A stretch of 64,000 bases of DNA from Pseudozyma flocculosa PF-1 (Eukaryota > Basidiomycota > Ustilaginomycetes > Ustilaginales > Ustilaginaceae), in the NCBI RefSeq assembly GCF_000417875.1, contig NW_006920882.1, positions 62,001 through 126,000 on the forward strand, in the 5' to 3' direction. The notes under the pieces are model-generated. The model made no database searches and was not told the origin of the DNA. It saw nothing but the letters and a program-made list of their open reading frames with translations. Shown here in pieces: positions 1-64,000 of this stretch; position 1 is the first letter of the stretch, and each line of letters opens with the position of its first letter. The translations under genes were made by a program, and so were the position numbers.

Positions 1-1072
1 GTTGAGAGGGTGTCAGACGGGCCTCAACGACCATCAACCAGCAACGCGTCCGATCTTCGACGCTGCGGCGTGCTCACACGATGAAGACCATCCGGACGAT
101 CTTGGACAGGACGGGGTAGGCGATGATCAGCGCCGGCTTCCAGCGCGGAGCCGAACCGCGCGGGTAAAAGGCCAAGATCCTCAGGATCAGGGTGAAGTCG
201 CAGAGGAACGGGATCACTGCGGGCGGCAGAAAGCGATGCAGGCCAGCGGCACAGAACGTCAATGGATGCGCACTCCGACCTCGCACGAGGTCAAGGCGTC
301 GATTCAAGGCTCACTCACCCATCGAGAGCGTGATCAGGGTCGTGTAGCGGATGCGATCACTACGCGTCGTCGAAATGACAGAAGGGCAGAAGGTCGGCTC
401 GAGGTCAACCTCTGCTGCCGCCCAGATCGTCGCGATCCCAGGTGCCTGACTCACATGCCGCTCTCTGGCTTGACGACAAGGTCGCGATTCTGGGAGCTGC
501 AAGTGGGTGCGCAAGAAAGGAGAGCGACGCAGCAGGCACGGCGTCAGCAAGGCTCCAACTTGTATGAGCTGCCGCTGTCGAGAAACTCACATGTTGACAG
601 CGGCGGCGGCGATGCAGAGGAGGGATGCCACCAGGAGGATGGCAAAGATGGGCGAGCGTCGGATGCGGGGCGAGGCGATGAAGCCCATGAAGCTGCAGGT
701 GGAGCGAGGCGGGCGCAAGCGAAAGAGGGCGAGGCATACGTTGACGGCGATCAGCGGACGGCGATCGCAGCAGACCTTTCGAGTCGCCTTTGCTCTCCTT
801 CTCGTCTAGGACCGTCGATACCCACGCAATCAGAGAGATGACCGACAAGGTCAAGGTGAGATCTGGAAGACGTCGAGATGGGATAGGCCAAGTACGCGTC
901 GCGTGCGGTCAGCGCGGGTGAGCGCATCAAAGGCCCCGACAGTGACGTGGTGCTTACAGAGGATGATGAAGGCGATGGCGTAGGCGACGGCGCCCTGGTA
1001 TGCCGCCATGGCTGCCGCCGCTTCCGCTGCTGCGTCGGCGGCAGCGTCCCTGCCGATGAGGACCTCAAACAT
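1..1072 (-). CDS. Polytopic membrane protein, 3' end cut by window edge
   Basis: I do not recognise the family. The start ATG at 1072 has a good context (CCGCC before it). Six exons keep one frame: 1072-958, 862-822, 775-591, 496-455, 359-319 and 216-78. Donors are GTAAGC, GTATCG, GTGAGT, GTGAGT, GTGAGT and GTGAGC; the acceptors end in AG, all but one as CAG or TAG. After exon 6 another intron runs off the left edge. The product has an Ala-rich N terminus, then hydrophobic segments at about residues 22-52, 85-112, 130-160 and 165-187, separated by short basic loops (for example PRIRRSP and FYPRGSAPRW). This pattern fits a protein with five to seven membrane spans, a transporter or receptor-like protein. 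Topology and role are inference. Exon chaining in frame across five introns makes the gene itself convincing; the function is unknown. Confidence 0.6.
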
Positions 1073-4000
1073 GGCGGTGGGCAGACCGATTGGCGTGCGG
1101 ACACACCGAAGGCGATGAACGAGTGAAGAGTGGACGAGGCCGTCGGCCGCAGCGAGCGCGGCTTTGATGAGGTGGAAGAGGCTGCACGAGCTTGTCCAGA
1201 TGGGACTTGGATGCCGGAGGAGCGTTCAACAGGGACCGAAGATGGAAGGGAACAACAGGGCGGGCCAGAGGGGAGGATGGATCGGGATGGTAGGGCGGAA
1301 CGAACCGTCATGGCAGAAGAGGCCTGCCTCTTTATAGTAATGGCAAGCCAAGCAGAAGGATGGACAGAGCCTTGAGTCTTGCGGTGTGTCTTGCCCCAGG
1401 GGCGGTCCCGCCCTGGGCCATGCTCAACTTCGGCATCATTGGCGTGGCGGCCTGGGGCTGAAGTCCGACCTCGAAGCATCCCTGCAGCATCCCGGCGAGC
1501 TCAGGTACGAGGCGCTTCCGCAACAGGACCGATAGGAAGTGCTCGACTCGTCTGCCACTCTGATGCAGCCAGAGCAGCTAGCTCTGCCTGCCTGGTATCC
1601 GGGGGGCGAAGTTGGTCAACGTGGCACCTTGGTTGCGGCGACAGTTTCTTTCATGTGCCTGCCTGGCCTGGCGTGAGAAGGAGAGGCGTCGGGTGGCATG
1701 CAACATTGAACGCCAGACGTCGAGGTGGCAGCGATCCGTGCTGGTGGGAGGTGGCTTTTGGGCCGTCTTTTGCTGCTGCCTTGCCGTGACATCGCAGGCC
1801 GACCTGGCTCATACCAGCTGCTTAGCTTGAACGCCTTGCACCGTATTGAACCACACAGGGGCAAGGTGGTCGGGGGTGCGTTCCCGCTCTCTCACGGCAA
1901 AGAAGCGCAAGGAGGAGCTGTGGGCGTGATAGGGTACAACGGGCGGCGTGCGTGCGTGCATGGTGAGCGTTTCCGGTGCTTCTTGCTTCTGTTGAACCCC
2001 TAGCCTGGTTCCTCGCGGCAGCCGTATACCTTCTGCCGGTGTCGCAGTCGGTTGCGGTTGCTTCCGGGAGAACGGATTCGGCACTCTGGCATGGCGTTGA
2101 CAGGGCATCCCCTGCATTCGCACGTACGGTGGCAGCGAGCGAGCGTGCAGGCAGCGCCACCCTCGTGGGCCACCAGCGCCGTATCCGCTGCATGCAGTCC
2201 GCTCAGGAAGCCGCCGCCTCGGCTTTGGTACGCAGACGTCGCAGCTGAGGCTGGACTAGGTTGCCGGGGTAGTCTGTTCGCTCTGCCGGGCCTGCATCTG
2301 CCGGTCCTGGCAGTGTGCGTCTGTGTCGCGGTGGAAGACGATCCCGAAGCTGCAGCGTCGCGCAGCAGCTTGCCAGCAAGAAAGAGGGGCGGTGAGTGCA
2401 TACCCGTCGCTCGTCGATGTCGTCTTTGCCTCGATCGAGAAAGGGCGCCATCGTTTGCACGTTGTCGGAGGGATAGGCCAACGAGCGGGCGGTAGGTTTC
2501 CGCCTCGAATCGACCATCGTCGTAGAAGCGCGAGGGCTCGAGAATTGTCCCGTGTAGGTGGCTTGGAGCCCGTGGGTCAACGGACGCTTGAATGCCTCGA
2601 CGCAAGAGAGCAGGCAAGAAGGGCAGGCGGGCAGGCAGGCAGACGGCGGCGGCCCTCGCTCGGCAGCAAGTGGCGCCGCTCCGTTCCGAAGGGGCATGAC
2701 AGGTGGCTCCATGCACGCGTGCGTGGTTCGTTGTTGGCAGCTGCAACCAGAGTTTGAGCGGCGCCGCAAGGCCAGGCGTGCAAGCAGTCGCAGCTAAGGG
2801 GCACTGCAAAGCTAGCGGCCCAGCACCTCGACGCATGCTCAAGCAGGCAGGCAGGCAGGCAGGTGGATGTATGGTGCGCCTGCTTGCTGGTCGTCGGCGC
2901 CTGCGTGAGAGCGTATCAAGCAGCTAGGGCGGCCACCAGGTGGACCTACACCTCGTCGGATCGCTCGCCCGTCGCGGCGAGCGGCCGAATGCTCGCCTTC
3001 CGTCATGCCGTTGAGCCTTCGGACGGCGACCGTCCTCTAGGCCCACAGCCAGGAGGTATGTATGTAGCTTGCCGTCGTTTCAGAAGCCCCGCGCACCATT
3101 GGTCGTGCAAATCGGCGTAGCTTGTGGCACGGCGGGTAGACGGCCTCGTCCGGAGGCCACAACCGAGCCAGGGCCAGAGGCACGCTCGAGAGCCTTCCAC
3201 GGCCGGCGGCAGCGGGCAGCGGAGAGCTAACCAACGACAGCGCAGCCACCTGCACCGGCTTCTCCGCCCGACACCCCCTGCCTACCTGGCCCTCCTTCCC
3301 TCGACCCGACAAGCGCCGCAGCGAAATGGAGAGAGCTTCGTCGGAAGCACCCCGAGAGTCCAGGCCGGGCCGAAGCAGGGGGTTGCAGCACGTATGTAGG
3401 CCTACACGGCAGGTAGGCAGGCGGGGCAGGGGCTCGACCTGGCCGCGCAGACGTGCGTGCTACGTGCTTGCTGGCGTGGGTCCCTGTGGTGGTGTCGGTG
3501 CCTGCCTGTGCCCTTCACCTGCCTGCTTCGTTACCTCTCGCCACCCCCTTCGTGCTTCCTTGTCGTCGACTATCGCCATCGTCCGCCTCGAGATGGGACG
3601 GAATCGGCCGTGTATGGCCAGAGGCGGGGCCACCAACAGGGCACGGGCAGGTAGGCAGGCAGGTAGGCAGGCAGAGGCAGGAAGAGGCAGGGAGGTCGGG
3701 GTTGCGTGGCGTGCGTGTGCGTGTGACAGCCAGGCGGGGGCTTTTTGACTGCAGGGCAGGCAGGCCTGCTGCCACGCCGCTGCCAAGCCACCACCACCAA
3801 CCTGCAGCGCGGAAGCGGAAGCGGGCCGTCGCCCGTCCTCCACATCGACTGGGGCTCCCCTCATGCTTTCTCGATGGCAGGCGGCCCAGCCAGCCAGCCA
3901 GCCAGGTTGTCAAGCGGGCTGCGCTGCAAGCCATCCTTCCAACCACGACAACTTGCCTTCGATCGCTCGCTCGCTCGCTTGCTGGCACGCTGCCCCGTCT

Positions 4001-4425
4001 CCATTCGATACCACCCTACCTTGGCCGCTCTCTGGTCGACGAACCCGGACGGCGATTCCGCAGACCCACGCCATCGGCCCGACCTCTGCTCGTTGGTTCT
4101 TGGCAGCAGCGGCGACGACGACATCGCCCCCGGCACCTTGTCTTCGGCATCGCCCCGGCGCTCACAGAGCCAAGCAAGCAGGTGGCAGCTTGTAGTCCCT
4201 CTACTGCCTACCTCTGGCTCGGGCCGAAGTTCAAGGGTAACCTTGGTTGCCATCGGACCGCTCCGCCTATCCCGCCGCCTCTGCCGTCTCGTGTATCTCG
4301 GCTTCGCCGACGGCCACCAACTTGCGCGCCCGAACGAGCAACGTCACGCTGGTGTCCTCGTCCCGCGGACATCTCGACACACACGGATCGCCCCATCGCC
4401 GATCTCAATATATTGCCCTGCCGTC
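1073..4425. other. Intergenic region between divergent genes, no gene seen
   Basis: The 3.35 kb between the membrane-protein gene and the sirtuin contains only overlapping GC-driven open frames with no motif and no consistent codon bias. It holds several tetranucleotide repeat tracts of the GGCA, CAGC and TCGC type at 2621-2643, 2843-2863, 3645-3680, 3887-3905 and 3961-3984. The right part (about 3470-4420) is pyrimidine-rich on the plus strand, as expected for the sirtuin promoter and leader. Confidence 0.6.
2843..2863. repeat. GCAG tetranucleotide repeat
   Basis: Five perfect GCAG units in a row. Similar imperfect GGCA tracts lie at 2621-2643 and 3645-3680, so this tetranucleotide recurs in the spacer upstream of the sirtuin. 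Confidence 0.85.
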
Positions 4426-5583
4426 ATGATTTGGTTCCAGACGGCGCTTCACGAGGCCAAGCGGCCCGTCGCCTTGGCCGGAGCCGGACTGAGCGCCGCC
4501 AGTGGCATCCCCACTTTTCGAGGCGCAGGCGGTTGAGTGTCTGGCGGGAGGGTTCCCTCTCCTTTCTCTCTGCTTCGTTCGATTCGATGTCAGGGAAGAA
4601 TGGAGTTTCGCTGATCGCCTGCGCACCTTGCAATTTGCTCCATGGCCCGTCCATGCTCCATCAGGGCTCTGGAGGCAGCACGATGCCCTGTCACTCGCCA
4701 CGCCGTGAGAACGCCTTGCTTCCGCCGTAGTAGCCAGGGCAGCATCTTGCAGCAGCTCGACGCTGAAGCACATTCTCTACCACCCCTGCCTTGCCGCCTT
4801 CATCGATCCAGCGAGGCGTTTCAACGCGACCCGTCAAAGGTCTGGCAGTTCTACCACTACCGCCGGACCGTCTGCCTCGCCGCCAAGCCGAACCCTGCAC
4901 ACATGGCCCTGGCCAAGCTGCTCGCCTCAGGCGACGACGGCTCCTCTTCCTCGACGCCTTCGCTCCGGCAACGGATCATGCCCAAGGCCGAGTCGTTCCA
5001 CCTCATCACCCAAAACGTCGATGGCCTCTCTGGGCGAGCCATGGCCGAGGTGACTGGCACACCGGCGGCCTCCCCCCCGGCGGCGAGCGCCAACGTCCTC
5101 GAAATGCACGGCAACATCTTCAAGACGATCTGCACGCGCTGCCGGCACTCGGAGATGAACTACGACAACCCCATCGCACCCGCCCTCGCGGGCAGCGAGG
5201 ACCTCTCCCAGACCTACCGCGACATCCCGCTCCACGACCTGCCCAGGTGCCGACAGCCCAACGGGGCCGGCACGTGCGACGGTCTGCTTCGACCGGGCGT
5301 CGTCTGGTTTGGAGAGTCGATCCCCCAGCTCGACCAGCTCGAAGCGATCCTCGAGGGCTGCGACCTCATCCTGGTCCTCGGCACCTCGTCAACCGTCTAC
5401 CCGGCCGCCGGGTTCGCACAGCAGGTCAAGCGGAATCGATCGGTGGGCCAGGGCAGGGGCGGCGGCAGGGTGGCCGTCTTCAACATCGACGAGCGCAACG
5501 ACGGCGGCCTCGCAGACTGGCACTTCCAAGGGCCAGTCGAAGAGCTCCTGCCCAAGGCTCTCGGGCTGGATAGTGATCCCTGA
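4426..5583 (+). CDS. SIRT5-type NAD-dependent protein deacylase (class III sirtuin)
   Basis: Three exons, 4426-4531, 4665-4704 and 4812-5583, give 305 residues. The junctions rebuild the family motif GAGGLWRQ and then LATPEAF, matching the order in human SIRT5. Donors are GTTGAG and GTGAGA; acceptors are CAG. Visible motifs are the NAD-binding GAGLSAASGIPTFRGAG (residues 19-35), TQNVDGL, the catalytic His in EMHGN, two zinc Cys pairs (CTRC and CRQPNGAGTC), VVWFGES, and GTSSTVYPA. The FYHYRR segment keeps the Tyr and Arg that in SIRT5 bind succinyl, malonyl and glutaryl lysine, so a desuccinylase-like activity is expected rather than plain deacetylation. The chosen ATG gives no mitochondrial presequence. 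The frame stays open upstream and an in-frame ATG at 3874 would add 184 Arg/Ser-rich residues, so the start is uncertain. The gene converges on the GH5 gene, with 107 bp between stops. Confidence 0.9.
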
Positions 5584-5690
5584 ACACGGGCACGGCGTTT
5601 GGGATTGCTTCCGCGGCATCTATAGAGGTCACCGCCGTCGGTGACGGAGCAAGGACGCGCGGCGAAGACGGCGCGGGCAGATCACGGATC

Positions 5691-7317
5691 TCAGAGCTCG
5701 AGATTGGTCCTGCCCATGTCCCTGACCCAGGGCTTGAAGAAGTTCTCCATGGCGTCGGTCGACCTCCATGCCGACCAGTCCTTGGTGGTGAGCTGCACAG
5801 CGGGGATGCGGGACATGCAAAAGGGGAGACACGGGGATTCGAGGTCAGCAACTTGTCGTCGTCGTCGTCGTCGGCCCGTTGCGTGGAATGTCTATGGCGG
5901 CGGCCGCCGGCACTCACGCCCCAGGTGTCCTCGAACTGCTGCTTGCCCTCGCGGATGCGGTAGCTGCCGGCGAGCGACCACTGGGCCCAGCCGATCTTGT
6001 TCTTGGTGGTCCAGTCGCGGAGGCACTTTTGCAGGGTGACGGACTTGTAGTTGGAGTCGATGGCGTCGCCAAACTCGGTGAGGAGGACGGGGAGGTTGAT
6101 CTTGGGCCTAGGGCAGCCGTAGGGCTCCTCCCACTTGTCGGAGCGGCAGGCGGCGGGCGGGCTCATGCCAACGGCGTTGAAGCCGAAGCGGTAGAAGGCG
6201 GCCTCGAGGAGCGGGCAGTCGTTGAGGTGGCCGTTCTCGGAGTAGAAGTCGCTCTGCTTGTATGCGTGCAGCTCGAGGACGGCCTTGTTGGCCTTGCCGA
6301 AGCTGGTCGACTTGATGTCGGCGATGACGGGCTTGGACGACGTCGTCTTGGGCTTCATGAGGGCCGAGTCGGTCGAGGGGGCGGTGCGGAGGTCGGCCTG
6401 GGTCGTGACGGCCGAGAGGTCGATGTCGTAGTCGAGGCCGCTGAGGGTGATGACGAGGTCCGGGTTGGCGGCGTGGACGAGCTCGGCGGCCTCGCGGACG
6501 TGGTTCCACCAGTTGACCCAGCTGTACTCGAGGCTGTCGTCGAGCTTGCTCTTCCGCAGCTCGTTGCGCAGCGAGATGGTCTGGACGTTGGCGTGGCCCT
6601 TTGCCCACTTGGCCATGTACTGCAGGCCGCGGTGCCACTTTGCCACGTCGAAGTCGCGGTCGCCGAACCAGCCGTTGCCGTCGGTGGCGCCGCAGCACCA
6701 CTGTGCGACCGAGATGTGGTTGTCGAGGTGCATCAGGATGCCCGCCTGCGCCTCGGCCTTGGCGACGTCGGCCAGGATCTGGAGCCGCGTCGTCTGGGCC
6801 GTCCACTGCGGGTTGTGCTTGATGATGTCGTTGGTGACGCGCGTGCCGTTGGCCTCGCCCAGGGCGTGGACCATGGTGTCGCGCAGCGTCACGTCGCGCC
6901 CGTTGTTGGCGTAGATCTCGTCAATCATCTGGATGGCGTACGTGTGGCGCACGAAATTGAAGCCGGCCTCCTTGAGGCGGCCCACGATGGCGCTCAGCGG
7001 CTGGTACTCGAGGCCCTCGGGCAGCATCGACTCGCCCGACATGGGCCAGCTGCGCGCAGGTGGCACCGGGAGGAGGACCAGGAGGGACAAGTGTCAGAAG
7101 GGAAGCCTCAACACCAGGCCGGTCGGCGAAGGGCAACTCACTTTGTACCGGCAAAGATGACCTTCTGGCCATTGGCATTGACAATGTCGCCGCCGCGGGT
7201 GGAAAAGGGACCGTGGGGCCACGAAGAGGCGGCGGCCCTCTTGTCAGGCGTCGAGGGGAGGGCGAGGGCCACGATGGCCGTCGAAAAGAGCAGGCTCAGG
7301 ACGGCGAGGAACTTCAT
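5691..7317 (-). CDS. Secreted glycoside hydrolase family 5 (cellulase-fold) enzyme
   Basis: Three exons on the minus strand, 7317-7142, 7049-5918 and 5792-5691, encode 469 residues. Donors are GTGAGT and acceptors GCAG. An N-terminal signal peptide (MKFLAVLSLLFSTAIVALA) is followed by a KR site near residue 28, a likely propeptide cleavage. The mature part begins with GTNWPMSGES and has the GH5 landmarks: Glu222 in RNELR as acid/base and Glu384 in LLTEFGDA as nucleophile. Intron removal restores GTNWP at the first junction and TWG-LTTKDW at the second. GH5 enzymes of this fungal type cleave beta-glucan or related beta-glycosides outside the cell. The exact substrate cannot be read from sequence. 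A TATAAA lies 111 nt upstream of the ATG. Confidence 0.88.
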
Positions 7318-9445
7318 CTCGTCCCGTGGGCAAGCAAGGGGGCTGAAGTTCGGGAAGGGGGAGGGTGGGGGGTGAGCGGGATACGGATTCGACGACGATG
7401 GGGTGAGAAGCGGGCGGGTAGGTGGTCTTTATAGGGATCTTGTTCCCGTCGTCGAGACGGTGGCAACGTCGGCTTTTCCCGCTGCGGCTCCTCGTCGTGT
7501 GGCCTGCTGCTTCTGCGGGAGCAAGGACCGAGCGGAGATGAGCCGCTCAGACTCGTCTCTTGCTCTTCCTTGCTACACCGCACCGTATACTGTAAGCTGT
7601 GCGGCTGCGAGGGGGGGAGATGGAGGGCCTAAAGTAGCGCCGGCTGACAGGACTCCTTCAGTACCGGGGAAGGTCTCTCCGTGCCGCTCGACGACAACAA
7701 GAGAGGAGCGGTGTCGGCAGGCCTGGCCGTGTGGGGCACCGAACAAACACGGTCATGTTGCGAATACAAAGGTACAGGTACCGTACCTGCCAGACGTCAA
7801 AGATCACCGATGCCATGCTGGACTAGGTCAGACTCTAGTTCAGGGCCGCCTCGTCTACAGTGGTAGCCGAAGCCTATCGTGCATCGAGGCGTCGGTCACC
7901 TCGCCGCTCGTTCACCGCTTGTGTCGGGTACTGTATGGTGCGTTGAGGGCAGGGCGATGGGATACAGCACACCGGCACCGGCACCACTTCATCCCCGGCA
8001 ATCTTTCTCGAGGAAGGAAGAATGGACTCCGGTACGCTGTAGCTGGTGAGTGCTGCTCTGGACGGTGGGTTGAGGAACGCACAAGATTCGGCTAGAGGTC
8101 GCGTGGACGTTGCCTGCCCGAGCTAGGCAGGGCATGGCACTCGATGGTACGGCGTGGTGGCACGGTGTGGTGGCATGGTAGGATGGTAGGTGCTCACCCG
8201 GTGCCGTGAGCGCTCGTCTGTCCTTGGACTGCCACCGCCAAGTACCCATCCCTGGCTGCTCTTGGCGCAGATCGACGTGGACCGCCTGCCATCATCCGCC
8301 AGCAGGCGGGGCGGATATGCGGGGCCGTACCGGTGGAAGGGATCCATCCCGCCCTGCACGAATCTTGCGTCCTTGTCGGCCTGGTCGTACTGGAGTCGCC
8401 GAAGAGGATATCCGTGGATCCCTATGCCGTCCGACGACGACACCGCGGTCATGTCGCAGCTTGTCCGCCACACGCGACCTCTTCCACCCCGACCGACAGA
8501 CGCCCGGCCGAACCTCGCCTAACGGGAAGAGTGCCCTGCCGCTCCTCCTTGTCCCCCTCAGCCCCACCTCGTTGGTGTCCGCGGAAGTGGACCGGTGATT
8601 TCCCCATCCCGCGCTGCCCGCCCTGCCCTCCTTGGCTCGCCATCTCGTTTTCCCCACGCCGCCACGCCGTCTTTGATCTTGGTCAGCTTATAGAACGAAG
8701 AAATCCGTCCTGGCATCGTCGGAGCGGAGGAACAGAAGGTTACAGCCACTTAAGACTGCGATCCATATAGATCCGACGGCGAAAGTGGGAAGCGCAGAGC
8801 GTAGACGGGGACATGCTACATCAGGTCTTGTGCAGGCAGCCCGCATCGTCCGTTTATGCTGTACAGCGAGCGGCACGGCAACCACCGATCCCCTACCAGA
8901 CGACCATGACGGCCACCTACAGTACTCGCCGCAGCCTACCGTAGCCTGCCGTCAGCTGAGCCAGGAAGACAGGCGGAGCCGTACCGCTTTGCATTCTCCG
9001 CACTCCCCCCCCCGCGCCCCGCTCCGCCTGGCATCCCGGCACCCCGCGCCCCGCAGCTGCATACATATTCTCCGGTGCTCCGCCTGCCTGCTTGATCTTC
9101 GGCTTTCGCACACCGACGCCGCCGCGCCTCTGCCGCCGCCGCCGCCTCCGCTTTTCGCCGTCTGTCGGCAATCTTGCGCCTCTCTCCCGGCCGCTCTTCC
9201 TAGTCCCGAGGACACGATGGCCGATCCCCGATCTCAGCCTCCAAAAAAAGCTCAAATCGGGCCAGGGCGGGCAGCATCCGGCCATCTGACCGAGCGACGA
9301 CGGGGGCGGAGCCGTCGCGGCGAGGACAGGCTGGGGATCTGGACCGTCGTCATTCCCTCGACAGATGGGGCGTCCTCTTCTACTTATTTACAACAAACGA
9401 CAAGAGCGCTACGTGGACAACGGCGCAACCGACCGACTGACTGGC
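7318..9445. other. Intergenic region, no gene seen
   Basis: The 2.1 kb between the GH5 start and the ARG1 stop holds the GH5 promoter at its left end. The rest has only short overlapping open frames without motifs. The stretch from about 8930 to 9230 is C-rich on the plus strand and G-rich on the minus strand, probably ARG1 3' flanking sequence. No RNA gene was found. Confidence 0.55.
7428..7433 (-). promoter_or_regulatory. TATA box of the GH5 gene
   Basis: TATAAA on the minus strand, 111 nt before the GH5 start codon, in a suitable position for a pol II core promoter. Assigned by consensus and position only. Confidence 0.5.
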
Positions 9446-11074
9446 TCAGTTGGGTCGGATGGCATACGCCGTCTTGCGGTCGCTCCCGGCCTGGCCGCGC
9501 TCCTGGAGGCCAAGGCCGTACCGCCTGAGGCGGATGGCCTGGACCGTGATGAAGCCCGACGTGGCCGCCGAGTCGAAGCCGCCCTGCTCGTCCATGCTGG
9601 TGAACTTTTCGTCGTACAGCAGCTCCTGGCTCGAGCGGCCCTCGACGATGACGTTGCCCTTGTAGAGCGCCAGCTTGACCTGGCCGTTGACCGTCTTCTG
9701 CGACGCCGGGATGCACGAGCGCACAAACTCGCACTCGGGCGAGAAGAAGAAGCCGTAGTAGAGCTGTTCAGAGAACTTGGTCGTGATGAGCTGGTCGCGC
9801 GTGCGTCGCACCTCGCGGTCGAGCGTCAGGCCCTCGAGGTCGAGGTGCGCCGCGCGCAGGATCGTGGCGCCGGGCGACTCGTAGCAGCCGCGCGACTTGA
9901 CGCCAATGAAGCGGTTCTCGACAATGTCGATGCGGCCGATGCCGTGGGCGCGCGCCAGGGCGTTGAGCGTGAGAAAGACGTCGACGGGGTCCGTGTGCTC
10001 CTTGCCCGTCGAGCCCACCGACACCTTGGTGGGGATGCCCTTGGTGAACTCGATGACAATCTTCTCGGGCGTGTCGGGCGCCTCCTGCGGGCTCTTTGTC
10101 AGCTTCCACATGTCGTTGGGCGGCGTCGTGTTGGGGTCCTCGAGGATGCCGGCCTCGTACGAGATGTGGAACAGGTTCTCGTCGGTCGACCACGGCTTGG
10201 CCTTGGTCTGCGTGACGGGGATGCCCTTGGACTCGGCGTACTCGAGCAGCGCGCTGCGGCCGGCGAAGCGGTTGTAGAACTCTGCGCGAGAGGGGGTGTG
10301 CCAGGGATGTAGCACCACGAGCGTCAGCCGACAGTCGATCCGAGGACACCGTCACACGCCCTCTCGGCGCCAGTGTGTGCCAAACTCACCGGGGTTACGC
10401 CACGGGGCGATGACCTTGATGTCGGGCTTGAGGCCGTAGAAGGCGAGCTCGAAGCGGACCTGGTCGTTGCCCTTTCCGGTGCAGCCGTGGGAGACGTACT
10501 CGCAGCCGGTCTGCTCGGCGGCCTCGATCATGCCGCGGGCGATGACAGGGCGGGCGAGCGAGGTGCCAAGGAGGTAGACGTCCTCGTAGATGGCGTTTGC
10601 CTGGACGGCGGGGAAGATGAGCTCCTCGATAAACTCGCGCTTGAGGTCGGCGAGGATGAAGTCCTTTGCGCCGCACTTGAGCGCCTTGGAGCGGGCAGCC
10701 TCAAAGTCCTCCTCCTGGCCGACGTCGGCCATGAAGGCAATGACATCGTAGCCCTCGTCGATGAGCCATGCGAGGATGGTGGAGGTGTCTGTTGGGTCGG
10801 GGAGGGGCGAGCCAGGGCAGAGCCAGAGCGAGAGGGAGCATGGACCCGAGCAGCAGCAGCGACGGCGGCGGCGGCGGCGGCGGCGGAGGCAAAGTCAAGC
10901 AGACGGTGCGGAGAGAGCAGGGCGGGGGTGTGGAGGAGAGGGCGAGGAGCGAGAAGAACCAAGGTCAGCGCCTGCCGGTCGTGCAGCGGATGCACGACGC
11001 CGCGGGGGTCGAGGATGATTGCCGGACTACTTGCCAAGACCTCCAGAATAGGCGAGGAGCACCTTTCCGGGCAT
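9446..11074 (-). CDS. ARG1: Argininosuccinate synthase
   Basis: This enzyme joins citrulline and aspartate using ATP in the penultimate step of arginine synthesis, in the cytosol. Exons are 11074-11035, 10788-10390 and 10281-9446, giving 424 residues, close to the usual 410-420. Exon 1 encodes only [13 protein letters not shown], the PP-loop pyrophosphatase motif. Exon 2 continues with DTSTILAWL and carries [14 protein letters not shown]; exon 3 begins EFYNRFAGR. The first intron (11034-10789, 246 nt) starts with GCAAGT instead of GT: no GT donor nearby restores the conserved GGLDTS. The second intron (10389-10282) is GTGAGT...GCAG. GTATATC at 11244-11238 (minus) may serve as TATA element. 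The family assignment is very secure. Confidence 0.96.
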
Positions 11075-12038
11075 TTTGAAAGCGATTGCGGGGTAGAAAG
11101 GGTTCGGGGAGGATGGAGATTGAGCGTGCGAGGTAGCTGGCGGTGAGCTGGACGAGCGCTTGGTAGGAGACCGAGGGTGCGGATGAGATGGATGGAGGAG
11201 GAAGGGAGCGAGGCGAGGTGGAGCCCCCGTCGAGACTGATATACGGGCCCGTCGCCCGCCCCCAGGCCAGCGGGCAGACGGACGGGCGAGCGGGCGAGTG
11301 CCGGGTCGGTCCGCGTTGGCCTGCCGCCTTGCTGCCTTGAGAAGAACTGGCGCCGAGGGTGGCCAGGATTTCGAATGGGCTCGCTCGAGCGAATTGGATG
11401 CCACAAGTGGGAATTTGTATTCGGACTCGCATGGTCCAGCTACAAAGTCACGCAGGGCCAGGGCCAGCCTCGGCGCCGCGCCGCGCCGGGTGACTCGAGC
11501 GAGGTCGCCTGGTCCTGCCAGGGCCGTTGGCAGCAACGGATCCGGACGCTGCCTAACCTGGCCCAGCCTCTCAGCCATGCCTGACTGCCAGCCTACCTCC
11601 GTGGCCGCGAGGGAGGCATCTGGAACCGCTTCCGGTCAAGTTCCCGCCGCCCTTCCTCTCGCTGCCTGCCTCTCTCTCTCGCCTCGCCATGCCATGCCAC
11701 GGTCGCCTGTGCACGTCAACAACTTGCTTGCTTGTGTGGAGCGCATGGCGCAGATGGACAGCTCGCCCTCGCCCTCGCCCCCGTTGCCCGCTTCCGGTGC
11801 TGCGTCTAAGCGAGACGGTACGAGGTCCGCCAGTCTCGAGAGGCAGGCAGAGGCAATCGCCGCAGCACCGCTCCTTCTCCCCGCCCAACGGGTCAGGCCC
11901 CTTTTCGCAGCCGGACGAAGCCGAAGAAAAATTTGCGCTGCGCGCCGCTTGCCTGCAACTCTCGCCGAGTCATCTGAGAAGCGTCCTCCACAAATCGTTG
12001 AGATTATATTCATTAACTTCTGCGGACTAACATGGTTG
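11075..12038. other. ARG1 upstream region, no gene seen
   Basis: The DNA between ARG1 and the tRNA gene includes the ARG1 promoter at its left end. Open frames here are GC-driven and overlap each other in all frames. The last 50 bases before the tRNA are clearly AT-richer, with TATATT at 12005-12010, about 29 nt before the tRNA start, a position seen for pol III upstream TATA elements. Confidence 0.5.
11238..11244 (-). promoter_or_regulatory. Possible TATA element of ARG1
   Basis: GTATATC on the minus strand about 165 nt before the ARG1 start codon, in otherwise very GC-rich DNA. Position and composition suggest a TATA element; no other evidence. Confidence 0.35.
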
Positions 12039-12146
12039 GGTTGCTTGGCGCAGTTGGTCAGCGCGTCTCCTTAACAAGCCGTGTAGGATTCCACCTGCAC
12101 GACCAGTTATCGGAGGAGGTCCTCAGTTCGAGCCTGGGAGCGATCA
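12039..12146 (+). tRNA. tV(AAC): tRNA-Val(AAC) with 34-nt intron
   Basis: The full cloverleaf can be drawn by hand. The acceptor stem pairs 12039-12045 with 12139-12145 (two G-U pairs), followed by discriminator A at 12146. The D stem is GCGC/GCGC (12048-12051 and 12061-12064) around AGTTGGTCA. The anticodon stem is TCTCC (12066-12070) with GGAGG (12112-12116), and the loop reads TTAACA then C. The variable loop is AGGTC. The T arm is CTCAG/CTGGG around TTCGAGC. The intron (12077-12110) sits one base after the anticodon, the canonical eukaryotic position. Its GTTA near the 3' end can pair with the anticodon-loop TAAC, as in pre-tRNA. Anticodon AAC reads Val codons. The A box (TGGCGCAGTTGGT) and B box (AGTTCGAGCCT) are intact. 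Confidence 0.93.
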
Positions 12147-12147
12147 C

Positions 12148-12151
12148 TTTT
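12148..12151 (+). terminator. RNA polymerase III terminator
   Basis: A TTTT run begins 2 nt after the tRNA 3' end, as expected for pol III termination. Confidence 0.7.
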
Positions 12152-12977
12152 GCCTTTCCTGCCAAGGTTCATTCCCTTTTCTTCTTTTTCCCCCTTCTCT
12201 TTCTTGGCTTCGTCTCGAATCTGGCGCCACAGACTACTGGCTCGCAGGCCTGGCAGTGGACATGGCCAGGGCAGGGATCTGGCTTCGTGTATGGTGGTGC
12301 GTTTTGCGCGGTGGGCGCGCGCGCGTGACGGCAAGTTCTACAAGGTGACAGAAAGAGGATGCTGCTGGTGGACCGATCGGGGCGGAAGGGGGGAGCAGGT
12401 TCGTGTATGTGCAGTGCAGCGAGACAGGTGGCGCAGAGAGACCGTTTGACAGAGAGAGAAGAGAGAGACGAGGTTGGAGGAGAGGGACGGCGCGGGGGGA
12501 GGGGGAGACGATCCGAGATGCAGATAGATGACGACGAGGTGGGCGATGGGTCACCCGCGGATGGATGGCGGTAGACGGAGGGAGCCCAGGGGAGGGGAAG
12601 CAGAGTCGGGAAGGAAAGACCGGGGATCGTCGAGGACCAGCCAAGGCAAGGCAGGGCGAGGTGAGGAAGGAGGACGAGGGACCATGCTGGTGATGTGGGT
12701 AAGGGTACAGTGCAGGCGGTGGGGACGACGACGGCGACGGCGAGTGGCGAGTGACAGGTGCAACGTCAGACGGAGGAACTGGACAGATGGGCCGGGGCGA
12801 GGCGAGGCGAGGAGGGGCAGCTCGGAGGGGCAGGCACGAGGGACGAGGGCAAATGACGGAGCATGGTATCAAGGACAGGGGTGAGCTTGGAAAACGGCAG
12901 CGACTGGGCGGGTTGGAAGCGTGGCGTAGCGGCGAGCGCGGCAGAGTGCGCCTGGCACTCTGGACGCGCTAGCCCCG
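12152..12977. other. Intergenic region between tRNA and zinc-finger gene
   Basis: No gene seen. Most of it (about 12340-12860) is purine-rich on the plus strand, with GGAG, GAGA and GGCGAG runs, so it is pyrimidine-rich on the minus strand. It probably contains the 3' UTR and downstream flank of the minus-strand zinc-finger gene. Confidence 0.5.
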
Positions 12978-15443
12978 TCACGGATACGGCCGGAACTCGA
13001 CGCCCGCGCCCGCCCCGGGATGCGGTTGTGGGCCGCGCTGTGCGGGATGGCTCTGGACCGCGAGGTGGTCGTCGCCGTTGCCTGGAGGCGGTTGATGGTG
13101 GTAGTAGCCGAGGGCCTCGCCTTGTTGCTGTGCGTACGCCGGGCCGTTGAAGCCTGGACCTGCGGTAGCCAGCTCGCCTGGCTGATGCGCGAGCGGGTCG
13201 CCGAAAGCGTGGTCGGACGGGTGCGGGTCAGACGACGGCATCATCATGCCACCTCGATGGTCGGCTCCAGCCGCGAAGCCGTTCGACTGCTGTGGCCGGG
13301 ATGCTTGTCTTGCCCCGGCAGCGAGCTCGTCGACGTAGCCCGCAGATGCGCCCGGCATGCCGTAGGCCCTGCGCGAAGGTGCGCCGCCAGAGGCACCCAT
13401 GTCGGGCGGGTAGGCCTTGGCCAGGCTGTTGGACTGCATCAGAGCCGCGTGGCCGGGAATGCCATCGAAGCGCGGCTCGGACCCGCCCATCATGTGCGGA
13501 TCGCCCGGAAACGGCGGCCGTCCCAGGCGGACGTCGTCAACGCCCTGGGGAGCCGATGTCTTGAAGCCACCGCCCAGCATGACTTCACCGGCGGCCCCGA
13601 AGGATGCCGGGTGGCCCGCGCTGTCGAAGGGACCCGGCGGCCCGGCTCCACTGCCCGGCTCGCGCCATGCGGCAACGCGGCCCGGGCCACCCTCTTCGAA
13701 CGAAGGCGTCGCCTCCATCGCCACACCGCCGACATCGCCAAAGTGCTGCTGCGAGCCAAACGAGCTGTCGGGCGAGGCGTCCTCGATGCCCTCCAAGGCC
13801 GTCGGGGGCGCCGGATTCGGAGGCTGCGCCTTGTCCGAAGCGGCACCCGCGGCGGCCTGCGAGCGCTTCCGTTTGTCTCCGTTCTTCCGGTTGCCGACGC
13901 CGCAGCCCTTGACCAGCACATGCCGTTTGAGCGCGTCCTTGCGGCTAAAGGCCTTGTCGCAAAACATGCAGGGGAACGGCTTGACGGCCAGGTGGATCCG
14001 CGCATGCCGTTTGAGGTCGTGGTTGCGCGAAAAGATGGCGTCGCACGCCGAGCACTTGAACTGCTTGGGCAGCGGCAGCGATGGCGGCCCAGGCTTGCCG
14101 CTGCGGAAACGGTCCCGGTCCGGCGATGCGTTGAGCGGCATGGCCATGCCAAACATCGACTGCGTCGGGAAATCCGGAGGCCGCGAAACGGCCGCCAGCT
14201 GCGAAGGGCCCAGCGGCCACAGGGCGGCGTCGGTGTGGTCAAAGAAGCCGGTGACATCGGCGGGCACGCCCATGTTGTTGTTCGCGACGCCGGCGCCGGC
14301 GTGGCTGGTGGCGCTTCTGCCACTGTCGTCATCGCCGCGCTCCGAGTAGGCGGCCTCGTGCGGCGCATACCGCTGACTGCCAAAGTCGTCGTTGTCCTGC
14401 AGCAGCCGGCGCGACTGCAACGCATACGGCGCCGTCGGGTACTCGGTGGTCGGCGTCGACGATGTGGACCACGAACCCGCCAAGCCACCAAAGCCGGACG
14501 CTTGGCCAGCGCCAAAGACGCCGGGATCCTGCATCGAGGGCGACGGTGTGTGGTAGGTGTAGCTCGACGAACCCGCAACGGCACCGGGCACCTGCCCGGC
14601 GTAAGGGTCGGATGCCGCATGGGCCTGCCCGGCCATGCCGGCCGGGGTTGAGGAGAAGAAGTCGGGCAGGCCCGAGATCCGCGCATCGGAAACGTTGATG
14701 GTCGGGTAGCTCGCCTCAGTTAGGCCCTGCACCAGCCGCGGGACGGGCCAGAAGTGGACCTTGTCGTCGTCGTCGTCGTCGTCGACCTGTCCCGTGGTGG
14801 CGGACAGGTCGACGTTGCCGCTGCCGGCGCCACTGCTGCCGGCGCCGCCGTAGCGGTAGGGCATGTCGTTCTCGTTGGCGCTCGGGCCTCCATAGGCGTG
14901 GTTCTGGTAGATGACGTTCATGGTCGGACGCTGCACCTGCGAGATGGGCATCAACTGAGGGTGCCGCGAGCCGGTCGAGGAGCCGTCGTTGTACACGATC
15001 TGGTGTGTGAGGGGGACCGCGTGCCGGATGCTGTCGGTGGACGTGGTGAGCGGATGGAAAGACGATCCCTGGCGGCTCGAGTCGGTGGTCGATGCAGCAA
15101 GGGCGTCCGCTCGAGGCTGTGGCGGCTGGTGGTGCAAGGGGGGTGCCGGGTAGCTGTGCAGCTGCACAACCGGATCCCGTCGGACGGCGCCTGTGCTGGT
15201 GCCAAGGGGTCTGCCCGTCTGCTCGGGATTCGCGTCGACGGGTGTGGCAGAGTTGGCGGTGTGGCTGCTGGCGTCGAGGCGGCCGTTTGATACGCCCAGC
15301 AAGGAACCTGGTTCAGGACGGTGGCCGACGTCTGTTGCCTGTGCGAGGCCGTTGGGTGATTTGCTTGGTTCGCTGACCGTAGTCGTCTGGCGTAGGCCGT
15401 CGTTGCTCCAGGACCGCGGTGACGAAGGCCGATTCTCGTACAT
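12978..15443 (-). CDS. Two-finger C2H2/C2HC transcription factor
   Basis: A single exon of 821 residues from ATG at 15443 to a stop at 12978. The long N-terminal half is Ser/Thr/Pro/Gly-rich and disordered, with an Asp run near residues 220-230. The DNA-binding region has finger 1 with C464, C467, H480 and H484 (Cx2C, x12, Hx3H) and finger 2 with C492, C495, H508 and C514 (Cx2C, x12, Hx5C). The linker is the modified form LAVKPFPC. The finger cores read FSRNHDLKRH and FSRKDALKRH, an arrangement known from fungal regulators of growth and development. A basic stretch (NRKNGDKRKR) after finger 2 is a likely nuclear signal. The C-terminal third is Gly/Pro/Gln-rich and disordered. The target genes are unknown. 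The upstream DNA on this strand is pyrimidine-rich, so a long leader or extra 5' exon is possible. Confidence 0.85.
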   Translation of the reverse strand: MYENRPSSPRSWSNDGLRQTTTVSEPSKSPNGLAQATDVGHRPEPGSLLGVSNGRLDASSHTANSATPVDANPEQTGRPLGTSTGAVRRDPVVQLHSYPAPPLHHQPPQPRADALAASTTDSSRQGSSFHPLTTSTDSIRHAVPLTHQIVYNDGSSTGSRHPQLMPISQVQRPTMNVIYQNHAYGGPSANENDMPYRYGGAGSSGAGSGNVDLSATTGQVDDDDDDDKVHFWPVPRLVQGLTEASYPTINVSDARISGLPDFFSSTPAGMAGQAHAASDPYAGQVPGAVAGSSSYTYHTPSPSMQDPGVFGAGQASGFGGLAGSWSTSSTPTTEYPTAPYALQSRRLLQDNDDFGSQRYAPHEAAYSERGDDDSGRSATSHAGAGVANNNMGVPADVTGFFDHTDAALWPLGPSQLAAVSRPPDFPTQSMFGMAMPLNASPDRDRFRSGKPGPPSLPLPKQFKCSACDAIFSRNHDLKRHARIHLAVKPFPCMFCDKAFSRKDALKRHVLVKGCGVGNRKNGDKRKRSQAAAGAASDKAQPPNPAPPTALEGIEDASPDSSFGSQQHFGDVGGVAMEATPSFEEGGPGRVAAWREPGSGAGPPGPFDSAGHPASFGAAGEVMLGGGFKTSAPQGVDDVRLGRPPFPGDPHMMGGSEPRFDGIPGHAALMQSNSLAKAYPPDMGASGGAPSRRAYGMPGASAGYVDELAAGARQASRPQQSNGFAAGADHRGGMMMPSSDPHPSDHAFGDPLAHQPGELATAGPGFNGPAYAQQQGEALGYYHHQPPPGNGDDHLAVQSHPAQRGPQPHPGAGAGVEFRPYP

Positions 15444-17617
15444 CGGCCGGCGAGCCCCGCGATGGCCTAGGCAGGCGGCCTGAAGGATCGGAGGCAGATG
15501 AGCCGCGGACCGGGGGAGGCGAGAACTTGGCTTGACTCTCGGTGCGAGGCCAGGGCAGCGATGCAGCGATACCTTTGCCTGTGCTGATCTACCAGGGACG
15601 ATGCGATGGAGCTCGTCTGGCCTTCAACTCGGTCAAAGGATTGGTGCGACGACGACGATGGGCGTTCCGTAGACCGGACGGCGTGGCGACGGGGAGAGGA
15701 AAAAAATAAAAAAATAAAAAAAGAAAGAAGACAGCGCTGGCCAGCGAGGCCCGAGGTTCGCCCGCACTGCAACGCAGATGGGGATCGGTGCTACCAGTGA
15801 GCCAGTCGTGAGCGTCGGGAGAGGTGCCGAACGCCGGATGGCAGCGTAGCCAAGGTTTTGGGGACCGGATCAGCCCCGAGGCTGAAAGACTACTACAGCC
15901 GCGGAATATCCGAAAGCGGAAGGAGGGGGGAGGGCGAAAAAGGGGGTGGCGATTGGGCGGGAAGGCGGCAACACTTCGGTCAGCAAGGATGCTCCGGCGT
16001 CGGCGCGCCCGTCATGTTTGGCGCCGACAAAGGCAAAGGCAGGCAAAAGTGGGAGCACCGCGCACGGCCAACGGGCGCGCGAGCAGACCCCACTTCGACG
16101 TCGTTGAGACCTGCACAGTCTCTCTCTGCGGGTCGGGCATCGGCACAGGCACGGGCGCCGTAGTCGCCACGCTGGTGCGCCAGGATCAATGCTCGTGAGC
16201 ATGCTCCAGGTGGCAAGGTTGATGAAGGGAACGAGATGGGTCCAACCAACCTTGCCCCTGATCGACCGGCGGCAGACCTGCAATGCGCCATGGCCAACTA
16301 GCCCGAGCCATCGCCTGCTAACGTGTCTCGGACCTTCCGGCGGCCGCAACGGACGGTACATTGGCACCCTGGTCAGGACGCCTGGCACTACTCACGATAA
16401 GCGGACGTCCGACGGGCTCACTTCGATCCGGAAGCCGATGGTCGATTGGGGGAGAATGTGCGCAGCGGGCGCCACCCGAAGCTCGCCAAGGCCGGAAGAG
16501 CCGGGCCGATGCTCGACTTGCAAGCAAGTATCAAACGGCCGATGTCGCCGTATCCGATAGGGGGCGGGCAGTGCACGCAAGACAAACTGACGACGGGCTG
16601 GGTTGTACGTCGGGGCGAAGCGCTGCGCCTGCAGGTCGAGTGGGAAGAGGTGCTACCGCAGACGCGTTGAAACGCTGCTTGGTGCCCGGGCTCCGGTAGG
16701 AGAGGTGGTGGTGTACGAGGGCGTAGATTTGTAGCTATGCCCGTGCGTCGGTCGGCTGCGATGACGCTGCGGAGCCGAAGGTCCGAGGTTACCAGCAGGG
16801 AGTCGTGGTCGAGGTCGTGAGTCGTGAGGGGCGCGTACGGCGCTACGGTCCGCTGCGTCGAGTCGGATCGGCGCGTCGAAGGGGCGTGAGTGGCGTAGGC
16901 GTGTACGAGCGAAAGCAGGGAGGATCCCGCGCGATGGTGATCAGGTCGAGGTCGACGAAAGGCTCATGGGCGCGCCGGCGACACAAACAAGAGACGTTGC
17001 GCAGCAAGCAGCTGTGGCGGAGGGTGGAGATGGACCAGAAGGGCGGCGTGGGAGCGTCCAGCTGGCTTCGAGGTCCAGCCACGGGCGAAGATATTTAGCG
17101 TGGCAGTGGCGGCGAAGGCAGCGGCGGCTGGAGGCAGGCGCCGAGGCTGGATGACGGTGGTGTCGTTTCGCTTGAGCCTGATCGAGATTGCCGGTGTCGG
17201 GCCTTGATCGCGTCTCTGCTGCAGGTTGCTCTGCGATCTGCTAGAGCGCGGCTTGCAGGCGGTAGACTGGCAGGTGAGAGCCCGGTGTCCAAGGACAGCA
17301 CAATGCGATAAAGGAAACGCGCGCGCAGCGGTGGCAACGAGAAATGAAAAGAGGGCGGAGGCTCGAGCGCCAGACGGACCGCGGGCAAGGACGAGACGAT
17401 GGAGAGGTCGAGAGGTGGCGCAGCGTGGTGAGGCGTCGAGCGGACAGCTGTCAGGCAGGCGCAGAACGAGACCAGGGAGCGGCGGCGGCGGCGGAAGTGG
17501 TGAAGGTGGTGGCGGCGATGGTGGTGGTGATGGTGGGAGGAGAAGAGGTGGCGGTGGCGGCGGCGGCGATGGCGACCTGTCAAAAGGGGCAGGAGTCGGC
17601 ACCTAGGACAAGCAGGC

Positions 17618-17647
17618 AAAGAGAGAGAGGAGAGAGAGAGAGAGAGA
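17618..17647. repeat. GA-rich dinucleotide tract
   Basis: A nearly pure GA run on the plus strand (CT on the minus strand) upstream of the minus-strand zinc-finger gene; candidate for a CT-rich promoter element. Confidence 0.7.
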
Positions 17648-18004
17648 GGCAAGGACCGGGGCTCGGGCAGCAGGACGACGACGACGAGGACCAAGATAGA
17701 CGGGCGAGGGCGAGGGCGAGGCGAGGGAGGGCGAGCCGGCGAGCAGCAGGCGGTGAGCTGGTGAGGTCCAAGCAGCTGCCGCACCGCGAATCGGCGTCGT
17801 GCCAGGCAGGCCTCGGACGATGCCGCGGGGGGTGAGAGGGGTCGAGGAGCGAGCGAGACGATGAACCCGACAGGCAAGCCGGACAGGCAGAGCAGGACGA
17901 GCGAGGAGGTAGGAGGCGATGATGAGCAACGGCAGCAGCGCCGTCCGACTGTCGGTCTGTCCGCCTGGCTGGGACAATGGGGCCGGCCTAAGCTCGAAAA
18001 CCGC

Positions 18005-18043
18005 CAGGCAGGCAGGCAGGCTGGCTGGCAGGCTGGCAGGCGG
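18005..18043. repeat. GGCA/GGCT tetranucleotide repeat
   Basis: Imperfect tetranucleotide tract with AGGC and TGGC units. A related CCAG tract lies at 18402-18422, in the same period and composition as the tracts near 2.6-3.9 kb. Confidence 0.75.
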
Positions 18044-21000
18044 AGGGACCGGACAGTCGGACCTGGACTTGAGCAGGAGGGCAGGCGGAGACAGGCCGGA
18101 AGCAAGCTCGCAGGCAGGCTGGAGAGGGCTGCCAACCGGCAAGCAAGCAAGCAGGGCGAATTTAAAAAAATCAAGCTCAAGCTGCTGCTGGCTGCTGCAG
18201 CTTTTTCCCTCTGCGTGAGAGCCAGCAGCAGGCCAGGCCAGGCCCGGCAGCAGCGGCGAGCAGCGACGTCGGCTCAACGGCCACGGCGGACAGCCCGCGC
18301 GACAGGCCAGGGCCGACGCACACCCAGCACTCTTTGCCTGCAGAGCCGGGCAGCCTGGCCGGGAGGATGCGCGCGGGGGCCTTGGCTGCCACAGAGGCCT
18401 GGCCAGCCAGCCAGCCAGCCAGCAACACACACAGGCAGGCAAGGCACACCTACCGTACCGACCCACGCACCCAGCAAGCAAGGCCAGGCCAGGCGAGGCA
18501 AGGCAAGGCGAGGCAAGGCAGGAAGATGGCCACCACCCGACCTGACAACCCGAATCCCACCAAGGAGCAGGCCAGGCCAGCAGCGCATCGCAACCAACAC
18601 CTTAGCTTGCCTGGCCAGCCCTGCGCGACCAGCATGCCCTGCCTGATCCGCCCTTTCCATACCGATCGCACAACGAGCTGCGCCTCTTCCGACACGTCGA
18701 GCTGCACGGGCGAGACCAAGGCTAGACCGTGCCGTGCCTGCCTGCCTTGGGGTGGGGAGCCTCGTAGGCGATGGGCGCGCGAGCGGGCGAGCGAGGTGGT
18801 CTTCCGAACGAAACCTTCCTCCGCTGGACGGCTGAGTCCAATTTCCTTCAAAGGTCCGCTCGACGGCAGCCGCCGCCGCCGCCCAGCAGGCGGCCGGGTG
18901 AATCCAGGCGGCCGGACGACGACAGGCTTGGGCCTGGTTGCCGACTGGCTCTCTTCTGGCTGGTGATGACGCCGGCTCGCTCCTCGTCCTACATACCACA
19001 CCATTCACGATTGACTGCGGTAGGAGCGAGTGTGCCACCTGGCTTTGTGCCGGAAAGGATCGGGAAGATCAAAGAGAGGCGTCGTCGTCCCACGCTCTCA
19101 AGACGGCCTGCAGACCTGAGCTACAGGCAGCCCGTACGCGGTCGGGCACAGCGGACGGCACTGCTCCCGCTGCGCCTGCCATTCGCCCTCTGTGGTCTGC
19201 CCCCGGTGCGGCCTGGCCCGTCGCAGGGACCCAAGCTAAGATTCGGGGGCGCCGGATTTGATGCCTCTTGCACCAGCCCTGCAGCGGCAGCGGGCCGCCG
19301 CCGTCTCTCTCTGCTGGCTGGTTCCTTCTCTGCTCGTGCGTGTGTATTCCTGCTTGGTCTTGGCTCGCGGGCAAGGGACGGGAGGTATGGACGAGAAAAG
19401 AGGAGAGAGGCTGGCCGGCAGCGAGCGGGCAGGCGGGCAGGGGTGCGTCGGCGCCATGCTGCGCTGTCGGTGCGTGGCATGGATGCGTCTCTTGTCTGCT
19501 TCTTTGGCGCCTCTTCTGTCGCCGCCAGACCTCGAGGCGGCCGCCGATAGAGGCTAGGTCGGAGCGAGAGCATGAAACGCGACACCAGGCCTGGTGCAGC
19601 ATGGGTTTCCAGGGCAGGCTAGGGTGGTCGAGCCTGGCGGTAGCGCCGGCCAGGGCAGGCAAGGCAAGGTCCGGGAGCGGGAGCTCTTGGCTAGGCAGCA
19701 TGTCTGGGCAGGCCGGTCCGAGCAGAGCGCTGGAAGGCCGACGTAGAGCAGGAGCTACCTCACCTCTCCCGAGGAGATACACCGCGTCGTCGCCGTCGTG
19801 GTGTTGCTCGCTCCTCACGGCGGCAGGCCAGGTTCATCCGAAGCCGAGGTGCGAACCTCCCTCGGCGCGAGGCAACCGAAAAAGAAGCGCGAGAAATCGC
19901 AGCGAAAATCCAGCGCCCTCCTCAATTGTCCGCCCGACTTTTTGCCCACGCTACCGTGCCTCTACCGCCTGGAGCTTGAGCTGCACACACAACAAAGGCG
20001 CCCAAGGTTGGGACAAGTGGCCGGCCGAACGAACGAACATCGTGCCGTCGACGGCGCCCGTCCAGAGCCACAAAGACTCACTGCGAGGGAGGCCGAGGAC
20101 AGGCTGGGAAGACAAAAGTAGCCTCGGCATCTATCTGCCATACGCCGACCCACGCCGTCGCCGATGTCCTGGGTCAGTGGGTCAGCTAGTCGTCGGACCA
20201 CGCGTACGACAACGCGCCTTTCTCTTCCGCCTGTCGTTGCCACCCACGCCGCCCAGCTGGTCTCGCTGAGTTTGCGCCAATCAGCCGCTCCCTGACAACC
20301 TGCCCTGTACTCTGTAGAGTCCGCGCCGCGCTCGTCACTTTGTTGAAGCAACGCCCGAGACTTGCTTGATCGCAGATCCTCGTTACTGGGGCGATCATCA
20401 CGACCACGTACAGTACGTTGCTCAGAGCGAGAGGAGAGAAAGAGCTGACGGAGGAACGCAGCCGCCACCGCCTCCTCTTTGATTTTGTTTATTTGGCGCT
20501 CCGATCCGATGCTCGGCCTCGATGGCGTGGCGTGGCGTGGCCTGCCGTGGCCTGGCCATCCACGTCGCTCGGGTTTGGCCCGCCTCGAGCGTCTCGCGAG
20601 CGGGCGTGACACGTCGGCACCTCTGGTTCTCCCGAGCGCGCGAAGGGTGCCGAGAGCGCGCCCGAGGCCAGGACAGGACAGGCCGGCCCCTGAGCCGACG
20701 TGGGCGAGGCGCGCGGTCCGCCCGTCCAGGTGACACTTTGCCTGCCATGCTTGCCTTGCGGTGGCGAACACCACGGATGACCTGAGACACCACCACCGCT
20801 CGCCTCCTTGCGCGCTGCCTTGCCACCGTACAGAAGGAAGGTCCAGCGCGGCGCCGACGAATCGGCAAGACAGATGAAACCTGCGAGCTGACAGGTGGTC
20901 TGCAGAGGCAGTTTGTGCTGACCATGGACCATCTATCCGCGGACCGCATCCTTGCCGGCTGGCTGGCTGGCTTACGGAGCGCCCGACGACGATGCGATGC

Positions 21001-23303
21001 GATGATCAACGGATCAGGCGGTCAGGATCGCATCGCATCGCATCGCATCGCCTCGCTCCAGCCGCGCGCGCGTCGGGCCAGGCGGACAGCCGACCGAACG
21101 CATGTCAAAGCCGTTGCCAGCTCGCCCCTCGGGACCTTCCATATCCGCGCAAGGAGCGAGCAGGAGGGTCTGCTTGCTTACACCATCCCCCACCTCACCT
21201 CACCTCACCTTTCCTGCCTGTCACTCGACCTGGCGGTATCCCCGGCACGACGCTCCGCGCCATCGGAGAGAAGCCGAAGTCAGTCCTGGCCCTTCATCCA
21301 TCCCAGGGGCACGCACGCTGGCTCAAGGGGTCGACGTACGTGGAAGCGAGACAAGAAACCGAGGACAACGGAAGGCCAGGAAGACCAACACTTGCTCGCC
21401 ACCTGACCGAGTGCCTGCCCACCGCTTAGCTCGCCACAGGGCGACCGACCTGACCCTTTGCACTCGCACTCGGACGGCGCAACCCGTAGGTTGCACAGTC
21501 AGTAGTCGATTTCATGGCCTGAACCCCTCCCTCGCTGCGTTCCGAACACCACACCTCGACAAATCCTTTGGCTATGGTAAGCAGCCGGGCGATCAGCACA
21601 TGTGTGTGTGCGTCGGACGTGTCCATACGAGACGGCATGCCTGGCCTGGCCTGGTCTCGTCGGTGTTCCTTGCGCCTCGCTCCGGCCAGGTTTGTTCAGC
21701 TGATCGACCCCAACACCGCCTCTACATACCTTGCTTCACATGGACTGCAAGTTCTGAGCGCCTGCTCGCCCGCCCGTCTTTCTCCCACGCACATCCCTAC
21801 ATAGCCTGCCCGGGAGGCCTTCCATCAGAGACGCCGAACGGCCCCTCGAGTCCGTACAGCAGCACCCTTGATGTGGACTGGAATGGAACCTCACCCCGTA
21901 TTCCGTTGTCATTCCTGCAACGGGCCGAAGGAGAAAGGCCTCGGCCACGAGCCCAAACGAGCACCAGAGTCGGCATGTCTGTCCTGCCTGTTGGCCATCT
22001 CTGTCCTCGAAACAGAGGTCAACGACGCCCTGCGCTGAACGCTGTCCCCGGTAGTCCTGGGTGTGGCAAGGAGTCTGTGGGCCGCAAACCAAAGTTGCCC
22101 CCATTTGTGGCGGGCGGCTTCCCGAGGACCTTCCCGCCTCTCCTGCTGGCTGGCTGGTCCCAAACTCACTCGGTCGGCCGGCCAGGTCTGATTGGCTCGA
22201 CACGGAGCAAATGGTCAAAGAACAGAACCGATCGACTGCGAGCGCTTCCCGTCTGTATAATTATACATGTACAGAGGCTCCTGTGCTGCGCTGCCTGTTC
22301 CGATGCAGTGCCACGCCGTGCCAGGCAACCAGCTGTGCGAGCGACGACGACGCGGAATAAGGTTTGGAGCGTCAATCAAGACGAACAACGCCGAGGATGG
22401 CCGTCGGTTTCCTGGTAACCCGAAGCAGAGCGACAGCAACGCCGTGACATCGAGTCTTGCCACTTGGTCGGATGCTGGCTGTTCGACGACCGCCGTACAG
22501 GCACTTCAGCTGATGGCCGCCTGCGCTCGACTCGTCTCGACTCGACTTGCCTCGCCTCGCCTTGCACCCTCGTCTCGTCGATGCAGGACGACAAACGCTC
22601 GACTTCGCCGATTGGATCGCTGAGAACCGGCCTGGCCTGGCCTGGCCTGTCCGACGAGGGCCCGGATCCAGGGAGCCGCTGCAAAGCCGCGGCAATACCC
22701 CTTCTTCCGAGACTCTCGGTCTCTGCCGTGCGCCGTGGGCCGTTGTACACGTATGTAGGTGTACGTTAGCCATTGCCATCACGCCTCCCCATGCGATGGC
22801 GACGAAGACGGAAGCCGGGCGAGGTGTGCCGCAATTGCTGTGCGAGGATGGTTGGGGGAAAGCGTGAGAAAAAAAGGAGAGAGGCTTTCGTCAGCCCGAC
22901 TGAAGCCCATCCCGGAACAGACACGACGGCGACGACGACGACATACGGGAAGGGAGTGCAAGAAACCTTTGCCAAACCTTACCTGTAGCTGGCTGGCTGG
23001 CTGGTTGGCTTGACTGTGTGCCTGACGGACGTCCATACTGGCTGGCACCGCAGACGAAGGTCGAATCTCGTGCCCGCTCTCGCATGGCCTCGCCTGTCTC
23101 GTCTCGTCTCGTCTCGCCTCGTTACACCCACCCGTCCGCCCGTCTCGTCTCGCCTCGCCTCGCCAGGTCTCGGTTGACATCTCGAAGGGGGTCAGTTTTC
23201 GTATCCCGCTCCATATCCACCATCGTACCGTTGCGCTGGCTCGTCAGCCAGCAAAGTTGCAGGAGAGGACCACCTGTGTCGACCCCTCGCTCTCATGCCC
23301 GTA

Positions 23304-23325
23304 CGATTCGATTCGATTCGATTCG
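23304..23325. repeat. GATTC pentanucleotide repeat
   Basis: Four ATTCG/GATTC units in a row inside the gene-poor block. Confidence 0.8.
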
Positions 23326-25367
23326 AGGCGAGATCGAGGACGAGTCGATGAACCATGAGTGCCCACCGTCGATCCTGGCACGCGCGCGTCGAATGACGTC
23401 CTTTGAATGAGGATGAACCTTCGATGCTTCATGGCAATCAATTGCACCAAGATGTCACACGCTACTGCCGGTCATGTTGTCGAGTGAAGTACAGGAGGTA
23501 CAGTGGGCGATGGAGTTTGACAATGAGGACAAGAGAATGAGCAATCCTGTAGAGGACCCACAAAGGTCCGAGGCAAGTACAGCGAATTTGCTGCAGGTCG
23601 GACAGGTACCGATACAAAGCCGTGGTTGCCTCTTGGGCAAAGACGATTGAGGGGAAGACCTTGAGCCTGCCTACATGACTACCGACCGGGCAAACCTGCC
23701 GAAAATACATATGGCCGACCGGCGATGTGCTGAGTGTGGGCGGCGCATGCGGACAAAGGCAAGGTTTGGGAAGATGACAGATGGTCTCATCGTCTTTGGG
23801 AGCTGAGCTGTGCGGCGTTGTAGAACGGACCTCCGCAGCGGGGACTGGCTGACGAATCGGAGAGCGATAAAGGGGCCCACGATAGCGGCGACGACTCATC
23901 GTGCACAATTCGTTCGGGCACACTTCAGCCTCACACCATTTCATCTCACCCCATCTCATCTCGTCTCGCCTCGCCTCGCCTCTGCGGTATGGACTTCTTC
24001 CCATGTCGATCTGGCCTCGCCACACGAACTGCGGGTCGAGCACAGCCTCGCCTCGCTCTCCTACAATACCGATACGGTATCTACCCGCTGTACGGACCGA
24101 GCCGACCTGGGCGACGAGGGAGCGACACTGACCGGACCTCTGACTCGCCACGTGGGACCACCGCGGCACGCAGTGGGGTGGGTGGGCGCGGCGCAGGGCG
24201 GGGGATGATCCTCAGATTAAAAACTCAATTTCGGCTTTTTAACCCGCCCACGCTTGCCGCGCTAGCTGCGCCTTTCTCGCCGCCGCGTGCATGGCGTTGC
24301 ATGCTGTGCGCCACCCTACTGCCTGGCGCGTGCGTGGGGAGGGGAAAGCGGCGAAATCCATCTCCGAGCTCGTCCAACCGGAACGGAAGACGGACCTACA
24401 GGTACGCACGGTCCCCTCGCCACTCGACGTTTTGCCGACGACCCCCTTGGCGGCAAAACCGTCCCTCCCTCCCGACCGCGCCATGACCTCCGCCTCGCTC
24501 CGTACCGAACCATGTGGCAAACCGCCACCCCGTTGATCACCGACGACCTACATACAGGTCGCCGCTGTCCCTGAGTATGCTGCGAATTCCAAATCGGCGA
24601 CCAAGGGAAAGAGGATGCTTTTGTCGTCGAGTCAAGAGGGTGCGGCATGCAGCGTGCAATGGACCATACAGGGCGAGGGCGAGGCAGGGTGACATGAATC
24701 TAACCGGACCTTCCACCATGCCACCGATGGACAAGGATCGCAACGTCAAATTGTTGGGGGACAGATCGGCTTTGTCGGCGCGTTAGATCCGCCTTGCCGA
24801 CCCAGCGCTTAGAGAGAGAAACTCGCCGGGACGATGTCGAGAAGGTCGGAATGTTCTCTTTGACGCCCGTCGTGCGGTACCGCTGCGCGACGAGACCTAA
24901 CGGTGCAGCGGTGCTGTACATACTGTATCTTTTCGCTCTGGCGAGGGAGTCGGTCGAGCCACGAAGTCGGTTTGGCCAGGCCTCGCAAGCAGGCCTCGCC
25001 TCGCCGGGCTCCGTTCCGTCGTTGGCAAAGGCTCTCTCGGAACCTCGCCGGTCAGTTTTTCCTCGCCACCCTGGCCTGGCCTGCCTCCCTCCGTCTCTCC
25101 TCGCCGAGCGCGCTTAGGCTGGATGCACGCAGGCAGATGGCATGCACACGCACCGCCAGCACCGAGCCACCGTACCTTGGCTTCATCAGCTGAACCTCGC
25201 TCCCTTGCCTGCCCAGCTGCCTGACCGTCCCTTGCGGGTAAACATTACTTCGTCTATCCCTTCCCCTGTCCCTCGTGCCCTTCAACCTCGCTGCATCGGA
25301 CGCACGAGGGGCATAGCGAGCGCACGAGGACCAGCCATCCCCCCGGAAAGTTGCCGGCCCTTGCCCT

Positions 25368-25397
25368 GACCTCGACCTCGACCTCGACCTCGACCTC
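25368..25397. repeat. GACCTC hexanucleotide repeat, five units
   Basis: Five perfect GACCTC units. A degenerate version of the same hexamer occurs at about 58320-58361. Confidence 0.85.
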
Positions 25398-28300
25398 AAG
25401 TCGAGGATAGGCTAACTGCAGCCTGGCCTACGGCACCGGTAGGAGTTTTTCCGCCCCGAAGCAGGCAAGTGACATGAAAGGCTTGGCGTCCCCCGTTTCG
25501 CCCTCCCCCAACCCGACAATCCGTTCCGAATTTCACCACCACCGGACACCCCCCTTGGTCCAGCGTAATGTGCGCTGGACCCCTCACCTCCTTGCTTGAC
25601 GATGAGATGGATGGATCTCGTCGAATCAGATTCGTATTCGTTTCAAGGCGTGCACAAGCGTACGATAGGCTATGCCTTGCAGGCGAACCGCGAGCTCCTT
25701 CCGTACCGAGGTGGCAAAAAGCGTAGCGTAGCGTAACGGGGGGTCGGCCTGTCGCCTTCGCTCGCTCGGTGTCCAAGCCGCGACGGCTCGGTTCCAGTGC
25801 CTTGGGTCCGGCTATCGGTACCCACGTTCGCGCCAGGGGACCGCTGCGGCCCATCCACGTACGGATAGAGGTCGAGGATTGGAGGCACCCCCGATCTCGG
25901 CTCACTTGAAAATTCCCAAGAAGCAGTCGAACGGACAGGCAGGCCTTATGTACCTTGATGCCATGAGCACGTACTGAACCGACCGATTGACTGACGAAGC
26001 ATCCGAATGGCCGGCCGCACGACCATGCAGGCTGACAGTGGCCATCTCGAAATGCGATGGCAAGGTGGCGAGGCGAGGCGACGATGCGGTGAGACGAGCC
26101 GAGAAGGGAAAGAGGACAAAGGTCAAGCAAGATACGATCGGTCGAATCAACGCGATGCCCGACAGGAGGTCCGAGGGAGGGCTGATTCATGGTCCACACC
26201 GTCTCGTCAAAGGAGGGCACATACCGCTGGCCTCGGCCGGACCCAGCCGAAAGTCGTCGGCTCAACTACTCCGAAGGAGGCGCGAGCCAAACCAGAGGGG
26301 GGTCCCGGGACTCGACTCCGAGCCAGTTGCTCCGACTGCAAGGCGATGCCAGGCCTGGCCTTACACCTGGCAGGTCTTTAGATCGACGTATCTGTCCATC
26401 CGGCCACGGCCTGGCCGGCTTGATACGGTAGAGACCGTGCGTGTGCGTGCGTGCGTGCCCGCCTGCCCCCTTTCATGGAGACGGGATGCAAAAAAAAAGG
26501 GGGACGATGGGACACGCCCTCGGTCAGCCAGTCAGAAAGGACACCAGCCCGCTCCCCTCCTGTCCACGTCGATACCCATCGTCTTACCCTGGCCGGAGCA
26601 GGACGCAGCCAGAGCGGGAACGAAGATTGGCTGGCCGGATCGCATGCATGGCTGAACGGGAGCCAACCGTGCCGAAGTCGCGCCCTTGGCAGTGCGATGC
26701 CATGCCATGAAGCCGTCCGGGTCCCGTCCTGTCCCGTCGTCAGGTCAGGGTGCCGTGCTTGCCCCGGAGACCGGCAATCCACGCTGACCCCTTGCCTTGG
26801 TTGGTGCCCGAAACAGCATCAACCGCCCGGCTGCCGAGGGCCCCCTTGGTCGCGCTTGCGCAGACGGTCGAGACGACGACAACGCGGTCGACAGCCGACG
26901 CTGCGATGCCAGGCCTGCTGCGCACCCATTTCGAGCCAAGACAGCGGTCGGTGTCCTTGCCCTCGGATTGCTGCCCCCCCTCCAGCCGAAACCGCGACCC
27001 GCGAGGCAGGGGTGGACCCGGCTGTTTGACTCGCCACAGCGGTAGCGAGGGCTGCTCATGGGCGGCCCCTTTCTGCCCAGCCTAGCCGGTCGTGTTGCGT
27101 GGCCAACCAGTCCAGCGATCCGCTCGGCTGCCTCACCTCCTCCTACCCCTACCTTTGTCGTGCTTCGCTCCCTGCCTGATCTCGCCTGCCTCTCGGTCGA
27201 GCCTCCGTCCGGATCTGTAGGACGAGCTGGCACGCACGGTCAGCTCGGGCTTCAAGTGCGATGCAAGACCTTGTACCGAGCCGCGAGCCGAGCCGAGTCG
27301 ACGCGGGGGGCGAGGCGAGCTGGAGCAGCTAGTGCTCGTCCGGGTCCCTGTGCCCCTCCTCGACCAGCAAGCCGCCTTTCGTCCAGTCTTTGCGCGCGCA
27401 GACTATGTACGATATACCATGGGCCGTTTTAGGTATCGCCGTGCCCTCGAGGTCTCGGGTCTGGCTCGGGCAGGGGCATGCACGGTTGACAATAACAATA
27501 AGAACGGTCAGCTTTCAACAGCGCTTTGGCAGCCGAGCGTGTCTCTCGGTCGACTTGCCCAGGATATGATGGTCGCTGGAAGAGAAGACGCGATCCTCCG
27601 AGCAGGGCAGGGCAGCTTGGCCTCGACATCGCTGCCAAGGAGCGGAGAGCAACCGATTGAAAAAGCGGAGCTGCCTTCCCATGTCTCGAGGCTCCTCCGT
27701 GGGTGCGGATCTCGGAGCGAAGGTGCGCCGACGGAGTTGATCGAGGTAGGTACGGTAACGTAGGCAACTCGAAGGAAGGAAGGAAGTGGGGCTGGGCGCT
27801 CAAGGGCGTTAGATTGCGAAGCATGTGATTGTCGTCGGCGACTTATGAGGCGCTGGACGGCTCCCTGCCTGCCGTGCCCCACTGGCCGAGTGCTAGTAAA
27901 GAGTGTTGAAGAGCTGTGCGGGCCGCAGACCGAGGTTCGGCTGCCCTTCCCATCGGCGACGGAGTGGAACAAGGTCCGGACCCTCCCAGCCTGGCTCGCG
28001 CCTGGCCAGCGATGGCGTGGATGCCACGTTCGGCTTCGGCGAAGGTGTCGGACAGATCGGCATGCCGCTGAGTTTGAGCAGGCATGTCACTACTGACTCC
28101 GATGCCTGCTGTCGGAATGCAACCCGGCGTGGAGAAGCTAACATCAGCGAGGGAGGAGTGAAGAGGAGGGAGGAGGGAAGGGGCGCGGCGGAGTTGGGCG
28201 TGGCAGCGGGAGCTCAAAAAACAAAGCTGCGCAGCTGCGGCTGCGTGCGTGGGTCGTCGTCGATGGGCGGCATGCTCCGGCGAATGCTGAGCTTTCCCAG

Positions 28301-28500
28301 ACGGCGACTGCAACGGCGACGACGGCCGATGGCACGAATGGTACGATGGTACCGTATGTACCCACCCTAGCGCTGCAACCTTACCCACCGATAGGTAGAC
28401 GCTTCTGGATCGCGCTGCCACCCAAGGACCTTTGATCTTGAGCCTCTCGACCCAGGCTTGGTCGATCGCAGCGATAGGAAGGGACACGAAGCAGGAACAA

Positions 28501-29688
28501 GGAAGGTGGTGCTGGCCGACGCTGCCCTACCTACCTCTTTGTCGCTGTGTTGCGCGCGCAAAGACCGAGGCGCTGACGCAGAGCGTGAGAACATGCGGTC
28601 TCAGAGCGTAAGTACCCGACCGCTCTCGACGCTGAGCTCGTCGGACGGCGACATCCAGAGTCGAGGGCAGCGTTGGCCGTCGTCGAGGTGGTGGTCGCGA
28701 GCCGAGTGGCAGCCAGCCAGCGCAGCCTGGCAGCAGCCGGTGTGGTCAGTCTGCCTTCCGGCCGAGCGAGAGAGGTGGCGGCTTTGCGGGGTGCCTGCGT
28801 GGGTCCGTGCACACCCTGGTTGCCTGCTCGTCAGCCTTGCCTGCCCTGGCCCTGCCTGCCTGAGCCTCGGATGGCATTCCGTCGGATGCACGCCGAGCCG
28901 CCCACATGGCGACCTGCCTGGTTGCTGTCGGCTGCTCCTCTCGCCCTCTCCCTCTCCCTCTCTCCCATTCTCTCTCTTCCCCTCGTTTGCCGACGACGTC
29001 GCCTTCTCTCTCCATCTGCCGTCCCATCTCAATCTCGCCGCGGATCGCATCGTATCGCCTCTGCGCCTCGTCTTCGTTGCTCGCTGCTTTGCCTCCAGCA
29101 GCCGTCCGTACCCCTGCCCTGGGACCTGACACGCAGCCGAGCGAAGCCAGCACCGTCCGCCCCCGCCGCCCTGGGAGCCGATTCCTGCCCTCTCTTTCCG
29201 GCACCATCGGCGTCCTTTCCGCCGCCTGGGTCATCGCCGTCTCGTTTCGTCCAGAGGAGCGGGTGCTCCGGCCTGAGCTCGCTCTTGCACCGCCCTCGCT
29301 ACGCCCGGAGAGGGCATCGCTTCCGTCGCTCGTCGCTAGCGCATTGTTGGCAAAGCAGGCCGACCGCCGCCCCCTCGGGCCTTCCGATCGAGCCTGCTCT
29401 TCTCGCTCGCTCGCTCTGGCCGAGTCTAGCACAGCACGACACCGCTGTGGCCCATAGAGCTGCACTGATCCCAGGCTAGAGCACCAGCTGCGGCGGCACC
29501 AGCTCATCCGCACGCTCGCCACAGCGCGATACGACGACGACGACGTGGACCCGCTCGCGTCAGGCACGCCCGCCGCCCCGCAGCACCCTATCGGGAACTC
29601 GTCTCCCGAACAGCCTGCGCTCGACCCTGAGTTGCCAGGATCCAAGAGAGGGGGATCTGATAAGCGAACACCGAGCGACACCAGCGCA

Positions 29689-29724
<36 letters not shown>

Positions 29725-30840
29725 CACCCGTGACAGCAAGTGCAGATCCTGCGCCGCCCACGCCCGCACCGCCGCTAGAGGCCCTACCAAGACCTGCCAC
29801 ACTACTTTCCCATCGTTGGTTGCTGCACCGCCGTTCTGCACCCGCCCGCTACAAGTTCCGGCCACCACTCTGCTCTGCCTGCTCTGCTTGCTCCGCCCTC
29901 GCCAACCAGCAGCCGATCGTGACACCCTCTGCCTGCCTCTCTGCTTGAATCGTCGTCGGCTGGGCCAGAGCGGCTTAAACGGGTCCACGCCTACGGTGCC
30001 TTGTTCCGGCGCCCACGTTTGACCGATCGATCGGCCTGCCGGATCACGCCGCACCCTTCTTCGCGCTCCGTCTCTCCGAGACCGTCGTCGCCCCGTCACC
30101 CTGGCTCGCTCTCTCCATCTCCAGAACCGCCAGCGGCCAGCCTACGCCCTATCCCCTGCCTCTCCGTCACCGCAAGACCTTCCTGCGCATCCCTCTTGAT
30201 CCGACGTTCTTGGCATTCGGAGCTCACCGACCTGCACGTACGCACATCGGCGCCAACCCCGCCACGTGTCGGCCCTCTCCCGTCTGCCATCACTGTACCC
30301 ACGCCGGTACACTAGCCCTCACACGACGTGCAGATCCTCCGCCGCGGCGTCGGCACCATCCCGCCTCGACCTTCGCTCCGGCCGTGACCGCACAGCAGCG
30401 CCGCTCGCCTCGCTCCGAGACCCCCTCAGGGCCCCTCTAGCTGACAGAGGCCGACGATCCGATTGGGCCATCGTCATCGGAAGGCCGTGACGCTTGCCTG
30501 GGAGGGCGAAGCTCCTGTTGACGAGGAGCAAAAGACGGTCTCTCCGGCTCCAACGATCCGCGACAGCACACTCGGCGAGAGACGCTCGCAGCTGGATCGG
30601 ATCCGACTGTCGCTGGCAGAGGCTCAAGGGCAACCTCGTCGCCCGTTCACTGCGACCGGCCTGCCGCAGCGCCGACGTCGCCACCCGCTCAAGCCGCAGC
30701 AAGCAGCCCGATTCGCGCGCGTCAACAACTCAGGCTCGTGCCGTGTATCTGCGTGCCTTCTTCCTTTGCCATAGAGCCCGCTTCTCGACGGCGGCCTTGC
30801 CCTATATCAACGACAATTCCCACTGGCTCTATCCGAGGCC
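28501..30840. other. Upstream flank of ATG7, possible undetected plus-strand exons
   Basis: The plus strand is pyrimidine-rich between about 28920 and 29110, with CTCTCC runs, as in a plus-strand promoter. Several segments then show coding-like third-position bias in mutually different frames: 29200-29400, 29463-29620 (after a good acceptor ATCCCAG) and 30035-30300. They have no recognisable domain and I could not join them by convincing donor sites. They may be exons of an unrecognised gene or the ATG7 leader. A CAG repeat sits at 29693-29722. Confidence 0.4.
29693..29722 (+). repeat. CAG triplet repeat, ten units
   Basis: Ten perfect CAG units. In the frame that is open upstream it reads poly-Ala and ends shortly afterwards; in another frame it reads poly-Gln. 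Whether it is coding is unclear. Confidence 0.85.
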
Positions 30841-33252
30841 ATGGCGCTGATCAAGTTCGCGCCGTTTGGCGCCACGATCCACCCGTCGTTCTGGCAGCAG
30901 CTGTCGAGCTACAAGATCGACCGCCTCCAGCTGAGTGAGGAGCCTGTCGACGTGCGCGCTACCTACGCGGCAGGCAGGAGCATCCTCGACCGGCAGACGG
31001 GCCAGGAGGTCCACCTCGGCTGCAGCATCAACGTCGACGGCTCGAGCTTCCTCGGCGTCGGCAACGAGCAGGGTCCCGACGCTCCGTCGACGGCCAGCCA
31101 CGCCGTCGCCGTCCGAGGCCGCCTCAAGAACTTCAACACCATCGAAGAGTTCAAAAAGGCCGATAAGCAGGCTGCATTCGACGAGGCGCTGCAGGATATC
31201 TGGCAGTCGATCCTCCATGCCGATGATCCTACGGACAAGCTCTCGAGCTTTCTCGTGCTGACCTTTGCGGACCTGAAAAAGTACCGATTCTTCTACTGGT
31301 TCGCCTTCCCAGCGCTGACCGCCAAGCCCTCTTGGGAGCTCGTGGGCGAGCCAGGAGGGGCAGAGGCAGGACAGGCAGGCCAGGCGGGCCAAGGAGGCTG
31401 GCGGTCGGTCGCGGACGTGCTCGGTGGCCGGGGTGCACAGTCGCTGGCGTCCCAGCTGGCTTCTCGGCACGACGCGGGCGAGCGATGCGACTTCTTCCTC
31501 GTCAAGCGCGCGTCTTCAAGCTCGGCGGATGCCGTCGAGGTGGCCGGCGTCAAGCACTTCGACGCCTTCTTTGCCGGCGTCGATGAAGGCGAGCGTATCG
31601 TCGGCCTCCTCGACCCCTCGTCCAACATCGACGCGCCTGGCTGGCCGCTGCGCAACCTGCTGGTCATGCTGCACGCGCGGTACGGCGTTTCAAGGATCAA
31701 GGTGGTGCGGTGGAAGGATGCCATCTCGGCGGCGATCCCCGCGGGAGGAGGTGCGACTCTGGGCGGAGGCTCGGGAGCGGCGAGGCTCAGCCTGATCGGC
31801 GACGTAGTGCTGCCCAAGCTACCGGAGAGCGTCGACGGCAGCGCAGGCAGAGTCGTCCTCGACGGCGGCCGGACGCTCGCGCTGGCATCCCAGCCGGACC
31901 GGCCCGATGCGCCGGCGGGCGTGGGCTGGGAGCGCAACGCGCAGGGCAAGCTGGGGCCCAAGGTGGCCGATCTGGGACCGCTGATGGACCCGGCGCGGCT
32001 GGCCGACCAGGCGGTGGACCTCAACCTCAAGCTGATGCGGTGGCGCATCATGCCCGACATCAAGCTCGAGCGGATCCAGCAGACGAGGTGCCTGCTGCTG
32101 GGCGCGGGCACGCTGGGTTGCTACGTGGCTCGCACGCTGCTCGGGTGGGGCGTGCGCCACATCACGTTTGTCGACTCGTCGCGCGTGTCGTTTTCGAACC
32201 CGGTGCGCCAGCCGCTGTTCGACTTCCAGGACTGCCTCGACGGCGGCAAGCCAAAGGCGCAGTGTGCCGCCGACAAGCTCAAGCAGATCTACCCTGGCGT
32301 GGTGAGTGAGGGCGGCCGACGACAGGACGCGTTGCCGGAGGAAGGAGGCGCTGATTCGATGATCCCCCCTCTCCCTACTTGATGGCGTCGTCAGACCTCG
32401 GAGGGCCACACGCTCAACATCCCGATGCCAGGGCATCCCGTAGCGCCGGGCTCGGTCGAGCAGGTGAGGCGGGACGTGGCGCAGCTCGAGTCGCTCATCG
32501 ACGGGCACGATGTCGTCTACCTGCTCATGGACTCGCGCGAGAGCCGCTGGCTGCCGACGGTGCTGGGCGCGGCCAAGTCGAAGCTCGTCGTCAACGCCGC
32601 GTTGGGCTTCGACACGTACCTCGTCATGCGCCACGGTGCGCCGCCCGCGTCGCCGTCGCCGTCGGCGGCCAATGACCGGGGAGACGAGATGAGCAAGCCG
32701 CCGTCGCACCGGCGCCTGGGGTGCTACTTTTGCAACGACGTCGTGGCGCCCACCGACTCGCTGACGGACCGGACGCTGGACCAGATGTGCACCGTCACGC
32801 GGCCGGGGCTGGCGGCGATTGCGGGCGCGAGTGCCGTCGAGCTGATGGTGTCGACGCTGCAGCACGAGCGGGGCATGCGTGCGCCTGCGGCCTCGTCGTC
32901 GTCGTCGTCGTCGCCGTCGAGCAGCGGGTCGGGCGCCGCGGCGGATGCCGGGCAGGATGACACGTCGACGGTGCTGGGCGTGGTGCCGCACCAGATCCGG
33001 GGCTTCCTGGCTAAGTTCAACAACCTGCTCATCGTCGGCCAGGCCTACGACCGGTGCACGGGCTGCAGCGCCGCGGTCGTCGACGCCTACCGCCGCGACG
33101 GGTTCGACATGCTCCTGCGTGCGTTCAACGAGGACCAGTTCCTCGAACGCCTCACTGGCCTCGATAAGATGTACGCCGAGGCCGACGAGATCGAGGCTGC
33201 CCTCGACTGGGAGGAGGACGACGAGGAGGAGGAGGGCCAAGAGGCCATGTAG
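30841..33252 (+). CDS. ATG7: Autophagy E1-like activating enzyme Atg7
   Basis: Atg7 activates the ubiquitin-like proteins Atg8 and Atg12 with ATP and passes them to Atg3 and Atg10; it is needed for autophagosome formation in the cytosol. Exons 30841-32301 and 32395-33252 (93-nt intron, GTGAGT...GTCAG, phase 0) give 772 residues, longer than yeast Atg7 (630). The N-terminal Atg3/Atg10-binding domain opens with [13 protein letters not shown]. The adenylation domain has GAGTLG at residue 421, [18 protein letters not shown], and the catalytic Cys619 in [14 protein letters not shown] Ser-rich low-complexity insert follows at about residues 650-675, and the protein ends in an acidic tail (WEEDDEEEE) where the C-terminal Atg8-binding region is expected. 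It converges on RPA12, with 310 bp between stops. Confidence 0.97.
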
Positions 33253-33562
33253 CTGCGGCGGTCGTCGGCGTCTGGTTTGGATTCGAGTCGCGTGCAATGG
33301 CCATGGTCGATGCTGTTCCCGTCGATCTGGGTGCGAAGGAGATGGCTGTGCTCAGTCGAGGTCGTGGTTGCCAGTCGTCTCACGGCCTACATGGGCGGAT
33401 GAGAGGATGGCGACAGAGGACAGAACTGGACGTTGCGGGCGAGGCGGGCTAAAAGTACAGCGGGTGACGCAGAGAGGGAGAGAGAGAGAGGGAGAGCGGG
33501 AGAGAGAGAGGACAAGGGAGAGTGGAGGAGCGGGACAGGAGAGAAGGAACTCTTCCACCATC
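33253..33562. other. Convergent 3' spacer of ATG7 and RPA12
   Basis: 310 bp holding both 3' untranslated regions. It contains a GA-rich run at about 33472-33512 on the plus strand. No gene or clear terminator motif seen. Confidence 0.5.
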
Positions 33563-34102
33563 TCAGTTGTTCTGGCTAAACTTGTAGCCGCATTTGGGGC
33601 AGGTGTAAAAGACGGTGCTGCCCTCGTCTGCGCTCCTCATTTGGAGCGTGTGAAAGTTCATCTCGTCGTGTCCGCAGCCGGGGCATTTCTCCTTGATGGT
33701 GGCCTCTGCGGGAGCGGCCGCGTCGTCGTAGTTGGCGGCGGTGCTGACGAGCTGGCGCTTCTGGCGGAGCGCCGAGGGAAATGCCGAGGGGTGCGACTTG
33801 GTCGTGACGCGCAGGTTGTCGTAGACGGTGGCGTCCTGGACGGCGCCGCAGGGCTCGCACCGGATGCTGTCGTCGTCCTTTGCAAAGTCGAGGAGCGAGC
33901 CGCAGTTGGAGCAGAAGAGGAGCGAGCCGATCTTGTCTGCGGGCGGGCGAGCGTGGCGGGCAGAGAGTTGCGGGAGGGCGGGTATGGACCGGTCAGCAAG
34001 GTGGCCCCGCTCGTTGTCGCCCCGGGGAAGAGAGAAGGGGTGTGAAAGACGACGGGGGACAGGGCCTACGAGCGACGTACCTGGTAGCGCAGCGTGCGAC
34101 AT
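33563..34102 (-). CDS. RPA12: RNA polymerase I subunit Rpa12 (A12.2)
   Basis: Rpa12 supports RNA cleavage and termination by RNA polymerase I in the nucleolus. Exon 1 (34102-34081) encodes MSHAALP and exon 2 (33936-33563) the rest, giving 131 residues against 125 in yeast. The 144-nt intron is GTACGT...GCAG and the junction yields PDKIGSLLFC. The N-terminal zinc ribbon has FCSNC and RCEPC. The C-terminal TFIIS-like ribbon has KCPGC and TCPKC and keeps the acidic hairpin in RSADEGSTVFYTC. The ATG at 34102 is the only ATG that fits; the frame remains open upstream only through non-ATG codons. The gene is divergent from MDN1. Confidence 0.95.
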   Translation of the reverse strand: MSHAALPGTSLVGPVPRRLSHPFSLPRGDNERGHLADRSIPALPQLSARHARPPADKIGSLLFCSNCGSLLDFAKDDDSIRCEPCGAVQDATVYDNLRVTTKSHPSAFPSALRQKRQLVSTAANYDDAAAPAEATIKEKCPGCGHDEMNFHTLQMRSADEGSTVFYTCPKCGYKFSQNN

Positions 34103-34669
34103 GGCGGGCAAGCAGCGAGGTATGTGGTGGAGCAGGCAGAGCGCGGGAGAGTGTGGCGATGGCGGATCGAGGAGTGGGGTCTAGGAGCGAGGAGCTAGGA
34201 CGGGCGGTGGTGGTCGAGAAGATCCACGGGGCCCAGAAAAATGTTGGGGGCGGTGTGGCCAAAATTGCGGGCGAGGGCTGTCCCCCGGGTCCCGGCATCC
34301 GAGTGCATGGCTGCCAATTTTTTTTTGCGCGTTGCAAGCGCGACCCTGGCCGCATCTCTTTCTGGCGAGAAGAAAATTTGGTGGCCGAGGCGGCGGCTGG
34401 CGGCTGGCCCTCCCTCTCCTCCTCCCCCTCCATCATCGACCAACCACGACTGCGGCCACGGCAACCGCACACCATCGGACACTTCATACGACCGCGCGGA
34501 GGAAGCAGCAATCACCTTGCCTCTCGCAAATAGAAGCCAGCAGCCCGCCGTCCATCCAGCCTGCCCAACGGCCGGGCCTTTTTCGTTGCCGCTGCCTCTA
34601 CGCCCGCTCAGCATCTCGGATCCTCTCGGCGCCCCGTATAGACCGGCCCCTTTCAGGCTCGCAGTCACC
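34103..34669. promoter_or_regulatory. Shared divergent promoter region, RPA12 and MDN1
   Basis: 567 bp between the start codons of two ribosome-biogenesis genes. It is GC-rich but has isolated A/T tracts: a nine-T run at 34318-34326 and GAAGAAAATTTGG at about 34370-34382, which resembles the AAAATTT core of the yeast RRPE element. The element assignment is inference; the divergent arrangement is directly seen. Confidence 0.5.
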
Positions 34670-37600
34670 ATGGTAAACGCAGGCAAGGCCAGCACAGCCA
34701 TCGCCGCTGCACGCTACGCCTCGCCGTGGCGCTCGGCATTGCAAATCGACCTCGTCGCCGCCACAGACGCCCTCATCGCCGGCCTCGACGACCTGGCAAC
34801 CGTCCCCGGCATCCTCGAGGGCATCCAGCACAGCATCGCAGCCATCAAGCAGCAGGCCGCAGCAGCACAGCCCACACTTCCTTACACCCTGCTCCTCGAC
34901 CAGATCTCCCAGCTCCTCGTCGCCTCGCCCATTCATGCTCACCGCGTGGCTGCCCACCTCCGACCCATCCTCGTCGACCTCGCTGCACGCCTTCTTCCTC
35001 CGCCGTCGCAGGCGCTAGATGCATCCTGGCACCAGCCCACCGTCCGCGCCACCTTTTGCGCGCTCGCTAGCCTGGTCGGCCCGTTTGAGGAGCTCTACGA
35101 GTGTGTGTCAGCCCATCGCCTCGTCGCAGCATCGCACTTCATCTCGCTGACTTTGACCCCACTTTCTTTCCTCGCACCGCCAACAAACAGCGTTCTCTTT
35201 GCCCTCATCTCGCAGCCTGGCCTTGCCGGAGGTCCGCTCAGGGATCTCTCGGCCCAGTGGCTCCAGGACCGACAGCAGCTCGATGACATCCTCCTCGCCA
35301 CATGGCGTCTGCTCAGCACCTCGGCCGTTGCTCTCGACCACCTCCCACAGGCCTGGCCATCCGAATCGCTACATGCCATCATCTCGTCGACAGATCTGCC
35401 CGCCGGCACCCGCCTCCTGGCGCTCGAGGTCTTTGCCCTCCAAGAGCGGTTAGGGCAGGCCACCAAGCTCGAGCTCCAGCAGCGGTGGATCGGCCGCCCA
35501 TCCGTCGTCGTGCCCCAGAGCACCGAAGCGGTGGCGAGCGGAAGCAGCAGTAGCATCAGCACGGGAATTGTGGCGGAGATCCAGTCTCGCGAGGAGCCTG
35601 GCCGGTCAATCGACGTCTGGATCCTCGAGGAAGAGGAGCGAAGACGCAGCGCCGCCGTGCGACGTGCCTGCCTCTCTACCCCGATCCCTTTTTTGCCAGC
35701 CGAGGATGCTTCTGGAGAGAGCCTATCTGCACCACGCCAAGTCAAGGCCGAGGACCAGATGGACGTCGATCCAGACTCGCAGCCGTCAGTCCCGACTTCG
35801 CCCTTATACCCGGCTCTCCGACCACATGATCTCTGCTCTTCGGTCTGCGAGGTCGGCGGCGTCGTCCTGGTCCGCTCCAGCACCGGCAACAGCGCCGCCC
35901 CTTCGCCGGTCGACGCAGCCTCGACGCCTTCTCAGTCTGCATCCTTTGTCGAGACGCCAAGCTGCAGGCCTGCACTGGCAGAGCTCGGACTGCATCTTTC
36001 GGCGCGGCTGCCGATCCTCCTGTCTGGCCCGCCCTCGAGCGGCAAGACGGAGCTCATCTCGTTTGTCGCCAGCCTGCTCCGGCCGGCTTCGGCGCTCGAC
36101 GACGCCGTCGTGGCCGCTGCGAAGACCAACGTTCTCAACATCCAGCTGGGCGACCAGTCGGGCGTCGACGCAAAGCAGCTGCTCGGATCCTTTGTCTCGA
36201 GCCCGACGCGGCCCGGCACCTTTGAGTGGTCCGAGGGCGCGCTGACCCGGGCGGTGCGCATGGGCATGTGGGTCGTGCTCGAGGACATTGACAAGGCCGG
36301 CAGCGAGGTGCTCAGCACCGTCGGCCGCCTCGTCGAGCAGCTCGGACCCACCAAGCCCGCCGGCGCTCGCCCCAGCATCGATCTCGGCAGCCGTGGCAAG
36401 GTCGTCGCTGGACAGGGCTTTGCCCTCTTTGCGACCCGATCGACGCCTGCCTCGGCCTCGGCGCCGACCTCGGCCTCGTCTGGTGCCAGCGCCGCTGCTG
36501 GCTCCTCGTCGACGTCCGCTTCAGCGTCGACCTCAAAGTCGGCGGCGGCTGCGATGCCCCGACCCACGTTCCTCGGCAGCGAGCACTGGGCCGAGGTGCA
36601 GCTGCGCGCGCCCACCCGCGACGATGTCGAGCGCATCCTCAGCCGCAGCTTCGCCAGGCTCTCGGCCGCGGCCAACGGCGGCTTCCTCCAGCGCCTGATC
36701 AACACGTGGGACAAGGTCCGCAGCGCCACCGTCGGCGCGTCGGCCAAGTCAAGGCAGCAGGAGGTGGCCGCGGGCGCGCTGCGGACCGCAACGTTGCGCG
36801 ACCTGATCAAGTGGTGCCGCCGCGTCGAGAATTTGCTCAAGAGCAGCAAGGTGGCCACGTCCGACCCGTTCACCATCCCACAGCAGCAGGAGGACGTCTT
36901 CATCGAGGCGTGCGACGTCTTCCTCGGCGCGCTGCCCTCGTCTACCGCCAACCTGGCTCCCGGCACCGTCCCACAGCAGCAGTCGCAGTCGCAAGCGCAG
37001 GCTGCATCGACGGGCAAGGCTGTGGACCGCTACAGCGCCCTGGTCGAGCTCATCGCCGAGGAGCTCGGGCTTAGCAGCGAGCGAGCGTGGTGGTCGCTCA
37101 AGGGCCGCACGCCCGAGCTGTCACTGCAGACGCCCGACGCCGCCGAGCTGGCGGCCGACGGCGGCCACCTCCGGCCCTCGATGCTGCGAGTGGGGAGGTG
37201 CCAGCTGCCGCGCAAGCCGCGCTCGGCCCAGTCGCGCGCCCAACCCATCAACCGCAAGTTTGCCCTGACCAAGCCCACCCTCGGCCTGCTCGAGCGACTG
37301 GCGGTCTCGACGGCGCTGAGCGAGCCGGTGCTGCTGGTGGGAGAGACGGGCACGGGCAAGACGACCGTCGTCCAGCATCTCGCCTCGCTGCTCGGGCGCT
37401 CGATGACGGCACTCAATCTGAGCCAGCAGACCGAGAGCGGCGACCTGCTCGGAGCCTTCAAGCCGCTCGACCCCAAGCTGCCCGCCACCGAGCTCCACGA
37501 CGAGTGGGTGCAGCTCTTCTCGCGCACCTTTTCGTCGCGCCGCAACGCCCGGTTCGTCGAGGCCGAGCGCAAGGCGTTCCTCGGCGGCAAGTGGGCCAGG

Positions 37601-40600
37601 CTCGCGGGGCTCTGGCGCGAGTCGGCCAAGATGGCGGCGCAGCGCAAGAAGGCGGCCGCCGCCAACGGTGACGCCTCCGGCGCGGCATCGGCCCCGGTCC
37701 CTGCTGAGGCGACCACGGCGGCGGCAGCGGCGACGACGACGACTACCACCACCACCAAGTCGAGGAAGAAGCGGCGCACCGAGAACGGCTCGGCCGAAGG
37801 CTCGGCGTCTGGCATCGACGACGTCGAGGCCGACGCCAAGCTCGACGCCGAGTGGGTGCGCTTCGACCAGCTGGCGCGCGACTTTGGCATCCAGCACGGC
37901 TCCAAGAAGCGCAACCTGGTCTTTTCGTTTGTCGAGGGTCCGCTGATCCGCGCGCTGCGCCAGGGCGACTGGGTGCTGCTCGACGAGATCAACCTGGCCG
38001 CGGCCGAGACGCTCGACTGCCTCTCTGGCCTGCTCCAGTCGCCCAGCTCGAGCATCACGCTGACCGAGCGCGGCGACCTCGAGCCCATCCCGCGCCACCC
38101 AGACTTCCGCCTGTTTGCCTGCATGAACCCGGCCACCGACGTCGGCAAAAAGGAGCTGCCCTCGGGCCTGCGCTCGCGCTTCACCGAGCTCTACGTGCCC
38201 AGCCCGGACTCGGACCGCGACGCGCTCGTGGCCATCGTGGAAAAGTACATTGGCGAGCACGCCGTGGGCGACCGCGGCGTCGTCATGGACGTGGCCGAGT
38301 GCTACGCCGAGATCCGCCGCATGGCGCAGCGCCACGAGCTAGCCGACGGCGCCAACCAGCGCCCGCACTACTCGATCCGCACCCTCGCGCGCGCCCTCAC
38401 TTTCGCCACCGACATCGCGCCCTCGTTTGGCCTGCGCCGCGGGCTGTGGGAGGGCTTCGTCATGGCCTTCACCCTGCTGCTCGAGACCAAGAGCGCCCAG
38501 GCGGTGCGCGAGGTCATCGAGCGCAACGTGCTCGCCAAGGCCAAGAACGCGCGCGCCATCGCCACCTTCACGCCGCCCGCGCCTCCGGGCACCGACGAGG
38601 GCAAGTTTGTCCAGGTGGGGCCGTTTTGGCTCGAGACGGGCCCGCTGCCGCTTGACGCGGCCGGAGATTACGTCCTCACGGCGTCGGTCCAGGCCAAGCT
38701 GGTGGGCCTGTCGCGCGCCGCCCTGACCCGGCGCTTCCCCGTCCTCATCCAGGGCCCCACGTCGGCGGGCAAGACGAGCGCCGTCGAGTACCTGGCCCGC
38801 CGCACGGGGCACCGCTTCGTCCGTATCAACAACCACGAGCACACCGACATCCAGGAGTACCTCGGCTCGTACGCGTCGGACCCGGACACGGGCCGGCTGG
38901 CGTTCCACGAGGGGCTACTGGTCAAGGCGCTGCGGCGCGGCGACTGGATCGTGCTCGACGAGCTCAACCTGGCGCCCACCGACGTCCTCGAGGCGCTCAA
39001 CCGGCTCCTCGACGACAACCGCGAGCTCGTCATCCCCGAGACGGGCGAGGTGGTCCGCCCGCACCCGCACTTTATGCTCTTCGCCACCCAGAACCCGCCG
39101 GGCCTCTACGCGGGGCGAAAGGTGCTCAGCCGCGCGTTCCGCAACCGCTTCCTCGAGCTCCACTTTGACGACGTGCCCAAGGCCGAGCTCGAGACGATCC
39201 TCACCAACCGCTGCGCCATCGCGCCCTCGTACGCCGCGCGCATCGTCGGCGTGTTCGAGGAGCTGCAGAAGCGCCGCCAGGCGGGACGCGTCTTTGAGAC
39301 CAAGCAGGCCTTTGTCACGCTGCGCGACCTCTTCCGCTGGGGCATGCGCGAGGCCGTCGGGTACCAGCAGCTGGCCGAGAACGGCTACATGCTCATCGCC
39401 GAGCGCGCCCGCCGCAGCGACGACCGCGCCACGGTCAAGGAGGTCATCGAGAGCGTCATGCGCGTTAAGATCAACACGGCATCGATCTACGACCTTCACG
39501 GCGCCGGGCGCGAAAAGGTGGCCGCCCGCATCGGCCCGACCGTCACCGACTCGATGATGCGCGCGGTCGGCGAGTCGCGCATCGTGTGGACCGACGCCGT
39601 GCAGCGCCTCCTCTGCCTGGTGGCCACCGCGCTGCGCTACGACGAGCCCGTGCTCCTCGTCGGCGAGACGGGCGCGGGCAAGACGTCGGTCTGCGAGGTC
39701 CTCGCCCACGCCTTTGGCCGCAAGCTGCACAGCGTCAACTGCCACCAGAACACCGACACGGCCGACCTGCTCGGCGGGCAGCGCCCGCTCCGCAACCGCG
39801 CCGCGCTCCAGGCCGAGGCCAAGCTCGCCGCCCTCGATGTCCTCGAGCGGGTCGGGGTCGCCCACTCGCTCACTGCCCAGAGCCTGCCCGAGGAATTTGC
39901 CGCCGCCCTGTCGTCGGTGCTGTCCAAGTGGCCCTCGGCGACCAGCGAAGCTGCTGTCAGCGCCTCGGAAGCTGGAGTGACGGCCGACGAGAGCGCAGCG
40001 CTCAAGGCGCACACGGCCAAGGTGCTGCAGAAGGTCAACCAGTCGACGGCGCTGTTCGAGTGGCACGACGGGCCGCTGGTGCAGGCGATGCAGGCCGGGG
40101 ACCACCTGCTGCTCGACGAAATCTCGCTCGCCGACGACAGCGTCCTCGAGCGCCTCAACAGTGTCCTCGAGCCCAGCCGCACCCTGGTGCTGGCCGAGCG
40201 CAGCACCACGTCGTCGCCCAGCGCAGTCCGCGATGGCTCCGACATCTCGGCCGCCGAGATCCGCGGCGCCGCCGGCTTCCAGGTGCTCGCCACGATGAAC
40301 CCGGGCGGCGACTACGGCAAAAAGGAGCTCTCGCCGGCGCTGCGCAACCGCTTCACCGAGATTTGGGTGCCGCACATCGACGTGCGCGCCGACCTGGTGC
40401 GCATCGTCGAGGCCCAGTGGCGCGACGATGCGCTGCGTGCCTGGACCGAGCCGCTGCTCGACTTTGCCGACTGGTTCGTCCACCAGATTGGCGGCATCGA
40501 CCAGGCCAACATCGGCCTGCGAGACCTGCTCGGCTGGGCCGCCTTCATGAACCAGACGGCGGCCGGCGACGCGCCGGTGCTCGAGCCGGCGCTCGCGTTT

Positions 40601-43600
40601 GCCCACGGCGCCTCGCTCACCATCATCGACGGCCTCGGCGCGCTGCCGGCCACGGCGGCCATGTCGGCCCACGGCCTGCGCGAGCTGCGCGCAAAGTGCT
40701 TTGCCAAGGTGGCCGCCATGATTGCGCCCGTCGAGTTTGACGCCGCGTCGCCTGCCATGTTTGAGGTGAGGCAGACTGCCGACCGCTTCGGCGTCGGTCC
40801 CTTTGCCGTAGCGATGGGCTCTGTCGCTGCTGCCGCTGCTGTCAGCGCTGATGGCGACGGCAACGACGCGGCGGCCGGCTCGTTCAGCTTTGGCGCGGCC
40901 ACGTCGGCGTCGAACGCGATGCGCGTGCTGCGGGCGCTGTGCGTGCCCAACAAGGCGCTGCTGCTCGAGGGCAGCCCGGGTGCCGGCAAGACGAGCCTGA
41001 TCAGCGCGCTGGCCAAGGCGACGCGCAACCCGCTCACGCGCATCAACCTGTCCGACCAGACGGAGCTGGTCGACCTCTTTGGCGCCGACCTGCCCGTTGA
41101 AGGCGGCGGGCCGGGCGAGTTTGCGTGGCGCGACGCCGCCTTCCTCACGGCGATGCAGAAGGGCGAGTGGGTGCTGCTCGACGAGATGAACCTGGCCTCG
41201 CAGACGGTGCTCGAGGGCCTCAACTCATGCCTCGACCACCGCGGCACCGTCTTCCTGCCCGAGCTCGGCCGCAGCTTCACCAAGCATCCGAGCTTCCGCC
41301 TGTTTGCCGCGCAGAACCCGCACCATCAGGGCGGCGGACGCAAGGGCCTGCCAAAGTCGTTCCTCAACCGCTTCACCAAGGTGCACATCGAGGAGCTGAC
41401 GCCCGACGACATCCTCGAGATCTGCACCCACCTCTACCCGCGCTTCGACCCGGCCGACCTGCGCAAGATGATCGCCTTCAACTCGCGCCTCCACCACGAG
41501 ACGATGGTGCGCCACAGCTTCGGCCGCGTCGGCGCGCCGTGGGAGTTTAACCTGCGCGACCTCCTGCGCTGGCTGACGCTGCTCCACTCGAATCTCGGCC
41601 TCAATGTGCGCGGGGCGCCCATCGAGCACCTCGCCTCGCTCTACGTCCTCCGCTTCCGCACTGCCGCCGACCGCCGCGCCGCCCGCGGCCTCTACGCCGA
41701 CGTGTTCGGCATCCCGCTGCCGGACGACGTGCGGCCGTGGCCCAGCGTCACACCTCGACACGTCCAGTTCGGCCACGCGCTCCTCGAGCGCGGACCCCGG
41801 CGCCTCGACGCCACGGCCAACCTGGCGCTGCTGCAGCACCAGCTGCCGACGCTCGAAGCGCTCGCCGACTGCCTGCAGATGTGCTGGCTCGGCATCCTCA
41901 CGGGACCCAGCGGCGTCGGCAAGACGAGCGTCGTCCGCCTGCTGGCGCAGCTCGCCGGCGCGCGCCTCGAGGAGTTTTCGATGAGCTCCGGCACCGACAC
42001 CATGGACCTGCTCGGAACGTTTGAGCAGTACGACCCGCAGTCGCAGCTGCGCGACGCCCTGGTGCGCGTGCGCCTCGCCGTCGAGCGGCTCATTGAGCGG
42101 GGCGGCGCCGTCGCCTCGTCGGACGAGTTTGGCCGGCTGTCGGCCAGCGACCGCGCCGTGTCGGCTGAGCTTGACCTGCTGGTCGCCCACAAGGACCACG
42201 CCGTCGACCACGCCGGGCTGCTCGCCGCCATCGACACCCTCGCTTCGCATCCGCTGACGGTCGAGGATGACGACGCCAAGCACGCCATCGCCTCCGCGCG
42301 GCAGTGCATTGTCCAGAGCCGGCAGCTGCAGCTGCAGCAGCGGGCTGATTCCGCAAACGAGGGCGGCGGCAGCTCGGGCCGCTTCGAGTGGACCGACGGC
42401 CCGCTGCTGCGCGCCCTCAAGGAGGGCCACTGGCTGCTGCTCGACAACGCCAACCTCTGCTCGGCCTCGGTCCTGGACCGGCTCAACTCGCTCTTCGAGA
42501 TCGACGGCCAGCTCGTAATCAGCGAGCGCGGCGTCGTCGACGGCGAGGTGCCCGTCGTCCGGCCGCACCCCAACTTCCGCGTCTTTATGGCGCTCGACGC
42601 GCGGCACGGCGAGCTCTCCCGCGCCATGCGCAACCGCGGCATCGAGATCTGCATGGTCCCTCCCGCTGCGGCCGGCTCGGCTGGACCTGCCTCTGGCTCC
42701 AAGATCGCGACGCTTGAGGGTGATGCCGACCGGCTGCGGCTGTCGAGCCTCGCTCGTGCCGATGTGGTGCCAGTCGCTGCAGCCTCCGCGCGCGACGTCA
42801 GGCACGACGCTGCGCTCATGCCGGCGACGATCGCATCGCAGGCCGCTCGGCGAGGCATGCTCGTTGCCAGCGCTGCTACACAGGCTCAGAGCGAGGACGA
42901 AGCCAAGCGCACCGCGCACTGGGCCGCGTCATCGCTCGTCCTCCGCAACTCGGCGCTCGCCGCCGGCGTCGCTGCCTCGGCCTTCCTCTGCAGCGGCAGC
43001 GACCAGGACCTGTCGGCGGCGGCGGCGTCGCGCTCGTACCTGCTCCGCTTCTCGAACCCAGAGGCCGTGCCGCTCCTCACCCACCTGCTGGGCCGGTACG
43101 CCCGAGACGCCGACACGCAGCAGCAGTCGCTGCTCGCGCTGCAGGTCTGGTCCAAGGCCGACAACGTGTCGAAGCTCGTCACGCAGCGCATCGAGGCGCT
43201 CGCCGGCGGCGGTCTCGCCGTGCCGCGTCCCTTTGTCGAGCGCCAGCCGTTCGATGTGCGCTACAACGACAACGTCTCGGCGCTCCTCGAGCAGGACCAG
43301 CAGCAGCAGCAGCTCGACGCATCGTCGCACGACGGCGGCAAGCTGCAGCTGTACGCCGCAGCGCTGCTGCAGCAGATCGCGCTGCGATCGCTCTCGGAGG
43401 CGGCGCAGAAGAAGGACAAGAAGTTGCTGAGCGTCATGGAACAGTCGGCCCTGGCCGCCCTCAACAGCGACGGCGCCAACGCCGGTGCATCCGGCTCTGA
43501 GCAGAGCGAGGAATCGGCCATCCAGCAGGTGTTCCCGCTCTCGGCCTCGATTGTGCGAGCGGTGCAGGAGTGGTCGGGCTCCGACGCAGCCCTCGACAGC

Positions 43601-46600
43601 CAGGTGGCGGCCCGCGTCCAGACCCTGCTGCACACGTGCGGCTTCCTCGAGAAGCTGTGCTCGAGCTCCGAGCTCGACTACTCCGCCATCCAGGTGCTGG
43701 TCCAGGTCATGGCCGAGACGATGGCCAAGCTCGATGCGGCCGGCCTGCCGCTCCAGGCGGCGCTCGGCAGCGCCCTCGATCAGCTTGGCGGCAAAATCAA
43801 CCTGACCTCGGGCTTCGCCATGCAGACCATCTGGACCCTCTGCCTGGCCAAGGCGGCCGACAGCCGCGGCGCCGAGCTGTCGAGGCAGATTGCCGATGTG
43901 CTGGCCCGCTCGCCGCCGCGCAGCCTGCCCCGCGACGCCGCCGTCAATGCGCTCGATATCGCCGCCACCCTGACCCTCAGCGGCGCGGCGTGGTCGCAGA
44001 AGCAGTCGGCGGAGCTGCTCGACCTCGGACGCAAGACGCTTGCCTCGCTGCAGAACCTCGAGTCCAAGGCCCTCCAGGAGCAGCAGCAAGACGGAGAGAC
44101 TGCCGGCTGGAGCACGGCAGAGGAGGATACGCGAGAAGCAGTGGCCGCCTCGGCCATGGACGTCGCCGTCCAGAGCGTGCTACGCTCGGCGTCGGCGTCG
44201 GTCTCTCCGGCGGGCAGCGTGGGCAGCGTCGACCTCGCACGGCTACGCTGCTTCGTCGAGCTGCTCAAGCAGGGCTCTGGCCTCCCTCTCTCGGCCGCCG
44301 TCCCCGTGCGCGCGGCCATCTGGTCGCTCGAGGCATCGGGCGGCAACGTTCTGGCGAGCAGCGGCGCCGCTGACAAGCTCGATGCGCCCGACGTCGAGTG
44401 GATCCGCCGCCTTTGGGCCCAGATCGACCCGGCAAGCGCTGGCGAACGCCAAGGAGGAGGGCGCCGCCGCCGTGACCACGCCGGGCCAGCCGAGCTCTTC
44501 CGCCCCATGCTGCTGCGCGCTATCCTCGACTCCCGCTCCGACCGCGTCAGCCTCGAGCGCCGGATCGAGCACGATGCGTCGGCGCGCAGGCTGGCGCTCT
44601 CGGCGTGCGTCGCCACGCCTGCCATGATGCCGTCCAGGCTTGAGCAGGTCCGAAGCCTGCTGAATGGCTTTGCCAACTTGGTGAGTGCGGCGTCGAAGCT
44701 GGCAGACGAGGCGCGATTGCTGGAGCCCACGCATGCTGACCCGATCTCGACACCGCTCTCTCTCTCTCTCTCCCCCTGTCTCGATCGCAGATGTCCGAGG
44801 CTCTGAGGCGCTCAATCGCCCGCGTCGATGGAGTCCCGATCGGCAAGGACCGCACCGGCGGCGGCCGGAGTGCCGAAGTCGGCCTGCAGCGCCTCGCCAC
44901 CGAGTTTGCCACGCTCGGCGAGCTCGAGGCCGTCTCGGACGAGTCGAGGGCGATCGCCTCCGAGTGGTCGGCCAGCCTGGCTCAGGTGGCTGCGCTGTCG
45001 ACGGGCAAGCGCGGGCCCGAGGCGATGCTCGGAGCGGGCCAGGCGTGGGTGGTGCTGGCCATGTCGGTGCTGCGCCTCTACCTGCCCAACTTTGCGCTCG
45101 ACCCGGTCGTGACGCAGCAGACGCGCGGCGCCTTTAGCGCCTTCTGCCGCGACGAGGTGCGGGCGCAGCTCGCCGTCGAGACGGCCGCCGAGGCCGTCGT
45201 CACGGGTCGGCCGGGCAACGCCATCACGCGGCAGCTGGGCGCGGAGCTGGTCGACATCACTGGCCGCATGGCCAAGGAGTCGACCAAGACGCTGCCGCGC
45301 GGCTCGGACCTCAAGCTCCTCACGCAGCTCTACCGCGAGATGCACGCCTTTGTGCAGCAGGTGCTGGCCACGTCGAAGCTGGCCGACCTGATGAACGCCA
45401 TGCAGGCGGCCGAGTTCGACCAGCAGACCGAGGATCGCGAGGTCAGCCTGCAGGCGAGCATCATGGGCTTTGCGCACCGCCTGCGCCAGACGTTTGCGCC
45501 GCTCCACGACCTCATTGCGCCGTTCCTGCTGGTGCTGTCCCAGGTGCAGCTCGGCTTCCGCACCATGGCCCAGGCGGCCCGGCTGGCCAGCCGCACCGCC
45601 GAGGTCAACCGCCAGTCCAAGGTGCTCGAGGCGCTCGTCACCTTCCCCACGGCGGCCAGCATCGCTGCCTACGGCCGCCTCGAGCTGCCCGTCAAGCTCA
45701 AGACGACGTCCAAGTCGGGCGTCCTGACGGCGCCGCTGCTCCTCGCCTCGGTCTCGTCGGTGGCGCTTGATGCCGAGCGCCTGGGCGCGCAGAGCGTGCG
45801 CCAGATCGGCACTCTCCGCCGCATCAGCCGCACCTACGACCAGCTCTACCAGCTCTGGACGCTCGACCGCGAGCGCGAGCGCCAGGCCGAAGAGGCCAAC
45901 GCCAGCCTGTACAAGTCGAAGCGCTTCGACCTCGAGATGGCTGCCGACGCCGAGGCCGAGGAGCGCGAGTTCCGCATGCTCTTCCCGGAGTTCAATGACG
46001 TCCTCGACGAGCCGTCGGGCGGTCAGCAGCAGCAGCAGCAGCAGCAGCAGGACGCAGCGGCAGACTCGACGGCGGTCAACTCGCTCCTCAAGCCGCCGCA
46101 CTTTGTCCAGCTCTACCGCGCCCACATGGCGCTGTTCGGCGACGGCGAGGTGGCCAGGCAGCAGGCTGCCGCGTCGCGCGAGGTCTTTTACGCCAGCCGC
46201 GCCGAGCTGGTGCGGAGGATCGTCAACTCGCACTACGCCCAGCTCAGCGAGAAGATCGACCAGATCGGCGCCGCTTATCAGGTGGCCGCTGCGACCTCGA
46301 GCGTCGGCGCCCCGTTGGCCTCGCCGGACGACGGCACCGGCGGCGGGGTGGGCAGGTTCAACTTCTACCTCGACCCCCGGCCGGACGAAGCGGGCAAGGT
46401 GATTTCGATCGTCGACGGTCTGCGCCGCCGCCTGTCGGAGCTGATTGCCGAGTGGCCGGACCAGATGGTGCTGCAGCACATCCGCGACCGCTGCGATGCG
46501 CTGCTGCGCCTCGACTCGGCGAGCCCGGTGGCCAAGGTGCTGAGCGCGCTCGAGCAGCTGCTGATGCACACCGAGGACTGGGAGGGCTTTGCCAGCTCGC

Positions 46601-49600
46601 AGACGACGCTGCAGCCGCACCGCGAGCGCGTCTCGGCCCAGATTGTCGAGTGGCGCCGCCTCGAGCTGTCGTGCTGGGCGCGCATCCTCGACAACCAGGC
46701 GACCGACTACGTCGAGACGGGCCTGGCCGAGTGGTGGTTCCGCCTCTTTGAGGTCCTCGTTGGCGGCACGCGCTCCGCCGCGGCCGAGGGCGACGAGGCG
46801 CGCCAGGCCCACGTCCGCAAGCTCATCGACTCGCTCGACCAGTTTGTGCGTTCCGGCTCCATCGGCCAGTACGAGGCGCGGCTGCGGCTGCTCGATTCGT
46901 TTTCGCGCTTCCTTGACCTCCTCGTCGAGCTGGCGCCCGTCGACGAGAGCCGCGGCCTGCGCGACGTCGGCGTGGTGCTGCAGAACGTTACGGCCTTCTT
47001 TTGGCAGTTCCAGCCCAAGGTGGCCGCGACGCTCCGGCAGCAGCGCGACGTCCTCGAGCGCGAGATCCGCAACTACATCAAGCTTGCCAGTTGGAAGGAC
47101 GTCAACGTCCACGCGCTCAAGGCGTCGGCGCAAAAGACGCACCGGCAGCTCCACAAGTGCATCCGCTCCTTCCGCGACATCCTCCGCCAGCCCGCCGACC
47201 CGCTGCTCGCCGCCCACCTCGACGGCCTGTCGAGAAAGGACCTTCCCGCCGTCATCGCCATCAAGGTCGAGCACGCCCCCGCCAAGATCGACCAGCGGCT
47301 GTGGGCCGCCGTCTGCCGGGCGGGCGACGACGCCGTCGCTGCTCCGGCAGGACACCAGGCGCAGCTGCCGCAGCACCTCGCCAACCTGGCGCAGACGTAC
47401 ACGATGCTGCGCCAGATGGGCGGCAAGCACCTCGTGCCGCAGCTGACCGACGCCAGCGTGGCCGACGGCCTTTCTTCGCTGGCCGAGGAAATCATCGAGC
47501 GGCAGCAGTCGCTGGCCAAGCTGACGCCGGCGTTCCACAAGGAGGAGACCGAAAAGGCGATCAAGAACCTCAACCTGCGCAAGCGCAAGGCGTGGACCGA
47601 GCTGCTGCGCGAGCTGCGCCGCATCGGCCTCAACGGCTTCGTCAACTCGGACGTGCCCAAGCGCAACCAGGACAGCGCCTTTGTCTATACGCAGGAGCCG
47701 CTGCGCGCCGTCTGCCCCGCCTCGCTCGGCGGCGAGGTGTTTGAGAGCGTCGAGCAGTTCCACTTCCGCCTCCTCGCCGGCCTGCCCAAGGTGCGCGACT
47801 CGCTCGGCAACCACAGCGCCGACCTGTCGACGGCCGAGCTGCAGCGCTGCGTCAACTACGTCGAGCACTGCGTCAGCCTCGTCTTTGGCGAGCGCAGGCG
47901 CATGTCGAAGCTGCTGCGCGACTTTGCATGCCTCGAGAAGGTGGCGCACCGCATCGAGGTCGTCCACACCGTCGCCGGTGGCGATGCAGAGGGTGACGCC
48001 GCAGCGCCGATGGCCGTGACGAGGTCCAAGGCCAAGGACACGTTCGCCGACGCGGCCGACTTTGTGGCGCGCCTGGCATCGAGCCTGGAAGAGGTGCTGC
48101 AGCTGGCGCCCAAGCACATCGCCCTCTCGCCGTTCGGTCCGATGGGCACCGAGGCCGTGCTGACCAGCCTCGGCCGACTCAGCGCGACGGCGACCCAGCT
48201 TGCCGCGCAGATGCATCGCACCCGCGCCGACGCCGTCGTCATCGACTCGTTCTGCTTCCTCGCTGCGGGCGAGGAGCAGGTGCTGTCCAAGGCCGCCGAG
48301 CTCGCCCGCGAGGTCGTCGACTGCCTCGTCCGTGGCGAGGAGACGGCGCCGGCGCTGTCGGCCCTCGTCCGACCGACGCGCACCTGGACCGAGGCGATGA
48401 GCTACACCATCTCTGCCTGCCTCGCGTCCATCGTCGCCGACGGAGAAGAGGACGAGGACGAGGAGGAGCAGATTGCGCCCTTCCGCGACCAGAGCAACCG
48501 GGTCATCTCGTCGATCCTCCTCGTCGCCCAGGATCTGCGCAAGAAGGCCGATCTTGCCGCTGCCAAGCCGTCTGCTGCTGCCGATGGCGAGGCCAAGAAG
48601 GCCGACGACAATGACGCCGACGACGAGGACAAGGACCTCGAGGACAAGGCGGTGCTGTCGGAGCTCGAGCGCCTGGCCCACGACCACCGCACGCTGCGGT
48701 GCGAGTCGGTGCTGATCGAGGTGGAAAAGGCGCTGTCGCTGGCCGACTCGCTTCCGCACACGGCGTCGGCGGCAGCGGCGGCGCACCACCACCTGGCGCG
48801 GCTATCGCCGTTCGTGCACGAGTATGCATCGCTGCTTCGCGCCCACCTGGTCTCTTCGGCCAACTGGTCGCGCTCGCTGCTCAAAATGAGCCATGTGCTG
48901 TGCAACCTCGTGTCGGCGCTGGCCGCCAAGGGCTTCTGCAAGCCGCCCGAGGAGCAGCAGCAGCAGGACGGCGACGACGGCGATGGCGGAGAGCAGCTCG
49001 AGGGCGGCACGGGCCTCGGCGACGGTTCGGGCGCCAAGGACGTCACCGACCAGATGGACGACGACGAGCCCATGGAGGAGCTCGCCAAGGACCCCAACCA
49101 GGAGCAGGGCGACGATGGCGAAAGGGACGACAAGCCGGAGCGCGAGAAGAATGCGCGCGAGGCCGAGGACGACTTCGGCGGCGATATGGAGGAGATCGAG
49201 CCGAGCGAGGGCGAGGGCGAGGGCGACGACGACGAGCACAAGGACGACGAGCAGGACGACGAGGAGCCCGACGAGGCCGTGGGCGACGTCGATCCGCTCG
49301 ACCCCAACGCCGTCGACGAGAAGATGTGGGGCAACGAGGACGACGACGAGGACAAGGAGGACAACAAGGACGCCAGGGACAAGACTGACAAGCAGGCCCA
49401 GGGCGGCGACGACGCCGACGACGACGACAACGGCCAGGACGACTTGGCGCCCAAGGACGACGAGGGCGAGCGGAAGCAGTCGGACTCGAAGCAGAAGAAG
49501 GAAAAGGCAGGCGAGAAGAGCGACAACGTCGACAAAGAGCAGGGTCAGCAGCAGGGCGATGACGACAACGACGACGGCGGCGCCGAGGACGAAGGCGACG

Positions 49601-52062
49601 AGGCCGAAAAGCACGAGGGCGACGACGAGGACAAGGGCGACGAGGAGGGCGAAGAGGAGGACCCGGACGCAGACCAGCAGCCCGAGGGTCTCGGCCGCCG
49701 CCTCGACGAGCAGATGCAGGAAGGCGAGAACCTCGACATCGACGACGAACTCAACATGGACGACGGCAACGAGCGGGACGAGGCCGAAGACGACGACAGC
49801 GGCGATGACGAGGACGGCCTCAGCGACCTGGCCGGCGACGACCTGCCGCCCAACGAGGAGAAGCAGAAGAAGGACGAGCGCCAGCCAGACGGACTCGACG
49901 ACCTGGTCGACGACGAGCCGGGCAAGGAGGAGATCGAAAAGGCCGACGGCGACGACGAGGAGGACGGCGAGGGTGCCGAGCCCGACGAGGCGACCGACGA
50001 AAAGGTGGCCAAGGACGAGGGCGAGGAGGGCGCCGCCATGGACGAGGATGAGGGTGAGGGCCAAGATGGCGAGGATCAGGGCATCGACGACCAGCAGGCA
50101 GCAGCGCAGGACGAAAAGGCACAGCGGCCCAACGACGCCCAGGACCCGGACCAGCCGGTCAATCTCAACGACGACGGCGCCGCCTACGACCAGGGCATGG
50201 ACGCCGGCGAGGACGCGAGCGCCGAGCAGCAGCAGTCATCGCGCGGCCAGCAGGGGCGACGGGCCGAGGCGGCGCAGCAGAGCACCAACGACGCCGACGA
50301 CGGCATGATGGACGAGGACGACGAGGCGGCGCTGCCCACCGATCAGGACCCCTCGGCGGGCGGCGGATCGTCGCGCGCCCAGCGGCCGCAGCCCGAGGCG
50401 GTCGAGGAGACGTCGCAGCAGCGGCCGGACCTTGACGCCGCCAACCCGATGCGCTCGCTCGGCGATGCGCTGGAAGAGTTCCGACGCCGCTTCGAAGACA
50501 TCCAGGAGGCCAACGACCAGGACCAGGCGGCCGACGACGAGCACCAGGGCGACGAGGCCAAGCCCGAGGGCGAGGGCATGCCCGAGCAGGGCGACGTCGA
50601 GCACGTCACCAACGACGACAACGCCGAGGGCCAGGCGCTGGGCGCGGCCGAGGACGAGGACCAGGTGCAGAAGCTGGGCGAGCTGGCCATCGAGGACGAA
50701 AACGACCAGCAGGGCGCCAAGCCGCGCGCCGAAGAGGCCAAGCCGGACCCGTCGCAGGCCGACGCGCCTGAACGCGCGCCGCTCGAGCTGCCGGATCTGG
50801 GCGGGCAGGAGCGCGACGACCAGGGCGAGGGCGCACAGCAAAAGGCGCTGATGCCGAGCGACATCAAGCCGTCGTCGTCCTCGCTCACGGCCGAGCAGGA
50901 GGCGCTCGCCAACGGCCGCGACGAGGGCGAGGTCAACCCGAACGCCCAGGACAACGACGACGAGGCCATGTCCGAGGGCGCCTCTTCGGACTCGGACAAC
51001 GACCCGCTGCCGGACGTGGACCGCGCCGAGGCCGACGCTGCGCTGCTCGAGTCGCTCGACGAGTTTCGCGGCCTGGATGCCGAGGAGCGGCTGTCGCGGG
51101 CGGGCGACCTGTGGCGCTCGTACAATGCGCTGACGTCGGACCTGTCGTTTGCGCTGTGCGAGTCGCTGCGGCTGATCTTGGCGCCGACGCTGGCGACGCG
51201 GCTCAACGGCGACTTCCGGACGGGCAAGCGGCTCAACATGCGCAAGATTGTTCCCTTTATCGCGTCGGACTTTGCCAAGGACAAGATCTGGCTGCGGCGG
51301 ACCAAGCCGTCGAAGCGCGAGTACCAGGTGCTGCTGGCCATCGACGACAGCCGGTCGATGGCCGAGTCCAAGTCGGCCCACCTGGCGTACCAGACGCTGT
51401 CGCTCGTGTCGGGCGCCCTCAACCGGCTCGAGGTGGGCGAGGTGGGCATCGTCAAGTTTGGCGAGACGGTGTCGACGCTGCACCCGTTCGGCACGGCGTT
51501 TAGCGATGCCGAGGGCGGCAAAGTGCTCGACTCGCTGCGGTTCGAGCAGAGGGGCACCGACGTCTACCGGATGCTCGAGTCGAGCCTCGAGCTGCTGGCC
51601 TCTTCGCGCGACGAGCGCGGCGGCGGCGGTAGTGGCGAGTCCAAGGAGCTGTGGCAGCTGCAGATTGTCATTTCCGACGGCATCTGCCAGGACCACGAGC
51701 GGCTGCGCTCGATCCTGCGCCGGGCCAATGAGCAGCGCGTGGTGCTCGTCTTTGTCGTTGTCGACTCGCTCTCGCCTCCCGCTCCTCCTCCTGCTGCTGC
51801 TGCTGCTCCCGCGGCAGCATCAACGTCGGCAACCACGCAGCAGCAACCACCACAACAGCAGCAGCGCGCGTCGATCCTGTCAATGTCGTCGGTGAGCTAC
51901 GAGATGGACGCGCGCGGACGGCCGCAGCTCAAGATGCAGCGCTACCTGGACACGTTCCCGTTCGAGTACTATGTCGTGGTGCGCGACGTCGAGGCGCTGC
52001 CCGAGGTGCTGGCCGCCACGCTGCGCCAGTGGGCCGAAAAGATCCGCGAGATGGAGACGTGA
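34670..52062 (+). CDS. MDN1: Midasin, dynein-like AAA ATPase of 60S ribosome assembly
   Basis: Midasin (Rea1) pulls assembly factors such as Rsa4 and Ytm1 off pre-60S particles in the nucleolus and nucleoplasm. The start ATG at 34670 has context GTCACCATGG. Exons are 34670-35100, 35191-44680 and 44791-52062; the 90-nt first intron (GTGTGT, branch-like CTGAC, CAG) is in frame, so the protein is 5730 residues if it is spliced or 5760 if not. Six AAA modules carry Walker A motifs starting near unspliced residues 453 (GPPSSGKT), 891 (GETGTGKT), 1362 (GPTSAGKT), 1665 (GETGAGKT), 2101 (GSPGAGKT) and 2412 (GPSGVGKT). AAA6 has LLDNANL, with Asn replacing the Walker B Glu, as is usual in this family. 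A long linker follows, then an Asp/Glu-rich region (about 48920-51060), and the C-terminal MIDAS domain with the DDSRS metal site at residues 5522-5526. Yeast Rea1 has 4910 residues, human midasin 5596. Confidence 0.97.
48952..51060 (+). other. Acidic low-complexity region of midasin
   Basis: About 700 codons dominated by GAC and GAG with runs such as DDDDN, EEEDPDAD and DDDEHKDDEQDD. It is the Asp/Glu-rich spacer that joins the midasin linker to the MIDAS domain. The strongly biased codons create long open frames on the other strand. Confidence 0.9.
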
Positions 52063-52543
52063 GAGGGGAGGGAGGGGATGGAGCCCCAAAGGTGTACCTG
52101 TACATAAGCACGTCAGACGACGTTTGAGAATTCGAAGCGGGGCCATTTTCACTGTAGAAACGGAGATGTCGTCGGAGATCGAGGAGCAGCGAGGGTGGTG
52201 GTGGCGGTGGCGGCGGTGATGGGGACGAGTGCGGAACCGAATGTCGAGGGCCCGAGGGTCGAGCTAGGCCACGACGAGCGTGCCGTCCCCTTGCTGCGCT
52301 GCGCTGCGCGGCTTGTGCCAAGCCAGGCCTGGCTCGGGCGTGGCCTAGCCGCCTGCTCTAAACCAAAATAGAGCGGGGCGGGGCGTCGATCGCGTCTCTT
52401 GGCGCAGCAGATGAGGAATTTCTTTTTTCGGTTCCGCCGTCTGCCAAGCCCCGAGCGAGCGACGGCCGGCTCGGGGGCGAGCGCACGACACCGCCTCGAA
52501 ATTTTCTCGCTCCCTAGGCCTCCCCCCCAAATCTGCTCGCCAA

Positions 52544-52587
<44 letters not shown>

Positions 52588-53910
52588 CCCTCGCCTGCGT
52601 GAGTTTTCGAGGATCGGCGTTTGAACGCCGAAACGCCAGAGCCAGCGCCAGGGCCAGCCGCAGCGCATGTCGATCCGCCCTACTCTGGTGCTGGTGCCAA
52701 GAAGGCACGCAACGCAAGGGCGACAAACGGAGCCAGATAGACTGCACCGACCGATCAGCATCAGCTCCTCTTTTAGCGGTGGCATCGGACCGTACCCTAC
52801 ATCGGGCGTGCCGCAATCATCTGGAGTCAGAGCGCCCTGGCCTGGAATCAACGTTCAAGATACCTAGGGCACGAGAGCAGACGGACGGGTATGCAGGCAT
52901 GCGGCAGCTCCAGCGAGGTTTAGAGGGCGTGCGTTGCGCCGCGCTGGTGCCGCGTCCTGTATGTGTGATCTGCGCATTGTCTTGCCTTGGCCGTCGTAGG
53001 GCGGGCGGGTGCGGGTGCGGGTGCGGGGGCGAGGACAAAGGCAGGCGGGCAGGCAGGCTGGTGGGCGGACGGACCGCGCCAAAACCTCGTTGCCGATGCC
53101 GGCCAAGCCAGAAGCAAGCAGCACGCAGGCTGGAGGGTGGCGGGCCCGCCCCGAACGCGCGCGCTCCGACCTTTTTGGCCGCCCGCCCCCCTGCAGGCTA
53201 GGCTGGGCTGGTCTGCCAGGCTGGCTGGTGGACACGCAGGCCGCACGCCTCTGCCGGCCTTGGCTGGCAAGGCCCCGCCCGCCCTCTCTTCTGGCAGGAG
53301 CGAGGCGAGCCAAGCCTGCCAGGCGGTTTGTTGGTCGCCTCGGCCTGCGTGCTGCTTTGCTGAATTTGCCCCGCCTGGCTCCTCGCCTGCCGCTGGTCTG
53401 CTGCCCCCTGCTGGTCTGGCGCGCCTTGCCTGTGGCTGCCTCGCCCCCTCCCCCCCGACCTGCCTCCAACCTCGACCTCGACCACGACTCGGACCTCGAG
53501 CCGCCTCCGTTCTGCCCTCACGACCATCACCACCACCGCCCACCACCGCGCCGACTCCCGGAACCTCAAGGCCCCCCTTCCTTTCCGCATCGTCTTCAAA
53601 GGAATCATCACCACCACCACATCACCACCGCGCCACCAGGATCCATCCACCCACGCTCTTTGCCCCCGTGTACCCGTCTCACGACTCGACGCATCGTCTG
53701 TAGCCATCCTTTCCATCTAGACTTGCCCTCGCCATCGCGCCCCCGGGCTAGATCCTTGATTGCACGCATCCGCACCTCTTGCACGCCCAGATCCGTAAGT
53801 CGCCTTCCTTGCACGCACTCGGCTTCCTCCCGCCCAGAGCCTCGACTCATCGCCGCCGCCGCCACACTCGCACCTCGACCTTTTCCGCCACCCTCTCAGC
53901 ACTCGCCACC
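52063..53910. other. Intergenic region upstream of the chitin deacetylase gene
   Basis: No gene supported. It holds an ACGC tetranucleotide repeat (52543-52587) and GGCA-type runs near 53040-53060. The last 500 bases before the chitin deacetylase are C/T-rich with CCACCACC and CTCGACC motifs, fitting a promoter and leader. Confidence 0.55.
52543..52587. repeat. ACGC tetranucleotide repeat, eleven units
   Basis: Eleven perfect ACGC units (45 bp), the longest perfect microsatellite I see in the window. Confidence 0.9.
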
Positions 53911-55254
53911 ATGGTCAAGTTCACCTCGGCCGCCCTCTGCGCTGCCCTCGCAGTCGCAAGCGCATCCGCTCACATGAGCCCCGTCCGCCGACAGGCCGCC
54001 ACCAGCACCTTTACCGGCACCCTCGCCCCCTCGGTCTCGTCCATCGTCGCCACTATCAAGTCGGGCGAGGGCAACCCCACGGCCACCCAGCCCCTCTACT
54101 CGACCGCCAGCCCCGGCGCAAAGAACCCGCAGATCACCAACGCGCCCGCCCTCCCCGACGCAAAGCAGATCACCATTGCCAACTTCCCCCCGCTCGACGC
54201 CCTGCCCCCCACCGACTCGCCCCAGGTCCAGGCATGGATCAAGGAAATCGACTGGTCCAAGGTCCCCAGTGTCCCCTCGACCGTCGACGCCGCCTCGTGC
54301 TCGGGCAACCCCAACAACCTCAAGGCCGCCGGCGCAGACGGCAACTGCTGGTGGACCTGCGGCGGATGCACCCGCGACACCGACATCACCACCTGCCCCA
54401 CCAAGAACACCTGGGGCCTCTCGTACGACGACGGCCCCTCGCCCTACACGCCCCAGCTGCTCGAGTACCTCAACGAGCACCAGCTCAAGTCGACCTTCTT
54501 TGTCGTCGGATCCCGCGTCCTCTCGCGCCCCGAGATGCTCCAGCTCGAGTACTCGGCCGGTCACCAGATCTCGGTCCACACCTGGTCCCACCCCTCGCTC
54601 ACCATGCTCACCAACGAGCAGATTGTCGCCGAGCTCGGCTGGACCCGCGAGGTCATCCGCCAGACGATCGGCGTCTCGCCCAACACGATGCGCCCGCCTT
54701 ACGGAGACATCGACGACCGCGTCCGCGCCATCTCCAACCAGATGGGCCTCACCCCCATCATCTGGACCTCGGCCCCCGGCGGCGGCAACTACGACACCAA
54801 CGACTGGAAGATCGGCGCCGGCACCGTCTCGGCCGCCGAGGTCGTCTCGACGTTTGAGGGCATCCTCAAGAACGCCCCCAACCTCGACACCGGCTACATT
54901 GTCCTCGCCCACGACCTCTACCAGCAGAGCGTGGAGCTGGCCACCGAGGTCGTCCTTCCGTTTGCCCAGAGCATGAACCCCAAGCAGAACCTCATGCCCA
55001 TCATTCAGTGCCTCAACAAGCCCGCCGGCGACGCCTACGTCGAGACCAACCGCAACATCACGGGCTCCCAGGCCACGGCCACCGCCTCGGGCTCGGCCGC
55101 CGTCAAGAGCGGCTCGTCGGGCTCCAACGGTGCCGCCGGCGCCCAGTCGACGTCCAAGTCGGCCAGCGGCTCGTCTAGCGGTGCCGCTGCCTCGCTCCAG
55201 GCGCCCCTCGTCCTGCTCGGATGCACCCTGCTCGGCGCTGCCCTCCTGTTTTGA
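53911..55254 (+). CDS. GPI-anchored chitin deacetylase (CE4)
   Basis: A single exon of 447 residues converting cell-wall chitin to chitosan at the outer surface. The ATG at 53911 has context CGCCACCATGG and is chosen because it starts a clear signal peptide (MVKFTSAALCAALAVASASA); a dibasic RR at about residues 27-28 may be a propeptide site. The CE4 polysaccharide deacetylase domain shows the motifs in order: SYDDGPS with Asp173 (base) and Asp174 (metal), HTWSH with metal ligands His223 and His227, RPPYGD, IIWTS, and His334 in LAHDL. A Cys-rich stretch (NCWWTCGGC) precedes the domain. After it comes a Ser/Gly/Ala-rich linker and a hydrophobic C-terminal tail (APLVLLGCTLLGAALLF), the signature of a GPI anchor signal. 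Active-site residues are all present. Confidence 0.95.
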   Translation: MVKFTSAALCAALAVASASAHMSPVRRQAATSTFTGTLAPSVSSIVATIKSGEGNPTATQPLYSTASPGAKNPQITNAPALPDAKQITIANFPPLDALPPTDSPQVQAWIKEIDWSKVPSVPSTVDAASCSGNPNNLKAAGADGNCWWTCGGCTRDTDITTCPTKNTWGLSYDDGPSPYTPQLLEYLNEHQLKSTFFVVGSRVLSRPEMLQLEYSAGHQISVHTWSHPSLTMLTNEQIVAELGWTREVIRQTIGVSPNTMRPPYGDIDDRVRAISNQMGLTPIIWTSAPGGGNYDTNDWKIGAGTVSAAEVVSTFEGILKNAPNLDTGYIVLAHDLYQQSVELATEVVLPFAQSMNPKQNLMPIIQCLNKPAGDAYVETNRNITGSQATATASGSAAVKSGSSGSNGAAGAQSTSKSASGSSSGAAASLQAPLVLLGCTLLGAALLF

Positions 55255-58200
55255 GCAGCAGACGTAGCAGCAGCGGCGGCCTCGGTGTCGGCATCGCCTT
55301 CACCGCTCGCTTTGCTCGACTCGTTTGCTTGCTTGCTTGCACGTGCGCCCGCGGCTCGATTGGTTTTGTTGGGCGGGCCTGGACGCCTGTGCCCGCGCCA
55401 ATCCACCGCGATGGACGTGTCGCGCTTTCCGGAACCGGTGCTCAAACCTCGCACCCGCACTCTTCGACCTCATCCACGGACATTTCGGAAAACTCCTCTC
55501 TTTCTCTCGCTCGATGGCATCTGCTGCGATCGTTCGCGACCGGCATCGCTCCCCTGGCTCGGCCTCGCCTGCCCGCCACCGCATCCCGTCTTCATTCGGC
55601 CTAGATTGGAGTAACATGGAGGCGGAACACTCTAGCCAGCCAGCCAGCCTGTCAGTCCCCTCTCTGCGGTCCTCGGGCGGCCGTCGCGCCTGCGTGACGA
55701 GCTCCGAGGGTGCACCTGGACATGGATGGAGCCCTGGACGTCTCGTCCTCACCGGCCGCCGCCTGTTCTATCCCCACCCAATCTTGACATCTTTTCTCAC
55801 CTACCACTGCCGCCGCGCTACCGTCTTGCCCGCCCGTGCGCCCGCCCGGCCGCCCGCCTGCACGTTGGTAGATGCTCTTGCCCACCCACTGCCGCTGCCA
55901 CCTGGCCATGCATGTTCGCTGCGGCACGCCACCCGACGGCGATGATGTTCTTTTTTTTTCGTTGTGGTTTTTCGCCTCGATTTTGTTCTATCCAGCCCTG
56001 GTGTTGACAAAAATTCTCGTCCGTCGTTGATCTCGCTGCCTTCTTTCGCTCGGGAGGTCCGTAAAAGTCGTTTGCTCGGTGATGAAACGATGGGTCGTGC
56101 TTGGCGGAGGCTCGATTCGGTCGATGTGCATCCACCTTGGTGAGGTGAGGTGAGGCGAGGTGAGAAGAGGAAGCGGGCCCAAGTGGTGGACCAAGATCGA
56201 TCCGTGCAGAAGTAAGTTCGTTGGTGCGTGAGCGGGGCCCCCGACGAGATCTCCGCGTCGATCCTGCCTTTGCCATGCTGTCTCTCCTTTTTGTGGCGGT
56301 ACATACCGACGTTGCTGCAACAATGGTCGTACAATACGATGGACCTGTGGAGTGGGTACGTTGACGAGACGAGAAAGGCGACGACGATGCAACGGGATAG
56401 ACAAGTCGCAACTGCTTCGCTTTGTGTTGTTCGCCATTGTATCGACAAACAATGAAGGATCTGGGGCCCATGCAACGCGATTCGACTACAATACGGCGAT
56501 ACGATGAGAGAGAGAGCGAGGTTCGGTATGGCTATGGCACGTGTCGATCCCGTCGATCCCGTCGGTCCATGGTGGTGGTGGTCCGGGAAACGAGGCTGAG
56601 CAACCTCTGCTCACCCATCGGCCTACCTGTCGAGGAAACGGGAGGTATGGAAGGGAGACAATGTCGGTACCGGACGGGATAGTGTACGATCCTCGTCTTG
56701 TCTTGAGGCTTCCCCTCCATTGCGACGGGGATGGGGGTGGGAAGGGATGAGCACTGAGGTTGCTGTCAAAAGTACGCCCTACCGTCATCGACAGGATGCG
56801 TCTCTGAGACGATGCGTCCACTTGCACGATGCCCCATTGGATTCCATGCCGGAGCGGTCGCCGGGCCCGTAGCACGTCAACGTCAAAAAGGCCAGTCACG
56901 AGCTTGCAACCCGTACAGTATCGGCGCCTTGCGCAGGCCTGAGCCCGTCTCAGCCCACCTCGCCCGCTTCGGCCGTCGAACGCTAGTGCGGGAATCCAAG
57001 TGGCGCTTCGCCTTCTTCCCTCTTCGTACTTGCCGTTGCCGGAGCAACGAAGCGGCACGAGGAGGGTGGCAAGGCGTCGAAAGAGGCAAGGCTCCACCAC
57101 GACGCCTGGGAAAGGGTAGACCTTTGGCTCAACCGCCTGTTTCAGAGGTGCGGAGGCGCCCGAAGCGGCTTGACGTCAGGAGGGTACAGAGGTACTGTAT
57201 GGTACGGTACGGTGAGATACGGTGCGGTACGATACCGTGGCAGGGGCAAGGATAGACGGACGGACGGGGTCTAACCCTAAAGAGACGCCGCGGTGCGGAA
57301 CGGTGCTGTGCGCAAGGGTCGCTGGCTGTCACACTCGTGGTGCTCGTCGGCGAGGAGCAAGACCCTGGAACCAACGAATGGACGGGCGGACGGGGCCGAC
57401 AAGCCGACGAGCGGGTGATATGGCGCGGAGCAGCGAGCGACAGGTGTCAGGAAGACGATCATGGAGGGGCTCTGGAATGCTCGGCTAGAGAACCCGCGCT
57501 GGGATCGACACCGAACCGGCCTTTTTGGCGGGCCAGCTCAGCCCAGCCCAGGCCAGTTCAGTCCAGCCTTCGGCCCTCCAACGCCGTTGTGGCTTTTTGA
57601 GTTTCCGCTTTTTGACAGCTGTCCTCGCATGCCAGAGTGGTCTCGACAGTCGGACTCGGTCCCTCTGACGGATCGACGCGCCACGTCTCTCCCCGCTTCC
57701 CTCTCTCCTTCCCTCCTCGCGCTTCCTTGCCAACCTGCTCGCAAGTCCCTCCCGTTCGAGAGACAGCGACCTGGAATCGACGGTCCGACAGACGGACGGC
57801 CGCGCCACTGTCCTTCCTCTCTGTCCTTCCCCACTGTCCTCGACCTCGACCTCGTCCTCATGCATGCATGCGGACTCGACCCTGCCCAACTCTACCCGCG
57901 TCTCTCGCCAAACGAACCACGCCCTGCTTGCCGCTCGTTGCTTCTTAGCTTGTCGGCCCTCGCCGTGACAGAGTGACAGTGTGACAGCGACAGCGACAGC
58001 GTTCCACCTCGCCATCCCGCCACACCATCGCACCACAATTCGCTCGGTACCTCTCCGTCTCGCCCGCTTTCGATGCCTGTCACTTGTCTTCCATCGTCTG
58101 GTACGCTCACCCTTCCCCGCCTTTTCTCCTCTTCTCCGTTGCGATGTGATCCGATGCGATGCGATGCGATGCATGTACGCACGCTTGCATGCATGCGTCT

Positions 58201-59028
58201 AGAATCCCCCGTCCGACAGACATTGCCTCCCGGCGGCCCTCCTGGCGTCACGACTGCTCGTCGAGAAGGGGCGAAATGGCACCATAACCTTATTGGGCTT
58301 CTCCTGGCCTCCTGCTTCTCGACCTCGACCCCCGACCTCCGACCTCGACCTCGACCTCGGCCTCTAACTCAGAGCCCACCAGCTGCCTTTCCTACCCGTT
58401 CCGTCATCCACGACCATCTTCGTCGGCCTGTTCCATCGTCAGAGCCCTCGCTTGCGACCATCGCAAGAACCGGCTTCGCTTCGCTTCGCCTTCCCGCTCT
58501 GATCGGATCGACCTGGGCTGGTAACATGGCACACCTTCCTTTTCCGTCTCCGAACTCTTCATTGATCTCCTTCCATGCTCTGACGTGGGCCGCTAGACCG
58601 TCCCGCCATTCAAGCATTGTGTCTTCCCTCCCGGTCGATGTGTAGGTGCTCGTCGTCGCGACAAAGAGAGACGATGATGCCATCCCATCGTACTGCGCAA
58701 CGGATGCGGTAACTGCTTCTGTTTGCCAGCCCCTTCGGCCCCCTCGTCACGGCATCGGACCTCGTAAACCCCCCTCACCCCATCAGCTGAACGGCGGGCT
58801 TGGTCACACGCAGCGCTCGGTCCCCTCTGTCCGAAGATGCAGCGCACGGTTGTGGGCTAGGTCGGTGCTGCTGCACGACGTACTGCCGCGCAGCCGCACA
58901 GTGTTACCCTCATCGACTGACAAGGACCCCTGTGGAACCCCACAGCGCGCCTTGCTTGACATCTCGCCCAATTGCCCGCCCCTCTGCTTCATAGCGCTCC
59001 GCTCCGCTGCTTGACAGGACAAACAGGG
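55255..59028. other. Intergenic region, no gene seen
   Basis: About 3.8 kb with no domain or consistent exon chain. Several features stand out: a TACGG/GGTAC cluster at 57186-57237, a CT-rich plus-strand stretch at about 57680-57850, GATGC units at 58150-58172, and degenerate GACCTC hexamers at 58320-58361. The plus-strand pyrimidine bias from 57.6 to 58.7 kb could mark a distal promoter or an upstream leader exon of the repeat precursor gene. Confidence 0.5.
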
Positions 59029-59034
59029 TATAAA
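59029..59034 (+). promoter_or_regulatory. TATA box of the repeat precursor gene
   Basis: TATAAA 255 nt before the start codon. It is followed by a 5' leader (59041-59288) made almost only of C and T with a few A, a pattern common in strongly expressed fungal genes. Confidence 0.6.
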
Positions 59035-59288
59035 GACGCCGCGTCCCAACCACCCTCCACCGTCTTCTTCTCCCCATCCTTCCATCAGTTCCTACCTTTC
59101 CACACCAGCTTCTTACCTTTCCCTTCTCACTGCATACCTGGCCCGGCGCTTCGTACATTCCAGCAACCCCCCCTCTTACCCCTACCACTTCCCCCAACTA
59201 CCCCACGCCTAGTGCGAATACCCAAACCCCCCTTACCCCAACCCCTTTCCACCCTTGTCCCACCCTTCCCCCCTTTTTCACTTTCACG

Positions 59289-61265
59289 ATGAAGTTTACC
59301 ACTCTTCAGACCGCCGCCGTCGCTGCTGTCGCCGCCGCAGCCGTTGGCCAGGCTCGCCCTATCAACAACTCGGTCAACCAGGTCATCGCCGACGAGGGCG
59401 AGCACCACTTCGACTACGACGGCCACGGCCACGGCCACGGTTTCCACGAGGGCGAACACTACGAGCACGAGCACAAGAGCATCCCGCATGCGGCGGGCAT
59501 CGACGCCGAGGGCAGTTTCAACAGCGCAGCGAGCGGAAACGATGGAGGAGCCAACGTTGCCGTGGCAGACAACATCCTCAACGGTGTCCTCTCTCGTCGA
59601 GGCGGACGTGGTCCCATCGACGCAGAGGGGTCCTTCAACTCGGCCGGCAGCAACAACGATGGCGGTCTGAACGTACCAGTGGCAAACAATATTCTCAACG
59701 GCGTTCTTTCACGTCGAGGAGGATTCGGCACCGACGCCGAGGGCAGCTTTAACAGCGCAGCCAGTGGGAACGACGGTGGAGCCAACATTGCAGTGCTCGA
59801 CAACCTGCTCAACGGCGTTCTCTCACGCCGAGGAGGACGAGGCATCGACGCCGAGGGCAGCTTTAACAGCGCATCTAGTGGGAACGACGGCGGAGCCAAC
59901 GTGGCCGCTCTCGACAACATCCTCAACGGCGTCCTGTCTCGCCGTGGCTTGGGCAGCGGTAGCTTCGAGGGCTCGGGCAACTCGGCAGCCGATGGTAACG
60001 ATGGCGGAGCCAACGTTGCCGCTCTCGACAACATCCTCAACGGCGTCCTGTCTCGCCGTGGCTTGGGCAGTGGTAGCTTCGAGGGATCTGGCAACTCGGC
60101 CGCATCGGGCAATGATGGCGGCCTCAACGTCGCCGCCCTCGACAACATTCTCAACGGCGTCCTGTCTCGCCGCGGTGGTGGCAGCAGCTTCGAGGGATCG
60201 AGCAACTCGGCAGCCGATGGTAACGATGGCGGAGCCAACGTCGCCGCTCTCGACAACATTCTCAACGGCGTTTTGAGCCGTCGAGGCGGTGGTATCGACG
60301 CCGAGGGGTCTTACAACTCGGCCGCATCGGGCAATGATGGCGGAGCCAACGTCGCTGCCCTCGACAATATTCTCGACGGCGTTCTGAGCCGTCGAGGCGG
60401 AGGTATCGACGCCGAGGGGTCTTACAACTCGGCCGGTAGCAACAACGATGGCGGCTTGAACGTACCCGTGGCAAACAATATTCTCAACGGCGTGCTTTCG
60501 CGTCGAGGTGCCGGTGGCGAGGCCAACGGATACGGCGGCTCGGCGTGGCAGTGGCAGCAGAACCACCCGGTCGTCTCGGGTGGCGGCAATTCGGTGACGG
60601 CCGGCGGGCCGCAGGGCGCCGACGACAGCGGCCGGGGCGGCGACATCAGCGACAACGAGCGCCGCGGTGGTGGCGCGTACGGCGAGTCGAACGGCTATGG
60701 CGGCTCGTCGTGGCAGGGACAGGCCAACCACCCGGTCGTGAGCGGATGGGGCAATTCGGTCACCGCCGGTGGTCCCCAAGAGGCCGACAACAGCGGAAGC
60801 GGCGGCAGGATCGGCGACGACGAGGAGGGCGGACACGGTGGTCGTCCCTTCCGTCGTCGCGGCGGCTACGGCGGCGAGGCCATCGGCCAGGGCATCGAGC
60901 AGTTCGCCTCGGTCGATGCTGTCGGCGGCAAGTCGTTCCAGTATGGCATCAACGGTGACGCCATCGCCGACACGTCGGCCACGGCCGGCATCGCCAACCA
61001 GTACGCCTCCAACGACGCCGACCAGGGCCAGGCCGGCTACGGCTACCACAAGAGGTCCAACGCCAACCAGGCTGCCTCGGCCGATGCCTGGGGAGGCGAC
61101 AGCTTCGACCTCCAGTACAACGTCGCCAACCCCATCAGCGGCGACGGCAAGAGCGTCACCATCGGTGGACCCCAGATCTCCAACAACGCGGCTCAGGGTG
61201 GCGCCATCGGACAGGAGGTCGGCGACGAGGAGGAGGCCCAGTACCAGCACGGTGGTTACCACTAA
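59289..61265 (+). CDS. Secreted Kex2-processed tandem-repeat precursor, repellent-like
   Basis: A single exon of 658 residues. A signal peptide (MKFTTLQTAAVAAVAAAAVGQA) is followed by a His/Glu-rich spacer (about 38-64). Nine repeat units then end in LSRR, with the RR at residues 103, 142, 180, 218, 256, 294, 331, 368 and 405 (spacing 37-39). A typical unit contains EGSFNSAASGNDGGANVAAL followed by DNILNGVLSRRG. Further dibasic sites at 458 (RR), 522 (RRR) and 588 (KR) cut the C-terminal part into larger Gly/Asn/Gln-rich peptides with a second repeat motif, SVTAGGPQ. Dibasic sites are substrates of Kex2 in the late Golgi, so about 13 secreted peptides are predicted. The architecture and size recall Rep1 of Ustilago maydis (652 residues), whose peptides form amyloid on aerial hyphae; a RiPP-type precursor is the alternative, but no tailoring enzyme is nearby. 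Family assignment is by architecture only. Confidence 0.85.
   Translation: MKFTTLQTAAVAAVAAAAVGQARPINNSVNQVIADEGEHHFDYDGHGHGHGFHEGEHYEHEHKSIPHAAGIDAEGSFNSAASGNDGGANVAVADNILNGVLSRRGGRGPIDAEGSFNSAGSNNDGGLNVPVANNILNGVLSRRGGFGTDAEGSFNSAASGNDGGANIAVLDNLLNGVLSRRGGRGIDAEGSFNSASSGNDGGANVAALDNILNGVLSRRGLGSGSFEGSGNSAADGNDGGANVAALDNILNGVLSRRGLGSGSFEGSGNSAASGNDGGLNVAALDNILNGVLSRRGGGSSFEGSSNSAADGNDGGANVAALDNILNGVLSRRGGGIDAEGSYNSAASGNDGGANVAALDNILDGVLSRRGGGIDAEGSYNSAGSNNDGGLNVPVANNILNGVLSRRGAGGEANGYGGSAWQWQQNHPVVSGGGNSVTAGGPQGADDSGRGGDISDNERRGGGAYGESNGYGGSSWQGQANHPVVSGWGNSVTAGGPQEADNSGSGGRIGDDEEGGHGGRPFRRRGGYGGEAIGQGIEQFASVDAVGGKSFQYGINGDAIADTSATAGIANQYASNDADQGQAGYGYHKRSNANQAASADAWGGDSFDLQYNVANPISGDGKSVTIGGPQISNNAAQGGAIGQEVGDEEEAQYQHGGYH
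59493..60512 (+). repeat. Nine tandem coding repeats of 111-117 bp
   Basis: Near-identical units at DNA level inside the repeat precursor gene, each encoding a peptide ending in LSRRG. Neighbouring units in the middle share long identical stretches, which suggests recent duplication or gene conversion. The second and ninth units carry the same variant (SAGSNNDGGLNVPVANN). Confidence 0.9.
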
Positions 61266-63657
61266 AACTTGGGTGGCTCCGCCCTCCTGGCTTTCTGCAT
61301 GGACCTTCTCCCTCGTCCCCCCGTCTCCGACCCGATCCGGCACTGTTCTTCTGTTGTTGGCCGTACTCAGCCGGCCGATCCCACTCCCTTCGCACCTTCT
61401 CCTTCTCACCAAGACGCTCGTTGACGTCGACTCACGACCTTAGACCCATGGAGCTTCCAATCTTATTTTCTATGAAGGATCATGACGAGGATCGGGGATG
61501 TCTGGTCTTGCCTGTGCGGTGGCTCCGGTGGAGATGTCGCGGGAACATCGCTGAGTGCGGGGGTCGTAGCCAAGCGCCTGATCGACGATGGGATGATGAT
61601 CGGATAAGGACTTTGGAGGGGTCAGAAAGGAGGAAGAAGGAGGTTCGAGTAGAGGGAGGATGGTGATGGATGGTGGCGATGTTGTTCGTCTGAGGTCGGG
61701 TTCTTATACCGTTAAGTCAGAAACGCTGGCTCTCCAAGCTGTCATCATATTGGGGCTAGGCAGCAGCTCTTCCTCAGCTCGACGTCCCCAGCCCCTCTGC
61801 CGGGCTGTACTCGCTTTGAGTCCTCAGCATTTGCAACAGGGGGCGGATCATGACACGGGACGCCCCATCGGCAGACAGGAGCAGCGGACTTCCGTGGTCA
61901 GCCCTTCGTGCGGATTCCTGTTGTCATCGAATAGGTCAAAGAGCAACCAAAGTGTGCATCTTCCCACGCCACCGCTCGAGCCCCGCCTTGACGTGCTCGA
62001 GCCCATGGACTCGATTGATGAGTGGGCCGACAGGGGCGATCCTTGACGGAATGTCTGGAACATCTGGAACGTCGTGGCGCTCCTTCTGCGGCTAGACCAC
62101 CTCGTTGGCTGGCAAATTACCCCGGCTTTGCCTCGTAAAGCTGCCACCCTGCACCGATCAAGTGATGGCGGGATTGTAGGAAAACGCAGGTCGAAAAGCT
62201 CAACCTCTGCAGCAGGGGCCCGGATTACAGCAGCAGCAGCTGCCTTTGGGGTTCACCCCAGCAGGCCGCCCGGAGAGCGGTTCCTTCCTCGCTCGATTTG
62301 TGTCGAGACGCACCACCTGGCGATGCGTGTGGGATGACAAGGCGAAAGTCAGACTGGCAAGTCCGACGGGCAAGCCTCGCCGCGTCACCATCCCGAGACC
62401 AAGGCATCGGCATCGAGCACTATTAGTCCGAGGTCGAGACGTCCCGTTCGGGCCTGCTGTGTCCAGGCAGCCAAAGAGCGAGGAACATGCGCAGGTCTGC
62501 CCCTATACTGTGAGAAGAGGCTCGAGCGCGCGTGGATGCGGCCGGGGCCAACGATGCGGCAGGAGCAACGATCGATACGGCCCGCAACGATGCTCTCTTC
62601 GATCCCAGTGCGCAGGTCAAGACAAAGTAAACCACCACGATCGAGGTCGGCTCAATGAGAGCCAGCGAGCATCGAATCGCGGTTCTCGTTGTCCAGGCGA
62701 AGCTCCTCTTCGCCTGGACAGAAAACGTCAATTCAAGCAGCTGATGAACAAGGCTGAACCGCTGACATCGACACGTGTGACTCGACTTGGGCAGGCCTGG
62801 AGCCGTCCAGCGCCAAACATCCTGTGAAGTTCGCATAGACGCCGTGCACCTGGACACCATCAACGCGGTCACCACTTGGAGGATAGCGTCGGCGAGAGAT
62901 GATCTAGAGGCGACACTCGTAGGCAGCGACAGACCCCGGAAAAGAGCGCCGCAACCTTAGCACGTCGATGAGCGCCGAGAGGAGCGCCTTCCCAGCCCGA
63001 GCATGTTTCGATCTGCGACGCTCGTCACTCAGGGCGCAACTCTGTCGGCGGAGAGGCGGTGCCGCAAGATAACAGCAGACCGGCTGCCGGTGCATGGGCG
63101 GGCGATAAAGAGCTCTGCTGTGACTAGATACGGATGGACAGGCTCGTCAGCCTGCCGATGACCGGCCGTGACGTCGTGGGCGGGCTCCTTTCCGAAAGAT
63201 GTCACGGCTGAGTTCTCTTTGATGAAGGGAGCTCGTCCAGCAAGGCAATTGCCTGCTCTCCTATTGCTCTGTGTCCACACGATGCTCGCAAAGGTGCTTC
63301 CAAGCCTGCTTGTGCGCAAGCGTCCAAGGAGTGGGGCGAGCGTAGGCCGAGGAGCGAGAGGCCGCTGTCAGCTTGTACCGCGGCCGCTAGGGGGTTGCGA
63401 GCTCTGCTTATGTCAGCAGCCGAATATTCCGAGAGCCGAGGTTTGGCGCGAAGGTGGCCCCAATTTTTTTGCTCGGCTGGCGCGGGTGGGCCCCAGGTAG
63501 GCAGGAGGGTGCTCTCGTTCGCCTGCCCCACCACTGCTTGCCACCACCCCTTAGCTTCTTGTCCTCACCATCATCATCGTAGCAGCACCTCGGGCGTCTT
63601 CATCCCATCGTCTCGCGTTTCACCCGACCGCCCTAGTTTTGCGCCTGCAGCCTCGAA
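61266..63657. other. Intergenic region upstream of ROK1, no gene seen
   Basis: About 2.4 kb with no gene I can support. Open frames of up to 193 codons occur on both strands around 62.2-62.9 kb but have no motif. A strong hairpin lies at 62690-62720. The last 100 bases before 63658 are the ROK1 leader. Confidence 0.5.
62690..62720. repeat. Perfect 13-bp inverted repeat with 5-nt loop
   Basis: The arms TGTCCAGGCGAAG and CTTCGCCTGGACA pair perfectly around the loop CTCCT. It lies in non-coding DNA between two plus-strand genes. Role unknown. Confidence 0.8.
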
Positions 63658-64000
63658 ATGGACATCTTCCGCACCCTCTCGACCGGAGGCGCACGCTTCG
63701 ACCGCAGCCGCTTCAGCAACGACGTCCGCCTCTTTAACCCAGCATCCAACCCGGCAGACCCATCCTCGTCCGGGGGCTCCTCGCACAGGTCTGCGAAGAA
63801 GGCAAAGACCTCAGCATCGTCCTCCAACCCAACCCAAGTCGTCGTACCGGACTCGCTCGACTTTTTCGGTAGCGCGGCAAAAAGCCAGTCGACTACATCG
63901 GCGCAGCAGAAGCGCAACGCGGCCAGCAGCGACAACGATGATGGCAGCGATGACGACAGCGACGCCTCCGACATCTCCGACGACCGCGGCGACGACGAGG
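63658..64000 (+). CDS. ROK1: DEAD-box RNA helicase Rok1/DDX52, N-terminal part only
   Basis: The frame opens at ATG 63658 (context CGAAATGG) and runs off the right edge without a stop; 114 codons are visible. The N terminus MDIFRTLSTGGARFDRSRF matches the conserved opening of Rok1/DDX52 helicases (a FRxLxxGAxFDxxRF pattern), followed by a Ser-rich region with a KKAK basic patch and an acidic stretch (DNDDGSDDDSDASDISDD), as is common before the helicase core. Rok1 acts in early 18S rRNA processing in the nucleolus. The helicase motifs lie outside the window, so the call rests on the N-terminal signature and composition. Confidence 0.75.
   Translation, partial: MDIFRTLSTGGARFDRSRFSNDVRLFNPASNPADPSSSGGSSHRSAKKAKTSASSSNPTQVVVPDSLDFFGSAAKSQSTTSAQQKRNAASSDNDDGSDDDSDASDISDDRGDDE

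What the first reader, a model, noticed from the sequence alone, without database searches (positions are those of the whole stretch)
59289..61265. Kex2-processed repeat precursor with two different peptide families in one protein
Directly seen: nine units of 37-39 residues ending in LSRR, then RR, RRR and KR sites that release larger peptides. The large peptides share a separate motif (G-N/K-SVT-x-GGPQ, followed by an Asn/Asp-rich stretch and GG-x-I) three times, at about residues 433-453, 487-508 and 620-641. Known: Ustilago Rep1 and the fungal KEP/RiPP precursors share this dibasic layout. Inference: the precursor releases about nine short peptides with a hydrophobic DNILNGVL end and about four Gly-rich peptides, possibly co-assembling at the hyphal surface.
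Basis: partly seen in the sequence, partly recalled or inferred. Interest (0 to 1): 0.8.

Follow-up and report, generated by a model that had tools for sequence, protein, structure and literature searches.

The report
Smut-yeast Rep1-type surface peptide precursor
A gene in a plant-surface yeast related to the smut fungi encodes one long protein that is probably secreted and cut into many small surface-coating peptides of at least two unrelated kinds, much like the known water-repellent protein Rep1 of corn smut.

Summary
ORF 59289-61265 (+), 658 aa, has a signal-like start, a His-rich stretch, nine A units ending in LSRR, then pieces of 53, 65, 65 and 69 aa. Two corrections: unit 1 has no dibasic site before it, so eight (not nine) short peptides are bounded on both sides; and the third large piece (525-589) is a further type, C, without the GGPQ motif. 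Dibasic dipeptides: 13 against a shuffle mean of 1.55. The genome is Pseudozyma flocculosa PF-1 by a contig-length match. The layout matches published descriptions of Ustilago maydis Rep1: 652 aa, about ten Kex2-separated repeats, then a terminal fragment unlike them (passages). Two families in one precursor is thus the known Rep1 plan. Rep1's sequence was not obtained, so orthology is untested. Added here: the tail (B, B, C, terminal B) belongs to a smut protein family (13 relatives besides the query), while A units were found elsewhere only in PFL1_00445; several relatives carry other short cassettes. Most likely a repellent-type precursor whose peptides coat the cell surface: a new member of a known kind.

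The parts
59029..59034 (+). TATA-like hexamer (TATAAA) 260 bases before the ATG, followed by a C/T-rich leader
   Evidence: sequence; position and leader composition; not tested for function
59289..61265 (+). Precursor ORF, 658 aa plus stop, no intron needed
59289..59354 (+). Signal-peptide-like start (residues 1-22)
   Evidence: read by eye; no predictor available
59394..59477 (+). His/acid-rich stretch (residues 36-63, 9 His of 28)
59508..59600 (+). A unit 1 core (residues 74-104), no dibasic site before it
   Evidence: A HMM 68.5 bits (this unit was in the model)
59601..60506 (+). A units 2-9 (residues 105-406), eight pieces of 37-39 aa each ending in LSRR
60507..60665 (+). B unit 1 (residues 407-459), ends RR
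   Evidence: 63.0 bits to a B HMM built without the window
60666..60860 (+). B unit 2 (residues 460-524), ends RRR
   Evidence: 65.2 bits
60861..61055 (+). C unit (residues 525-589), ends KR, no GGPQ motif
   Evidence: 33.5 bits to a C HMM built without the window; best of 400 shuffles 9.8
61056..61262 (+). Terminal B-type unit (residues 590-658)
   Evidence: 54.7 bits to an HMM of the last 52 residues of 13 relatives, 44.3 bits to the B HMM

Best explanation
A Rep1-type (repellent) precursor of the smut-yeast Pseudozyma flocculosa. The protein enters the secretory pathway (inferred). Kexin cuts after RR, RRR and KR, and a Kex1-type carboxypeptidase trims the basic ends (inferred). Products would be eight A peptides of 35-37 residues with a polar Gly/Asn/Ser half and a more hydrophobic NVAALDNILNGVLS end, an N-terminal His-rich piece that carries A unit 1, two B peptides, one C peptide and a terminal B-type peptide. 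They most likely assemble on the cell or hyphal surface as a structural, surface-active coat, as Rep1 peptides are reported to do in U. maydis (inferred by analogy). Shown here: the frame, the sites, constraint on the A units, homology of the tail to a smut family, and a kexin gene in the genome.
For: [quoted passage not shown] ten conserved repeats with Kex2 sites and a dissimilar terminal fragment (PMC2515848, passages). Dibasic excess. pS above pN. Tail in the same order as in smut relatives and far above 400 shuffles. Kexin: E 7e-93 to PDB 2id4. One hydrophobin (PF01185) match in the genome, a small stand-alone frame.
Against: No sequence comparison with Rep1 was possible; the three protein searches returned nothing named Rep1. 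The helical hydrophobic moment of the A ends is not above shuffles (p 0.27-0.37, nine units); polar/hydrophobic segregation is marginal (p 0.037-0.096, eight units that are not independent). The AlphaFold model of the window protein is poor (mean pLDDT 37.8, pTM 0.24). The kexin P-domain family PF01483 gave no match in the genome, although the kexin locus runs into a stretch of N. No expression or peptide data.
Confidence: 0.72

Rival explanations
1. The short A peptides are signals, or act on other organisms (for example antimicrobial or effector peptides), and are not a coat.
For: Fungal KEPs include pheromones, candidalysin and other bioactive peptides (PMC9769878 and PMC6339444, passages). 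The organism is a biocontrol yeast said to use secreted factors (PMC7912694, passages).
Against: The A pieces are long (35-37 aa), Gly/Asn/Ser-rich and net acidic by count (3-5 D+E, 0-1 K+R), and come with a tail homologous to a conserved smut family.
Confidence: 0.15
2. An uncut, secreted, repeat-rich wall protein; the dibasic sites are not used.
For: Dibasic sites are not always cut: in vitro, about two thirds of the predicted substrates were rapidly cleaved (PMC2515848, passage). No peptide data exist here.
Against: 25 of 34 K/R residues are in dibasic sites placed at unit ends, and P0001, P0002 and other relatives keep such sites at unit ends.
Confidence: 0.08
3. A RiPP precursor whose cores are chemically tailored.
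For: KEP layout is shared with the dikaritin RiPPs.
Against: No tailoring-enzyme family in the 12 frames scanned around it. The UstYa search was uninformative.
Confidence: 0.03

Closest known systems
Ustilago maydis Rep1 (UMAG_03924), repellent precursor
   Same: Nearly the same length (652 against 658 aa), about ten Kex2-separated repeats of similar size and a longer terminal fragment unlike the repeats, as described in passages of PMC4617103 and PMC2515848
   Different: Sequence similarity not tested. Rep1-11 is reported as one 228-aa peptide; the tail here has further RR, RRR and KR sites
PFL1_01514 (P0002, contig C3 of the same genome) and smut relatives P0003-P0015
   Same: B units, C units and a terminal B-type unit in the same order; HMMs made from them find the window tail at 33.5-65.2 bits
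   Different: No A units in any of the 14. P0002 has more B and C units. Several carry other short-unit cassettes. P0005 (EX895_001558, Sporisorium graminicola) is not the REP1, REP4 or HUM3 entry for that species in the table of PMC7409079
PFL1_00445 (P0001, contig C1 of the same genome)
   Same: Six A-type units at dibasic sites: four at 59.8-66.9 bits (in the model) and two Cys-bearing ones, left out of the model, at 30.3 and 30.8 bits
   Different: No B, C or terminal-unit match above 0 bits; long unrelated flanking parts
Ustilago maydis Hum3
   Same: 828 aa with seventeen amphipathic repeats of 31-36 aa, fourteen separated by putative Kex2 motifs (PMC4617103)
   Different: Hum3 has a hydrophobin domain after the repeats; the window protein has no Pfam match at E up to 1
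KEX2-processed repeat proteins (KEPs) in general
   Same: Repeated cores flanked by Kex2 sites
   Different: Unrelated core families in one chain, as described for Rep1

Membership tests
Fungal KEP | Signal peptide | tested here: inconclusive
   Signal-like start seen by eye; no predictor was available
Fungal KEP | Several similar repeats separated by Kex2-type dibasic sites | tested here: met
   Nine A units at RR sites; dibasic excess over 2000 shuffles
Fungal KEP | Kexin encoded in the genome | tested here: met
   Visible part of L023 against PDB Kexin 2id4, E 7e-93; PF01483 gave no match, the locus running into N
Rep1 repellents | About ten small peptides plus a longer, dissimilar terminal fragment | tested here: met
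   Eight A pieces of 37-39 aa and one B piece of 53 aa, then 199 aa; HHalign probabilities A against B 1.3%, C 0.0%, terminal unit 0.4%
Rep1 repellents | Sequence orthology to UMAG_03924 | not tested
   Rep1 sequence not retrieved; the two Rep1 papers looked up are not held
Rep1 repellents | Amphipathic peptides | tested here: inconclusive
   Helical moment not above shuffles; polar/hydrophobic halves p 0.037-0.096
[quoted passage not shown]
   Needs peptide work
Hum3-type repeat hydrophobin | Hydrophobin domain in the same protein | tested here: not met
   No Pfam family at E up to 1 in the window protein; the genome's one PF01185 hit is a separate small frame
Dikaritin-type RiPP | UstYa or other tailoring enzyme nearby | tested here: inconclusive
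   None in 12 frames scanned; UstYa search rang nowhere, controls included
PFL1_01514 smut tail family | B, C and terminal B-type units in order | tested here: met
   HMMs built without the window: 63.0, 65.2, 33.5 and 54.7 bits; best of 400 shuffles 6.8 (B), 9.8 (C), 6.6 (terminal)
Bacterial functional amyloids (FapC, CsgA), as a fold | Fold match of the C units | tested here: inconclusive

The most novel reading that the evidence does not exclude
Smut fungi use a modular precursor: a conserved Gly-rich tail (B and C units, perhaps a beta-solenoid fibre former like bacterial FapC or CsgA) that carries short-peptide cassettes of unrelated sequence, gained, lost or shared between genes, so that one transcript delivers a constant fibre part and a changeable decorating part. 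The window gene would be the case where the cassette is shared with another precursor of the same genome.
Probability: 0.35. Interest if true: 0.62.

Novelty: new member of a known kind. Interest (0 to 1): 0.42.

Why it matters
If true, a non-pathogenic biocontrol relative of the smuts keeps a repellent-type coat, which would let the role of these peptides in attachment and aerial growth be studied apart from plant disease. The wider pattern, a conserved tail with different short cassettes, would give a way to find and compare such precursors that repeat searches alone miss, and makes a testable claim that the tail forms the fibre and the cassette sets the surface property.

Tried and rejected
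Rep1 by search: two searches with the window protein scored about 8000 word-sharing candidates each and returned only P0001; the true relative P0002 was missed by both, so absence there is no evidence. The window protein itself was not listed in either. The third search used PFL1_01514 instead.

Amphipathic helix at the A end: moment not above shuffles. Segregation of polar and hydrophobic halves: marginal.

Hum3: rejected, no hydrophobin domain. Dikaritin RiPP: no support, but the UstYa control failed. Kexin by PF01483: no hit; found through PF00082 and PDB comparison.

Relation of A units to the TGD...TGNQ units of other smuts: none detected (HHalign probability 0.5%); a very diverged relation is not excluded. 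The pattern used for these units found 19 in 7 proteins and missed two of the five visible in P0008 and the similar ones in P0005.

Nothing about this gene in print was found by paper searches (CC-licensed papers only; one search had no occurrence of PFL1_00445 or PFL1_01514).

Full report
What is there. The ORF 59289-61265 (+) encodes 658 aa. It begins with a signal-like stretch (by eye), then a His/acid-rich segment (9 His in residues 36-63). Nine A units follow, each ending in LSRR. After them come pieces of 53, 65, 65 and 69 aa at RR, RRR and KR. Unit 1 has no dibasic site before it, so eight A pieces (37-39 aa with the RR) are bounded on both sides. A TATA-like hexamer lies 260 bases before the ATG; similar ones stand 293 and 398 bases before PFL1_01514 and PFL1_00445, and none was found before P0016. 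Reverse-strand frames up to 529 aa overlap the gene; one of them (59462-60310 and 59826-61439 stop to stop) mirrors the repeats and I take them as by-products of the repeats.

More than chance. There are 13 [KR]R dipeptides against a mean of 1.55 and a maximum of 7 in 2000 shuffles. The A cores are 71-97% identical (36 pairs) with mean pS 0.576 and pN 0.170. Serine switches between AGY and TCN codons count as nonsynonymous in that method, so the contrast is if anything understated.

Which organism. The best database match, P0001, is named PFL1_00445 of Pseudozyma flocculosa PF-1 and its longest contig is 1975278 bases, the length of contig C1 of the window's genome. P. flocculosa is described as a biocontrol relative of U. 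maydis that lost pathogenicity (PMC7912694, passages).

The tail is a family of its own. In the own genome, residues 403-645 match frames on contig C3 (best E 4.9e-18), the 774-aa PFL1_01514. A database search with that protein gave 14 hits, itself and 13 relatives, the weakest at E 4.7e-42 (7997 candidates scored). Named ones are from Sporisorium graminicola, Ustilago hordei, Thecaphora frezii, two further Ustilago and Sporisorium scitamineum (partial); seven are unnamed. Profiles built from these relatives without the window find two B units (63.0 and 65.2 bits), one C unit (33.5) and the terminal unit (54.7), in the family's order; the best scores in 400 shuffles were 6.8, 9.8 and 6.6. B and terminal units are related (HHalign 98.9%), B and C only doubtfully (41.6%).

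The A units are not part of that family. They show no relation to B (1.3%), C (0.0%) or the terminal unit (0.4%), and an A profile scores no higher than 4.0 bits in P0002-P0016, below the best shuffle (5.3). Elsewhere they were found only in PFL1_00445, which has six, two of them with Cys, and no B or C units. So, within what was searched, the window gene is the one that joins A and B.

Other cassettes on similar tails. By splitting at dibasic sites, P0008 has five TGDILDLNA...TGPQ pieces before its B units; P0003, P0004, P0006, P0009, P0010 and P0013 have two or three related units (19 matches in 7 proteins by pattern); P0014 has five pieces of 23-24 aa after its B units; P0002, P0007 and P0011 show none that I could see. 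In the own genome a 340-aa frame on C3 (P0016) has three B-like stretches (17.2, 20.8 and 7.4 bits, the last close to the best shuffle of 6.8) and two or three LVGPLAG... pieces. This suggests a tail with changeable cassettes. Parallel gain and loss, or very diverged common descent of the cassettes, are not excluded.

How it most likely works. Kexin is encoded: the visible part of locus L023 matches PDB Kexin at E 7e-93, although PF01483 found nothing and the locus runs into N. Reviews state that Rep1 is processed by Kex2 to ten small peptides and one of 228 aa that form surface-active amyloid-like fibrils and act in attachment and aerial growth, and that Rep1 does not appear to be needed for virulence (PMC4617103, passages); PMC2515848 describes ten conserved repeats and a terminal fragment unlike them (passages). 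The window protein fits that plan, so the best reading is a repellent-type precursor. The sources differ in detail: twelve repeats in one, ten in the other; and a double mutant is given as hum3/rsp1 in PMC4617103 but rep1/hum3 in PMC7329392.

Surroundings. The frames upstream match ATG7 (30775-32379), midasin (34199-44803; the next frame 44740-52059 has no Pfam match) and a polysaccharide deacetylase (53752-55251). A wall-modifying enzyme next door fits a surface role but one neighbour is weak evidence. No RiPP enzyme was seen in the 12 frames scanned. The genome has one PF01185 hydrophobin hit, a small stand-alone frame with an apparent intron.

Verdict.

Noticed in passing
L024:1524-2543 (-), contig C3:1221023-1222042 of the own genome: A 340-aa secreted-type frame (P0016), about 9 kb from PFL1_01514, with three B-like stretches and two or three LVGPLAG... 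pieces ending in KR.
   Followed up: partly
L025, contig C13:691735-692649 (-): A 305-aa stop-to-stop frame with one short Gly/Asn-rich B- or C-like stretch after a signal-like start, then a Pro/Lys/acid-rich tail.
   Followed up: no
L003:2722-5313 (+), contig C1: PFL1_00445 carries, besides six A units, a run of FxPVW/FxPL-type pieces at its C-terminus also bounded by dibasic sites, a further possible peptide family.
   Followed up: no
window 59394-59477: His/acid-rich stretch, 9 His in 28 residues, in the N-terminal piece of the precursor; possible metal or pH sensitivity.
   Followed up: no
window 53752-55251 (+): Polysaccharide deacetylase frame (PF01522, E 3.1e-37), upstream of the precursor gene.
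   Followed up: no
L023 (contig C5:213228-216860): Kexin-like gene whose second half reads N in this copy.
   Followed up: partly
L019 (contig C4:303500-307500), minus strand: Small class I type hydrophobin gene with an apparent intron; the one PF01185 match in the genome.
   Followed up: partly
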